Source of the DNA: Cantharellus purpuraceus
Lineage: Eukaryota > Basidiomycota > Agaricomycetes > Cantharellales > Hydnaceae
DNA: 64,000 nt
Direction: 5' to 3'
NCBI GenBank assembly: GCA_025174535.1
Contig: JALBUN010000010.1
Coordinates: forward strand, 558,001 to 622,000
Shown here: positions 1 to 64,000 of the stretch, one piece after another
Position numbering within the stretch: the stretch's first letter is position 1
Layout: the number at the start of each line of letters is the position of its first letter
Position numbers and translations under genes: made by a program
The notes under the pieces: model-generated
What the model saw: the letters and a program-made list of their open reading frames with translations, nothing else
What the model was told of the DNA's origin: nothing
Databases searched by the model: none

Positions 1-713
1 TTGAAGTTTTGTCTCTTCTGCGCGAGCTGGAGAGTGAGCAGTTGGTTGAGACGCGTGCCGCACTGGCAGTGAAGAAGGAACAGGCAGAGAATGGCCAACC
101 GGACTTAAGCACTCTTCCAAATCAACCACCTATCCCTGAAGTCTGTGAAAACTTGAGAACAGTAGAGTTCGAAGTGCGTGCCTACAACATTGTGCATTCG
201 GGACACTCGAGATCAATACATGATAGGCCATCGCACATTTATCTGCGCCATATCAGCCAGTGAATCGGCAAAACGCTCAAGCAATACAATGCTTGACAAA
301 AAACCTTGCGCCTTATGGTCTAACTAAGGGTGAGAAGCTACAAATTGTGAATCTAGCTCCTACCGAGCCAGTTGAGCTATATGTCGTAAGTTGAAAGGAT
401 ATTTCTGTTCGCCTCTTTCGTAACCCTTCCGCGCCAGATCGTGGAAGAATTAGAGGACCGTCTCCGTGAACAAATGGACGACATTCTTGAACTGGTGCAA
501 GACTCTCTTTCCGGTACAAGCCCAGCAACGGCCGTACCCACTGGCACAACGGATGCCCTAAAAGATGAAGATGCAGGTGAGATTGTCAGAGACATCAGTT
601 ATTCCGATGCAGAGGTCATTGGGGAAGGATGGGAAGACAGTGGAATGATGGAGTTTGTCGATACTGAAGGCGCATTTGAAGGCGACTTAGATGCAGAAGA
701 TATTGATGAATGA
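1..713 (+). CDS. RPC17: RNA polymerase III subunit Rpc17/RPC9 (5' truncated by window edge)
   Basis: The visible part matches the C-terminal two thirds of the Rpb4-like Pol III subunit RPC9/Rpc17, which forms the stalk with Rpc25 and helps recruit TFIIIB in the nucleus. Seen: a segment reading LLRELESE, then ENLRTVEFE, an intron at about 174-256, then KNLAPYGLTKGEKLQIVNLA followed by PTEPVELY, a second intron at 386-437 (GTAAG...CCAG), and a last exon from 438 beginning VEELEDRLREQMDDILELV and ending in a long acidic tail (DAEDIDE, stop 711-713). The GEKLQIVNLAPTEPVELY block is typical of the family. The acceptor of the first intron is not certain; 256 keeps frame with a donor at 174. The start codon and N-terminus lie outside the window. 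An acidic C-terminus is common in this family. Confidence 0.85.
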
Positions 714-1043
714 CATACGCATTGAACTACGATTCACAGCTTGAAATAAGAGGTTGCACATAACGCGGATACATGATTGCATTAGTTATTTGTAATTAAT
801 GATAGTCAGTATGCACCATCCCAATTTTTAAAGGTTAAGGTCCTCTTTGTAGGCAACCAATCAACTAATATTCAATGCCTGGGGGTATAGACTCGACAAT
901 CCTTATCGCCGTGGACAGTTTGTTTCTACATTAATAGCATCAAGGAGAACAATGATCAATATTAGGTTATTGATGTCATGCTAAGTGTCAACGTCAACGC
1001 ACCTCAGAGGTTCTTTTCACTTATTGTGCAGCTGGGCACAATG
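714..1043. other. Intergenic stretch, nothing recognised
   Basis: AT-rich sequence between the stop of the Rpc17 gene and the stop of the convergent small minus-strand gene. I see no reading frame, repeat or RNA structure here that I can support; it presumably holds the two 3' untranslated regions. Confidence 0.5.
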
Positions 1044-1467
1044 CTATCGCACAAAATAAGCAGGTGCTGGAGGGTCGGGGGGAATTTGGTGTCCATTATC
1101 ATACGGGGGTGGGGATGGGGGGACACTCCAAGGTGGAAGACCTCCAGTCGTTAACTCTAGCTCTGTCTCATCTGCCACAGGGATTGCTTCATTGCCCCCT
1201 AATTCGGGCTCCTGAATGTGAGAGTTGTCTCCAGGCCGGCAGTACGCCACTGATATCATTGCCAATATAGTTATCAACAATAAGACTGTGAAGGGATATG
1301 ATCGATGCATGCACGTCAAAAGAGTCAGCGCTAGCGGCTAATGCACCACTACACGCACGCGAGCCAGAAACGATGCCAATTATGGTATGCACGTTGAGAG
1401 AATTCGACTCGGCAGCCTGATCCTGGAGGGCGCCTAGGGAGGGCATGCAATTGTAGTAGGAAGCCAT
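1044..1467 (-). CDS. Hypothetical small single-pass membrane protein with PPPY motif
   Basis: Two minus-strand exons join cleanly: 1467-1359 (starting MASYYNCMPS) and 1285-1044, separated by a 73-nt GT..AG intron (1358-1286). Across the junction the protein reads IIGIVSGSLLLLITILAM, a hydrophobic stretch long enough for one membrane helix and followed by a Cys. The C-terminal part is proline rich with PSPPPY and PPDPPAP. No family was recognised. A short N-terminal segment, one helix and a proline-rich tail carrying a PPxY motif suggest a small adaptor of WW-domain ubiquitin ligases, but that is inference. The upstream sequence GGATATAAGC, about 50 nt before the start, resembles a TATA box. 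The protein would be about 115 aa. Confidence 0.5.
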
Positions 1468-1920
1468 TCGAGTCAGAATCGTTCAGGCAAAATTGACTCA
1501 AAGCAGCGGGCTGCTTATATCCTGGCCATGGCACCATGAGTGACGCTGGGGGATAGACCAGTGCATCATAGCTTTACTATTTCATCGAGGCTATGGATCG
1601 CCCAGATAAGATGGTGCAGGCGGTACACAGGCAAGTGTTTATGCCAGGTTGTCAATTTGGCGTGTTCGGACTAGGCTGTGGCAGAGTCTTCAGAGCCGCG
1701 CCACCGAGTACAACTTTGGATAGATGGGCGTACGGATGGATGGGGAAAGAGAAAGTAAAACACCAGAGCCTTGCATGAAAAGAAAGAAAGAAAAACCAAA
1801 TCAAATAAGAAGCCCAGGTTTCACTAGCAACCTTCATCACCGCGCTCTTTGGATTCGAATGAGTTTCAAAAATTCGCTCGCCGCAATATACGTCGACAGG
1901 CTGGCCACGTGCACTGCATA
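1468..1920. other. Divergent intergenic region
   Basis: Shared upstream region of the minus-strand membrane-protein gene and the plus-strand ALG11 gene. Short open frames occur on both strands, but none has a convincing composition or splice structure. Promoters for both genes are expected here; no specific binding site is claimed. Confidence 0.4.
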
Positions 1921-3935
1921 ATGCTTTGGCTCGCAATTCCGTCTATCACGACAATAATTACACTTCTAGCATCCAGCAGCTGGCTATATAAATGGAGAGG
2001 GACGCTCAGAGCAGCCTCTACTGCCCAAAGGGCGGCCATCCTAGCCTCACTTAACATTGATGGTACAGATTCAGCGAGGAAGCGTCTTGTAGGCTTCTTC
2101 CATCCATATTGGTAAGAACTCACCCAGTATGTTCTGATCGTGTTATGTACCGTCTGATCCATTCTAGCATAGCATTGCCGGAGGAGGTGGAGAGCGGGTT
2201 TTATGGACCGCCATAGCTTTCTTACAGCGAACAGAGCCAAACGTTATCAACGTAGTCTACTCAGGCGATAAGGGTGTAACAAAAGAAGAAATAATAAGCA
2301 GGGTCAAAGTGCGTTCAGGTCATCTGCGTTTCTGATTTGTCAGGATTCAACCGATGCCTCAAGACACGATTCGACATCACACTCAATCCGGCGTCGTTAT
2401 ACTTTGTCTTCCTCGAGTCTCGAAATTGGGTTGAGGACTCCACCTGGCCAAGGTTCACACTAATTGGACAAAGCCTAGGGTCGGTTTATCTCGCTTGGGA
2501 AGCCATGTCGAAGCTCGTCCCTGACTTATTCATTGGTAACTAAATCAACGTGTTAGCACACATTTATCTCACATCTTGGGTCTGTTTAGATACGATGGGA
2601 TATGCTTTCACTTTTTACCTTGTCCAGCTCCTCGGGGAAATTCCAGTTGGTGCATATGTACACTATCCGACAATCAGCACTGAAATGGTGCAACGAGTCC
2701 GATCGCGAACAACATGGCATACTAATTCTGATAGTATATCGTCTTCCGCAGTTCTCAGTAGAGCCAAACAACTGTTTGTTTTTCCCTTAGTGTGTTTATT
2801 CCGCTATCATTTAACTCTTTCTTAGGTATTATCGTATATTTATGTTCTACTACTCTCTCTCATTACACAACGCCTCCTTTATCATGGTCAATTCAACATG
2901 GACGAAAAATCACGTTAACGCCGTGTTGGACTACACGGCCAATGACAATTTACTGTCGACAATCCACTCGATCATTGTTACGATTGCTTGTGGCTTATTG
3001 ACTATCTTGCGCACCGAAAAGCTTGCCCAACATCCGATTCAAATCGCGTATCCTTCCTGCGACACGAAGCAGATGTCGACTTTTCCACTTACAAGACGTG
3101 AAAGAATGATACTCAGCCTTGCCCAATTTCGGTACGATGTGGCGTAAATACCGGGACAAGTCACGCTGATAGGTCAATAGTCCAGAAAAAAACCATGCTG
3201 CCCAATTGCAGTCTTTAACAGAGCTGTTTAAACTTTGGCCCGAATATCGGTCTGGAAGCCAGGAAGTCAGGCTTGTGCTCATGGGCAGTAGCCGCAATAC
3301 AGACGATGAGGACCGGGTCACTAAATTAAAAGCATTGGCTGACGAGCTTGGTGTCCAGGTGATTATTCAGTATGCATGATTCAGAATCAGTGACTTGATC
3401 CGAAACTGCAGGCGAATGTCGACTTTGTAGTAAACGCACCGTATTCATCTTTGCTAGATTATCTTCGTCGGGCGAGTATTGGAATTAGCACCATGGTAGA
3501 TGAACATTTTGGAATCAACGTCGTCGAGTTCTTAGTCCGTTTTCGAGGAGTTCTTATGTCGACCGGGTAGCTTACTATGACTTGTCCACCCATAGGCTGC
3601 TGGATTGATACCGGTTGTCCATGCATCTGGCGGTCCACTACTTGACATCGTGGTGCCTCGTAATGGCGAAGCCACTGGTGCGCCTTGATATCACTTGATA
3701 TTACCTTGCCTGTGACATTTCTTGTGAAGGTTTCCATTGCACGACTCCGGTTACATTCGCCAAGTCTTTGCATGCAGCATTAAGCTTGTCACCAGAAGAT
3801 GACGTAGCTATGCGCCAAAGGGCCCGAGAGCACGCTATAGAGCGTTTCTCCGAGAGTGAGTTTGAACTTTCCTGGCAACGCGGCGGTTGGTTGGAGTGGA
3901 GAGAGAAGCTTGGGTTGGGAAGGTCAGAAAAGTAA
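1921..3935 (+). CDS. ALG11: GDP-Man:Man3GlcNAc2-PP-dolichol alpha-1,2-mannosyltransferase Alg11
   Basis: Alg11 adds the fourth and fifth mannoses to the lipid-linked oligosaccharide on the cytosolic face of the ER during N-glycan synthesis. The start at 1921 gives an N-terminal membrane helix ([20 protein letters not shown]). The glycogen-phosphorylase-like GT-B fold motifs follow: [20 protein letters not shown] across an intron at 2112-2172, then VYSGD, a long RFDITLNP exon, [10 protein letters not shown] after an intron at 2536-2589, [10 protein letters not shown], and [10 protein letters not shown]. The C-terminal half has an EX7E motif (E-HFGINVV-E, about 3502-3528) and [20 protein letters not shown] after a further intron. 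Stop TAA is 3933-3935. All blocks can be joined by short introns without an obvious break, so the gene seems intact; the exact exon borders near 2309-2363 and 2780-3200 are my best reading. Confidence 0.88.
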
Positions 3936-4214
3936 ATGTGGATATGTGTATGTCTACCGTCACGAATTTTGAATTCGTTGTTCCGGAACTTGTGGGTCTC
4001 AAGAATGAGAGAATGCTTGGTTGGAAAGCAGTCGAGAGGTCTCAAACTCCCGTCACGAGAACGTAGCGAGGTTCTCAGAGAAATGGAAGGAGTGGGGGAA
4101 GATCTAAAACAAAAGATAATCGAAGAACAGGAAAGTCTTTTCTCGGGAGTGGAAAACATCTTGCAGTATGCCATACCAGCAAGCTCCTCCTGGGGTCAAA
4201 ATAATTATCCTTAG
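3936..4214 (+). other. Possible short reading frame after ALG11, unsupported
   Basis: An open stretch encodes a charged segment (EREGVGEDLK-like: REMEGVGEDLKQKIIEEQES) ending in a stop at about 4212. The charged helix-like composition is protein-like, but there is no start context, no recognised family and no splice partner. It may be 3' untranslated sequence of ALG11. A poly-T run follows at about 4272-4286. Confidence 0.15.
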
Positions 4215-6518
4215 TCTACTTACGAGCAGGGAAATGATTACACACCTCTGAAGCGATCTTCTTGACTAGATTTTATTCTTCTTTTTTTTTTTTTTTTCGT
4301 GAAAATAAATAAAAATAAGGCACGTACATACTGCTACATCCATGTCTGCTGATAGTGTACGGTGGCTGGTTTTTGGCGTCAAGGCGTGAGGCTTCCAGGA
4401 GTACCATTCTCATCGAGAGCCTAGCAAAGTTCAGAGCAAATTAGGAGAGATGGTTTGGAGATGTGCGGCTTGGTGTTGAAGTACTATAGGCCTTTATACA
4501 CGGAGTCCTAGAAAAGGCAGTGAGTGCTCTGTTATCTGAGCGCTGCACTTTTGATTGATAGATCCCTGAGTATGCGATCACGGGATGTTGGTAGCACAAA
4601 CTTCCGCCGAGCATGGGGCGGTGCGAATTCGTAAAGCTCTGCCATGCATAGAGCGTGTGGTATATCTGCGCAAAGCTGTAAACCCACTGCCCTGTCGTGG
4701 GAATGCTGAGATGTTTTGTCCCGCCAGGGTCCTCTAGAACATCTTATGGGGTGAAACTAAAATTATCATCCCAGTCGAGGGGAACATGGGGAGCACTGGT
4801 ATCTAGTAGTGAAGCCGAGCTATACGTCTCGGCTGTGTATATCAACTTCTACCATACTAATAGTCTCGATTGGGACATCATGCAGTGTAAATTATAGGAG
4901 TTAAATCCGAGTCATCCGAATTGCGGCGAAGTGGCCCTAGTGGCTGAGCCGTAGGTACATGCTCCAGCCTTGGCTGCACATTTCTAAGTCAAACTCGTCA
5001 GGATTGTTATTTCACATACCCTCGACTTTGAAACACTGGTCTGGCACTTGCAGTGCTATTGCCAGTTGCCAGTGTTTTGAACTCGTGCACGTTCCACACA
5101 GCTCATTAATACACCGCTATAATCGGTGGAGAGAGGTGAACCAGAGTTCTCCTTGACATCGATGCTTAAGGAGGAATCATATCAATTGGACTAGTAATAT
5201 TGGCAAAGTGGGTGGCCAATGACACTGGCCATCACTAATCCAAGTTTGCGGCCAAGAACTCTGCGGCGATATTGCTTTCGTAAATTTCACTCCTGTGAGC
5301 TTATGTCAATGAGGCCATGAAGTTGACAATATTGGACGTATCTTTGTTTCAGTCATAATCTGTCGCTCGCGACCCACTGCCACTGCCAGTCAAATGAGGT
5401 TTGAGTCGAGAATTGCAGAGACCAGTAGGATATCACTGCATTGCCTGATGGGTAGATAAAAGGGTAATTCAAGGCAAAAATTGTTTGCTAGTTTTTATTG
5501 TAATCTGAACAGGACAATCTAAGTCCGTATATTGTGGATACGGCTTAGCGTAGTTACCTGAACAGGACAATCTACAGACACAAATATAAATATGGATTGG
5601 AGAAAAAAGTGAACTGATGTCTCTCACCTCAGTCCGTATATTGTGGATACGGCTGAGGATGAGTGACCAGCTGCAGACATGTTATATACGTCTGCAGTGG
5701 TGAAAACTATTTTATGTAATGTGCAAGGTGTGACAACGCATGAAACAACGGCACTGTTGGGGCATGACACACCGTGACGGATATTAATGTGGATAAATCA
5801 CACAGCGCATGTGAGCCATAGACGCAGATATGTTCCATATCGCAACAGTTTTTCTGCCATGGGCAGATGCAGTGGCTTACTGCAGTGAGCCAACCAACGC
5901 TGATATGATAAATAGGGTTTTATACATCTTGTCCTTCGAATGAGAGCCCTTCTATTCAAGGAATATGTCGTCATCCAGCCTCATCAAACGATGCGTCTAT
6001 TTGTCGTCGTGATGAACATCACTGACTGAGCCTAAGTCAGCCCTGCTGAAGGACGATACGGTGAATAACAGCCCTCAATCAGTTTCGATTAAAGAGGTTC
6101 ATCAAGCATGTCATACCGATTACCTCGCGAGGTGGGACGCACTGTCATGCGCTTCGTGCCCCAGGCGGGTGACGGGTGACTGCAGAAGTGAATGAAAAAC
6201 TTCTCTCAAGAAAATATGGCAACTGAAAACCTTCCCGGGCCAGGTGAGAACCATGTCAGACCCACTGATCTGTCCCTGTCCATTACAGTCACGTAGTTTG
6301 AGGATCTGCGGACTGCTTGGAAGATGAATGAATGAGATAGGACGCGCGTGCTCCAGGGGTGCCAGTTGTGAAGGTACGAACCATCGTTCGCCGATTGCTA
6401 CTCTGACTTGTATTTTGTTAAGTTCATATGGATATTGTAAAGTAAGTGGATTTGTATAAAAGCCTAGATGATTCGTTACGTTCAGAAGACAAATAGCGAC
6501 GGCATAGCTGAAAATCCA
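4215..6518. other. Gene-poor region
   Basis: No gene could be supported over about 2.3 kb. It contains a poly-T run at 4272-4286, a pair of conserved stem-loops at 5505-5658 (listed separately), and an inverted repeat at 5671-5697 with arms CTGCAGAC and GTCTGCAG. Short frames between 4697 and 5156 look random. Confidence 0.5.
5505..5658. repeat. Duplicated module: direct repeat plus conserved stem-loop
   Basis: The 17-mer CTGAACAGGACAATCTA occurs at 5505-5521 and again at 5558-5574. A stem-loop occurs at 5519-5548 and again at 5627-5658. In both, the inner arms CCGTAT and ATACGG flank the identical loop ATTGTGG, with a single unpaired T before the left inner arm. The outer stem is CTAAG/CTTAG in copy 1 and CCTCAG/CTGAGG in copy 2, so an A-T pair in one is a C-G pair in the other. 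This could be a mobile-element end, a structured RNA or a protein-binding site; the sequence does not decide. Confidence 0.6.
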
Positions 6519-8021
6519 TCAACACCTTCCACATGTATGAGTTTGCAAAAAGTGCCTCTGGGCGGCGTCGGGATACCAGCTTAACAACGCACCCGACACG
6601 ATAGGCACGATGAAACCGAAGTTAAACAAGGCGAATGCGTAGCACATGAGACCTATGTCACCACGATTTGCACTATAATAAAGAAAGTTCAAGGAGTGCA
6701 TCGTCTGTAATAAATATGTGGAGCACATGCCCCAAAATAGTACTATATGTGAGACCCGCTCCGACGGAGACTTGAGCTAATGAGGTCATTAGATTCTGGT
6801 GGATATTCAGTGTGTTCTAATGAAAAGCGGCAAGGTTCCCGTGAATGACTATCTTTGGAGTTGACCAGGTCGAAGAGGTTGTATGCAAAAATAGTTCGGA
6901 CTCGAGTGTCTCCTTGATTATAAAGTTAATGTTAAATGCAAAAGTATTGCTGTAAAGGTCAAACCTATTTTATGAGTCCGAATGTAACAGATGCAAGCAC
7001 TGAGGTCGGTTGTGGCCTTCTTCACGTCCATGTCGCGAGCCAAAAATGGATAGGCATAAAGTGGCCATCATTGCCGCGACCACGTCCGGTTTTCATTGAT
7101 CCCTGAGCTGTGGCAATTACATTTGGATAGGCTTGTCAAGCAATTTCTTTATGATGCAGTGTCACTATGTATGAGCTCCCGATTAGTGTTGTAAATTTGA
7201 TAAGAGACAGTACCAAAGCACCATTTTGCCATGCAGAGGTCGGAGTGGTCATTGAATATTGAGGGAACGTAAGCACCCCGCATATGAAAACAGCGCGGAA
7301 CGAAAAGAATTCTTGTGTGTTCTGGGGGAGTGTTAAGGTATAATACGAATTATGAAACAATGACTCACGGAAGACCGTCATCCATCTGCACACCAAACAC
7401 AACCTCACAGTCAAACGGTGAAACGGATGTCCAACACAAACTTGTGGATCTTGGCTCTATAGAATTGTCTTCGGACAGCATGTTTGTGGCCTCGCGTGTA
7501 GACTTATAATCAAAGAAGTTCCGGAAGAGTAGGACCATTGTCTGGAAAACAAATGGTGCAGAGTGCCAGCAATTACTACTAATGAGATTATATTCGGCAC
7601 CCAAGGCAGCCAACGCTCGGTCGAGACAGAACAGAACATCAAAAACTCGCGGGTTCACAAACATGCGCATCATTTCCGAGGGATCAGCAGCGTTGCTCCC
7701 CTGGAGTTCTGTCTGGGGATAAAATGAAAAACAAAGGTCACATTCCTCCAATACCGTACTGTGATTCATCAGTTCCACTGTGTCAACTGCGGCTCGATGA
7801 CTACCGTACGGTACTTTGCGTTGGCCGCGGTCGATGCGAAACCGAAAGCCGCCTTGAACGTTCTCGACCAGGGGAAATGAACCAAGTCGACTGTCGAGAC
7901 CCCTTAGTTTGAATGTCGCTCCAATGTCACCACAATAAACTCGTGACGCCAAGTCTTTCGTGACTTCCATAGCGTAAGACCTGCAATCAGGAGCATTTCC
8001 ACGCCCGCCTGAGCAGCCCAT
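6519..8021 (-). CDS. Hypothetical protein(s), multi-exon, unresolved
   Basis: Minus-strand coding signal is strongest from 8021 down to 7365, where a long frame with protein-like composition includes SRVYCGDIGATFKLRGLDSR, GFRFRIDRGQRKVPYGSHRA, ECDLCFSFYPQTEL and EYNLISSNCWHSAPFVF. An acceptor (ATTGCAG) just before GTCTTACGCTATGG at about 7980 suggests the real exon starts there. Further frames at 7136-7414 and 6519-6728 include hydrophobic stretches (for example YAFALFNFGFIVPIVSGALL) that could be membrane helices of the same or a neighbouring gene. No family is recognised. The N-x-x-S-S-N-C-W-H segment resembles the Cys environment of papain-like folds (PPPDE, LRAT/NlpC-P60), but I see no firm His partner, so this is only a hint. 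Confidence 0.4.
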
Positions 8022-8600
8022 TCATTGAACTGAACAATGGACATCGGCGGGGCACTGTCTGCAAGTCACCGGGAACGAGGAATTGAAATGCCCGAGAGCG
8101 ATGTGGACCCTTGACGAAATGTCAAATGTTGCGATCAAGAGGTCAGACAACTGTCGATTGCTGCCTTCAATAACTGCATGGCATCTCTAACTAAAGGACC
8201 AAAAGATTCCGCATGCTTCTGAGATGGCATTTTGATGATGATTTGTGTCACTGTCAACTAGAGGCAGGGGATCTTTAGCAACCGAAACTAGTGCTGAACC
8301 TAGCTCATGTTGTCAAGTCGACAATGGACATAATCTATATTACTTGAAGAGAATGATGATTCCGCAACATGGGACCCCGGATCTGTTTCGCTTGCACTTC
8401 GAGAGGAAGCCATGGCGGATACGATGGAATGAGAGGGCTTGCAGGTTGGGTTGCAGTGGTGTACAATCGGTGTGACGTTATAGTAGCAGGAGCAATCTGT
8501 TAAGATTATCAATATTATATTTGTAAGTAAATTACTGCTTCACGTATCAGTACTGGCACAATGACGCCTCGCGTGTGGCAGTGTATAATGGTCCGGGCCT

Positions 8601-8733
8601 CAAGCTCCAAGGTAAACGTGGTGGCCGTGCATGTTCCTTGGCTCGGCATCATGATGTATCTGTAGTGAAACAATGGCACGAATAGCGCACAATAGCCACA
8701 ACACTCATAGACAGGAGACTGGGTAGGAATTTG
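8601..8733. repeat. Dispersed direct repeat, copy 1
   Basis: This stretch is clearly related, in the same orientation, to 12522-12661. Shared blocks include GTGCATGTTCCTTGG, ACAATAGCCA and GACAGGAGA followed by TGGGTA. By eye the identity is roughly 75-80 percent, with small gaps. No coding capacity is conserved. The two copies bracket the AAA+ ATPase gene. It may be a remnant of an old mobile element or a local duplication. Confidence 0.6.
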
Positions 8734-9368
8734 GCCACGCTGTTGCCAGACTGCAGCGAAAATCCTGTCAGTCGTGGCCGACACATGTGGGGTTTGAAGC
8801 TTAACCAGATACGCCGGCGCTACTAATATGTCTTCTGCCTTGTTCCAAGGTTGAAAATTCTGCGAGACTCCTGTTGGGGGCCGCGCCCGTGGCTAATTTT
8901 CTCCCTGAGACACTACTTCAAGTTGTGAAGAACAAATCTGGCTTTATCGGTGAGCCCTGGCACTGGTCCATGATGAAGGACAGCACGGCCATTCAGTGAG
9001 TGTCAGAGGAACAGCCCCTTAGTCCGTTATAATTCAAAGGGATCATGCACGACCTTCCAATTTTGTAAACAACTGGCTGCGCGAGGCAACTGCATGGCAA
9101 TAGTACCGGTATTGATCTTCACAGTCCATAATTATCACCTTCCAGCTCCGGACTTTGCAAGCTAATCGACATACCTCATGTGCACACTGAGGCGTCCGGG
9201 CTGTGCCATTATCGCTTTATCTAAACACTACATACGCATGCACTATACAACACATAAAGCTGGCGTTTTTTTCTGTTCGTAACTGTATTCGATTCATTCT
9301 CTCTCTTGCAACTCCCTTTGCTATTTTAACGATCAAGTAGAGTCCGGTGTCGAAACTAACAAGCTAGC
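8734..9368. other. Intergenic region upstream of the AAA+ ATPase gene
   Basis: No supported gene. It is AT-rich near the gene start and is the presumed promoter of the downstream ATPase gene; no specific element is claimed. Confidence 0.4.
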
Positions 9369-12363
9369 ATGACAGAAGTAACCGAACCTTCTTCTGCTCC
9401 GAGCAATGCTGCTTCCATCTGCGTAACATATCCAACCGACATACCCCAGAGCTTCATCGAACGCTTTTTATGGTCCCCTCCCCCCCTTTTCTCTGTGACT
9501 GCTGATGGACGCAAGGGAACCTATCATGAGGCCACTACCATTGAAAGCGCTTCATCCGGGCCAAAACACGAGTTTTCCAATGCAATGGTGACAGAGCTTC
9601 AAGCAGTAGCATCGTACGCTTTTCTGCACGCTACACAGACCATTAGCACTGTCCGGCCTGACGGTCCAGACGCTGGGATCCTAACTGAACAGAATATCAC
9701 GACCTCACGGAGACGTCACGCACGACATCATTGACTCAGCTGTCAATTTGATGGCAGCTCATCATCGAGCTGATGTTCTTGTGTTAGATGCCTTTGAGCT
9801 GGCTGCGGGTGAATTTGGAGCCTTAGGCAAGGGTAAGATGTCTATTATCGCTGGCTACCAACCAATTTGCCGATTATGTACGGCTGAGAAGCTGCCAGTG
9901 TTATCGACTCAGTTTATGAAGTGGACTTCGAGTCGAAGGAACCCTCAAGTCTTGATGCAGCCAAGGACAAGGACAAGGACAAGGACAGAAAGGACTTCGA
10001 TACCCAGCACACTCAGGCTTTTTTCGATGCCGTCGTCAATATCCCTTCAAAAGTTATTCACCCAGGAGCCAACGGAGAGGGACCAACAGAGTCGCGGCCA
10101 TCGCGTCGTATTATCTATCTACGGGATTTCGGTAGCATAGCACGAGCTGCCCAGCCTCTCATGACCTTCTTACTCCAGGCCATACATAACAGCCGCATGA
10201 ACCATAAGGATACCCAGTCAGAGTGCCTCGAGCGACGATTCTGGTCATAGGTGTTGCAAAGCCTGTTGACGACTCCAACATGGACGATGACAGTCCTTTC
10301 TACCTGATGCCGGTTAGACGTTCCCGAGCCAACGCTGATAGATACGCGTCAAATCAGCTTAGCATGCCTACCATTCGCAGCGACTTCCCGGAAATGAAAT
10401 ATGACACCTCTCCCCAGCTGTTCAGAGGCTTGACTGCAGTGCAAACGCAGACACAAAGTCCACTAGCATTGACAAAGCTGAGAGGACGATAGACGTCAAC
10501 AATATGATATTACGGATTTCTTTAGGAAGGAGGGGTGGTCTGGTGGGCGACTTGCCATCTCTAGCAATTCTGGAAGGAGACGATGAACGGTAAGCTTTCA
10601 GACCAAGTCTTGTACACTTCTCATCATATCACCTTGTTGTGCTAGTTTCCGAGACACCTTTCAGTCGTCTATCCTTTCGCCATCCGCAGCCGAAGTCATT
10701 GCGAAGATTTCTCTTGGCTTCTCGTATTCAGAATCATGTGGCAATGCGCCGACCCCCATCTTTGTGGCTTCAAGACACGTTGCTGAAGCGTATCGTGTTT
10801 ATTTAACGACAGAACGAGATCAGAAAGAGTGGAGAGCTGATGGACCTGTATGAGAATCTAGATGAGGACCCAATCGTCAAACGGATCAAGCAAAGTTCCG
10901 ACCTGTCCAACCGTGAGAGAGAGCTCCTGAGATGTATTGTCAAGTCTCGTAAGTATCAAATTATCTTTGACGACATGTCACCTAAATTTTCGTATCCAGA
11001 GTCACTCTCAACGACGTTTGACGACGTTTGCATCGATCCAAGAGTCACTGAACGTCTGAGGATCATAGTTTCCCTCCCGATGTTGCATCCCAGCCATTTT
11101 AGAACAGGCATTTTGGCGAAGGAAGCTCTGTCTGGTGTGCTTCTGTATGGCCCACCGGGAACGGGAAAGACCATGCTGTGCCGGGCTCTGGCGCATGATT
11201 GCGATGCATGGATGCTTCTCTTGAAACCAAGTGACATCCTTGATAAATATGTCGGTGAATCGGAAAAATTGGCCCACAGCATTTTTGTGAGTTTCAATTT
11301 CACCGTTCGTCAATTAACTTCCAACGACGATGTTTTGCAGAGCGTGATATTCATAGATGAGGTCGATGCACTATTTGCGACAAGAAGCCCTGAGGGCAAT
11401 GCACGCTCAGGAATGCATAGGGATCTGGTAAGACTAATATATAATATAGCCTGGAAGAATGCTGAACTATCCCGCGATGGCAGCTCACGGAATTTCTACA
11501 GGTAAGTGAATACCTCATCCGTAGACCGGTTCGGGGCATCTTAACATGCAATCGATAGGCAATGGATGGTCTTCAATCTGCTGCAACGAATAGAGAAAAA
11601 GGAATCGTGGTCGTCGGAGCCACTAATAGAGTAAGAACAGATATTTAATGGATGAACGAATTAACTCAGGGCATCCAACTGCCAGCCATTTGATATAGAC
11701 CAAGCAATCCTTCGACGCTTGCCATATCGTATGATGATCGATTTGCCTGGTCAAAGAGAAAGACTCAGTAAGTGACTGTACACTGAAGGGACATCGTCGG
11801 CCTCTGACAAATGCAGCCATAGGCATCCTGAAAGCACATCTCAAGAATGAAGAACTTCACAAAGATGTGGACCTTTCTGAGATTGCGTACGAGACCGAGG
11901 ACTATTCGGGCTCGGACCTCAAAAGTTAGCAGCATCATCTGTAGATATTGATATGCACTAATCGACCTCTGCTACAGATCTCTGCGTGTCAGCTGCCATA
12001 GCATCCGTGAAGGACATGGTTGGCAGCTTTGACTGGAAGTCTCGCAGAAAGAAGAATTCAGACAATGATGGCTCAACTTGCACTCCCGAAGACGAAACTA
12101 AACCTTCCGCGCCTCGCATCATCACGATGGCCCATTTTGACCACGCGTTTGCTGAAGTTGCTCCATCTTTTTCTGAGGAAGCATTTGTCGAGCTATATCG
12201 ATGGCATGAGAGGTTCTCGTTGAACTCGATTGTCCTCGACGGTATCACTCCAGAGGATCAGCCAGCGAAGACAGCATCATTCGGGACAAACGAATCGGAC
12301 AGCGCTAGGCTGGGTAAAGTTTTGTCACAGATGTCATCTTTCTTGAATGCAACTGAGACGTGA
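9369..12363 (+). CDS. AAA+ ATPase with long N-terminal region (Msp1/ATAD1-like AAA module)
   Basis: A single AAA+ module sits at the C-terminal end of a long multi-exon gene. Walker A GPPGTGKT is at 11149-11172, Walker B VIFIDE at about 11344-11361 after an intron at 11287-11340, sensor-1 VVGATNR at about 11610, and the arginine-finger region AILRRLPYR at about 11705, followed by YSGSDLKNLCVSAAIASVKD. Exons end at TGA 12361-12363. The N-terminal half (from MTEVTEPSSAP at 9369) has no motif I know; it includes HDIIDSAVNLMAAHHRADVL, a Lys-Asp run from a hexanucleotide repeat near 9963-9990, and RRIIYLRDFGSIARA, which may be a degenerate nucleotide-binding fold. The order GALLFGPPGTGKT-like, DEVDAL, RRLPxR is typical of the Msp1/ATAD1/katanin-type clade, and fungal relatives are often mitochondrial, but no targeting signal is evident. 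The frame is continuous through introns and the gene looks functional. Exon limits in the first 1.5 kb are uncertain. Confidence 0.75.
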
Positions 12364-12521
12364 ATTGATTACACGAAGGCATGCTCTCATCATTGACATG
12401 ATACATGCATACCCACCCCCTTTTTACGTTGACGTTAATTTGGATATTGTAATTGTTTTTAACCCCGCTGTGTATCGAAGCAAGTATATACTTTGGGTTG
12501 CGCACCCATCTAGTCAAACAT

Positions 12522-12661
12522 CAAGCTTCAAGGTACAGTGGCGCGTGCATGTTCCTTGGCCCAACATCATGAATTATCTGTGTCAACTTGTGTTGTAGCA
12601 ATAACACGAGTAGTGCACAATAGCCATAGCGTTCATGGACAGGAGATTGGGTAAGAATTTA
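12522..12661. repeat. Dispersed direct repeat, copy 2
   Basis: Second copy of the repeat at 8601-8733, in the same orientation, beginning about 160 bp after the stop of the AAA+ ATPase gene. Shared blocks include GCGTGCATGTTCCTTGG-like and CACAATAGCCAT. The following 480 bp up to about 13150 hold no gene I can support. Confidence 0.6.
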
Positions 12662-13149
12662 GACTTCCCGGTGCTCGCGATGGCCGTTAGTCTTGTAGCG
12701 GAGCTTTGCGTTGCGCACCAATCTATCTAATCAAACTGCCCGCAGTATCTCAGGTTCTATACATGAAATCTCAGCGTAGTCTCCGTTTCTCTAGTGATAT
12801 TAGTCATAGAAATACAGCGCATTCAGTAAAGACTACAGTCGCGTGTTCAAGGGTAATATGGGAGTCTGCGGCCTTCTAAGTACTTACAAATGAACACTCC
12901 AATAACAGACCGAGTAGATTCTCAAAGATGTGACTAGTCAGACAAGTTTATTATACAGTATTTCCTCATCATAAAATGCATGCCTCGTTAACGAAAGGGC
13001 TGATGCCGGCAGGTGGGCAGGCACTATCAAGCTGTGTAGTACTGATATATCTCTCATATTGCGCAGTCCAAAAGTCGTGGCCAAGGTCATGCATTATGAG
13101 AAAGTCTACTGAGTAAGCCACCTCTCATCCACACTCTCCTCGTCTCGTG

Positions 13150-13920
13150 AGTTTCCATCTAGATCACACTCAGAAATTTTGGCAACTATCGAGTTTGAAT
13201 GACCCTTTCATTTCTGTCCCAAGCTCAAAAAACCTTCCTCCATCGTTTTTCACAACTGCAAATTCTGCCATTGAACATGGTATGCGCACCTCGGGATCCA
13301 GCGCTGATATGGCTGGCCGTGGTAAATGGTATGGCAAGTCAAATGGCAAAAATTCCGCAGCAGTGACAATGCCTGGTGCTTCCCGAACACAGAGAATTCA
13401 TCCCCTTCTCCAGTGTGACCCGAGTGACCCAACAACCAGCTAAACGGAGGGGTTTTTCAGCTGGTTCCTTCCCGATCAAATGGATGTCTACCTTGCTCGA
13501 CCTCCATTTCACCTTGCTGAAAAGGAATCATCAACGTCGTGGCTCCAGTTGATGGATGTGCTTCCAGGATAAGCGATAATCCTCGTACGGTTCATCATCG
13601 CTTCGTCCTGTCCGTTAGTGATGGTAGCTGAGGCGCTATCTGTCGTATTTATCGCGAGATTCGTCCACTTGTCCCTGAAGAATTGATGCTCTGGGGAAGC
13701 CAGGTCTCAGTGTACACATTCTTATCCGCCGAGTCCATCTCGACCCTTATCTTCCTATATTCAATTTGTCGTGCCAAGTTGGATTCGTATAAAAGCTTAG
13801 GTGATTGGATTGCAGGAGTGCTGAGGCGTGACATGTATGTGATGGTGGTTGAACCTGGTGCGAATATCTCGATATCAGACAATCTGCAAGATAATTTATG
13901 ACTTACATCAACACCCACAA
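13150..13920 (-). pseudogene. Decayed paralogue of the domain encoded at 23.85-24.75 kb
   Basis: Read on the minus strand, 13918-13649 encodes VDVSHKLSCRLSDIEIFAPG, then STTIT, and later EYRKIRVEMDSADKNVYTET followed by WLPQSINSSGTSG. These align with VDVGHNFPCGLKPDAKVFAL, GSTII, EYPYKHSKVLVKVESLDRSV and YVQDFLPRSTTASG at 23.9-24.2 kb. Further down, 13435-13250 encodes LLRNFCHLTCHTI, matching LLRNFCQLTCITL near 24.58 kb. The two blocks are in one order but separated by stops and a missing middle (no counterpart of the SVKWSYYVGDAYQQES region), so this copy is probably broken. The function of the domain is unknown. Confidence 0.6.
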
Positions 13921-14439
13921 CAGCATGTCCAGACTAGGCGACGGCCCTTTTCTGGAAGGGTTCTAAGGGACGGCAAGTTAAGGAATGTGGACCATTAAGC
14001 TACTATAGCAGGGGACATTGGGTGTATGCATCTTGCCTTTTCCTTGACGAAACTTGACTGCGCTTCCTTGTCCAAGGCTCATTGGTATCTCCAAGTGTAT
14101 GGATATGGTCTACGTGCACCCAATTAAGTACGGTTGGTTTAGATCTTCTCCTGGCGTGCAAGTATCACCCTCGGGCGCACGTCTTGCCGTTTGATCCCTG
14201 GAGCAGCACATAAAGTTCCATCATGATATGGCATACGCGAAGCGTTGGAAGTTTTGCACAAGTTGCAATATTCATCCATCTTCATCCACATGATGACGGA
14301 ATGAGGTCATGAATGGGAGGAATACAGTCATAGCATATCCGCCACATCCGCCACTGCTTGGCAGCGAGTGTTTCAAGAAGTATTTAATGTCACACTATCA
14401 CATAAATATATTAGTATTATCAGTATGCTGACCATTTTT
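13921..14439. other. Intergenic, nothing recognised
   Basis: Between the decayed domain copy and the V-ATPase c pseudogene. No reading frame, repeat or RNA gene could be supported. Confidence 0.4.
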
Positions 14440-15145
14440 AGAGGAATGTCGACTAACATTGCTAGCTGGGATATTTGAGGTAGTAATGCTGTTGATAAGT
14501 GTAATGATGAGATCGAAACAATACATTGGACAATCACCATGAATATGTGACTCAATTATAGACCAGAGACCAAGGACTGTGGAGAAAATCAAAATGAGAA
14601 TTTAAACCATCATAACTGTTACAAGACGATACGGAAAAGCAAAGGAAAAGGGGCCTACCGTGCCAATAAGTAACCTTAGCGCAGCTCCTCATCGCCTATA
14701 ATTCCGATCGTGAAGCCAGCGGCAATGCCGACGAGAGCTACAGAGAAACTAGCACTGAGCTGAACGAAGCCAGTGTGCATTGGATATATTGCAATGAATG
14801 GATCAGCGACGATCGAAAATGATACCCGCCATGATGACGGGAACGACACATTTCATAATAAGGTCTGGTTGCAGGACGCATGGCTACCAGACTTTGCAGT
14901 GTCAGAGCATTCTGGTCAGCTGGAAAGACGCAACCTTGACGCAGCACTACATACCTAGCTCCTACACCTATGGAAGTGGGGGGTTGCTGATGAATAAACC
15001 TCTTGTCTGTGTGTGAAATGCAGAGGTGAAGACAACAGCGCTGGTGCAACCCTTGTATAAGCACTATTAGCGACATAAATGAGCATAGTACAAACACACA
15101 TACCATGGCATCGAAAGGCACGTTGACTGAACATAGCTCGTCCAT
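14440..15145 (-). pseudogene. V-ATPase c subunit (proteolipid) pseudogene
   Basis: This is a full-length but decayed minus-strand copy of the intact gene at 17606-18568. It starts MDELCSVNVPFDAM (intact copy [15 protein letters not shown]), keeps the first intron and the microexon GTGTAGGAGCTAG, and later has TGFVQLSASFSVALVGIAAG, LILIFSTVLGLW and LIITLINSITTSNIPAS. About 25 bp are lost in the segment coding for VGISAMSVL. After GIIGD a stop and frameshift replace the highly conserved [16 protein letters not shown] loop. The retained introns show it arose by DNA duplication and not by reverse transcription of mRNA. Confidence 0.85.
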
Positions 15146-16106
15146 ATTTGTTTGCAAAAAGCCCGTTGTTTATGATTGATTTTGGTGTTTTTGATCCCTT
15201 GATTGAAAAAAAACCAGATGGCTGCACCGCGGATTGAACGAGTTACCATTGATTTATCTGACTTGTTTCAATGTCGAAAGCACCGTGAAACTCCTGCTGC
15301 ATTGGAGGACGGGAGGAGCCTTGATAGGGCTAGCGCCTTGACGGACAGCTTTCAAGTCAGATTACGCGTCACTCCATGTTTATGTTTTTGTCGCCATGAG
15401 ATGGTCCTGGGTCACCCTACTTTGCTTGATCAAGGTCCGCGGCCCAAGGATTTCACTGATGCTAGTGACCATTGTGGTTCTGGATGTCAGGCAGACTTTA
15501 TACGCAGCGCTCACCTGGCAATCCTTGTGTCGCTGGGTTTTTACGAACCGTAAAGAGCCAATGACCCCCAGCGCTATCTCTTCTTGCTTTATACGCGGTG
15601 TCTTAGAATAGAGAATCGCCTTGCATCCCCCTGGCAATAATCTAAGGATCATCGCGCGCAGGAGGAGAAGCTTTTCTCTGTAACCTCTACCGTCAACTTA
15701 GTCCTTTCCATATGTTTGAATCTGGGAGTGAACAGGGCTCAACGGGGATGGCCTCATATATCATAACATGGGAGATACAACAACAAGCGTTGCACATGCT
15801 GGAGTGCGTATGTGTTCAAACTTCGCCAGGTTCTTCCTGATATACTTAGTTCCACACGAACCATATAAGGTGGCGCGGTGGGACGAGATCCGACAATGGT
15901 CTGAGCATTTACATAATCTAGGTGGGTGACCAAGCATCTTTACCGCCCTCCCGAACACCACTGATCTGGCTCACTTTCGTTCTTGTTTTCGCTCACTGAT
16001 CACTGCTCTACCCATTGCATCCGTTGCCGGCTGCATAGAAAAAGGCACTTCACCCAGTTCAATCCTCACTCACCGTCCCACACTTGTTCCTGACCTGACC
16101 GCCAAT
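15146..16106. other. Region between V-ATPase c pseudogene and TRR1
   Basis: A plus-strand open stretch at 15203-15553 and an overlapping hydrophobic frame at 15396-15611 occur, but neither has a recognised family or clear splice structure. Part of the region must hold the TRR1 promoter and 5' leader. No firm feature is claimed. Confidence 0.3.
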
Positions 16107-17429
<1,323 letters not shown>

Positions 17430-17605
17430 TCCACATAATGCACTTACGGGTCTTTCCGTGTTTGACTGTAACTCAAAATTTTAGAGATGTTGTTGGGACC
17501 TATTTTAAGTCTCCGCCCTAATATTGCTAACTACTCCAACTAACCGCTGCGGCTGCGAACACTTGTCACTCCCTCGACATCCACTTTCAACCGCTTTGCA
17601 CAATC

Positions 17606-18568
17606 ATGTCTGAGTTATGTCCAGTCTACGCGCCCTTCTTCGGTGCCATGGTACGTCGTTTGTGCTATGCCCATTTATAAGGCTAACAGTTCTTATTCAA
17701 GGGTTGCACCAGTGCAATTGTCTTCACCTGTGCGTTCTACACGCTATCAAGAGATTAGCTTGCGAATACTCATCAGCGACGGCATGTCCACAGGTATAGG
17801 GGCTAGGTATGTAGTTCTTTCCCAAAGTTGTGTCTTTGCAAGCTGACTAAAAACTCTGCAGTTATGGCACTGCAAAGTCTGGCGTCGGTATCTCTGCCAT
17901 GTCCGTCTTGCGACCAGACCTCATGATGAAATGCGTCATTCCCGTCGTCATGGCGGGTATCATTGCCGTTCGTCGCTTTTTCATGATAATGTATTCAACT
18001 CGACTAACGCAAAACCAGATCTACGGTCTCGTCGTTTCGGTACTCATTTCCGGAAATCGTGAGTTATCGTCTTGAGTATACAACGCGTGGATATATGGGC
18101 TGTTCTATCTGACATTGCGTTGGTGATGGTAGTACGATACCAAATGCCGTTGTACACAGGGTTTGTCCAGCTGGGCGCTGGTCTCTCTGTGGGTCTCGCC
18201 GGTCTTGCCGCTGGGTTCGCTATTGGAATCGTTGGTGATGCAGGTGTGAGAGGAACTGCTCAACAGCCAAGGTTGTTTGTTGGTATGGTACGGTCCCCCC
18301 TTCCCAATCCTTCCAGTCTTTATTTGTGACACGTACTTACTGTAACTGCCGATGATTTAGATTCTCATTCTGATTTTCGCCGAAGTGCTCGGTCTCTATG
18401 GTACATACTAGAGTGACGTAATTGTGGAGATCGACTAACGTATACTTCTGGTGACCTGTAGGCCTCATCGTTGCACTTATCATGAACACCACTGCCTCGG
18501 GTGTCCCAGCTGGCATTGTTAGTCAATGTTGTTCTATCAAAGCGGCCAACATACTGATGTGTCTGTGA
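17606..18568 (+). CDS. VMA3: V-type H+-ATPase subunit c (proteolipid), intact copy
   Basis: The c-ring subunit of the V0 sector, a four-helix proteolipid that carries protons across the vacuolar and endomembrane bilayers. Exon 1 17606-17650 ([15 protein letters not shown]); exon 2 17702-17729; a 13-nt microexon 17794-17806; exon 4 from 17862. Joined, the protein reads [27 protein letters not shown], then [87 protein letters not shown] and [13 protein letters not shown]. The helix-4 segment [12 protein letters not shown] holds the essential proton-carrying glutamate. The C-terminus is provisional: the frame runs to a TGA at 18566-18568, longer than usual, so one more intron or an earlier end is possible. 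Confidence 0.9.
17794..17806 (+). other. 13-nt coding microexon in V-ATPase c gene
   Basis: The sequence GTATAGGGGCTAG is bounded by CACAG on the left and GTATGT on the right. It supplies the end of the Cys codon, Ile, Gly, Ala and the first two bases of Ser, restoring the near-universal proteolipid sequence [13 protein letters not shown]. Without it the flanking exons do not join in frame. The pseudogene on the other strand keeps the same unit (GTGTAGGAGCTAG), so the microexon predates the duplication. Confidence 0.85.
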
Positions 18569-18589
18569 TAGTGTGATGCATAAATACAT

Positions 18590-18884
18590 CTTGGAACAAT
18601 CCTCGCTGATGGAGGAAGGGGGGAAGTGGCTGATCTGTTTTCTTCCTGTTGATGACCTCATCGTGGCGTGAGGATGAATATTAAGCTTGCGCTGTACCTA
18701 CTTTTGTTCGGGCACATAATCTATATCCTACTATGTCCCTTACCTCGAGGTTGGTATAAAACAAGAATACCCCTTTACACAGATTGGCTTCTGGAGGCGC
18801 CGTAGCCATCAATGCCAATAGTATACAGCCTGCTTCTGCAGTGCGGTCCCTAGCGCTCCCACGCCAACTCACCTTGTATACCTA
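18590..18884 (+). promoter_or_regulatory. Upstream region of the HEAT gene, duplicated at 60.4 kb
   Basis: This stretch is clearly related in the same orientation to about 60395-60690. Shared blocks include GTGGCTGATCTG, GATGACCTCATC, TGAATATT, CTACTTTTGTT and CTTCTGCAGTG. The likely promoter and leader of the HEAT gene have therefore been copied together with its first exon. The conserved blocks are candidates for promoter elements; no factor is assigned. Confidence 0.5.
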
Positions 18885-21800
18885 ATGTTGTCCTCCATTC
18901 CGCGAGTCCATTCTGCAACAGATTCATATGATACCACTATAATCAGTCCCGCTATCGTTAGTGGGCAGCAATTGAAACCTTCAAAGGGAGGCGGCTCCCC
19001 AGACCTGCCGGTGCACGCGGCGGATGTTGAAGGAAAGGGCAACAAGTCTCCCACCGAAGACATCGTCTCCAGTAACCGCCATCTCGCTGATGCACCTAGC
19101 TCGTTAAAATTGGTATTCGGAAGATCCAAGCTCATTGATCCCGATTTCATTAGACCCAGGGCAGAAAGAAGATTTAGTAGAAGGCGACCCAGAGCACTGA
19201 CCGGTGAGCCGCCAGGTGAGCGTTGCTTGCACAGTCTTCTGCCACCCAGGAGCTCTTTGACAAACCTGATGTCCGTTCTAGTTACATTCCATGATGTGAT
19301 TAAGGACGCTGTTCCTCGTATCGTCGAGTTGCTCAAGGACAAAGATTCATATGTCCGAAGGGCCGGCGCAAATGTAATTCGGGAATTAGCTGCTGACTGT
19401 ATGTGATGGCGCTCACATTCTTTGACAAGACTGATGTCTGTTTGCAGCCTATTTCCACCAAACGATCATAGGCGCTGTTCCTCATATCGTCGAGTTGTTC
19501 AAGGACGAATGTTCAGATGTCCGAAGGGCTGGTGTGGGTGTAATTGACAGACTTGCTTTGGAACGTATGCAATGGCGCTCACAATGCTCTTTGACGAGAC
19601 TGATGTCCATTTCTAGCCACATTCTATAACACAATCAAGGATACTATTTCTTATGTCGAGTTGCTCAAGGACAAAGATTCACATGTCCGATTTGCTGCTG
19701 CACATGCAATTGGAGGACTGGCTAGGCAATGTCTATGATATTTTTCACCATGCTCCTTGACGAGACTGATGTCCGTTTCCAGTCACATTCCACGACGTGA
19801 TCAAGGATGCCATTCCTCATATCGTCGAGCTACTCAAGGACAAGGATTCAGTTGTCCGAGGAGCTGGTGCGGATGTAATTGGCAGACTGGCTTGGAAATA
19901 TATGTGATGACGCTCACTATGCTGTTTGACGAGGTTGATGTCTTTTTCTAGCCACATTCAATGACACGATTGAGGATGCTATTCCCCATATCATCGAATT
20001 GTTCCAGGACAAAGATTCAGACGTCCAAAGGGCCGGTATAGATGTAATTAGTAGACTGGCTGAGCACCGTATATGATGGCTCTCACCATACGCCTTCACG
20101 ACACTGATGTCCCTTTATAGCCAATTTTTACAAAGCGATTAGAGGCGCTGTTCCCTATATTTTCGAGTTGTTCAAGGATAAAGATTCAGATCTCTGGGGG
20201 GCTGCTACGTATGCAATTGGCGGACTGGCTTCTCTCCGTATGTGATGGCACTCACCATGCTCTTTAACAAGACTGATGTCAATTTCTAGCCACATTCCAT
20301 AATACGATCAAGGACGCTATTCCTCAGATCGTCGAGTCACTCAAGGACAAGGATTCAGCCGTCCGTTTTTCTGCTGCACATGCAATTGGAGGACTGGCTA
20401 AGCAATGTCTACGATGACGTTCACAATGCTCTTTGACGAGACTGATGTTTATCTCCAGTCAAATTCCAAAACATGATCAAGGATGCTCTTCCTCATATAT
20501 TCAATATGCTTAAGGACACAAATTCAGAGGTCCGAAGGGCCAGTGCAGATGTAATTGGCAGACTGGTTGAGCAATGTATGTGATGACGCTCACCATGCTC
20601 TTTCACGAGACTGACGTCCATTTCTAGTTATATTCCATGACACGATTAAGGATGCGATTCCTCATATCATTGAGTTGCTAAAGGACAAAGATTCATATGT
20701 CCGAGGGGCTAGTGCGGATGTAATTGGTAGACTGCCTAAGTACCGTATGTGATAGCACTTTCCACACTCTTCGACGAGATTGACGTCCGTTTATAGTTAT
20801 AGTTACATCCTACGACGCGATCCTGGACGCTGTCCCTTATATCGTCGAGATGCTCAAGCACAAAGATTCAGATGTCCGGGTGGCTGGTGCAAACACAATT
20901 TGCGTACTGGCTTTGCGAAGTACGTAATGACGCTCACCATGCTCGGGACTGATGTCCGTTTCCAGTCACATTTCATGACGTGATAAAGGATGCTGTTCCT
21001 CATATCGTCGAGTTGCTCAAGGACAAAGACTCATATGTCCGAGGGGCTTGTGCGGATGTAATTGGCAGACTGGCTGAGCAATGTATGCAAGGGCACTCAC
21101 GACGCTCTTCGCCGAGATTGACGTCACTTTCCAGTTGCGTTGATTGACACGATTAAGGATGTGATTCCTCATATCATTGAGTCGTTCAAGAGCAAGGATT
21201 CAGATATCCAAAGGGCTGGTGTAAATATAATTGGCAGGCTGGCCGGGCACCGTATGTGATGGCATTACTCACGACGCTCTTTAACGAGACTGATCTCCGT
21301 TTATAGTCATACCCTATGACCTAATTAAGGATGCTGTTCCTTGTATCGTCGAGTTGCTCAAGGATAAGAATTCCGATGTCCGATCAGCTGCTGAAAAGAC
21401 ATTGACTCAGCTTCGGCCTTCTCTGATTTTTCATGACATCATATCCAAGATTATAGCTCTGCTCAGCCACCCCAGCGGGGATGCATGTATATCGGCTATT
21501 CACGTATTGGAATTCCTCGCACGGCATAGTAATGAAGAGTATTTCCGAACGATGGTATCGCTGACATTGCCTCGTCAATATAGAAACCATACCCGACTCT
21601 TTGAGCAAGGAGACGGTTTCCAGATGTATATTGCTGTTGTTCAACACAAATGACATCAGTGTTCGTGGAGGTGCCTTGAGTCTCCTGATGGCCCTTGTAC
21701 AATATGGTGATTCGATTCGGTCTTTTCACCTTTCTTATATAACTAAGTCTATCTATCACATTCCAGATGATGTCAGTACAAGTTTCTCACCCATTGACAA

Positions 21801-22739
21801 ACCCTCTAAGCATTCTACGTTGCTTGAAAACCCTCGCGATGATGACGAGGTTTCCCCGAGCGTGGTGGCAACCCTTCTGAGAATCCTTTCATGCTATGGT
21901 ATTTTATTTGTATAACTGGAATTTTCCCATCTAAAAGCCGACAAGATGCTACACAGGTCGCATATGAGGCTGTTATTCATGGGGTGGTGACGCTGCTGGG
22001 GAACACCGACACTGCTATTCTCGAGCAAGCTGCGAGACTGCTTGCTGAATTAGCCCATGAAACCCCTACTCTCTCAGATGAGATCATTCTCCAGATAGTG
22101 ACTTATCTGAACCATACTTGTGAGGATGTCACCCAACTTGCAATATCCGTTTTGTTTTTATTCTTGCAATATGGTACATTCCTTTCTACATTGTGGCAAG
22201 GCACCTTGACTGGCAACGTTCTAGATGGCATCGAGGCTCGCTTTTCTCAATGCGATATCATTCTGAAATTAATCAGTTTCATGGGAAGCAGCTTCACTCA
22301 CGTGCAATGTTGTGTTATGGCTATTTTCGCTTTGCTGATTAATAAGGGTAAGTCAACGTGACTTGATCCTGGGTTTAGACCTGAAACAGACAATCTAGAC
22401 AATGTCCGAAAAGCAGTGCTCCATAACAAGCTGCTTCCCATTGTGTCTGACCTGCTAAATAAAGATAATATCAGTGTTAAGATGCTTGATAGACTACTTT
22501 GGTCTCTTGGACAGTTCATGCAGCATGGTCCGTGAGGCTTACATCATACGATCGCCTCCCTAACAGTGTCTAGGATAGACGATCTTCGTAGCTCAATCTT
22601 GCGGACCGATGCGATTTATGCGATTGCCTGTTTACGATCATCTGAACGACTGCCGGAGGACTCCAGGGCACTTCTTACCTCTCTAATATCTGATGGTCAG
22701 GGTGATTGCTTCCTCTCATGCATTTCGCGTTGCTAACGC
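18885..22739 (+). CDS. HEAT-repeat protein, body of the gene (13 one-exon repeats plus C-terminal helical part)
   Basis: Starts MLSSIPRVHSATDSYD at 18885. After an unstructured first exon come 13 exons, each coding for one ~40-residue HEAT repeat of the type TFHDVIKDAVPRIVELLKDK followed by DSYVRRAGANVIRELA, with introns opening GTATGTGATGG and closing TTTCTAG or TTCCAG. From about 21420 the repeats diverge (for example IFHDIISKIIALLSHP, YEAVIHGVVTLLGNTDTAIL) but remain HEAT/ARM-like to about 22700. HEAT solenoids are protein-binding scaffolds; no catalytic motif is seen and the partner is unknown. The frame continues through an intron at about 22700-22743 into LEKLFLSFHSALDDSSPLAY and then, without a stop, toward a zinc-finger region, so this may be one gene with the next entry. 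Unit 4 seems to have lost its GT donor (ATATGT in place of GTATGT). Function unknown. Confidence 0.7.
19282..21420 (+). repeat. Tandem array of 13 exon-intron units (~168 bp period)
   Basis: Units begin at about 19282, 19448, 19617, 19784, 19952, 20121, 20290, 20459, 20628, 20803, 20966, 21135 and 21307; spacing is 163-175 bp, mostly 167-169. Each unit holds one HEAT-coding exon and one short intron, and the introns are as recognisable as the exons (GTATGTGATGGC...CTGATGTCC...CTAG). The repeat therefore grew by duplication of genomic exon-intron units. Similar units recur at 25490-26220 and 63730-64000. Confidence 0.9.
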
Positions 22740-22740
22740 C

Positions 22741-24756
22741 TAGCTGAAACCTTAGAAAAACTGTTCTTGTCCTTCCACTCTGCATTAGATGACTCGTCTC
22801 CCCTCGCATACTTCCAGTGCCTCATTGGAGCACAAGAAGCGATGGAAAGGGTGCTATCAGAAGCAAAGGCTCTTGAAGAACTTCTCAATACCTATCAAGT
22901 AACGTCGCAAGACTATTTTGTGCAGGCCGGTTTCGATGAGGATCTATTGAATAGTGGAGGAGTACATCTAGAGGTGATATACATACAACTGGCCATGGAG
23001 GTCAAGGTGCAAGCGTCTGGCATGCTTGATGCTTTAGCACTACTCTTTCATCCCTTCCCTTGTGTGTTATTGACTCCAACAACCTCGTACCGTACCTCCA
23101 TGCCTCCTGAATTGCCTCTTGGTTTCGATAGTGTAATATTGGAACGGGCAACCTGGCATTATCAAATCATGAAAAAATGGCAGAACCATCGGGAGGGGGG
23201 AGGAGAAGAATTGACGAGTTATTTGGACATGGGAAGGCAAGGAACACATCGTTCCTACATCCCTGACATGTATAATAATCCAAAGAGGCACATGTGCCCA
23301 TTATGTGGCAAGAGGTTTAATCGCCCCAGCAGCCTCGATGTTGGTTTCATCTTTCTTCATAGGTCACAAAATCTTCACTGACTACAATTACAGCTACATC
23401 TCCATCGGCATAGTGGAGATAGGGGTACTTGTTTCCGCTTCTATTGGCCTGTCGCTTCATTGAACCTCTGTTTTCATAGTTTTTCGATGTGATTTTCCAG
23501 GCTGTGACAAATTATTTTCTGTCAAGTCGAATCTGAGGAGACATTATCGTACCCATGATACGGAGTGGTCGGATCTAATGGTTGATGGAGAGTCTACACG
23601 CGAAGGATGGGAAGCTGACAATCGTCAAGATGGATGGTCTGCGGGAGGTGGTGGAGAGAGTGGCAGTAACAATAACAAGGATACTCCCTCGAATAAGAAG
23701 CCTCTAGGGTCTGGAGGAGGCGACGATGGCGGAGTTGGGAAGGCCCCGAATGACGGAGACGACAATCAGCCTTCTGACAAGGTATCACCATCGAATATCG
23801 TTGGAGCAAGGCGCGAGAGGCACACCCCTGCGGTTATTTGCGACAGCCACCTGAAGTTGCACTTTTCTCAACCTTCGAACCCTTCCGGAGAAGGGTCGTT
23901 GCTCAATCGAGACACACATCTCCAAACATTCACACGCGTGCGGATGTGGCGGTTGATGTAGGTCATAACTTTCCTTGCGGATTGAAGCCTGATGCCAAGG
24001 TCTTCGCACTAGGTTCAACCATCATCAGGTCCACACCCCAAGGTATTCTTACGATTCAATGATCTCGGTTTTTATACGGAACCAGTCGCTTTGGAATATC
24101 CATATAAACATAGCAAGGTACTAGTCAAGGTAGAATCGCTGGACAGGAGTGTGTACGTCCAGGACTTCCTCCCCCGGAGTACCACTGCTTCAGGACCAAC
24201 AGTCACTCAAACCGATGGACACGAATTGACAACTGGAATCAGTCTCAAGGTTGGCACAAAAAGTGGCGTCTCAGGCGCCATTAATCTCAGTGGAAAGGCA
24301 ACTCGTGCAGAAGAAGTGACGAAAAACGTTTCGCGGATTACCGCTACTCTTGGGATAACATCCGTCAAATGGAGCTACTACGTTGGTGATGCCTATCAGC
24401 AGGAAAGCGGCCTGGGGGTCGACCATGATAATCTTCCGTTCATGCAACTTGGATTTAATGAGGCACCAGCCGAAAAGCAGCTTCGTCTGGAACTGTCTGG
24501 TTATTGGGTTACCTCGTTCACACCCAAGAAAGGACTGGTCTCTACGTTGAGGAATTTGAAGCGCCCTGCAGTGCCACTTCTGAGGAACTTTTGCCAATTG
24601 ACCTGCATCACTTTGCCACACCGTTTACCGGAGTTGGAACAATTGGCGCTGCAACTTGAGGCGCAGATGCCGCACTCGGTGGCAGAGTGTAAGTTTGTGA
24701 AATCGGAAAGGCTCGGGGTCGAAGTGAAAGGAAAAATCATGGACGGGGACAGTTAA
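22741..24756 (+). CDS. C2H2 zinc-finger segment plus unrecognised C-terminal domain
   Basis: From 23296 the frame reads MCPLCGKRFNRPSSLD; joined over an intron to LHLHRHSGDR (about 23393) this is a canonical C-X2-C-X12-H-X3-H finger. A further exon (about 23502) gives CDKLFSVKSNLRRHYRTHD, a second finger whose first Cys I cannot place. A Gly/Asn/Asp-rich linker follows. A 65-nt intron at 23782-23846 then joins in frame to a compact domain containing VDVGHNFPCGLKPDAKVFAL, EYPYKHSKVLVKVESLDRSV and SVKWSYYVGDAYQQESGLGV, ending LGVEVKGKIMDGDS, stop 24754-24756. Near 24030 one frame change is not explained by a good intron and may be a frameshift. C2H2 fingers suggest nucleic-acid binding; the C-terminal domain is unknown. 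Whether this is separate from or fused to the HEAT gene upstream is unresolved. Confidence 0.5.
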
Positions 24757-24892
24757 ATGATCGATAGTCCTTTTGCATCAGTCGACCATATATATATGTA
24801 CTTGCCAAACGCATGACATGGCTGGCAATATGACCTCGCACCATGTTTGATATAGAACCTCATGCTGTGAAGCCTTTATAGATGACATTAAC

Positions 24893-25110
24893 CTTCAACC
24901 GCTTTGCAATACATGTCCAAGTGACGTCCAGTCTACGGGCACCCCTTCGGTGCCATGGTATGTGTTTATGCTATGCCCATTTATAACGCTAACAGTATTT
25001 ATACAAGGGTTGCGCCAGCACCATCGTCCTCTCCTGTGCGTTCCACTCGTTACAAGAGAATTACAAATACTTATCGGCGAGCGCTGTAAGATTCCTCTCT
25101 CATGTCATCC
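24893..25110 (+). pseudogene. V-ATPase c 5' fragment (third copy)
   Basis: The segment ACCGCTTTGCAATACATGTCC onward matches the start of the V-ATPase c gene at 17590-17760, including the first intron with CCCATTTATAA and the following GGTTGCGCCAGCACCATCGT. The initiation region reads ATGTCCAAGTGA, so translation would stop after three codons. The match ends before the microexon. It is followed directly by a copy of the HEAT-gene first exon, in the same gene order as the parental pair at 17.6-19.2 kb. Confidence 0.8.
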
Positions 25111-25139
25111 TCCCGACTGCGAATAAATTCCGCTGCCTC

Positions 25140-26232
25140 AGATTAAATGATACCATGAGAAACAGTCCCGCTATCGTTAGTAGTCAGTATACTTTTGACG
25201 CCTTCAGCGGGAGGCGGCTCCTCGGGCCCGCTGCCGGTGCACAAGGCCATTATTGGAGGAGAGGGTAATGTGTCTCTCACTGAAGGCATCGTGTCCAGTA
25301 ATCCCGGTCTCGCTTATGCTGCTGCCCTGCCAAAATTGGTATCGGCAGGATCCAACCTTGCCGACCACGATGGAATTGGGCCTGGCAAAGCAGGAAGACT
25401 TGGCAGAAGGCGACTCGTAGCGACGCATGAACCACCTGGTGAGCGTTGCTAGCAGTCTATCTACCACTGATGAGTCTTCATTTCTGGTTACATTCCATGA
25501 CGTGGTCAAGGATGCTATTCCTCGGATCGTCGAGTTGCTCAAGGACAAAGATTCAGACATCCGAGCGGCTGGTGCGGATGTAATTAGCAGATTGGCTGAG
25601 CAACGTGGGTGACTGCACCCAACGCTCTTGGATGAGACTGATTCCCGCTTCTAGCTACAGCCCAAGACGCAATCAAGGATGCTGTTCCTTGCATCGTTGA
25701 GTTGCTCAAGGACAAAAATCCAGATGTCTGAGGTGCTGGTGCAGATGTAATTGGCAGACTGGCTGAGAAACGTATATGTTAGGGATACTGTTCCCCATAT
25801 CATTGAGTTGCTCAAGGAAAACGACTCAGCGATCTGAGGGGTCGGTGCAGATGTAATTAGCAGACTGGCTTGGGGATGTGTGTGATGATACTCACCACTT
25901 TCTTTGACGAGACTGATGTCCGTCTCCAGCCCTACTATTCCATGAAGTGATCAGGGATGCTGTTCCTCATATTGTCGAGTTGGTCAAAGAAGGTCCAGAT
26001 GTCCGAGTAGCTAGTGCAGATGCAATTGGCAGGCTGGCTAAGCACTGTATGTGATGGCACTCGCCACGCTCTTCAACGTGACTGATGTTCGTTTCTAGCT
26101 TCGTTCTGTGCCATGATTGAAGACCCTGTTCCTCATATCCTTAAGCTGCTCGAGGACAAAGATCCAGGTGTTCGAGGTTGCTGGTGCAAATGCGATTGGC
26201 GAACTGGCATCTCATCGTATGTGATGGCACCC
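25140..26232 (+). pseudogene. Truncated second copy of the HEAT gene
   Basis: The first exon is recognisable (GGGSSGPLPVHKAIIGGEGN, later LVATHEPPGERC compared with ALTGEPPGERC in the parent). It is followed by about five degenerate HEAT exon-intron units: VTFHDVVKDAIPRIVELLKD is good, whereas later units contain in-frame stops (TGA after CCAGATGTC near 25730 and after GCGATC near 25836) and a missing intron. The copy ends abruptly at about 26232 where copia sequence begins. It cannot encode a full protein. Confidence 0.8.
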
Positions 26233-26239
26233 TGATCTG

Positions 26240-28870
26240 TATCCACAGGAAAACATCCCTAAAGGACCAGTGGGACCTCATTTCAAAGGAGTTTTCTTCA
26301 AAGGGCACCTTTGCACAGGCTGACTTGCATACTCAGTTCATGGAGTTCAAGTGCCCTGACAAAGGCAATGTGTGTGAATTCTTGGACAATCTGCATGTAA
26401 GAAAGGAGGAACTGGCTACCTATGGCATCATTGTTGAAGAGAAGGACTACCGCTCCACTATCATTAAATCCCTTCTGCCTCACCTCTCTGCCTTTGCCTC
26501 AAATTTACTTGCTGGCATGAGACTGTATAGCTCTATGAAAACAATTGATCCCAATGGGCTCATCTCACTGGTCTCTGAGTATGAATGACATGCTGCACAG
26601 AGATTGCACTGTGCTGGTAGCAACATGTCAAAAGGAAATGACAAGGATGAGGCTATGTCTGCCTCACCCAATGGAAAGGGAAAACATCCCAAATGAAGGC
26701 CACATGGTGTCTGCTGGAACTGTGGTGACAAGGGTTACTATAAGGACAAGTGTCCTAAACCTGCCAAGACATCAGTAAACAAAGATGGCTCCCAGAACAA
26801 TAGTGGCACCACAAAAGTTGCTGTTCAATCAGATTCCAAAACCAGATGTACCTTTATGGCAGATGAGCTCTGCAAATTGGACTCAGAAATCCCGCAGCTG
26901 TTGTCAAACATCAATTCAGATTCAGACATTGAAAGCACTGGAGATAATGAAGGAGACTGGTTTTCTGAGGTCAGCAACAACTCAGACAGTGAATGTGAGA
27001 TGGAGCAGTCACCTGAAACTGATGAGAGCAATGGTTTTCACTTGTCAGTGATGACTCAGACTGCATTGGCATTGATCTGGATAATGGACATGCAGTTTGC
27101 ATTGAAGTTGACAAAAGAAATGGGACCTCACCTTGCGTTGAAGTCTATGACTCAGGATGCACCACTCACATCACTCCTTACTGTGATGCAGTCCAAAACT
27201 TTGTCAAGATTACTCCAAGATTGTTCCAGGCTGCAAACAAGCAAAGCTTCAGGGCAGTCAGAATGAGTGAGATGACAGTTGATGTACCAAACAATGTCGA
27301 TACCTCAAAACTAAGGCTCACAGAAGTCCTGTACTCACCTGAAGTTGGCTATACCCTTGTGTCAGTCAGATGGCTCAATGATGTGGGTTTTGATGTGACA
27401 TTTGCAGATGGCAAGTGTACAATCTGTGAGCAGAACAGTGAGCTGGTTGGCATGGTCCCCAAATCAGGACGTGGCCTCTATCATGTCTCACATGAGCCTG
27501 ATACAGCAAATTTGGCTGCAGATGTACTCACTTTGGATCAATTCCATTGTTGAATGGGCCATATCTCCCCTGAAATGGCAAGGAGATTAGTGGCTAAAGG
27601 CTTTGTAACAGGAGTGAAACTTGAGGACTCACCATTGGAAGACCCCTTCTTTTGCAAGTCTTGTGTATTTGCAAAGTGTTAAGGGCTGGGAAACTAGAGG
27701 TTCAATGGAGTAACTGGAGTTTGGATGCTAGTGATGAAGGGGAGGGGACTTTACTGTTCCAGTTCAACTGGAGACAGAATGGGGAAATAACTATTGAGTC
27801 AGATTGAGTGGACTTGGCTTCAACTTGTGTGTTGCACCCCCTCAGATCATTGGTTTAATATTTAAGAGTTTGGAGTATGGAGTTGGATCAAGGATCTGGA
27901 GTTTGACTTGTCAAGAGGTACTTGTCAAGAAGCTAGCAACCAAGAAGTTGATGGGGCAAATCTTAGCCGATTGAACTACTGTAACAGACAGGGAGTAGCC
28001 CATATAAGTATGTGGAAAATTGAATGATAAAACTAAAAGTGATAAGACAATAAGACGGATATGGAGTACAAAATGGAAAGGAGTTTGGAGTTCAGACCCA
28101 AGTCCAAACTAATACTAAGCAATATGAAAGAAGAAGGTTTGTTGTGACCCATAAGAAGAAACTACTTATAAGGAGAACAATAATGGAGTTTGGAGTTAAC
28201 AGAGGTGGAGTTGTTGGAGGTGGAGTAGATGGAGATGGAGTCCAGAGATCAGATGTGGTGTTACAGGATGTAACACAAAGGCAACTTGCAAGCCTGTTCC
28301 CAAAACGAGCAAAGGCAGCCATGCCTCCAAACTTGGAGATGAGATCCATGGTGATCTGTGGGGACCAGCACTGGTAGCCACAAAGGGTGGAAGGTGTTAC
28401 TACAGTATATCACTTTCACAGATGATATGTCATCTATATCTCCTGTGCACCAAAAATAAAGCCTTCAGTGCATACAAGAAGTATGAGATGCAGCTCAATG
28501 CTGTTACAAAGACCCTACACTCAGACCATGGTGGTGAATACCTAGGAAAAGACTTTACATCCTACTTGAAGTCTAAAGGTACTACACAGAAACTCACCAT
28601 GCATGATACTCCTCAGCACAATGGAGTGGCTGAATGCTGCAACTGCACGATCATGGAGCAAATCTGCACACTCTTACATGCCAGTGGACTGCTGAGATTC
28701 CTGTGGGGTGAAGTGGCATGTCATGTAGTGTGGCTTATGAACTGCACCTTGACTGGGGCCATAGATGGTAAAACACCATATGAGGCTGCTTTTGGAAAGA
28801 AGCTGGATTTGTGTCACATTCACAAATGGGGAGAAAAAGTGTGGGTATGCACTGAGACCAGTGACAAACT
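26240..28870 (+). mobile_element. Decayed Ty1/copia retrotransposon fragment (+)
   Basis: In order: copia Gag (LKDQWDLISKEFSSKGTFAQ ... EFLDNLHVRKEELATYG), a zinc-knuckle region at 26712-26753 in which the usual His is Tyr (CWNCGDKGYYKDKC), a protease-type segment with YDSGCTTHITPYC (about 27150), a GAG-pre-integrase segment ending SCVFAK at about 27676, and, after a solo LTR insertion, integrase core residues HSDHGGEYLGKDF and PQHNGVAECCNCTIMEQ to about 28870. Reverse transcriptase, RNase H and both LTRs are missing. Several stops and frameshifts are present, so the element is dead. It interrupts the HEAT pseudogene on its left and is cut by a gypsy fragment on its right. Confidence 0.8.
27677..28275 (+). 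mobile_element. Solo LTR of a Ty3/gypsy family (TSD CAAAG)
   Basis: Begins TGTTAAGGGCTGGG and ends TGTTACAGGATGTAACA, with CAAAG immediately on both sides (27672-27676 and 28276-28280). Removing it and one CAAAG rejoins the copia frame (SCVFAK followed by ATCKPVPKT). The same LTR family is seen at 46274-46895, 49164-49761, 52533-53705 and 52936-53509. A solo LTR forms by recombination between the two LTRs of an inserted element. Confidence 0.9.
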
Positions 28871-29450
28871 TGTGTCCCAGAACTGCCAAGCAACTAACAT
28901 CCAACAGAGTTACATAAAAAGTAATGGAGTGGGTTTCTCCCATAGGAAAACAGAGTGGCAAGTTGATTGTGGATTTAATAACAGAGTTAGAGGATCCATT
29001 GAAGAGCCATAATGGAATTGGAGTGATGTCTTCAGTCCAAAGATGATGTCTGGAGACAAACAAAGAGTCAAGGAAACAATGAGTGGAACCAGAGTCCACT
29101 AGAGTTGGGATCAGAGTTAAGGGGATGAGATTGGAGGTGAGTCGGAGTGTCAAGGAGTTAGGATCTGAAAGAGTGGATGCATTGAGATGTAGCTCCACAA
29201 AGGCACCGATGAGTTCAACGCAACCCTTGTCTGGTGCCAGAGTTGGAGGGTTGCTGGTTATTTTTTTGGCTCCATAGCCTTGGCTTTGGAGCTCTTGTCG
29301 GACTTGTTGTTCATCATAGCAGCACGAGCTTTCATAGCTGCTGAGGTGGTCTTCAGACAATCCTTGGCAATATGACCTACTCATCCACAAAAGAGGCAGA
29401 GGTTCTGCTTGATATAACATTATTGTTCCTGTGGAGTAAGTTTACCATCT
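28870..29450 (-). mobile_element. Ty3/gypsy fragment: zinc knuckle and aspartic protease (-)
   Basis: Read on the minus strand: a knuckle at about 29400-29355 (LCLFCG, stop, VGHIAKDC) with an in-frame TGA inside it, then a Lys/Ala-rich linker and a retropepsin domain with LVDSGSTHCFLDSLFVS, IPLWLFNGSSNSVI and SCLAVLGH. The match to the gypsy protease stops at about 28870. Its upstream continuation is the gag fragment at 47442-49163, separated by the 18-kb inserted unit; CATCT is present at both edges of that unit (29446-29450 and 47442-47446). Confidence 0.75.
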
Positions 29451-29764
29451 TGTTAATGGGTGTCTTAGTTCACACCATTGCACAGAACTCAACCAAGTGT
29501 ATTGGTTGGGCAATGTAGTATATAGCTAGATAGTTATAATTAATGTATGCAGCATTCCATTAAGGAATGCTGTCTTCTTGATAGATATATGCGCCCATAG
29601 GGTGCATATGTATAGGTATTATGTAAGCCAGTGGACCCAAGTACACATGTGGGTCCACATATAGTAGACAGAACTTAGTAACTACCACACTGTACAGCAC
29701 ATCACCCAACCAATACACTTGGTTGAGTTCTGTGCAATGGTGTGAACTAAGACACCCATTAACA
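29451..29764. repeat. Foldback left terminus: perfect 60-bp inverted repeats
   Basis: 29451-29510 (starting TGTTAATGGGTG, ending ATTGGTTGGG) is the exact reverse complement of 29705-29764. The 194 nt between them, read in reverse complement, match the right-hand terminal repeat at 47224-47415 (for example GGACCCAC, GGGTGCATAT, GCATTCCTTAATGGAATGC). The left end is therefore the first 60 nt of the terminal repeat joined to an inverted copy of most of it. A complete, directly oriented terminal repeat is missing here. Confidence 0.85.
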
Positions 29765-31101
29765 GAACTTCCAAAGGAAGAATCAACTGATTCTTCCTCA
29801 TTATTGAAGTTTTCTAGTCAATACTAGAAAACTGGCTGTTGCTGGTGTACAGAAGTATACCAACCCCCCCAGTTGCTCATATAAGTGAGCAACTAGTAGA
29901 CTAACTTAGTTAGCCTACAAAGATAGAAGAAAGAAAGGAGTCATCATAATGATGACTCACAGTAGAGTGAGTCATGCTGGCAGGACATCATAAATGGTGA
30001 ATGGTGGCATGTAGCCAGCAGGAGAAGCTCCCAGGAAGGGGAGCTAGACCCTAGAGAAGTCACAGGGACTTCTCATAAGGAAGACTCTAGAAGAGAGTTG
30101 CCATGATCACAAGACCACACAGATGATCACAATAGATCATCTGTCGAACAAGAACCCTTCATCGAGTGGTTCTTTGATTAGAGAAGAAAGGAGGAGACAG
30201 TCATCCACTGTCTCCAATGTTCCTAAAGGAAAGGAACATGCTCAATATACAAGCACAAGTAGAAGTAGCAATACTTCTACTAGGGAATTGTGTGTCAAGA
30301 ATTCACTCGAGAATTATCATGACTTACTGGAGTAAGAGGGAAGAGATGTATGATAAGAGAAAGGTGCAAAAAGATTAGGGATTTTAGTTAAGGGATGGGG
30401 AGGAGGTCATTTTTGATTTTATTCTGTGAGCCCTCCTTTCATTCTACGGGGGCAGTTACTACTCAAAAAGGGGGATATTATAATGACATTAATTCGTCGT
30501 AAATCTCAAGTTAAACAGGTGAAAATTCACTTCTCTGTAAAAGGTTTTTTCTTTATGACATCACATATTACAATTCTCTGTATCATTTATCTTCATTGGT
30601 TTCATCATCATTTATGACTCGTTTTCCATGTGATTATTAAAATGTATATTATGGTATAGCTACATACCATAATCACATTGGATTCACTGATTTTAATCCC
30701 TTCCAAGCTGCAAACAAACAGCTTGTGTCAATTGTCTGTCGGTCCTGGAATAACTCCTAAATGAGTTATTCAATCTCAGATCTTTTGCATATCCAATTAG
30801 GATATTGCACCATCTAGTTCTATCTCACATTATGAACGATTTGGACCATTGGGTCCATTTATATTAAGCAAACACTTTCTCGAAATGTTGCTGTTCCCTA
30901 TTTCTGCTTAAATATTTCGCAGAATGTCCAGTTCTTAACCAAATCACCTGAAATTTGGTGACAACATCCTACTCGAATATATATAACATATGAGTGTGCA
31001 TACATCATCCTCCATGCCCCAATAATACTCCTATTTGATTTCTACTCAGCATTCACCCCCTGCCTTACACATATCACACTCCTCCTTATTTTCACCTAAC
31101 A

Positions 31102-31692
31102 TTGTGCAGCATGGAGTGGTGTGAAACCCACAGGTCAATTGCAAGATTGACTGAACAACTCATGTGTAATCAACATGAGATGAAGAGCATTAGCGAAGCT
31201 AGTGCTCAGGCAGCTAAGATGGCTGCTGAAGCAGGGCATGCTGCCACTACTATGGGGCAGCAAATAGCAGAGCTAGGAATGATGTTAAAATCACTCCAAG
31301 AGAACTCTGAGCAATGCAAGTTGTGTTGCCAAAGATCAGATTCTTGACAAGAATCTGAATCCAGAGAGTCTTGACCTCCCTGGGGTGAGAGGGTCCAACC
31401 GAATGATTGGATAGACAGAGGAAATGAAATTCCCCCAATGGAGGGAATTAGAGACCCAGTAATCCCAGCAAGGCAAGGATTACTGATCCAGATTGAAGAG
31501 GAAACTCCTCAATCTATGGCAAAGGAGCTCAATCAAGAGATTGAGCTATGGAAACAACAAGAAGTTGAGGCTTCTTGTAAACATAGATCAGCCCTCGAAC
31601 GGAAGGCTAAACATGCAGAGCAAGAGCTTGGCCAGCTGTTTAGAGAGCAGCAGTCCCAGCAAGAGCTCAATGTGGCTGTCAATTTGAATTGA
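31102..31692 (+). CDS. Hypothetical coiled-coil reading frames inside the hairpin unit
   Basis: Two plus-strand open stretches, 31102-31347 (MCSMEWCETHRSIARLTEQL...) and 31438-31692 (MEGIRDPVIPARQGLLIQIE...), have strongly helical, charged composition (for example LEETPQS-like, ERKAKHAEQELGQLFREQQS) suggesting coiled coils. Stops lie between them, so they are either separate small proteins or one broken gene. No family is recognised; a Gag-like structural role is possible but unproved. Perfect inverted repeats such as CAGATTCTTG/CAAGAATCTG and CTGTCAATT/AATTGACAG run through the coding sequence. An LTR-3'-end-like segment follows at about 31886-31968. Confidence 0.35.
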
Positions 31693-31879
31693 CAGTTGGT
31701 CAGTTGGTGATATAATATGTCATGTGACCTCAAAGAGCACTTGCGCATGAGTGAACAATGTGCATATTACATAAGCAGTGGAGTTCATGCACTTCAGCCA
31801 AAAGCAGCCACAGAAGGTTCTGACACCTTTCTGGACCTTCCACAAGGTTCTCTGGCCTTCTCTTTCCTTTATCAAGAAA

Positions 31880-31970
31880 GCATTCCTTAATGGAATGCTG
31901 CATACACTGATTATAACTATCTAGCTACATACTATAGTAAGTAAGTACCTTGGGTACTTAAACCCTCCCC
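31880..31970 (+). repeat. Internal copy of the hairpin unit's terminal-repeat 3' end
   Basis: The segment with GCATTCCTTAATGGAATGC, TATAACTATCTAGCTA and GTAAGTAAGTACCTTGGGTA closely matches 47360-47438, the end of the right terminal repeat, but finishes TACTTAA in place of TACTTACA. It suggests that the left part of the unit may itself contain two related elements side by side, or an old internal terminal repeat. Confidence 0.65.
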
Positions 31971-32382
31971 TTTTTGAATGAGGCATGATCTCATTCAGTA
32001 CCTTTTAATCATACAGCTCCTTATGAAGCTGTTCTGATGAGTCAGTGTCCATATGGTCATCTTGTTCATATGGCTCTGGAGGGGGATGGCTCTCAGTCAT
32101 CCCCAATGTGGTTGTGGTATCCTCATCCACTTGAATAGATGAGGAGGATGCAATTGCTACTGCAGCATCCTGATCAAGTTCACGAGTAAGTTGATTGTGA
32201 CCTAAATGCTCAGCAAGAGAGCATTTAGCAGCTTTATGAGCTGCTTGGGAGACTCCCTGAGTCTCCTGCTTTTGCTTACCAACCCTGGTGGGCTGGTTAA
32301 ATGCTGCTCTGGAGGCGATGCATTTAGCAAACTCCTCTAATATAGCAGCATGATCGGGGGTGATGCCTCCCGATCGTCCAAA

Positions 32383-33387
32383 TCAGAGTGCAAGCTCTAA
32401 TTCAGTATGTTCTTTGGGGGAGTGATTCCCCCAATCATACACTCCAGTGACTGAAGTGCAAAAGGTGTCACCAAGAGTTGGTGAGAACATTTGACCACTG
32501 GTCAATAATCCCCAGTGGCCAGGATTCTGGAACATACTCCAGAGGTTCTTCTTAAATACAGAAGAACCCTTCTTGGGAGTGGCCTTTTGTAGCCACATCC
32601 AGACATCCACATTGGACAGGTTCATAGTACCATCCAACTCCTGTTGGATGGCCGGGGGGATCCCATTAGGGGTTACTTGCCACCCCTGTATGAGGGCAAG
32701 TGTGTCTACCAGTGTGGTCGGTAGAGTGACAATAAGACTCGTGTTATCAGCACGAGCCAGTAGAGTCATTCTCTTGATGACTCTGCACATCAGTACAGTC
32801 TGTTCCATGAATAGCATGGCCAATGCCTTTTTATGGAGTGATACAAACTCCAGAGTGTCCATATTGCAGATGTTGAACCAGAGGTTGCAGCAGGTGGCCA
32901 GTGACTGCTCTGGGGGGGTCAGCTACAGTCATGAACCACGGTGCCCATTTGGGGAATGATTTCCCCACATTGGCATGCTTGAGAGCATGCCCAAAATCAT
33001 CCCAGCATTTGTGATAATTCATATGCTGGGCTTCCTCCAGCATTGAAGACGCTGGATCTTTTAAGGTACAGCTGGCATCACCAGCCATATATTCCTTTTG
33101 AAGCTGATCAATCTCAGCTTCAATTTCTGATAGGGCAAACTCTTTGAGTTTGCCCGGTTGCTTAGCACCCTTGGGGATGCTAGCCAGGAGGAGGCCACGA
33201 TTGTGGTTGTATCCCTCCCAGATTGGGTTGGTGTTGTCCCAATCTTGACCCTTGAACCCTCAGGGATTGATCCAAGGCAATTTGCTTGGGCAATTGTCCT
33301 CTTTGGTGAGATCGATTGTTTCCCATGATGATGAAGCCATGGGCTGTGATGGCATAATGGCAGGCAATGATTTGCCTGCCATAGCAC
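32383..33387 (-). CDS. Hypothetical minus-strand gene inside the hairpin unit (frame broken)
   Basis: Three consecutive minus-strand frames give protein-like sequence: 33387-33061, then 33088-32831 (MAGDASCTLKDPASSMLEEA ... NYHKCWDDFGHALKHANVGK ... FPKWAPWFMTVADPPRAV), then 32862-32383 (LHKKALAMLFMEQTVLMCRV ... VTLPTTLVDTLALIQGWQVT ... GSSVFKKNLWSMFQNPGHWG). They read as parts of one protein with one or two frame changes or introns near 32850 and 33070. No known domain is recognised, and no DDE, RT or tyrosine-recombinase signature is seen. Perfect hairpins lie within the coding region throughout, which puts an unusual double constraint on the codons. This is a candidate for the protein proper to the unit. 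Confidence 0.4.
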
Positions 33388-33549
33388 GTGATAGCAATGC
33401 TACTGGGGCCAAGTGGTCTTGAATGTAGGAGGTGCTTTATTAGCAGCCTCCTTCAGTGTTTTTAACTTGTCTCTGAGACAAGTTACTTTGGACTTCTCAT
33501 TGTCAAGAAGTCCTTTGAGTTCTTGGACCTGTGCAAACAGGTCCAAGTT

Positions 33550-34980
33550 TGTATGGGAACCACCTTTTCCCTATCAAATTCCATTTATGCAGCACCAATG
33601 TGCTATTCTTTGCTTTTCCATTCCTAAATATCCGCATATATTTGATGCTTGTACCTGGAATGGACTTATTCAAATATTCTCTATTTTTCCATATTTTTCT
33701 GGGAATATTCCATGCAGAACTCAGCTCAGAATCATTTATTTCTGCTGTGCTACAGTTGTGGACCCATAGGCGCCCACAAACCTTCGCGCAGCCGGCTCTC
33801 CCCTTTTGGACCAGGCATTTGGCCTCAATTCAAGCTCAGATGTCTCTGATCAATAAATATTCTGTAACTTAACAACCACAGCCTCTCAGGGCACTATTTT
33901 CCGTGGAGATCATCACATGACATGTGGCTATCCATGGCTGTCCAAACCAGTGCAGAAAACAGGGTGGACACCCTTCTTTTTGCCTGATCAGTGCCTAGCT
34001 CAGGGATCAGATCAGCTGATGGGTGATCAAATCAGGTGATTGCCTTGGAATATTCTACCCCTTTCCATAACATTCTAGCTGTTTCCTTCTATTATTAGAT
34101 AGAACTTTCCAGAACCATTATTCAGCTCCTGATCAGTGTTAGTGCTGTGATCAGATCCTGTGATTGGCTTGGAATATTCTACCCCTTTCTTCCACCTTCC
34201 ACAACCTTCCAGTAGCTTCCATCTATTAATAGGTAGAATATTCCAGAAGCATTAGTCAGCCCCTGTAAATACATATATAAGGAGGCCATTCTGCCTCTGA
34301 AAGAAGAACATATCCATCATATTCTACCCATCTTCTGCACACCAGTGTGACTAGAGTGACATACAGTGTCATCCTCTATCTCAGTAACTGTTGATTACCA
34401 GTTCAAGGATCTTTTACAGTTGTGTAACTGTACTTGATTGCACTCGAAGTAGTGATATTCCTGCTTTGGGCGTGAGTGTAGTATCTGCCTCACGTGACTA
34501 CGAATCTACAGGGTGAGATTGTCTGTCGATAGTCCTGCCATTAGTGCTCTTGTTTAAGTAACTAGTGTGTACTGCCTTTGCAGAGCATTAGAAGCTTGAA
34601 CTCGTGTGAAGCAGTTGCTAGACTACTTCACACATCGCTGTTACCCGCTTCTGAGTGCCACTGGTTGGACGGTTGGATTCATCCACCTACTTCCTTTAGC
34701 CTCTAAGTGCATTCCCTCTTTTTGGAATATCTGGACCCCTAAGCGTCCGTGAACTCTAGACTCTGGAAGTCTTATTCATTTCTTGCTGCTAAGAAACGTA
34801 TTACCTTTCTGCGTATAGTCTGCATTGACCAATACAAAGGATTGTAACCAAAGTACAAACGTTAAATCGTTTCTGGAGTTGTGCTGCAGCAGGGTTTGAT
34901 ATTCTTCTCAGCTGTTCATTCACGGAATTGTGGTGATTTAGAGTTTGCCCTAACACCATAATTTTGCGGGTTCCAAAACA
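33550..34980 (+). repeat. 5' LTR of the chromovirus
   Basis: TGTATGGGAACC to GGTTCCAAAACA, 1431 bp. It contains ATACATATATAAGGAGGCC (about 34267), a TATA-box candidate for the element's promoter. The terminal 12-mers are imperfect inverted repeats. Open frames inside it are not genes; they recur in each LTR copy and have no element function. Confidence 0.95.
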
Positions 34981-35278
34981 TTTGGTGGACGCTCTGGGAA
35001 TTGCTTAAGCAGTGTCTAGAGTGTAGATTCTAAGCACCATTGCAGATATAACCCGACCTTCTATCACTAAGTCTTTACTCAATATAGTTTCTCGTAATCT
35101 GGAACAAACCGATTTGGAATTTCCAGAAGACAAGTTCTATAGTCACACTCGTCTGCCCTCCTCCTCTAATCCTAACTCTCCTCTTTATCTAAACCCTTAT
35201 CCAACACCAACTCGTATACAAACTCGTTTTGAATCGTATCGACCTCGTGACAAGTTGACCTCATTCAAGCTGAGCAAC

Positions 35279-38200
35279 ATGTCTACTTCAACAATTCGAC
35301 AACAACAACAACTCGAGGACGACCCGTCTACTCCTTTGGCTGCTCAACCAGAGCGACCTATTGCCCCTATCACTCCTGGCTTCTTGCACACTAGATCCCC
35401 GCTCACTCCTGTGAATGATCTTGACCAGACATTTACTACGGATGAAGAGATTAGTGCTGCTGATGCCTCTTTTGCTGTGGAAGTTGATCAGACTAACCAT
35501 GCACTTACCAATTGGACTTTTGATGGACCCCTGATCACAGGACCATTACAAAATGTCTTCGTAGTGCCTGGTAAGCCTTTGAAAAGCTTCAGTGCAGCAA
35601 GAGTACGGAGAGAGGTCAGACTTGATCCCCTACTCTCTTCCAGAAGAGATTCACTCCTTAGCATTGCAGAGATGAGCTTTAATCGTGCGGAAGCACCAGG
35701 TACTAGAGCTCTGAATCGTCTTGCTACTGGACTCTTCAGGAAAGAATTAGCGTTACTCAATGTGGTACTGCTCGGACATCCTGGACGAGTTAGTCAGCAT
35801 GGTAGTACGGGGTATTATCTTGATCCATGGAAGTATAAGCAACTGTTAGACACTCTTAATCATATTGCAAATGAGAGAGAAAGTGTTCTGCAGCAGATGA
35901 AACTTCCTCCTCCTACTGTCCCTACATTGCCTTCGGAATGGCCTAGTGACTCCCTTTGGAGTTCCAAAGACCTGGAAGTGCTTTGTGTTACACTACGTGA
36001 AGATGTAGAAAACTTTTTGGCATTTTATTGGGATGCTGTATCCAAGTACAAGGGTTCTTGGAAACCAGTAAAGGATGACTTTCTGTCTCCTGCTCTCCCA
36101 GACATTTCTGAGATGTCTTCTGACATTAATGGTTTCAAAATTCGCTTCGCTGCTGCCCAAGCTGCTTTGCAGAGAAAGGTTGCTGCGGATACTAGTTTTT
36201 ATGAAGCTAAAGTCATTAATGCATCGGTGAATCCTGTCCTTGGACATGATCTTCCCACTCTTGCAGCTATGCCTGTCAGGGATGCTCAGCAGTCAACTGT
36301 TGCCTATACTGTTAAGGAAGCTCCTTTGATTTCCAGATTGGATCAAGGAGAAAAATTTCCAGTTGATCATGAACGGATTAGACAGAGACAGTCTGCGGTT
36401 TACAACCGTGGTCCCAGACCCTCTACTCTTTTCAATTCTCCTTACCATCAGGATCCTAGTAAACTTACGGGATCTGCAGGTTTGGAAGAAATGTTCTATA
36501 CTCCTCCTCAAGTTCAGAGCAGGGGTACTTTAGGCATTCCAGAATCCATTAGGGTTCCTCACGGAACTTATGGAGCTTCTGGAGGAGGTGCTCCACCTCC
36601 TGGAGGAGAACCTCCTGATGATGACGGATCATCTGGTCCCCCTCATACACCTAATCCATTTTTGCCTAGACCATCATTGCCACATAGAAGTGGAAGGAGT
36701 AATCCTCCCCCTCTGGGTAGGCATGGAGGCTCAGGTCCTCCTGATGGAGGTGATGGTGGAGGTTACGGTCATAGTCCAGACTGGGGGGATCTTGATCAGA
36801 GAAATCCTAATCTCGGATTAGACGCTCCAGTGACTCAGAGCAAGCTGGAAGCTTACTTTGATAACAAGTTGCGTCAGGACTTAGTCCCTGAGTGGGATGG
36901 AAACCCTGACAGTTTGGCTCAATGGATATTGAAAGTAAATCATTTGGCTCAGCGATCTCCTATGGTCTTCAAGCAATTGGGACAAATTATCCCTTTGAGG
37001 TTGCGTAAAGGAGCTGAGAGATGGTTTTTCTCCTTACCATTGTCATATCGCCAAGAAGCAACTGAGGACTGGAAGTCCATCAGAGAAGTCATTGGTTCAT
37101 ACTATATGAACAGAGCCTGGTTGGATAGGCAGAAAGCTAGAGCAACTCGTGCTACTTTCAGAGAGCCTGGCTTTACTAATGAGACTCCTAGTGAGTATTA
37201 CGTTAGAAAGTCAGAGCTATTGAGACTGGTCAGCAAGCTGTCAGACTCAGAGCTTATATTGGAAATCATGAATGGTGCTCCACCATATTGGCACACAGTC
37301 ATTGATGCTCACAGGTGTTCATCTGCAGTGGAATTCCAAACTGCTATCAAGTATCACGAGGAATCATTGTCACATGCTCCTTTCTCTTCAGGAGACAACC
37401 TGGAAAGACGTATTAGAAATTTGGAAAATTCTTTGCATCAAACCAAACCTAGGTTTGACTCGAACAGATCTTTTAGAGATGCTAGAGCTCATCTGGTTGG
37501 ATGGTCATCCAAATTGAATCCTCCAAAATTCCCTCGGGATGATTCTAATGTGTCTAAAAATTCCACACCTGAATCCAAAGGAGCTAGACCTTGCAGGCAT
37601 TGTGGCAGTAACAAGCATTGGGATAATGAGTGCAAACATGCCAGTTCAGCATCTCGCTCTGCCCATACACGTTACACGGTTTCTAATGAAGAAGCTAATG
37701 CAGACCTTGCCTATGAGGATATGTACCTTGAATCACTTCATGAATCAGAAGTGGATTTAAGTTCAGACAATGCTCATGTTAATAATGTTGCAACTGAGAA
37801 TATCCCTGAAGAACCTTCATCGGATCAACAGGAATCTGCTCAGGATACAGAGGCACATTGTCAACTTGCTAAACCAGCCATGAGCTTGCTGGAAAGTATG
37901 TCCCGACTGGGGGGATCCATACCTAATAGAGAAAAATCTTCTGAGCCTTTGTCTCTGGAAAACTCTTTTTCTGAGACATTCACTCCTAAATCTCGTCAAG
38001 AGAGGAGAAGGTTAATGAAAGATTCCAAACATGTAGCTGCTTTCCTAAGGAATTCTAAGCTTACTAGTTGGGCTCCTAACTCCTTGATTAAACTCAAGCG
38101 TTTCATGTCCAGACCAGCAGGCTGTGCCTTCCTTGGATCTTCTGCAACCACTACTAATGTTTGGCTGGGAGAATATGGAAAGAATCAAACTACCCTTGTA

Positions 38201-41200
38201 GCTGATTCTGGTTCAGACATAACCCTTATCTCTCAGAAAGCTCTTTGCTCTATGGAGAATCCTCCTAAGATCAAAACAGGTCAGAAAATTAACTTGATAC
38301 AAGTTACTGGCACATCCAAAATTTCTGGATACGTTACGGTGCCCATTTACTTTGACTCTGACTCTGGACCAGTTCAGATTGAAGTTGAAGCTTATGTGGT
38401 CAAAGGCATGACTACCCCTGTCATTCTTGGGAATGATTTTGCTGATCAGTACTCTATCTCACTTATAAGAGAAGGCTCAGATAGCTATCTTATGTTTGGT
38501 AATACTGGACGGAAAGCCAAGATTGAGAACTCAGTGAGCTCACCCTTATTGGATGAGAATGGTCACACCTTTAAAATAAGAGCCCTTCCTGACCTTGCAT
38601 CTCTAACTGCAAAGTTCAAGGCTCATAGACGTATTAAGAAATCTCGGAAACGGATTAGAGCACGCATTTCGGATTCAAGTGTTAGGGCCTTACATCCCGT
38701 CACAATTCCTCCTGAAACTGCTTCTCTAATTCCTGCTTCTATCTATTTCCCTGGGAATAGTAATGAAGTTTATGTGGAAAAAGTGCTTCACTCCAATCAT
38801 GGGCCTGAAGATTTCTATGGCATCTCAGATGCAATTGTATCTCGGAATAACCCGTGCCTACATGTTAGCAATTTTTCATCACAACCAGTTACTATACATC
38901 AAGGACAACTTCTGGGTCATGCTAGAAATCCTTCCAATTGGCTGGATCGGACTTCTAATTTGAACCAGACTCAATTAGAGACTTGTCTCTCTCACGCCAG
39001 ACTCATAAAAGCTCTTGCTCAACAGAACTTTGAGACTGGTGCGGTACCTACTGTTGCCTCTCTTGAATCAGATGGAGAGGTGGTACAAGGAGGACCTAAG
39101 GCTCAGGAAATTCCCCCTGAGGATGTTCCTGAAAACCAACTGTTGGATGAAATTGACTTCTCACCAGAGCTCAATGATGCCAATAGGAAGGCTCTCCAAG
39201 ATACAGTTCTGGCACATAAAGACGCATTTGGTCTTGATGGCAGACTTGGCAATTATGATGCAAAAGTTGAAATCAATCTCAGGCCTGAGGCCAAAGAAAT
39301 TTCACTACCTCCTTATAATGCCTCACCTGCCAAAAGGGAAGTCATTGACAAGCAAATGGATGCTTGGCTCAGTCTTGGAGTCATTGAACCATCCAAAAGT
39401 CCTTGGGGTTTTCCAGCACTTATAGCCTATCGTAATGGGAAACCAAGAATGTGTATAGACTATAGGAAACTCAATGAGATTGCTGTCCCAGATGAATTTC
39501 CCTTGCCAAGACAAGATTCCATTTTGCAGGCACTCACTGGATCTCGTTGGTTATCCACCTTGGATGCATTAGCGGGTTTCACACAGCTGCAAATGTCGGA
39601 CAGTGCCAAAGAAAAAACTGCATTCAGAACTCATAGAGGACTGTATCAGTTCAAACGGATGCCCTTTGGGTATCGGAATGGACCTGCAGTCTTTCAAAGA
39701 GTGATGCAAGGTGTCCTAGCACCTTTTCTATGGGTGTTTGCCCTGGTCTATATTGATGATATTGTCATATATTCCAAGACATTCAAAGAACACTTGGATC
39801 ATCTAGACAAAGTGTTCGGAGCTATAGAAAAGTCTGGAATCACCTTATCTCCTGCTAAGTGCCATTTGGCCTACCAGTCATTGCTACTGTTAGGACAAAA
39901 GGTATCACGGTTAGGTCTATCAACTCACAAGGAGAAGATAGATGCTATACTGGAATTGGCAGAACCAAAGAATGTGCATGACCTACAAATCTTCCTCGGA
40001 ATGGTGGTATACTTCTCCTCATATATACCATTCTATGCATGGATTGTAGCTCCCTTGTTTGAATTGCTCAAAAAGAATTCAACTTGGGAATGGGGCAATA
40101 CTCAACAAGAAGCCTTTGATTTGGCTAAAAATGCCCTTGTCAGTGCGCCAGTCAGAGCGTATGCCATTCCTGGTCTCGGATATAGAGTCTACTCTGATGC
40201 ATGTGATGTCGGAATCGCTGCTATACTTCAGCAGATTCAACCTCTCAAAATCAGAGATCTCAAAGGTACCAAAGGGTATGAGAAACTCAAATCAGCTTAT
40301 GACAAAGGATTACCTGTACCACAATTGGTGATTCCTGTGTTAAAAGATGAAACTCTCCCTAAGCCAGGTACTTGGGATAAAGACTTTGAAAACACTACGG
40401 TTTCAGTAGAACGAGTCATTGCTTACTGGTCTCGCACCTTGAAACCAGCTGAAAGGAATTACTCTCCTACAGAAAGGGAGGCGCTTGCATTACGAGACGG
40501 TCTTATCAAATTTCAACCCTACATTGAAGGGGAGAAAGTAGTAGCCATCACAGACCATGCAGCCCTCATCTGGAGTCGGACCTACCAAAATGTTAATCGG
40601 CGGTTATTAACTTGGGGAACTGTATTTGCTGCATACCCTGAATTAAAAATCGTACACCGAGCAGGACGGGTTCACTCTAATGTAGATCCTATTTCCAGAC
40701 TCAGAAGGAATGTTCCATATCAAGATGGGCCTTCTTCTGATGACTCCATTCCTACTATCCTGGACTCGGAACAGGATCCACTTGTGGATTTTTATTCTGA
40801 TATCTCTCCTCACTTTGAAGCCAGAACTTTAATGTTAATGGCTGCATATGAAGAAGAGAACCAGAGAATTCCACTGAACGTGCATGCTTCTTCCATCCAA
40901 GTCAATACCAGCCTGGAAGAAGATTTCACCATTCCATACGTGACAGCCAAAGGCTATAATCTAGTCTCTAGCCTTGCTCAGGAAGAGATTCAGAAAATAG
41001 TTGATGCGTATGCCAAAGATCCTTACTTCAAAAGGGTCAGATCTGAATTACGACAGGAGTCTAATTGGATCAGTCCGAAGCATCCACTCTTTTTTGAAAA
41101 TGAGGATGGATTGCTTTACTTTGAAGATTGGAATGGCAATTACAGGCTATGTGTACCCAAGGCTGAGCAATCTAATCTTCTAAGTGAAATTCATGATGAA

Positions 41201-42577
41201 ATCACTGAAGGAGCTCATGCGGGTTATCATAAAACGTACAACAAACTGGCTTCTACCTTCTATTGGCCTAGAATGAGTAGAGATGTCAAGAAGTTTGTTG
41301 TAAGCTGTGATATTTGCCAGAAAGCCAAACCAAGGCGACACGCACCTATTGGACTGTTGCAGCCCATACCTATTCCAGAAAATCCTTTTGAAGTTATCAC
41401 CATGGACTTCATTATGGAATTACCCGAGAGCAATGGGTACGATTCCATCCTGGTGATAGTGGATAAACTTACAAAGTTTGGCATCTTTGTCCCTACTCAA
41501 AGCACTATTAATGAGGAGGGAACTGCTCGGATACTGTTTGAACATGTGCTATCCAAATATGGAATTCCCAAACAAATTATATCCGACAGAGATCCCAGAT
41601 GGACCAGCACCTTCTGGAAAGAGATATGCAAGCAAATAAATACTAGAAGAGCTCTAACTACAGCCTATCACCCTCAAGCAGATGGTCAAACTGAGGTGTT
41701 GAACCAGACGCTTGAAACCGCGCTACGTTCTTATGTAAGCCCGACGCGCGACAACTGGGCGGCTCTCCTCTCTCCATTTGCTCTATCCTACAATAACCTC
41801 CCACACCCCGCGACTGGATTCGCGCCGGCATTTCTACTGTATGGCTACCATCCACGCACTCCATCTTCCTACATTCATTCATCTACTCACGGCGTTCACC
41901 GGCCTTCCAGCCCGCCGGCCCCACGACCAGTTGGATCGGTCGATCGCGTTGATTTAATCAAGTCCCCTGCCAATGAAGTTGAAAGTACGAAAGCTATGGA
42001 CTTCCTAAGTGAATTAGCTACTTACCGATCTCAGGCTAGAGAAGCCCTGCAATTTGCGCAGGTTGCTCAGCAAAAGAATTTCAACACCGGTCGTCTGGCT
42101 CAAGAATTCGACGTTGGCGATCGCGTTCTCATCAATCCCCATTCCCTCAGTCTATTGCATGCTCAGAAAGGCCTAGGTAAGAAGCTCCAAATGAAATACG
42201 ATGGCCCCTTTGATATCATACAAAAATTAGGGCCGGCTACCTATCGCCTTCGCATGCCTGCGTCATACGGGCTCCACCCTGTCCTTAACATCGCTCACCT
42301 CGAGCTCTACTCCTCCTCACCCCCTTCCTTCGGTTCACGACCTCTCAGATCTCTCGAACGCGCTGATTTCACGCAACTCCCGGAATTCGAGGTCGAGTCC
42401 ATCATCGGTGAACGATGGCGAAAGGCCCGTAATGGCCGGCGTGTCCAGGAGCTCCTCACGCGTTTCATCGGATACGACTCATCATATGACGAGTGGCTCC
42501 CGCGAAAGAACCTTCGCAACGCTCCCGACCTCCTTCGCGATTGGGATCGACGCGATCGGGATATCTCTCGCCACTAG
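35279..42577 (+). CDS. Gag-Pol polyprotein of the chromovirus
   Basis: One uninterrupted frame; the first in-frame ATG is 35279 (MSTSTIRQQQQ), although the frame is open from about 35027. It encodes about 2,430 aa. Gag spans roughly the first 780 aa and ends with a CCHC knuckle (CRHCGSNKHWDNEC, 37592-37633). Then the aspartic protease (VADSGSDITLISQ, Asp codon at 38204), reverse transcriptase (FPLPRQDSILQALTGSRWLS, LVYIDDIVIYSKT near 39750), RNase H (YSDACDVGIAAIL, TDHAALIW), an integrase with HHCC residues (H-AGYH, C-DIC), catalytic MDF, ISDRDPRW and QTEVLNQ, and a C-terminal chromodomain (FEVESIIGERWRKARNGRRV ... YDSSYDEWLPRKNL). Gag and Pol are in the same frame with no shift. All catalytic residues checked are intact, so the protein is probably active. 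The last ~900 bp are visibly richer in G+C than the rest. Confidence 0.95.
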   Translation: MSTSTIRQQQQLEDDPSTPLAAQPERPIAPITPGFLHTRSPLTPVNDLDQTFTTDEEISAADASFAVEVDQTNHALTNWTFDGPLITGPLQNVFVVPGKPLKSFSAARVRREVRLDPLLSSRRDSLLSIAEMSFNRAEAPGTRALNRLATGLFRKELALLNVVLLGHPGRVSQHGSTGYYLDPWKYKQLLDTLNHIANERESVLQQMKLPPPTVPTLPSEWPSDSLWSSKDLEVLCVTLREDVENFLAFYWDAVSKYKGSWKPVKDDFLSPALPDISEMSSDINGFKIRFAAAQAALQRKVAADTSFYEAKVINASVNPVLGHDLPTLAAMPVRDAQQSTVAYTVKEAPLISRLDQGEKFPVDHERIRQRQSAVYNRGPRPSTLFNSPYHQDPSKLTGSAGLEEMFYTPPQVQSRGTLGIPESIRVPHGTYGASGGGAPPPGGEPPDDDGSSGPPHTPNPFLPRPSLPHRSGRSNPPPLGRHGGSGPPDGGDGGGYGHSPDWGDLDQRNPNLGLDAPVTQSKLEAYFDNKLRQDLVPEWDGNPDSLAQWILKVNHLAQRSPMVFKQLGQIIPLRLRKGAERWFFSLPLSYRQEATEDWKSIREVIGSYYMNRAWLDRQKARATRATFREPGFTNETPSEYYVRKSELLRLVSKLSDSELILEIMNGAPPYWHTVIDAHRCSSAVEFQTAIKYHEESLSHAPFSSGDNLERRIRNLENSLHQTKPRFDSNRSFRDARAHLVGWSSKLNPPKFPRDDSNVSKNSTPESKGARPCRHCGSNKHWDNECKHASSASRSAHTRYTVSNEEANADLAYEDMYLESLHESEVDLSSDNAHVNNVATENIPEEPSSDQQESAQDTEAHCQLAKPAMSLLESMSRLGGSIPNREKSSEPLSLENSFSETFTPKSRQERRRLMKDSKHVAAFLRNSKLTSWAPNSLIKLKRFMSRPAGCAFLGSSATTTNVWLGEYGKNQTTLVADSGSDITLISQKALCSMENPPKIKTGQKINLIQVTGTSKISGYVTVPIYFDSDSGPVQIEVEAYVVKGMTTPVILGNDFADQYSISLIREGSDSYLMFGNTGRKAKIENSVSSPLLDENGHTFKIRALPDLASLTAKFKAHRRIKKSRKRIRARISDSSVRALHPVTIPPETASLIPASIYFPGNSNEVYVEKVLHSNHGPEDFYGISDAIVSRNNPCLHVSNFSSQPVTIHQGQLLGHARNPSNWLDRTSNLNQTQLETCLSHARLIKALAQQNFETGAVPTVASLESDGEVVQGGPKAQEIPPEDVPENQLLDEIDFSPELNDANRKALQDTVLAHKDAFGLDGRLGNYDAKVEINLRPEAKEISLPPYNASPAKREVIDKQMDAWLSLGVIEPSKSPWGFPALIAYRNGKPRMCIDYRKLNEIAVPDEFPLPRQDSILQALTGSRWLSTLDALAGFTQLQMSDSAKEKTAFRTHRGLYQFKRMPFGYRNGPAVFQRVMQGVLAPFLWVFALVYIDDIVIYSKTFKEHLDHLDKVFGAIEKSGITLSPAKCHLAYQSLLLLGQKVSRLGLSTHKEKIDAILELAEPKNVHDLQIFLGMVVYFSSYIPFYAWIVAPLFELLKKNSTWEWGNTQQEAFDLAKNALVSAPVRAYAIPGLGYRVYSDACDVGIAAILQQIQPLKIRDLKGTKGYEKLKSAYDKGLPVPQLVIPVLKDETLPKPGTWDKDFENTTVSVERVIAYWSRTLKPAERNYSPTEREALALRDGLIKFQPYIEGEKVVAITDHAALIWSRTYQNVNRRLLTWGTVFAAYPELKIVHRAGRVHSNVDPISRLRRNVPYQDGPSSDDSIPTILDSEQDPLVDFYSDISPHFEARTLMLMAAYEEENQRIPLNVHASSIQVNTSLEEDFTIPYVTAKGYNLVSSLAQEEIQKIVDAYAKDPYFKRVRSELRQESNWISPKHPLFFENEDGLLYFEDWNGNYRLCVPKAEQSNLLSEIHDEITEGAHAGYHKTYNKLASTFYWPRMSRDVKKFVVSCDICQKAKPRRHAPIGLLQPIPIPENPFEVITMDFIMELPESNGYDSILVIVDKLTKFGIFVPTQSTINEEGTARILFEHVLSKYGIPKQIISDRDPRWTSTFWKEICKQINTRRALTTAYHPQADGQTEVLNQTLETALRSYVSPTRDNWAALLSPFALSYNNLPHPATGFAPAFLLYGYHPRTPSSYIHSSTHGVHRPSSPPAPRPVGSVDRVDLIKSPANEVESTKAMDFLSELATYRSQAREALQFAQVAQQKNFNTGRLAQEFDVGDRVLINPHSLSLLHAQKGLGKKLQMKYDGPFDIIQKLGPATYRLRMPASYGLHPVLNIAHLELYSSSPPSFGSRPLRSLERADFTQLPEFEVESIIGERWRKARNGRRVQELLTRFIGYDSSYDEWLPRKNLRNAPDLLRDWDRRDRDISRH

Positions 42578-42774
42578 GGCTTCCTCTATCTATGACTCTC
42601 TTATCTCGGCCTTCTACCCTATTCCGTCACCTTCCTAGCTATTCCAAATCCTTTCCCTACTGTTCTATAAACCCAATATCATGATGTCTTCATTTTACTC
42701 AATCCCAACCGCATCTAACTTTTGAAAAACCTCAGCAAATCTTTAGTCTTTCCACCTATCTACTTCTTTCCACT

Positions 42775-43803
42775 ATGGCTAACTACCCTGATGTGTCTGT
42801 CATTGACTTCGTGATTCATAAAGAAAACGATACATATATACAAGGTGGAGTTCCTGTACCTAACTACGGACTCCAATTCACTTCCAACTTCGACTTCTAC
42901 CAACCCAATCGTTTTGACTTCATCTATCTTGAAGCACCGGCAAGTGAGTATGCCATACTACGCAATGACCTTGCCAGCAGCTTCTGGGAGACGTTGAAGA
43001 TGAAAACTCGATACATTCTCGCAGCTGCTCACGGATGGGACGGCGAGTCAGCCCTTGAACCTCTCCCTTCTGAGATTCCTCTTGGAAAGCTCCAGGAGAT
43101 AGATATGATTCCCCCTCCTTTTCCAGCTCGTAACCAACTCTCATTCAACTTCTTCCTCCTCCCAGAGAAACCCTCTGTCATACGTGAATGGATCCGTGCT
43201 TGGCAGAATCAGTCTCGCCAGCTCTCTGCATGGATCTGCAAATCCAAAATCAATAGTGCACGCCTCCCAGGCTGCTCCTGGAGGTGGCCAACTTCACCAC
43301 TCTACTCCCATCCTTTGGATGACGTGTCAGAATTTGATGACGGAATCTCCCAAGCCACTGAGGTGAACTCCACTATATCCGAGTCCTCTCTCCCCTCTCT
43401 CCCAGTCATTCATGCTTTCAGAGCCCATGCTGAACCTGATGGTCTCAAAAGACCCCGCGGGTTGTCCCCTTTCGAGGCCAATCGTGATGGTGACGATGCC
43501 AACAAGAAACAACTTGTGTTGTGGCAACCTTCAGCAACCCAACTTCGAGAGATGTACCTTTCCCTTTCACGTGGATATGTTAGCTCGTACTCTGCTCCCA
43601 CATCTTCTATCACCACTCCTCCCAACTCACCAGCTCCTCCTCCCTATCACAAAAACTCAACTCACTCCTATGATCCTCGAGTTCCTAAACCTATATTGAC
43701 TCGTCGGACTCGACTCACGACTCGTGTGTTCAAAAATCCTTATGCCATGGGTAACTCTGGAGGATATGAGAGGACGGAAGTGAGGAAAGATGTGCGTGAC
43801 TAG
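42775..43803 (+). CDS. Extra 342-aa reading frame in the env position of the chromovirus
   Basis: An intact ATG-to-TAG frame starts 197 bp after the Gag-Pol stop and ends 32 bp before the 3' LTR. It starts MANYPDVSVIDFVIHKENDT and has a protein-like N-terminal part (NYGLQFTSNFDFYQPNRFDF, ETLKMKTRYILAAAHGWDGE), a Trp-containing middle (SVIREWIRAWQNQSRQLSAW) and a disordered Ser/Pro-rich C-terminal half with SPAPPPYHKN, then basic PILTRRTRLTTRV. There is no signal peptide, membrane helix or furin-type site, so it is not an envelope protein. No family is recognised. A PPxY motif in a retroelement protein recalls late-domain or WW-ligase recruitment, but that is inference. Frame preservation in a young element suggests it is used. 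Confidence 0.7.
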   Translation: MANYPDVSVIDFVIHKENDTYIQGGVPVPNYGLQFTSNFDFYQPNRFDFIYLEAPASEYAILRNDLASSFWETLKMKTRYILAAAHGWDGESALEPLPSEIPLGKLQEIDMIPPPFPARNQLSFNFFLLPEKPSVIREWIRAWQNQSRQLSAWICKSKINSARLPGCSWRWPTSPLYSHPLDDVSEFDDGISQATEVNSTISESSLPSLPVIHAFRAHAEPDGLKRPRGLSPFEANRDGDDANKKQLVLWQPSATQLREMYLSLSRGYVSSYSAPTSSITTPPNSPAPPPYHKNSTHSYDPRVPKPILTRRTRLTTRVFKNPYAMGNSGGYERTEVRKDVRD

Positions 43804-43835
43804 GTCAGGGAAAGAATATTTGAAGGGGGGATGAA

Positions 43836-45267
43836 TGTATGGGAACCACCTTTTCCCTATCAAATTCCATTTATGCAGCACCAATGTGCTATTCTTTGCT
43901 TTTCCATTCCTAAATATCCGCATATATTTGATGCTTGTACCTGGAATGGACTTATTCAAATATTCTCTATTTTTCCATATTTTTCTGGGAATATTCCATG
44001 CAGAACTCAGCTCAGAATCATTTATTTCTGCTGTGCTACAGTTGTGGACCCATAGGCGCCCACAAACCTTCGCGCAGCCGGCTCTCCCCTTTTGGACCAG
44101 GCATTTGGCCTCAATTCAAGCTCAGATGTCTCTGATCAATAAATATTCTGTAACTTAACAACCACAGCCTCTCAGGGCACTATTTTCCGTGGAGATCATC
44201 ACATGACATGTGGCTATCCATGGCTGTCCAAACCAGTGCAGAAAACAGGGTGGACACCCTTCTTTTTGCCTGATCAGTGCCTAGCTCAGGGATCAGATCA
44301 GCTGATGGGTGATCAAATCAGGTGATTGCCTTGGAATATTCTACCCCTTTCCATAACATTCTAGCTGTTTCCTTCTATTATTAGATAGAACTTTCCAGAA
44401 CCATTATTCAGCTCCTGATCAGTGTTAGTGCTGTGATCAGATCCTGTGATTGGCTTGGAATATTCTACCCCTTTCTTCCACCTTCCACAACCTTCCAGTA
44501 GCTTCCATCTATTAATAGGTAGAATATTCCAGAAGCATTAGTCAGCCCCTGTAAATACAATATATAAGGAGGCCATTCTGCCTCTGAAAGAAGAACATAT
44601 CCATCATATTCTACCCATCTTCTGCACACCAGTGTGACTAGAGTGACATACAGTGTCATCCTCTATCTCAGTAACTGTTGATTACCAGTTCAAGGATCTT
44701 TTACAGTTGTGTAACTGTACTTGATTGCACTCGAAGTAGTGATATTCCTGCTTTGGGCGTGAGTGTAGTATCTGCCTCACGTGACTACGAATCTACAGGG
44801 TGAGATTGTCTGTCGATAGTCCTGCCATTAGTGCTCTTGTTTAAGTAACTAGTGTGTACTGCCTTTGCAGAGCATTAGAAGCTTGAACTCGTGTGAAGCA
44901 GTTGCTAGACTACTTCACACATCGCTGTTACCCGCTTCTGAGTGCCACTGGTTGGACGGTTGGATTCATCCACCTACTTCCTTTAGCCTCTAAGTGCATT
45001 CCCTCTTTTTGGAATATCTGGACCCCTAAGCGTCCGTGAACTCTAGACTCTGGAAGTCTTATTCATTTCTTGCTGCTAAGAAACGTATTACCTTTCTGCG
45101 TATAGTCTGCATTGACCAATACAAAGGATTGTAACCAAAGTACAAACGTTAAATCGTTTCTGGAGTTGTGCTGCAGCAGGGTTTGATATTCTTCTCAGCT
45201 GTTCATTCACGGAATTGTGGTGATTTAGAGTTTGCCCTAACACCATAATTTTGCGGGTTCCAAAACA
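43836..45267 (+). repeat. 3' LTR of the chromovirus
   Basis: TGTATGGGAACC to GGTTCCAAAACA, 1432 bp, virtually identical to the 5' LTR. It is preceded by the purine tract AAGGGGGGATGAA and followed by GTTGTTCCTGTGGAGTAAG, which is gypsy gag sequence also present at about 29422-29440. Confidence 0.95.
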
Positions 45268-46267
45268 GTTGTTCCTGTGGAGTAAGTTTACCATCTTTAC
45301 CTAGCTTGGTAGAGAGGTCAGGGGTCTGCTTTGGAGTTCCAGAGGTAGAGGTTGTAGGGGGGTTGGATCTGGGGTTACTGGATTTACTGGAGTTGGACTG
45401 CTTCTTGTTGTCGCTGCCCTGGGTGTTGGAGGAAGAAGTGGACTTGCCCCTGTTGTGGGACTTGTCCTGATTCTTGCCTGAGGAGGTCTCTCGAGCTACC
45501 TTGGAGCATCATTCCCAGTACCGAGCATCAATGGACTGTACCAAAGTCCTGAGTTTGGATAGGGTGATGGGTTTGCCTACTCTGGCAACTTCATCCTTGA
45601 TTCAGGATGGAAGGCCATTGTATAACTGGCATCGGAGTGCAGTGTTCCCCCATTGGACACAAGCAGCTAGTCGATTGAACTCAACTAGATACTTAGTGAT
45701 CCTCTGGTTATCACACATTTGGAGATTCTCAAGTTCAGCCTCAGCTTCAGCCTCCAGGTCATGAGGTCCAAAATTGGTCTTCAATTCAGACATGAACTCA
45801 GAGTAGTTGTCTAGCCAAGAGGCTTCAGAATCGGAGGTCAGGGTGGGTTCAAACCAATCAAGTGCAGTTCCTTTTAAATAAGATAGAGCATAAGTAACTT
45901 TAGCACTATCATTGGAGAATGCATCAGGACAGTTGCAGAAATTGAGGGTTTATTGTGTAAGGAAGGGCTGGAGTTTGCAGGAATCAGATCTGTCGAAGGT
46001 ATCTGGTTCTCGGACCTTGGTCCAAGCAGAGGACTTCTTCAGAGACGATATGGAGTTAGCCAACATGCTGAGGGCTTCTGCAAGGTTAGAGATTGGGATG
46101 AATGAGGGATTGGCTGGAGGAGTGCCTTCCTGGAGTTCAGCCTCAAGCTCCTGGTTGAATACTGGAGCTTCTCCAGGGACTTCCTCAATAGTGGTGGGTG
46201 GTACTCCCACTTGGATGGAGGTTTGGGTGCTTTGGAGAAGGCATGATGATCGAGGGTAGTAGTTCAT
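45268..46267 (-). mobile_element. Ty3/gypsy gag fragment, copy 2 (-)
   Basis: On the minus strand from 46267 the frame begins near the 5' LTR and encodes a retrotransposon Gag: WTKVREPDTFDRSDSCKLQP, later LKTNFGPHDLEAEAE, MCDNQRITKYLVEFNRLAAC and VQWGNTALRCQLYNGLPS. Stops and frameshifts occur (for example after FLTQ near 45950). It is cut at 45268 by the chromovirus LTR. The same gag is present as copy 1 at 48412-49150. Confidence 0.8.
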
Positions 46268-46273
46268 ATATAC

Positions 46274-46895
46274 TGTTAAGGTGCTGGAATGCTTGGAAGT
46301 TCAAAAGGAGTAACTGGAGTTAGGCTGCTAGTAATAGAGAGGAGTGGGACTTTACTGTTCCAGTTCAACCAGAGACAGAGTGGGAGCAAATACTATTGAG
46401 TCAGATCGAGTGGACTTGGCTTCAACTTGTGTGTTGCGCCCCCTCAGATTGTCGGTCCAATATTTCAGAGTTCGGAGTACAGAGTTGGATCAGGGATCTG
46501 GAGTTCAACTTGTCAAGAAGGTACTTGTCAAGAAGCTAGTAACCAAGAAGTTGATGGGGCAAATCTTAGTCAATATACGAACTACTGTAATAGACAGAAA
46601 GTAGCCCATATAAGTATGTGGAGAATTGAATGCTAAAACTAAAATGAAAAACAATAAGATGGATATGCAGTACAACATGGAAAGGAGTTCAGAGTTTGGA
46701 CCCAAGTCCGAACTATACTAAGCAATATAAAAGAAGGGGTTTGTTGTACCCCATAAGAAGAAACTACTTATGGAGAACAATAAGAAAAGGAGTCCAGAGT
46801 TGATGAAGGTGGAGTTGACAGAGGTGAAGTAGGGAGATGGAGATAGAGTTGGAGATGAAGTCTGGAGATCGGACTTGGTGTTACAGGATGTAACA
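46274..46895 (-). repeat. 5' LTR of gypsy copy 2
   Basis: Begins TGTTAAGGTGCTGG and ends TGTTACAGGATGTAACA. It abuts the gag fragment on the left and hairpin-unit sequence (GCTGGCTACATGC) on the right, so gypsy copy 2 inserted into the hairpin unit. Same family as the solo LTR at 27677-28275. The palindromic end (TGTTACA, three bases, TGTAACA) makes the orientation clear only from the neighbouring gag. Confidence 0.85.
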
Positions 46896-47441
46896 GCTGG
46901 CTACATGCTGCTGTTCATCATTTATGATGTCCTGTGTGCTGCCAGCACAACTCACTCTACTGAAAGTCATCATTATGATGACTCCTTTCTTTCTTCTATC
47001 TTTGTAGGCTAACTAAGTTAGTCTACTAGTTGCTCACTTATATGAGCAACTGGGGGGGTTGGTATACTTCTGTACACCAGCAACAGCCAGTTTTCTAGTA
47101 TTGACTAGAAAACTTCAATAATGAGGAAGAATCAGTTGATTCTTCCTTTGAAAGGTCAAAAAAGTGTTAATGGGTGTCTTAGTTCACACTGTTGAACAGA
47201 ACTCAACCAAGTGTATTGGTTGGGCGATGTGCTGTACAGTGTGGTAGTTACTAAGTTCTGTCTACTATATGTGGACCCACATGCGTACTTGGGTCCACTG
47301 GGTTACATAATAACTATACATATGCACCCATAGGGTGCATATATCTATCAAGAAGACAGCATTCCTTAATGGAATGCTGCATACATTAATTATAACTATC
47401 TAGCTATATACTACAGTAAGTAAGTACCTTGGGTACTTACA
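46896..47441 (+). repeat. Right end of the hairpin unit with its terminal repeat (47164-47441)
   Basis: 46896-47163 is an inverted copy of 29765-30015, with the same hairpins in reverse order (GTCATCAT/ATGATGAC 46966-46982, AGTTGCTCA/TGAGCAACT, GTTTTCTAGT/ACTAGAAAAC). 47164-47441 is a 278-bp terminal repeat, TGTTAATGGG to GGGTACTTACA. It contains hairpins of its own: CAACCAA/TTGGTTG, TGGACCC/GGGTCCA, TATGCACCC/GGGTGCATA, GCATTCC/GGAATGC and AAGTACC/GGTACTT. It ends at the TSD CATCT. Confidence 0.85.
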
Positions 47442-49163
47442 CATCTTTACCAAGCTTGGTAGAGAGGTTGGGGGTCTGCTTCAGAGTTCCAGAGGTAGAG
47501 GTTGTAGGGGGGTTGGATCTGGGGTTACCGGATTTACCAGAGTTGGACTGCTTCTTGTTGTCACTGCCCTGGGTGTTGGATGTTATTGAATAATGTGAAT
47601 AATCATCTTGCTGGGGTGTAGTGACGAGTAGAAGTCGAATAGAAAATGGAGAAATGATGGGAACACAATGTATGCGCAGTCGTGTGAGAGACAAGCTTGA
47701 ATAGTATCTTGGTGTGAAGTTTGGAGTGATTTGGATAAGTCCTTGTCTGGATACAAGCTAATTAAGCAGGTAGCAGGAGTAGGTGATTCAATTTGAAGTA
47801 AATGCTTAATAAAAACGTAGCCAGTGATTGAATGGCTTCATAATTCGAGATTCGAGTGAGACATGCAATATTCTAATAGAATATGCAAAATCTAATAGAA
47901 ATACATGTTCGTTCTGGAGTTATTCCAGATACGAATAGATTCAGATACACAAACAGAATAGGTGAGAGATAATTACTCTATCTTTTAAAGTGCATTACAG
48001 ATGTGATTTATATATGATACTAAGTCCTATGAATGAATGAAGTCATTCGTGAATGTCCTGAGTCAATGATGGGATGGATGATGAGATGATGATGGGGGGG
48101 AGTGTCCATGATGATGAAATGATGAAAATAAAAGTGAAATAATGTCCAGGAAGTTCTGGGACTCACAGGGGCTTCTCCTGTTCCCTATTCCATTCCTTGA
48201 ACCGTCATCCTTTACCCCCTTTGCCCCTTCAAACCTCCTGAGCCTCCTATATGCTCCTGTTCCTCCCCTGTCCCCTCTAATTCCCCTCTCCTCTCCATTC
48301 TCCCCAGAAGTCCGGCAGCTAGATGTCCAGCAGCTGGAACAACATTGGAGGATGACATGGACTTGCCCTTGTCATTGGACTTGTCCTGGTCTCATGAGCT
48401 ACCTTGGAGTGTCATTCCCAATACCAAGCATTGATGGACTGTACTAAAGTCCTGAGTTCAGATAGGGTGACGGGTTTGCCTACTCTGGCAACTTCATCCT
48501 TAATTTGGGATGGAAGGCCATTGTATAACTGGCATTGGAGTGCAGTGTTTCTCCATTGGACACGAACAGCTAGTCGATTGAACTCAACTAGATACTTAGT
48601 GATCCTCTGGTTATCATGCATTTGGAGGTTCTTGAGTTCAGCCTCCAGGTCATGAGGTCCAAAATTGGTCTTCAATTCAGACACGAACTCAGAGTAGTTG
48701 TCTAGCCAAGAGGCTTCAGAATCGGAGGTCAGGGTGGGTTCAAACCAATCAAGTGCAGTTCCTTTTAAATAAGATAGAGCATAAGTAACTTTAGCACTAT
48801 CATTGGAGAATGCATCAGGACAGTTGCAGAAATTGAGGGTGCATTGTGTAAGGAAGGGCTGGAGTTTGCAGAAATCAGATCTGTCGAAGGTATCTGGTTC
48901 TCGGACCTTGGTCCAAGCAGAGGACTTCTTCAGAGACGATATGGAGTTAGCCAACATACTGAGGGCTTCCGCAAGGTTAGGGACTGGGACGGATGAGGGA
49001 TTGGCTGGAGGAGTGCCTTCCTGGAGTTCAGCCTCAAGCTCCTGATCAGAGGCTGGAGCTTCTCCAGGGACTTCCTCAATGGTGGCAGGTGGTACTCCTG
49101 CTTGGATGGAGGTTTGGGTGCTTCAGGGGGGCATGATGATTAAGGGTATTAGTTTGTATATGA
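47442..49163 (-). mobile_element. Ty3/gypsy gag fragment, copy 1 (-), interrupted by a solo LTR
   Basis: The minus-strand frame 48957-48412 encodes the same Gag as copy 2 (WTKVREPDTFDRSDFCKLQP, YALSYLKGTALDWFEPTLTS, LQMHDNQRITKYLVEFNRLA). It continues past the solo LTR at 47581-48344 to 47442, the right edge of the hairpin unit. Its own downstream part (knuckle and protease) is at 28870-29450. The frame is broken in several places; RT and integrase are absent. Confidence 0.8.
47581..48344 (+). mobile_element. Solo LTR (TSD TTGGA)
   Basis: Begins TGTTATTGAATAATG and ends CAGCTGGAACAACA, flanked by TTGGA at 47576-47580 and 48345-48349. Removing it rejoins the gag sequence (GGGTGTTGGA followed by GGATGACATGGACTTG). 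Its 3' third (GCCTCCTATATGCTCCTGTTCC, GAAGTCCGG) is related to the solo LTR at 54159-55413, so both belong to one family. Orientation is assigned by that match only. Confidence 0.85.
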
Positions 49164-49761
49164 TGTTAAGGGCTGGGAACCTAGAGGTTCAATGGAGTGA
49201 CCAGAGTTCAGCTGCTAGTGAAGAAGGGGAGGGGACTTTACTGTTCCAGTTCAACTGGAGACAGAATGGGGCAATAACTATTGAGTCGAATTGAGTGGAC
49301 TTGGCTTCAACTTGTGTGTTGTGCCCCCTCGGATTGTCAGTCTAATATTTCAGAGTTCAGAGTACAGAGTTGGATTAGGGATCTGGAGTTCAACTTGTCA
49401 AGAAGGTACTTGGAAGTTGATGGGGCAAATCTTAGTTGATATACGAACTACTGTAATAGACAGAGAGTAGCCCATATAAGTATGTGGAGAATTGAATGAT
49501 GGAACTAAAAGCAATAAGACAATAAGATGAATATGGAGTATGGCACAGAAAGGAGTTCAGAGTTTGGACCCCAAGTCCAAACTATACTAAGCAATATAAA
49601 AGAAGAAGGTTTGTTGTAACCCATAAGAAGAAACTACTTATAAAGAGAACAATAATGGAGTTTGGGGTTGATGGAGGTGGAGTTGATGGAGAATGGAGAT
49701 GAAGGAGATGGAGATGGAGATGGAGATCCAGAGATTGGACTTGGTGTTACAGGATGTAACA
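49164..49761 (-). repeat. 5' LTR of gypsy copy 1
   Basis: TGTTAAGGGCTGGG to TGTTACAGGATGTAACA, about 598 bp, directly upstream (in minus orientation) of the copy 1 gag. It contains TACGAACTACTGTAATAGAC and AAGCAATATAAAAGAAG, the latter a possible promoter element. It abuts another gypsy fragment at 49762, into which the element presumably inserted. Confidence 0.85.
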
Positions 49762-50478
49762 AAACCTCAGTTTTCACCCCACATTTGAGCCGTGTTACTG
49801 AGCATTCTACCATCCCAGTGGCTGCCAACCTCACATCTCAACTTGAAATATTACACCAGGAACTGCATGCTGAGCTTGCACAAGCCAACAAAGTACAGGC
49901 CAAGTACTACAACATGCATGCTTCCCCTGCACCTGAGTTCCAACCTGGTGACTATGTCTGGCTGCTGCACTGCAATATCAAGACCATGTGCCCTTCTGAT
50001 AAACTCAACTATCAGAAGCTAGGGCCATTCACAGCCATCACATGCAAAGGTAAGGCTGCCTACCACCTTCACCTCCCTTGCACCCTATTGCACCTGCACC
50101 CTGTCTTCAACATCTCCCTGCTCAAACCTTATGGGTTTGCAGATGAGTTGGCACCAGCCCACATTGACTTAGACAACAACTCAACTCCTGAAGTCACATC
50201 AGTGCTTGACTCATACAAGATCGGACATCGTTACAAATACCTGGTCTTGAAAAGGGCTATCTACAACTGAGAATTCATGGGTCCCCCACTCTGACCTCCC
50301 ATCAACCCTTGATGAGACACTCAAGCATTTTCATTGTCATCATCCTACCCTACCCCATCCTCACCAAGTTGATGTCTCACAAGACCACTCACTTCCAGAT
50401 ACTATGCAGCCCTGCATATGCTCCTCCAGCCACTGCTGAGAATTCCCATTCCCCTACCATTCCTCCTCCCATCCCTTC
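49762..50478 (+). mobile_element. Ty3/gypsy integrase C-terminal fragment (+)
   Basis: The plus-strand frame to the stop at 50268-50270 encodes the end of a gypsy integrase: LEILHQELHAELAQANKVQA, KYYNMHASPAPEFQPGDYVW, LGPFTAITCKGKAAYHLHLP, HPVFNISLLKPYG, then a weak chromodomain-like tail (EVTSVLDSYKIGHRYKYLVL). Only this end survives; the 5' side is cut by the gypsy copy 1 LTR. The 208 bp after the stop, and 51911-52107 beyond the solo LTR, appear to be its 3' portion. Confidence 0.75.
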
Positions 50479-51910
50479 TGTTTTGGAACCCGCAAAATTA
50501 TGGTGTTAGGGCAAACTCTAAATCACCACAATTCCGTGAATGAACAGCTGAGAAGAATATCAAACCCTGCTGCAGCACAACTCCAGAAACGATTTAACGT
50601 TTGTACTTTGGTTACAATCCTTTGTATTGGTCAATGCAGACTATACGCAGAAAGGTAATACGTTTCTTAGCAGCAAGAAATGAATAAGACTTCCAGAGTC
50701 TAGAGTTCACGGACGCTTAGGGGTCCAGATATTCCAAAAAGAGAGAATGCACTTAGAGGCTAAAGGAAGTAGGTGGATGAATCCAACCGTCCAACCAGTG
50801 GCACTCAGAAGCGGGTAACAGCGATGTGTGAAGTAGTCTAGCAACTGCTTCACACGAGTTCAAGCTTCTAATGCTCTGCAAAGGCAGTACACACTAGTTA
50901 CTTAAACAAGAGCACTAATGGCAGGACTATCGACAGACAATCTCACCCTGTAGATTCGTAGTCACGTGAGGCAGATACTACACTCACGCCCAAAGCAGGA
51001 ATATCACTACCTTGAGTGCAATCAAGTACAGTTACACAACTGTAAAAGATCCTTGAACTGGTAATCAACAGTTACTGAGATAGAGGATGACACTGTATGT
51101 CACTCTAGTCACACTGGTGTGCAGAAGATGGGTAGAATATGATGGATATGTTCTTCTTTCAGAGGCAGAATGGCCTCCTTATATATTGTATTTACAGGGG
51201 CTGACTAATGCTTCTGGAATATTCTACCTATTAATAGATGGAAGCTACTGGAAGGTTGTGGAAGGTGGAAGAAAGGGGTAGAATATTCCAAGCCAATCAC
51301 AGGATCTGATCACAGCACTAACACTGATCAGGAGCTGAATAATGGTTCTGGAAAGTTCTATCTAATAATAGAAGGAAACAGCTAGAATGTTATGGAAAGG
51401 GGTAGAATATTCCAAGGCAATCACCTGATTTGATCACCCATCAGCTGATCTGATCCCTGAGCTAGGCACTGATCAGGCAAAAAGAAGGGTGTCCACCCTG
51501 TTTTCTGCACTGGTTTGGACAGCCATGGATAGCCACATGTCATGTGATGATCTCCACGGAAAATAGTGCCCTGAGAGGCTGTGGTTGTTAAGTTACAGAA
51601 TATTTATTGATCAGAGACATCTGAGCTTGAATTGAGGCCAAATGCCTGGTCCAAAAGGGGAGAGCCGGCTGCGCGAAGGTTTGTGGGCGCCTATGGGTCC
51701 ACAACTGTAGCACAGCAGAAATAAATGATTCTGAGCTGAGTTCTGCATGGAATATTCCCAGAAAAATATGGAAAAATAGAGAATATTTGAATAAGTCCAT
51801 TCCAGGTACAAGCATCAAATATATGCGGATATTTAGGAATGGAAAAGCAAAGAATAGCACATTGGTGCTGCATAAATGGAATTTGATAGGGAAAAGGTGG
51901 TTCCCATACA
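50479..51910 (-). mobile_element. Solo LTR of the chromovirus family (TSD CCTTC)
   Basis: Reverse-complement copy of the chromovirus LTR, 1432 bp, TGTTTTGGAACC to GGTTCCCATACA on the plus strand. It is flanked by CCTTC at 50474-50478 and 51911-51915. I see only a few substitutions compared with the full-length element (for example near 51010 and 50745), and it shares the extra A of the 3' LTR. It shows that this family has transposed recently more than once. Confidence 0.95.
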
Positions 51911-52107
51911 CCTTCACACCCTTCCCACTCCCACACTCCTTTCACCCCTACCCATGCACCTTCACCTCCCCAACCCCTTTGTACTGCCAGGTACACACCC
52001 CTAACCCAGACTACCCTCCACTCTGGTCACATTGCCCATCCACCTCCTCCCCACCTTGATCTGGAAATTTGCAGGACTCACAGAGCTCATCTTAGAGAAA
52101 GGGATGG

Positions 52108-52326
52108 TGTAATGGCCGCATCATAGTCATGTGCCAGTAGCTAGTTCCTACAAGCCACATGTCAATAGTCAATGTGTCAATAGTTGATGTGTCAATAGTC
52201 ATTTCGAGAAGCTTCAATCTGTACTTATAAACCAGGACTGCAAGTCCTGGCTTCCTTGTTCGATCAACACCAGTAATAGACATATACATTCATTCATCCA
52301 GTCTTACTAGCTCTCTGCTCTCTACA
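52108..52326 (+). repeat. Probable 3' LTR of the plus-strand gypsy fragment
   Basis: A 219-bp stretch starting TGTAATGGCCGCATC and ending CTCTCTACA, with CTTATAAACCAGG as a TATA-like element and the direct repeats ATGTCAATAGTC / TGTGTCAATAG. It follows gypsy-like sequence and is followed by copia sequence. No target-site duplication was found, so the assignment rests on the TG..CA ends and position. Confidence 0.5.
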
Positions 52327-52532
52327 TACCATGTTCAGTCCTTTACAAATCTCAGATGGATCTGGATTGAAATCAATGAAATGTGTGCATTCATGTGTCA
52401 CATGTGTAGTTGCCACCAAGTCTGCTAGCCAATCTGAAGCAGAAATAGTTGTATGATATGCTGATTCTACAGTGATGCAAGCAAAATCCAGATCCAAATT
52501 TGTAGTATCATTGGATTGATTTGCAGCCTTTT

Positions 52533-53705
52533 TGTTACATCCTGTAACACCAAGTCCGATCTCTGGACTCCATCTCCTTCTACTCCACCTCCGTCAACTC
52601 CACCTCCATCAACCCCGAACTCTGTTATTGTTCTCTATATAAGTAGTTTTCCTCTTATGGGCTACAACAAACCTTTATCTTCTATAGTGCTTAGTAATGG
52701 TTTGGACTTTGGTCCAAATTCTGAACTCCTTTCTGTGTTGTATTCCACATCTGTCCTATTGTCCTATCGCTTTTAGTTTTATCATTCAATTCTTCACTTA
52801 TATGGGCTACTCTCTGTATGTTACAGTAGTTTGTATATCAACTAAGATTTTCCCCATCAACTTCTTAGTTGCTAACTTCTTGACAAGTACCCTCTTGACA
52901 GGTTGAACTCTGGATCCCTGATCCAACTCCATACTTGTTAAAGACTGTGATGCTAGAGGTTCAATGGAGTAACCAGAGTTCGGATGCTAGTCATGAAGGG
53001 GAGGGACTTTACTGTTCCAGTTCAACTGGAGACAGAGTGGGGACAATAACTATTGAGTTGGATTGAGTGGACTTGGCTTCAACTTGTGTGTTGTGCCCCC
53101 TCAGATTGTCAGTCCAATATTTTGGAGTTTGGAGTATGGAGTTGGATCAAGGTACTTGTCAAGAAGCTAGCAACCAAGAAGTTGATGGGGAAAATCTTAG
53201 TCGATATATGAACTACACAGACAGAGAGCCCATATAAGTATGTGAAGAATTGAATGATGAAACTAAAGCAATAAGACAATAAGATGGATATGGAGTACAA
53301 CATAGAAAGGAGTTTGGAGTTTGGACCCAAGTCCAAACTAATACTAAGCAATATGAAAGAAGAAGGTTTGTTGTGACCCATAAGAAGAAACTACTTACAA
53401 GGAGAACAATAATGGAGTTTGGGGTTGATGGAGGTGGAGTTGAGAGAGAATGGAGATGAAGGAGATGGAGATGGAGATCTGGAGATTGGACTTGTTACAG
53501 GATGTAACAGTACTCCAAACTCTGAAATATTGGACTGACAATCTGAGGGGGAACAACACATGAAGTCAAGTCCACTCAATCCAACTCAATAGTTATTGCC
53601 CCCACTCTGTCTCTGGTTGAACTGGAACAGTGAAGCCCCCTCCCTTTCCTCACTAGCATCCAAACTCCAGTTACTCCATTGAACCCCTAGTATCAGCCCT
53701 TAACA
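52533..53705 (-). mobile_element. Gypsy-family solo LTR (TSD CTTTT) with a second LTR inserted in it
   Basis: Outer LTR in reverse orientation, TGTTACATCCTGTAACA to CAGCCCTTAACA, flanked by CTTTT at 52528-52532 and 53706-53710. It is interrupted at 52936-53509 by a forward LTR of the same family. Confidence 0.9.
52936..53509 (+). mobile_element. Nested gypsy-family solo LTR
   Basis: TGTTAAAGACTGTGATGC to TGTTACAGGATGTAACA, inserted in the outer LTR. Flanks are ATACT (52931-52935) and GTACT (53510-53514), a target duplication with one mismatch. It is shorter than other copies because of a small deletion near 53147 (GGATCAAGGTACTTG). Confidence 0.8.
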
Positions 53706-54285
53706 CTTTTATGGCTTTGCTAGGTGTCCACTATTTTGGGGCTTGGCTGTCCTTGCCACCTCCTTTTGCCCAGCAGTCTCATATCCAATGTCCTTTTTTA
53801 CCGCAATTATTGCATTTGCCTTTAGTGGCACCATCCATCTTTTTGCCATGCATATGTTTCTCTTGTGCTTTCAGGGCCATATCTTTTGCAGTTCCAGCTT
53901 TTTGGTTCTGGTCTTCTTCTAGGATGCAAGCAATCAAAATATCAGATTGCAGGGTTGGTAATCCAACATTGACAGCTGTGATAAAGGTAGACCATGATGG
54001 TGGGAGTGATGTGAGAAGGATATTAGAGAAATCCTTCTCTGAAATATATTCTCCCAGCATATGTAGTGTTTTTTGCAACCCTCATATTTCTGAATGTGCT
54101 CCTCCATATCAGCACCTTCTTCAGCAAATGTGCAGAAGAACTCACATCATGTATTTATTGTTATTATGGTTCAACTGAATCACCTTGCTGAGTCTGAAGT
54201 TGAATAGAAGTTAAATTTGGGCAGGAGGAGTAGAGTGATAGGTGTCTCTGATGGTTAGATGTATGCATGTTTGTAATGTACCACA

Positions 54286-54591
54286 GGCATGTTGGAGGAA
54301 TGCATGGACATGTTGCTGGATACACAATGGTCCACAGGCATGTTGGAGGAATGCATGGACATGTTGCTGGATACACAATGGTCCACAGGCATGTTGGAGG
54401 AATGCATGGACATGTTGCTGGATACACAATGGTCCACAGGCATGTTGGAGGAATGCATGGACATGTTGCTGGATACACAATGGTCCACAGGCATGTTGGA
54501 GGAATGCATGGACATGTTGCTGGATACACAATGGTCCACAGGCATGTTGGAGGAATGCATGGACATGTTGCTGGATACACAATGGTCCACA
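54286..54591. repeat. Minisatellite, six identical 51-bp units
   Basis: The unit starts GGCATGTTGGAGGAATGC and ends AATGGTCCACA. Six units with no difference seen, 54286-54336 through 54541-54591. As 51 is a multiple of three and no frame of the unit contains a stop on most frames, long reading frames appear on both strands; they are repeat artefacts and not genes. Perfect identity suggests recent expansion. Confidence 0.95.
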
Positions 54592-55252
54592 ACCTTTAAA
54601 ATGGCTACAATGCTGAACTTGGCCAAGAGTGTCATTTTTGCATATGAGTCCATATGGGGGGGGGGGAATTTCTTTTATAGTTTCCTCAGTCTTTGCATTA
54701 ACAAGACTGAGGTTTGTCTCTATTGTCACTCTCTTTATACATATCCATAGTCTAACCTTTATTTCTCATAGTTATCACTCTAGCTTCCACTATGCTTAGT
54801 TGCACAACAAGGTGTCATACAGTCCTGGGGAAAGGTTCAATGGATAGATACAAATAATATAAAATAGATGCAGTTGAGTTTACAGAAATAAATGAAGATT
54901 TCAAAAGGTTATGAGGAGAACAGCAAAGTCACTTCCAGAAATGCAAGTTATCAGACAAACTTGGAGAGGATAAGGCCCTAGTCCATTTCATAGCTAGCTA
55001 GTCTTGTTTTCTACATTGTATGTATATCAGGAGTCCGTGATAAAAGTCCTGAGTCATAGGGATAAGGGGGAAATAAATGGCAGAGATTTTCAAAGCAGAG
55101 GGAGGAGCTAGCTATAGTGTCTGTGAGGGAATGAATGAAAACAGAATAAAAAATTGAAACATCCATGGCCTCCCCCTCAACTCCTATACCCTATTCCCTA
55201 TCTCCTTGCCTCCTTATCTGATCACTCACCTTGTCTGGGCCTCCTGTATGCC

Positions 55253-55378
55253 CCTGTTCCCTTTCCCTTCCTCCTTTCCCCTTCCCCTTCCTCCTTTCCC
55301 CTTCCCCTTCCTCCTTTCCCCTTCCCCTTCCTCCTTTCCCCTTCCTCCTTTCCCCTTCCCCTTCCTCCTTTCTCTCCT
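55253..55378. repeat. Polypyrimidine tract (C/T on + strand)
   Basis: About 125 nt made of CCCCTT and CCTCCTTT blocks without a purine over most of its length. Such homopurine-homopyrimidine tracts can form triplex (H-DNA) structures and often arise by slippage. It lies near the 3' end of the solo LTR. Confidence 0.85.
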
Positions 55379-55845
55379 CAGCTCTTCCCTGAAGTCTGGG
55401 ACACTGAATAACATTTATTATCCTGACCGGTCCTTTTGCTTCAAGAATTGCAGCTAAGGCTTCCCAAACACCTCTGGCTGTTTCCACACCATGGACATAA
55501 ACCAGATATTCATCACTAATCTGGAGGCAAATTGCAGTGTATGCCTGCTGATCCTTTTTGGACCACTCAGCAATCACTACTCACTCTGTATCCTCAATCT
55601 TTTCCTTATTCTTCAATATGGGTCTCACAGCCTTGCCCGATACATGGACCCACAGGTCCTGTTCAATTAGGATCCAATGCAGCATCTCCTTCCAAGTCGG
55701 GTAGTTATCCCCATTGAGTGCATTAATTCTATACAGAGAACTTGGTTAAGCTGTCAGGGCCATTTTATACTGTGATCAATAATCTTTTTGAGTTAATCTC
55801 CATCAGTTTGAGGGTGTGGGGCCCATAACCTGTAGTCAAAAGTAT

Positions 55846-58800
55846 TGTCAGAGGCTCTTGCACAGATGTAGTTCAAGTGAGACCAATGTGAAAATTTATT
55901 CTAGCTCAGCTGCTCCGCTTTAGCTATAGCTTAGTAATACTTGTATAGTACTTTTAGATTAGAGTTGCTACACTTAACACTTCCCCCTGAGCGAAATTTT
56001 TGAGCAAAAGAAAAGAACAAAGAAATAAAACAAAATTGTCAGGTCATGCCTAACTTTTTAACCAGATAAGAGTGCTGTGCCAAAGGCAGAGCTTTTGTTG
56101 CAATATCCGCCAAATTTTCCTCTGACTTGACATAAGTGACTGTTGCCTCATTAGAGGCAATCTGTTCGTGGATCCAATGATATTCAACTTGGATGTGCTT
56201 TGTATGGCCATGGTGAGTGGCATCATAGGTGTTTGTGATGGACTGGAGATTGTCGCAGCGTATAGCGGTGGGTCCACAAAGAGGTTCATGAAGTTCCTCC
56301 AATAGGTAGCATGTCCAGACAAGTTGTTTTCTGCCAGGAGTTAACACCATATATTCAGCTTCAGTCGTGGATAATGCAATACGAGATTGCTTTTTGGAAC
56401 TCCAAGCAACAACGCTGTCACCATACATGCATACATAGCCACCAATCAATTTTGCATCAGGGAGGTTTGCAAAATCAGCATCCATGTAGATCTTGAGTTT
56501 AGGGTTTGGTCATGAAGTGAGGGTGATGCCAAGGTCATGGGAACCTTTGAGATAGCGAAGGACATGCTTTGCTGTGCTCCAGTGAGTTGTGGTGAATGTG
56601 TTATTAAACTGACTTAGTTGCTGGACAGCAAAAGCTATGTCAGGCTGTGATCCCAATGCGGCATACATTAAAGAACTAATAAGTTGTGCATATGGTATGT
56701 CTGGCACTTCATCCTCATCTGAGTGTGGTTTCAAAGACTTGATATCTTTGACAGCTGGTGTAGTAACTGGATTTGCATCGACAAGGTTGAATCGGTGCAG
56801 CATGAGATTGATATATGGTCCTTGTGAAAGCTTGAGGGTGCCCGTTGTGTGATCAATATCAATGTTGATCCCTAAGATCTTCTGCATCTGCCCAAGATCT
56901 TTCATAGTAAAATGGGATGTTAACATAGACTTGACACATGCCATAAGTCCTTGAGTGCTGGCAAAAATGCCAAGATTGTCGACATACACCATAATAACAG
57001 CAATGTTTTTGTCAATAGCCTTGTAGAAAATACACTCATCAGTGCGGCTATGTATGAATGCATCTCCAAGGAGGACAGTAGATAGCCGTTCATACCATGC
57101 GTGGCCTGCCTGCTTCAGGCCATAAAGAGCACGTTTGAGATGAAGTACATGACCTGATCCATCTTTGAATCCATCAGGTTGTCACATGTATATCTCTTCA
57201 TTAAGTGGGGAGTTCAAATACGTGCCTTTGATGTCCATCATCTCAATTTTCCATCCATGTTGGATTCCAAGTGCAAGAATGATGCACAAGCTGTCCAGCT
57301 TCACCACAGGGGAGGTGACATCATAGTAGTCTAGACCTGGCCTTTGGGTAAAGCCTTGTGCGAGAAGACGTCCCTTTGCAACATTGAATTTTCCTAGAGT
57401 ATCCATTTTAACTGCATAAACCCAACAACACCCTATAGGATTTCTATCAGGTGGGAGCTCCACTAATTCCCAAGTTCCCATTTCAGTGTGTTGGGCCATT
57501 TCAGTTTCCATCGCATGCAGCCAGATTGGGAAATCATCGTGCTTTATTGCATCTGCATGTGTAAGTGGTGCAGTTACAACACCCAGGGAATCAGTTGCAC
57601 TGAAAATGCAATCTCCTTCATTCATGCACCAGTAATCTGGTACATCGGGTCTGCTGGCAATGTGTGAACTATGGCGAGGTTGTGGCTGTTTTTCTGAGGG
57701 GGCTGACATGGGCTTGCTTGTCACAGGTGCATTGTCTGTTATGGATGGCTCAGAAGTTGAGACTGGGGCCAGCTGAACTGGTATCTGCTTCCCCCCAGTT
57801 GGCATAACAAACCAGTCATCTTCTAAATCCAGTGGTGGGGTGGCATTAGCTTCATCAAATGTGATGGTGCGTGAAGTTTGAATATGGTGTGACTTAATGT
57901 TAAAATAGCACCAAGTCTTGGCGTTTTCTGCAACACCAGTAAAAAGATGTGCTTCTGCCTTTGGGTCAAGTTTTGTGTGCTGTTGGTCTGCTACATGTAC
58001 CCAACATTTTTGCCCAAACTCGTACAAGTGTGAGAAATCAGGTTTGTGCCCAAAAAACTCTTGATAAGGTGTGGTTTTGTAGCCCAGTGCCTTTGTGGGA
58101 GATCTATTTTTGATGTAGCATGCATATGAAACAGCTTCTGACCATAAAATCTTTGGTAGCTGCTTGGTGAACAGCATAGCCCTCACATGCTCCAATAGAG
58201 TTTGGTTCAGGCGCTCTGCGATCCCATTTTGAGCAGGTGAGTAAGGTGCTGTGAATTCCATGAGGATACCATTGCTGGCACAAAACTGTTTGAACGCTGC
58301 ATTTGTATATTCACCACCACCATCGCTTTGTAACTGTTTGATTTTGAAGCTTGTTTGGGTTTCCAGCATTGCTTTGAGGTTGCAAAACCTATCTAAGATG
58401 GCATCTTTTGTGTGACTAAAGTAGATCACACTGTAGCGTGTTTTAGCATCAGTGAATGAATAGAAATAGCATTCACATGCCAGTCCTTCTGTATTAGATG
58501 GTCCCCAAACATCGGATACTATCAGATCACCGATGGTAGTGGCTGAATCTTCAGCACACTTTGGGAATGGCTCCACATGCTGTTTCCCTTGAATACAAGC
58601 AGTGCACTGTGTGGCAAGCAGACTTGGATTGACATCCATGCCAGTAGCTAGACTGTTGGCCTTAAGCAATTTAACCATGCCCATATTAATATGGCCAAGA
58701 ATCCGGTGCCAAGTGTCCCAAGACCTAGAACATGTCAATGCAATGTAGTCAATAGTGACTGCTGGTTTAATCATCGCATGCATAAGATATATGTCCAATT

Positions 58801-60217
58801 TTAGTGCCCTGGGCAAACACTGTTCCAGATTTGGATTTGAACTGGACACCTTTATCATTAAAAGAGGCAGCATGCCCGCTGTCAGTGATACAGCCAATGC
58901 TGATTAAATTGTTTGGTGCATCTGGTGCCAGCTTGACATCACACAATTTGACAGAATAAGTGTTGCTGTCAATGTGGAACTGGATAGGTACAGTGCCTTG
59001 GCCAATTGTTCGTAGGGTAATGCCAGGGGCTATGCCTTCAATTTCCGATGGATCTTCATCAAAATCCATAAAATTATGTTGATCCCATGCAATGTGTGTG
59101 GTTGCTGCAGAATCAGCCAACCAGTCAGATGCAGAGATGCTGCAGCAATATGCAGCCTCTGTAGTCATGCATGCAAAGTCAAATTCAAGTGCCTTGTTGT
59201 CAGTGGACTGCTTTGCTGTGTCTTTGTCCTTGCCCAGCTTCCACCATTTTGGAGCTTGGCCTTCTTTTCCACCTCCTTTTGCCCAGCAGTCCTTCTGCCA
59301 GTGTCCTTTCCAGCCACAGTTATGGCACTTTCCTTTTGTGGCTCCATCTAATCGTTTGTGTTTGCCTGACCGGTCCTGTGCTTGAAGTGCTGTGTCACCA
59401 CCACGTGTAGTACACTGAGTCCAATCCTCTTCCAAGATCTGCGCTATCAATGCATCAGATGTAAGCATCGGCAACCCAGCATTGACAGCCATTAAGAATG
59501 TTGACCATGACACTGGTAGAGATGTCAAGAGGGTGTTGGAGAAGTCATGGTCATTGATGAGTTCTCCCAATGTATGGAGAGTTCTCTGTAGGCCATGCAG
59601 CTTGCGTATATGCTCCTCCATATTCACACCCCCCGAAAATGTGTGGAAAAATTCACAGCGAATGTTGATGACACCAACTGGTCCTTTGGCTTCAAAAATC
59701 ATTGCCAGGGTCATCCAGACTCCATGGGCAGTGCTAGATCTATGTATATAGACCAAGTATTCATCACTGATCCAAAGGCAGATTGCCGCATAAGCCTGCT
59801 GGTCTTTTTTTATCCAATCTGCGATTGCCTGGCTTTCAGCTGGCGTAGTTTTTTCTGCACTCGCCAGCTCAGGTTTCTTTGCAACTCCAGTGACGTGTTC
59901 CCAAAGATCTTGTTCAATCAAGATCCATCACATCTTCTCCTTCCAGGGGGCATAGTTATCCCCATTAAGTGGATCAATGTGGTATAAAGAACTTGGTTGG
60001 GTTGCACCAGCCATTTTTGACAACTTCTCGCTAGATTTTTGGACAGTAATGAAGTTTTCTCAGCACAGGGCCCAATAACCTGTTGTCAGAGGTTCTTGCG
60101 CAGATGTAGTTCAAGTGAGACCAATGTGAAAATTTATTCTGGCTCAGCTGCTCCACTTTAGCTACAGCTTAGTAATACTTGTATAGTACTTTTAGATTAG
60201 AGTCGCTACACTTAGCA
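55846..60217 (-). mobile_element. Ty1/copia element B (-), complete in outline but inactivated
   Basis: Two 134-bp LTRs (3' LTR at 55846-55979, 5' LTR at 60084-60217) bound the element; in element orientation they run TGTTAAGTG (or TGCTAAGTG) to CTCTGACA and differ at several positions. Next to the 5' LTR is ACAGGTTATTGGGCCCTG, the probable primer-binding region; before the 3' LTR is CAGGGGGAAG, the polypurine tract. No target duplication is seen (AGTAT on the left, AAAAG on the right). The left LTR is also the apparent 5' LTR of copia A, so the two form a tandem sharing one LTR. Confidence 0.85.
56039..60014 (-). pseudogene. Gag-Pol of copia element B, broken
   Basis: Starts MAGATQPSSLYHIDPLNGDN at 60014. 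Domains in order: Gag (WIKKDQQAYAAICLWISDEY, zinc knuckle CHNCGWKGHWQKDC), protease (DWLADSAATTHIAWD), integrase (HRILGHINMGMVKLL, DVWGP, QLQSDGGGEYTNAAFKQFC, YSPAQNGIAERLNQTLLEHV), reverse transcriptase (WVYAVKMDTLGKFNVAKGRL, VYVDNLGIF) and RNase H (DADFANL, IALSTTEAEYM, IRCDNLQSI, ENLADIATKAL), stop near 56039. Breaks seen: TGA at about 59922, a frame change at about 58790, TGA at about 57180 and TGA at about 56508. The RT active site reads YVDN where YVDD is required. It cannot transpose on its own. Confidence 0.88.
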
Positions 60218-60394
60218 AAAAGGAATGTGGGCGAAGTGACGGTTTTTTGAGACAACTGGTAAAACTACATTTCGTCTTTCTGCTCCGACTAAAATAGAAA
60301 AAGCTCCGACTAAACTACAGTACCTAAGTTGAGCAATAGCATTTTCTTAACATGTTGAACCAATCCTCATTTACGAATGAGTGAGGAGATGTGG
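60218..60394. other. Short unassigned stretch right of copia B
   Basis: Contains a short direct repeat (GCTCCGACTAAA twice, about 60280 and 60303). No gene is recognised. It separates copia B from the third HEAT-gene copy. Confidence 0.4.
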
Positions 60395-60720
60395 CTGATC
60401 TGCTACCCCCCCATCGATGACCTCATCCTGGCATGTGGATGAATATTGAAGTTTGCGCTATGGTCTACTTTTGTTTCAGCACACAATCTATATTGCTATC
60501 CCACTCTCCCGCTCTCCCTCGAGGCTGGTATTAACTAAGAATACCACTTTACAAATATAGGCATAAGATGCAGCTTTGTAAGCATCAGTGTCAAGAGTGT
60601 CACGATATGCTTCTGCAGTGGTGTCCTCAGCGCTCCCACGTCGATTCACCTCATATCTCTAATGTTTTACCACCCATCACAAGCCCATTCTCCAGCCCCA
60701 GATTCAGACGATACAGGAAG
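60395..60720 (+). pseudogene. Third HEAT-gene copy: promoter and start of exon 1
   Basis: Related to 18590-18930 in the same orientation (GATGTGGCTGATCTGCTACC, GATGACCTCATCCTGGC, CTACTTTTGTTTCAGCACAC, CTTCTGCAGTGGTGTCC). After the start region the match is lost at about 60720 and resumes at about 63430, so an insertion splits exon 1. The initiation codon is not preserved in a clear form. Confidence 0.65.
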
Positions 60721-61617
60721 CATCATTCCTGAGAGTCTTGATCTCTCCACCATTACAGGTGAGCAACTCACACCCCACAGTGTCTTCCAGCTCACTCTCC
60801 ACCTGTAGACAAGCGTGGTTGTTGGTCCATCTTCCACACTCTCTCTCTTGAGTGTTGCCTCCCTCTCACACTCTTTTACCAGGACCTGTCGGCTCCGCTG
60901 CAAGGCATGTCCCGCAGTTGTCCTCATCTTCCCCCCACCTCTGCTCACCTTGTCTAGAAATGTGATGAGCTGCACAAAAATGGTTCTGCCACACCTGCAT
61001 CCATCTCAACATCGACTGTATTGGCTGGGGCACACAGAGACCTGTAAGACCTTGTCTACCTCCTCTGTGCCACCTCCCATTGTCGGTTCGCTTAAGGAAT
61101 AGATCCTATAAGCCTGCGTGCAACGGTCCTAGCAAACAGACGGTGTGTAATGCAGTTGTTTAGCACTCCAAAGATCAATCAGGTCAAGGGGTAGAGGTAG
61201 CACTGAGTAACAGGAAAGTGGAATAGTGCTCTGTGGTTGGATGAGGATGGGAGCATTGGAAGCCATGTGAATGATGATGAAAGGATTGGTGTGAATCGAA
61301 GGCTGATAATGATCGATGGCGATGAAACACGAGTGACGATTGATGGCTAGAATTAGAGACTGAGGTAGAGAGGGAGTTGTGGTGCTATTTAAAGGTTGAT
61401 ATGAAAAGACGCCGGCAGAGTTGGACTGTCAGAGTGGTTCGATATATGTCCTCAATGCGTCCTGGCTTGTCACCGTTAACCCACCTTAGGAATGGATGAG
61501 AGTACGCCTTGCACCCCATCCCATCCTCCTACCCTGACTTTTCCTTCCAGAACAAGGCACAGGTAGATGCCTACAAGGCCACCATCAATCGACAGCTCTC
61601 CAGGCAGGCAATGAGCT
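60721..61617. other. Unassigned insert sequence in HEAT copy 3
   Basis: About 0.9 kb without a recognisable gene; open stretches at 60667-60975 (-) and 60815-61102 (+) have no supported product. Together with 63302-63425 it forms the non-LTR part of an insertion into the first exon of HEAT copy 3. It could be an older, unrecognised mobile element. Confidence 0.4.
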
Positions 61618-63301
61618 TGTTTTGGAACCCGCAAAATTATGGTGTTAGGGCAAACTCTAAATCACCACAATTCCGTGAATGAACAGCTGAGAAGAATATC
61701 AAATCCTACTGCAGCACAACTCCAGAAACAATTTAACGTTTGTACTTTGGTTACAATCCCTTGTAATGGTCAATGCAGACGATACGCAGGAAGGTAATAT
61801 GTTTCTTAGCAGTAGGGAATGAATAAGACTTCCAGAGTCTAGAGTTCACGGACACTTAGGGGTCCAGATATTCCAAAAAGAGGGGAATGCACTTAGAGGC
61901 TAGAGGAAGTAGGTGGATGAATCCGACTGTCCAACCAGTGACACTCTGAAGCGGGTAACAGTGATGTGTGAAGTAGTCTAGCAACTGCTTCACACGAGTT
62001 CAAGATTCTAATGCTCTGCAAAGGCAGTACACACTAGTAACTTAAACAAGAGCACTAATGGCAGGACTATCAACAGACAATCTCACCCTGTAGATTCATA
62101 GTCACACGAGGTAGATCCTACACTCACGCCCAAAGCAGGACAATCACTACTTCGAGTGCAATCAAATACAGTTACACAACTGTAAGCAACCCTTGAACTG
62201 GACAATCAACAGTTACTGAGGATGACACTGTATGTCACTCTAGTCACACTGATGTGCAAATGATGGGGTAGAAATGGTTATTTATTCAGAGGCAGAATGG
62301 GCTCCTTTTATATTGTATTTACAGGAGCTGACTAATACTACTGGAAACTTCTACCTATTAATAGATGGAAACTACTGGAAGCTAGTGGAATATGTGAGAA
62401 GGGGGTGGAAGTTTCCTAGCCAATGAGCTGCTTGGATTTGCTCTGACTCATGGCATGAGTCATGGATGGAGTCATAGTATGAGTAATCACAGGAGTCATG
62501 GTATGAGTCATGGAAGGAGTCATAGCATGAGTCATGGAAGGAGTCATAGCATGAGTCATGGAAGGAGTCATAGCATGAGTCATGGAAGGAGTCATAGCAT
62601 GAGTCATGGAAGGAGTCATAGCATGAGTCATGGAAGGAGTCATAGCATGAGTCATGGCAGGAGTCATTGCATGAGTCATGGAAGGAGTCATAGCATGAGT
62701 CATGGCAGGAGTCATTGCATGAGTCATGGAAGGAGTCATAGCATGAGTCATGGCAGGAGTCATTGCATGAGTCATGGAAGGAGTCATAGCATGAGTCATG
62801 GCAGGAGTCATTGCATGAGTCACCATTACTCAAATAACTCGGTCAATACTTCGTTTCCTGGGCTGATTAGCACAGCTATGGGTAGGCACAGCTTCTATTG
62901 AACTCTCCACTGAAAATGGAGTCAGGAGGTGCAGTGGTTGTGAAGATATTGAGGATTTACTGGCAGTGGTGACCAGATTGAGTCGGAGATTGAAATGAGT
63001 CATGTGATCAAAAATGAGTCAGTTGTCCGGGTGACTCCGGCTGACTTTGGGGCTGCTGACATCTGCGAAGGTTTGTGGGTCCATGTGGGTCCCAAAACTT
63101 CGCCCAGCAGAACAATAAGTTTGTAGACTCATTTCTGCATGGAAAATTCCCGAAAAAATATGAAAAAATAGAGAATATTTGAATGGCCCTGAATCAAGAG
63201 AAAGCAGCACATATATGCTGATATTTTAAGGCCATGAAGTGAAATTGTACAGTTTCGGGACTTTAAACAAGATCTTTTAAGGGAAAACCAGTTCCCATAC
63301 A
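61618..63301 (-). mobile_element. Divergent solo LTR of the chromovirus family (TSD GAGCT)
   Basis: TGTTTTGGAACC to AGTTCCCATACA on the plus strand, 1684 bp, flanked by GAGCT at 61613-61617 and 63302-63306. The first ~750 bp align with the chromovirus LTR (reverse) with scattered substitutions, and the last ~250 bp are more diverged. The middle is replaced or enlarged by the 12/24-bp tandem array at 62449-62822. It is an older member of the family at 33550-45267. Confidence 0.92.
62449..62822. repeat. Tandem array rich in ATGAGTCAT motifs within the solo LTR
   Basis: A 24-bp unit made of two related 12-mers, GCATGAGTCATG and GAAGGAGTCATA (variants GCAGGAGTCATT). I count 14 exact ATGAGTCAT, a match to the Gcn4/AP-1 bZIP consensus ATGASTCAT, with further half-sites GGAGTCAT between them. 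All frames are open over long stretches because of the 24-bp period; those frames are not genes. Confidence 0.9.
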
Positions 63302-63429
63302 GAGCTGTACCCAGCCCCATGCCTACCCCTTCTTAACCTCCTCCTATTGGTACTCAAGCACCCGCAAACACAATCAGCACCTAATCACCCTCAATCCCTT
63401 TAAGAAAGGCACTGGCAGCAAAGACGCTT
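63302..63429. other. Remainder of the insert right of the solo LTR
   Basis: Begins with the second GAGCT and continues to the point where HEAT exon 1 homology resumes near AGTCCCACTGTAATGGG. Nothing is recognised in it. Confidence 0.4.
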
Positions 63430-64000
63430 ATGACCAGAGTCCCACTGTAATGGGTAGGCCGTTTTCAGAGGGGGCGACTCCCCTGGCCTGTCAACGCACA
63501 AGGCCATTGGTGGGGAAAAGAGTAACGAGTCTCTCACTGAAGAGACTGTGTTTGGTAATTTTGATCTTACTTATGACTCTGGCTCTTCAAAATCGGTATT
63601 GGCAGGAACCAAAGCAGGAAGACCTGGTAGAAGGTGACTTAGAGTGCTGACCCATGCGCAGCCAGGTGAGCATTGCATGCACAACATGCTACTCAGGATC
63701 TATTTTGACAAATCTGATGTCCATTTTCAGTTACATTCTATGACATGGTCAAGGATGCTGTTCTTCGTATCATTGAGTTGCTCAAGGATAAAGATCCAAG
63801 TGTCTGCAGGGCTGGTGTAAATGTGATTAACAGACTGGCTGAGCAAGGTATGCGGGCAATGGCATTTCACCACACTCTTTGATGAGATTAATGTCCGTTT
63901 CTAGCCAGTTTTCACAACATGATCAAGGATTCTGTTCCATATATCATCGAGTTGCTGAAGAACAAAGATTTATATGTCCAAATTGCTGCTGCAGACGTTG
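63430..64000 (+). pseudogene. Third HEAT-gene copy: exon 1 remainder and first two HEAT exons (continues past window)
   Basis: 63430-63665 matches the parental first exon (GGCGACTCCCCTGGCCTG, AAGGCCATTGGTGG, GTCTCTCACTGAAG, GCCAGGTGAGCATTGC). HEAT exons follow at about 63730 (TFYDMVKDAVLRIIELLKDK then DPSVCRAGVNVINRLAEQ) and about 63905 (SFHNMIKDSVPYIIELLKNK). A TGA in exon 1 (GGTGACTTAG context near 63640) and the interrupted 5' end suggest a pseudogene, though the HEAT exons shown are open. It runs off the window. Confidence 0.7.

Follow-up and report, generated by a model that had tools for sequence, protein, structure and literature searches.

A hairpin-filled Ty3/gypsy LTR retrotransposon family in Cantharellus purpuraceus

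Perfect inverted repeats inside coding sequence have been described in the mitochondrial genes of Nematomorpha (hairworms), and these coding palindromes are, as far as the available portion of that study extends, the closest parallel to the locus reported here (PMC6649704). There is also published precedent, in the sections at hand, for template switching both making and perfecting hairpins (PMC8794818, PMC8604942), and such events tend to replace amino acids (PMC8604942, same limitation). With regard to related elements, the accessible text on yeast Ty3 RNA describes a well-folded core of about 19% of its length, with more pairing in the model (PMC11381356). No description of an element built from hairpins in the way set out below was found in searches of open-licence papers, which covered titles and the opening lines of abstracts.

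A rearranged copy of a Ty3/gypsy family

The window analyzed here is a 64-kb stretch of DNA that contains a mobile unit rich in short hairpins. A sequence-only reading had proposed that the unit belongs to an unknown element class; it is instead a broken and rearranged member of a Ty3/gypsy LTR retrotransposon family that is present in many copies in Cantharellus purpuraceus. This identity follows from 277-bp TG...CA LTRs, a polypurine tract, 5-bp target-site duplications (TSDs), and RNase H and integrase domains. In our census of 18 complete LTRs of the family (L039 was dropped), the polypurine tract GGGGAGGG directly preceded 11 (3' type), CTTTTTTG or CTTTTTTA followed six (5' type) and one was solo; the sequences after the 5' LTRs are not TGG-type and no primer was identified. 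None of the loci read contained an undisturbed LTR pair. The solo LTR (L021:8651-8925), which lies inside pol of a sister copy, was the only one of the 18 with both flanks usable for a TSD check, and it is flanked by AACTC. Pfam matches over the cut-off in frames of copy L034 were PF17919, PF17917, PF17921 and PF24626, with rve below the cut-off. Once reverse transcriptase (RT) was placed by tblastn with the protein of another Ty3 element in the window, the pol order was RT-RNase H-integrase-SH3; a Pfam scan of the RT frame piece gave no match. No chromodomain was seen at the integrase end in the frames scanned, which come from broken copies, and a frame of about 600 codons, containing stops, lies 3' of integrase (L034:3935-5746). 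A search of viral contigs with one 114-residue integrase piece found no relatives, and an Rfam scan of L040 and L034 found no ribozyme or RNA family at the gathering threshold.

Two other assignments were considered and rejected. An inverted match between 29514-30019 and 46896-47415 had suggested a DNA transposon with long terminal inverted repeats, a reading that was dropped because of the LTR types, the polypurine tract and pol. L041 was considered as an older subfamily but appears to be a copy in a further stage of decay, at 78-84% to the other copies, in which stems are still present. Decay is general in the family, and copies are often nested.

The 5-bp TSD CATCT, present in the sequence at 29446-29450 and 47442-47446, bears out the earlier proposal that the whole unit inserted in a single event. 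At the left end are the final 66 bp of a disrupted 3' LTR (29451-29516, minus strand; LTR positions 212-277, 94% to the LTR at 47165-47441). This 3' LTR hosts a second, inverted copy of the 5' part of the element, which starts with an LTR piece (29514-29764, plus strand; LTR positions 27-277, 96% to the LTR in opposite sense), followed by inverted copies of the hairpin-rich 5' leader (29765-30292, plus) and of the first part of the internal region (31102-31698, plus), the L040 counterpart of which contains an open frame (2671-2988). Between these last two lies a foreign solo LTR-like insertion of 809 bp with TG...CA ends (30293-31101, plus), flanked by the TSD TTGTG (30288-30292 and 31102-31106; ends and TSD by eye); family copies skip it, jumping from about 30288-30292 to 31101-31107. 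The extent originally given for the unit, 29451-33549 plus 46896-47441, holds except for this insertion, which does not belong to the family. The stretch that comes next (31699-31873) has no assignment and, among the loci compared, no matches other than L028:527-697 and loci of the window itself. It is followed by 89 bp from the beginning of the 3' LTR (31874-31962, minus; LTR 3-89 at 31960-31874, final two bases by eye), the polypurine tract (31963-31970, minus; CCCTCCCC on the plus strand) and the hairpin-rich 3' region from integrase to the polypurine tract, with its reading frames (31971-33549, minus). A nested insertion that is not hairpin-rich (33550-46895) includes the other Ty3 element (ORF 35114-42577, plus), whose chromodomain match falls slightly below the cut-off. 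The unit ends with the hairpin-rich 5' leader (46896-47164, minus) and the 277-bp 5' LTR (47165-47441, minus; TGTAAG...TTAACA in sense).

Hairpin density, pairing and coding constraint

Hairpins were defined as perfect inverted repeats with loops of 0-13 nt, and dinucleotide shuffles served as controls. In 29451-33549 there were 37 hairpins with arms of at least 8 bp against a mean of 0.96 and a maximum of 4 (100 shuffles), 58 against a mean of 3.66 with arms of at least 7 bp (100 shuffles), and 13 against 0.07 with arms of at least 10 bp; in 46896-47441, there were 8 against 0.14 at arms of at least 8 bp. Ten shuffles were used for each neighbor. At arms of at least 8 bp the left flank (1-29000) had 3 hairpins against 6.1, the nested insert (33560-46880) 1 against 4.3 and the right flank (47500-64000) 11 against 5.1, while at arms of at least 7 bp the insert had 18 against 11.1 (maximum 18) and the right flank 32 against 13.2 (maximum 18). 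The neighbors are therefore at or below chance, apart from the insert at arms of at least 7 bp and the right flank, which is about two-fold above shuffles; in pol of the other Ty3 element the number is close to that expected by chance (4 against 2.6). Both the density of hairpins and its absence from the neighbors had been noted in the sequence-only reading, and both held up.

Across the loci read, family DNA carried 733 hairpins in 90.5 kb (8.10 per kb) and the other DNA of the same loci 60 in 157.9 kb (0.38 per kb), and within these loci the excess is confined to this Ty3/gypsy family. All parts read are affected (LTR, leader, pol and 3' region), and different copies have the same stems in common. 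A host-wide mutational process, or tiny palindromic insertions accumulating in old repeats, would suit the decayed, often nested copies and the two-fold excess in the right flank, but it fits poorly with the low count in the other DNA, with stems that sit at conserved residues in reading frames and are shared by copies, and with decay without conversion in inserted copies. We consider such a process very improbable.

Stem arms are 6-11 bp, differ in sequence from stem to stem and have no evident common sequence, and loops are mostly 1-13 nt. The excess falls largely at loops of up to about 16 nt; across longer loops, up to the 60 nt tested, pairing is not clearly raised. Among stems with arms of at least 8 bp, 59 of 105 have loops of 4-7 nt, the preferred size, and loops are slightly A-rich (0.34-0.41 against 0.33-0.34 between hairpins); stems of at least 12 bp are rare, and spacing is no more regular than random placement. 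The earlier description was accurate: the stems are local, their arms differ in sequence, and they occur in coding and non-coding DNA as well as in the terminal repeats. Fold z-scores on both strands, also raised at that stage, were strongly negative and similar (-4.92 and -5.04 in L034), the sense-strand mean being -4.4 to -4.9 per 200 nt in three copies. Stems with one or two G.U pairs numbered 104 against about 20 in shuffles and those with A.C 154 against about 29, an identical 5.3-fold ratio (summed over six stretches, some of which are copies of the same part). G.U against A.C in stems stood at 45 to 59, and at 5 to 4 at sites agreeing across copies. Pairing is Watson-Crick, strand-symmetric and local.

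The main rival to the explanation that we favor below is selection for a folded RNA genome, in which a hairpin about every 50-60 nt would serve to package the transcript, protect it from decay or shield it from small-RNA silencing, and stems would stay short to avoid dicing. Strong sense-strand folding, slightly A-rich loops and the rarity of longer stems are consistent with this, and structured viral RNA evades innate sensing in animal cells, according to the portion of the source available (PMC3950689). However, G.U pairs do not exceed A.C and show an equal excess over shuffles, the antisense strand folds equally well, and pairing over longer loops adds nothing clear. The lack of a G.U excess and of strand asymmetry weakens the sequence-only suggestion of a fully folded RNA, and we regard selection of this kind as doubtful, though by no means negligible. 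Alternatively, DNA might be the target of selection, either as a single-stranded intermediate or as inverted repeats in their own right (cDNA compaction, cruciforms or protein sites). This would require Watson-Crick pairs on both strands, in keeping with the symmetry and lack of G.U excess observed, and every part read is affected, the LTR too. Nevertheless, arms with no common sequence argue against a simple protein site, the preferred 4-7 nt loops point to one strand folding, and no cDNA step known to us would call for hairpins in such numbers. Selection at the DNA level is, in our judgment, unlikely.

Reading frames contain 64 hairpins against a mean of 6.3 and a maximum of 11 in 100 synonymous-codon shuffles. 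The stems lie at conserved residues, with both arms encoding such residues, and identity to other Ty3 proteins was 33.3% for stem codons against 32.4% for codons between hairpins (403 and 1397 residue comparisons, respectively, from 15 alignments outside the RT piece). Register 0, which has the least synonymous freedom, was the rarest codon register (12 of 64 stems). Conserved stem codons and a rare register 0 would both suit selection for folded RNA, but the depletion is modest, with p 0.012 for an expected share of one third and p 0.07 for the share in synonymous shuffles.

Fate and possible origin of the stems

In inserted copies within the same genome, partner compensation at non-CpG sites was seen in 7 of 376 cases (1.9%) against 2.6% in controls; this comparison and the G.U test use decaying inserted copies and are therefore weak tests of past selection. 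The homologue check suggested with the sequence-only reading, run on these copies, shows stems decaying without compensation at these sites. Ordinary host replication thus does not visibly make or keep stems, and we infer that hairpins are made or kept during retrotransposition. A search for arm conversion in 52 segments (overlapping copies, all one genome) found a copy-specific non-CpG base in 37 of 1065 stems, and in none of the 1065 were there at least two on one arm. Hairpin number did not correlate with CpG retained (rho 0.01 at arms of at least 7 bp; -0.20 at arms of at least 8 bp).

Apparent stem conservation (4.9% against 8.5% in loops; 2.8% against 7.1% at non-CpG sites) and a raised frequency of double changes at CpG-like sites (24% against 12%) were set aside as ascertainment effects, since stems had been defined in one copy or a consensus. 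When the other copies were compared with each other, using L034, L031 or L040 as reference, non-CpG rates in stems, loops and between hairpins were 3.2, 3.8 and 3.9%, 3.2, 3.7 and 3.8%, and 3.2, 2.5 and 7.0%, respectively; the corresponding CpG-type rates were 15.3, 19.5 and 21.3%, 13.9, 20.3 and 21.8%, and 8.0, 22.5 and 15.4%. The lower CpG-type rates in stems are taken, provisionally, as leftover ascertainment.

We tentatively favor the possibility that the hairpins arose by fold-back copying, in which one arm is copied from the other while cDNA is being made and protein function filters the outcome. The nascent cDNA end would occasionally fold back on an imperfect local inverted repeat, be extended by about 8-11 nt copied from its own second arm and then rejoin the template, turning imperfect stems into perfect ones. 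Protein-damaging changes would be purged, so that stems would persist where codons permit, and many retrotransposition cycles would leave the element full of short stems whose outer span is about 20-30 nt. We favor fold-back copying because: (i) the excess exceeds both dinucleotide and synonymous-codon shuffles; (ii) it is element-bound, with short loops and irregular spacing; (iii) there is no G.U preference and both strands are alike; and (iv) stems are not maintained at non-CpG sites of inserted copies. Inverted duplications were seen in only two places, L008 and the copy in the window, with the breakpoint at LTR position 205 or 212. They hint that strands switch by folding back in this family, but auto-integration or recombination could also have produced them. 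On the other hand, the lack of arm conversion slightly lowers the odds of fold-back copying, stem codons as conserved as others run counter to the template-switch tendency, and no Ty3 reverse transcriptase property known to us explains the restriction to one family. The sequence-only idea of local inverted copies made by replication is, in our view, the best fit among the mechanisms proposed, with no event caught in 1065 stems. The family may represent a lineage of LTR retrotransposons in which the element's own cycle of reverse transcription routinely copies one side of a local fold onto the other, its genome, proteins included, having been turned into perfect hairpins with pol still encoded.

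Comparison with known systems

Being multicopy, the family naturally records the decay of a hairpin architecture that spans the element and, together with relatives, it may record how such architecture arises in a coding retroelement. If fold-back copying is correct, template switching goes beyond a rare kind of mutation and is able to rewrite an entire genome within the limits that the proteins set; if selection for folded RNA is correct, a retroelement would have been folded into short hairpins along its length.

With Ty3/gypsy elements (Metaviridae) and their Tf2-1-like SH3 (PF24626) the family shares TG...CA LTRs, a 5-bp TSD, a polypurine tract and RT-RNase H-integrase-SH3; unlike them, it has hairpins throughout the sequence read, the frame of about 600 codons after integrase and no TGG-type primer site seen. 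Retrozymes are likewise LTR-bearing elements with structured RNA but, in the text available, are non-autonomous and carry hammerhead ribozymes (PMC4918200), whereas the family has pol and gave no Rfam match in L040 or L034. RNA viruses with genome-scale ordered RNA structure resemble the family in folding energies far below shuffles, as the accessible part of that work describes them (PMC3950689), but the family has short perfect hairpins, no G.U excess and strands that fold alike. Template-switch mutations also predict perfect local stems through copying of one arm; in the available sections they are single events in DNA replication (PMC8794818, PMC8604942), whereas the family shows element-wide density with no single event caught. 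The hairworm palindromes come closest: judging from the portion of the study available, they too are perfect inverted repeats in conserved coding sequence with both arms coding, and in both systems the register that ties third codon positions to each other is depleted, modestly so in the family, and the mechanism is not established (PMC6649704). They differ in being mitochondrial and in having far longer arms, up to 142 bp (PMC6649704, as far as available); the family is a nuclear retroelement, and many of its arms are 7-11 bp. Either fold-back copying or selection for folded RNA, if correct, would bear on these unexplained palindromes.

Hairpin density in the window and in the loci read

We counted perfect inverted repeats, allowing loops of 0-13 nt, against dinucleotide shuffles, and the hairpin density claimed for the unit by the sequence-only reading was borne out. 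At 29451-33549 we found 58 with arms of at least 7 bp (3.66 in shuffles), 37 with arms of at least 8 bp (0.96; maximum of 4 in 100 shuffles) and 13 with arms of at least 10 bp (0.07), and the segment at 46896-47441 held 8 with arms of at least 8 bp (0.14). The stems do differ in sequence from one to the next and lie in both coding and non-coding DNA, as that reading had also stated. Among the neighbours, the left flank (3 versus 6.1 shuffled) and the nested insert (1 versus 4.3) did not exceed shuffles, and the right flank at 47500-64000 was about twofold above chance (11 versus 5.1; arms of at least 8 bp and 10 shuffles in each case; with arms of at least 7 bp, 32 versus 13.2).

The host genome, 40 Mb in size, has numerous copies of the unit's sequence, and one family spans the 20 loci mapped. 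The host is probably a fungus, as it carries genes of the fungal hydrophobin family. Over these loci and the window (about 256 kb, the near-duplicate L039 dropped), family DNA carried 733 hairpins with arms of at least 8 bp in 90.5 kb (8.10 per kb) versus 60 in 157.9 kb (0.38 per kb) for other DNA of the same loci, these being counts from related copies within one genome and not independent events. Two short repeats marked apart were of intermediate density (16 in 5.5 kb and 6 in 2.5 kb). Outside the family, a 31-bp hairpin whose arms measure 11-14 bp recurs at L021:2124, L022:6461, L025:1990 and L035:7386 and perhaps belongs to another repeat.

Every 200-bp bin along the two family stretches mapped held 1-6 hairpins, and pol was no poorer than the rest: the pol of the copy at L034 had 43 stems versus 3.6 shuffled, compared with 4 versus 2.6 in the pol of the other Ty3 element in the window (arms of at least 7 bp, loops up to 16 nt). 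The excess was mostly confined to loops of up to about 16 nt, arms of at least 12 bp were rare, and the outer span was 19-30 nt in 91 of 94 stems (arms of at least 8 bp, loops up to 20 nt). Randomly placed stems were spaced at least as evenly as the real ones in the four stretches tested.

Identity of the family and layout of the window copy

The suggestion of an undescribed element class was not supported: the family is one of Ty3/gypsy LTR retrotransposons, with LTRs, a polypurine tract and RNase H and integrase domains. RNase H, integrase zinc-binding and Tf2-1-like SH3 domains exceeded the Pfam cut-off, the integrase core match lay under it, and the reverse transcriptase matches came from tblastn. 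In sense (the window's minus strand for the intact ends) the order is LTR, leader, first frame, gag-like frame, pol, a 3' region with frames, polypurine tract and LTR. The second frame was judged gag-like by eye and had no Pfam match over the cut-off. A frame of about 600 codons, interrupted by stops, lies between integrase and polypurine tract (window 31971-33549, minus strand; L034:3935-5746); it is an additional gene placed where env would lie, and the pieces scanned had no Pfam match above the cut-off. The loci read included no undisturbed full-length copy; pieces of two copies (2913 bp at L040 and 5757 bp at L034) together suggest a length of about 8.7 kb.

Family LTRs are 277 bp long (TG...CA). 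Eleven of 18 complete LTRs directly follow GGGGAGGG, 6 directly precede CTTTTTTG or CTTTTTTA, and one is a solo LTR inside a sister copy's pol (L021:8651-8925, 5-bp duplication AACTC). CTTTTTTG stands right after 5' LTRs, for example at window 47164 (minus strand), in place of a TGG-type primer site. When an RNase H piece was used in a protein search and 150 of 695 candidates were scored, 127 rows had at least 63% identity (our own count, many of them fragments), 23 had 26-30%, and none fell between 30% and 63%. One scan of viral contigs with a 114-residue integrase piece found no relatives.

The window holds a rearranged copy. Its 5' LTR and leader begin at 47441 and read in sense on the minus strand; after an interruption at 33550-46895 by the nested Ty3 element and other DNA, the sense order continues with the 3' region (33549-31971) and the polypurine tract. 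The 3' LTR breaks off after position 89, where a second, inverted copy of the element's 5' part is lodged, and the LTR's final 66 bp close the unit at 29451. A foreign solo LTR of 809 bp from another element (30293-31101, TSD TTGTG) itself contains a small number of long stems (arms of 10 and 9 bp) and has related copies at 79-83% in L025 and L037. At window 57182-59921 (minus strand) we noted a Copia-type element with gag, integrase and RVT_2 domains in two separate frames.

At L008:1-3395 the 5' part is likewise duplicated in inverted orientation; the arms are 90-95% alike, and LTR positions 205 and 1 meet head-on at the junction. The arrangement looks like the outcome of fold-back where the transcript presumably starts. 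The breakpoints of the inverted duplications, 205 and 212, are near each other, and we infer that they may mark the transcript start, where minus-strand DNA synthesis would run out.

Stem decay since insertion

Where copies differ, they do so mostly in CG, TG or CA context. The sequence-only reading had proposed looking for compensatory changes in homologues, and same-genome copies gave none beyond controls at non-CpG sites (7 of 376 stem changes, versus 2.6% in controls). The share compensated rose to 24% versus 12% at CpG-like sites, an excess that we attribute to the stems having been defined in a copy that is itself decayed. In region A, the window stretch aligned across copies, the 26 pairs variable on both sides were near independence (266 Watson-Crick cells versus 253.5 expected), and 25 of the 29 stem pairs having two Watson-Crick forms showed a CG context in at least one copy, the pattern that cytosine methylation of repeats would give. 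Arm conversion was looked for in 52 overlapping segments holding 1065 stems; a copy-specific non-CpG base occurred in 37 of these stems and two on one arm in none, so that no conversion was seen. We conclude that the stems were already present in the active element and have been decaying since insertion. This history argues against host replication maintaining the stems and leaves these copies unable to reveal their origin.

Pairing, coding constraint and possible origin

Selection for a folded RNA is the main alternative, one that we regard as somewhat unlikely. G.U was not tolerated above A.C on the sense strand, which counts against it: one-mismatch stems comprised 45 G.U, 59 A.C and 43 other (G.U versus A.C not significant), and mismatches at sites agreeing across copies comprised 5, 4 and 5, respectively. 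Stems with one or two G.U or A.C pairs were about 5.3 times as frequent as in shuffles for both kinds, summed over stretches, although single stretches vary (12 G.U versus 6 A.C in region A), and single-sided changes leaned slightly to A.C over G.U (167 versus 122, 355 versus 310 and 144 versus 120). Mean folding z at L034 was -4.92 for sense and -5.04 for antisense; the other Ty3 element scored -1.17 and -1.10. Selection acting at the DNA level seems to us improbable.

In reading frames, 64 stems with arms of at least 7 bp were found versus 6.3 in synonymous shuffles (8 frame pieces from 3 copies). The register tying third codon positions held 12 of the 64 stems, fewer than either of the others (p = 0.012 for a one-third share, p = 0.07 for its share in synonymous shuffles); set against the other Ty3 frame (arms of at least 5 bp), the difference was not significant (p = 0.12). 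Over 15 alignments to other Ty3 proteins (hits above 55% identity dropped, the reverse transcriptase piece being without hits), identity was 33.3% for stem codons, 32.4% for codons between stems and 44.7% for the more conserved loop codons. At L034 the sequence encoding D-G-S...G-A-I, which we take to be the RNase H motif, forms an 11-bp hairpin.

We tentatively favor the possibility that, during cDNA synthesis, fold-back would copy one arm from the other, with protein function filtering the outcome. Our reasoning is that such copying fits (i) the restriction to a single family among the loci read; (ii) the local Watson-Crick symmetry and (iii) the lack of upkeep after insertion. We place it somewhat short of an even chance because no conversions were caught and the comparison was confined to copies of one species. 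Two published studies give precedent for arm copying in replication (PMC8794818, PMC8604942). In hairworm mitochondria, where according to PMC6649704 the cause is not established, there is a similar outcome with the same register bias.
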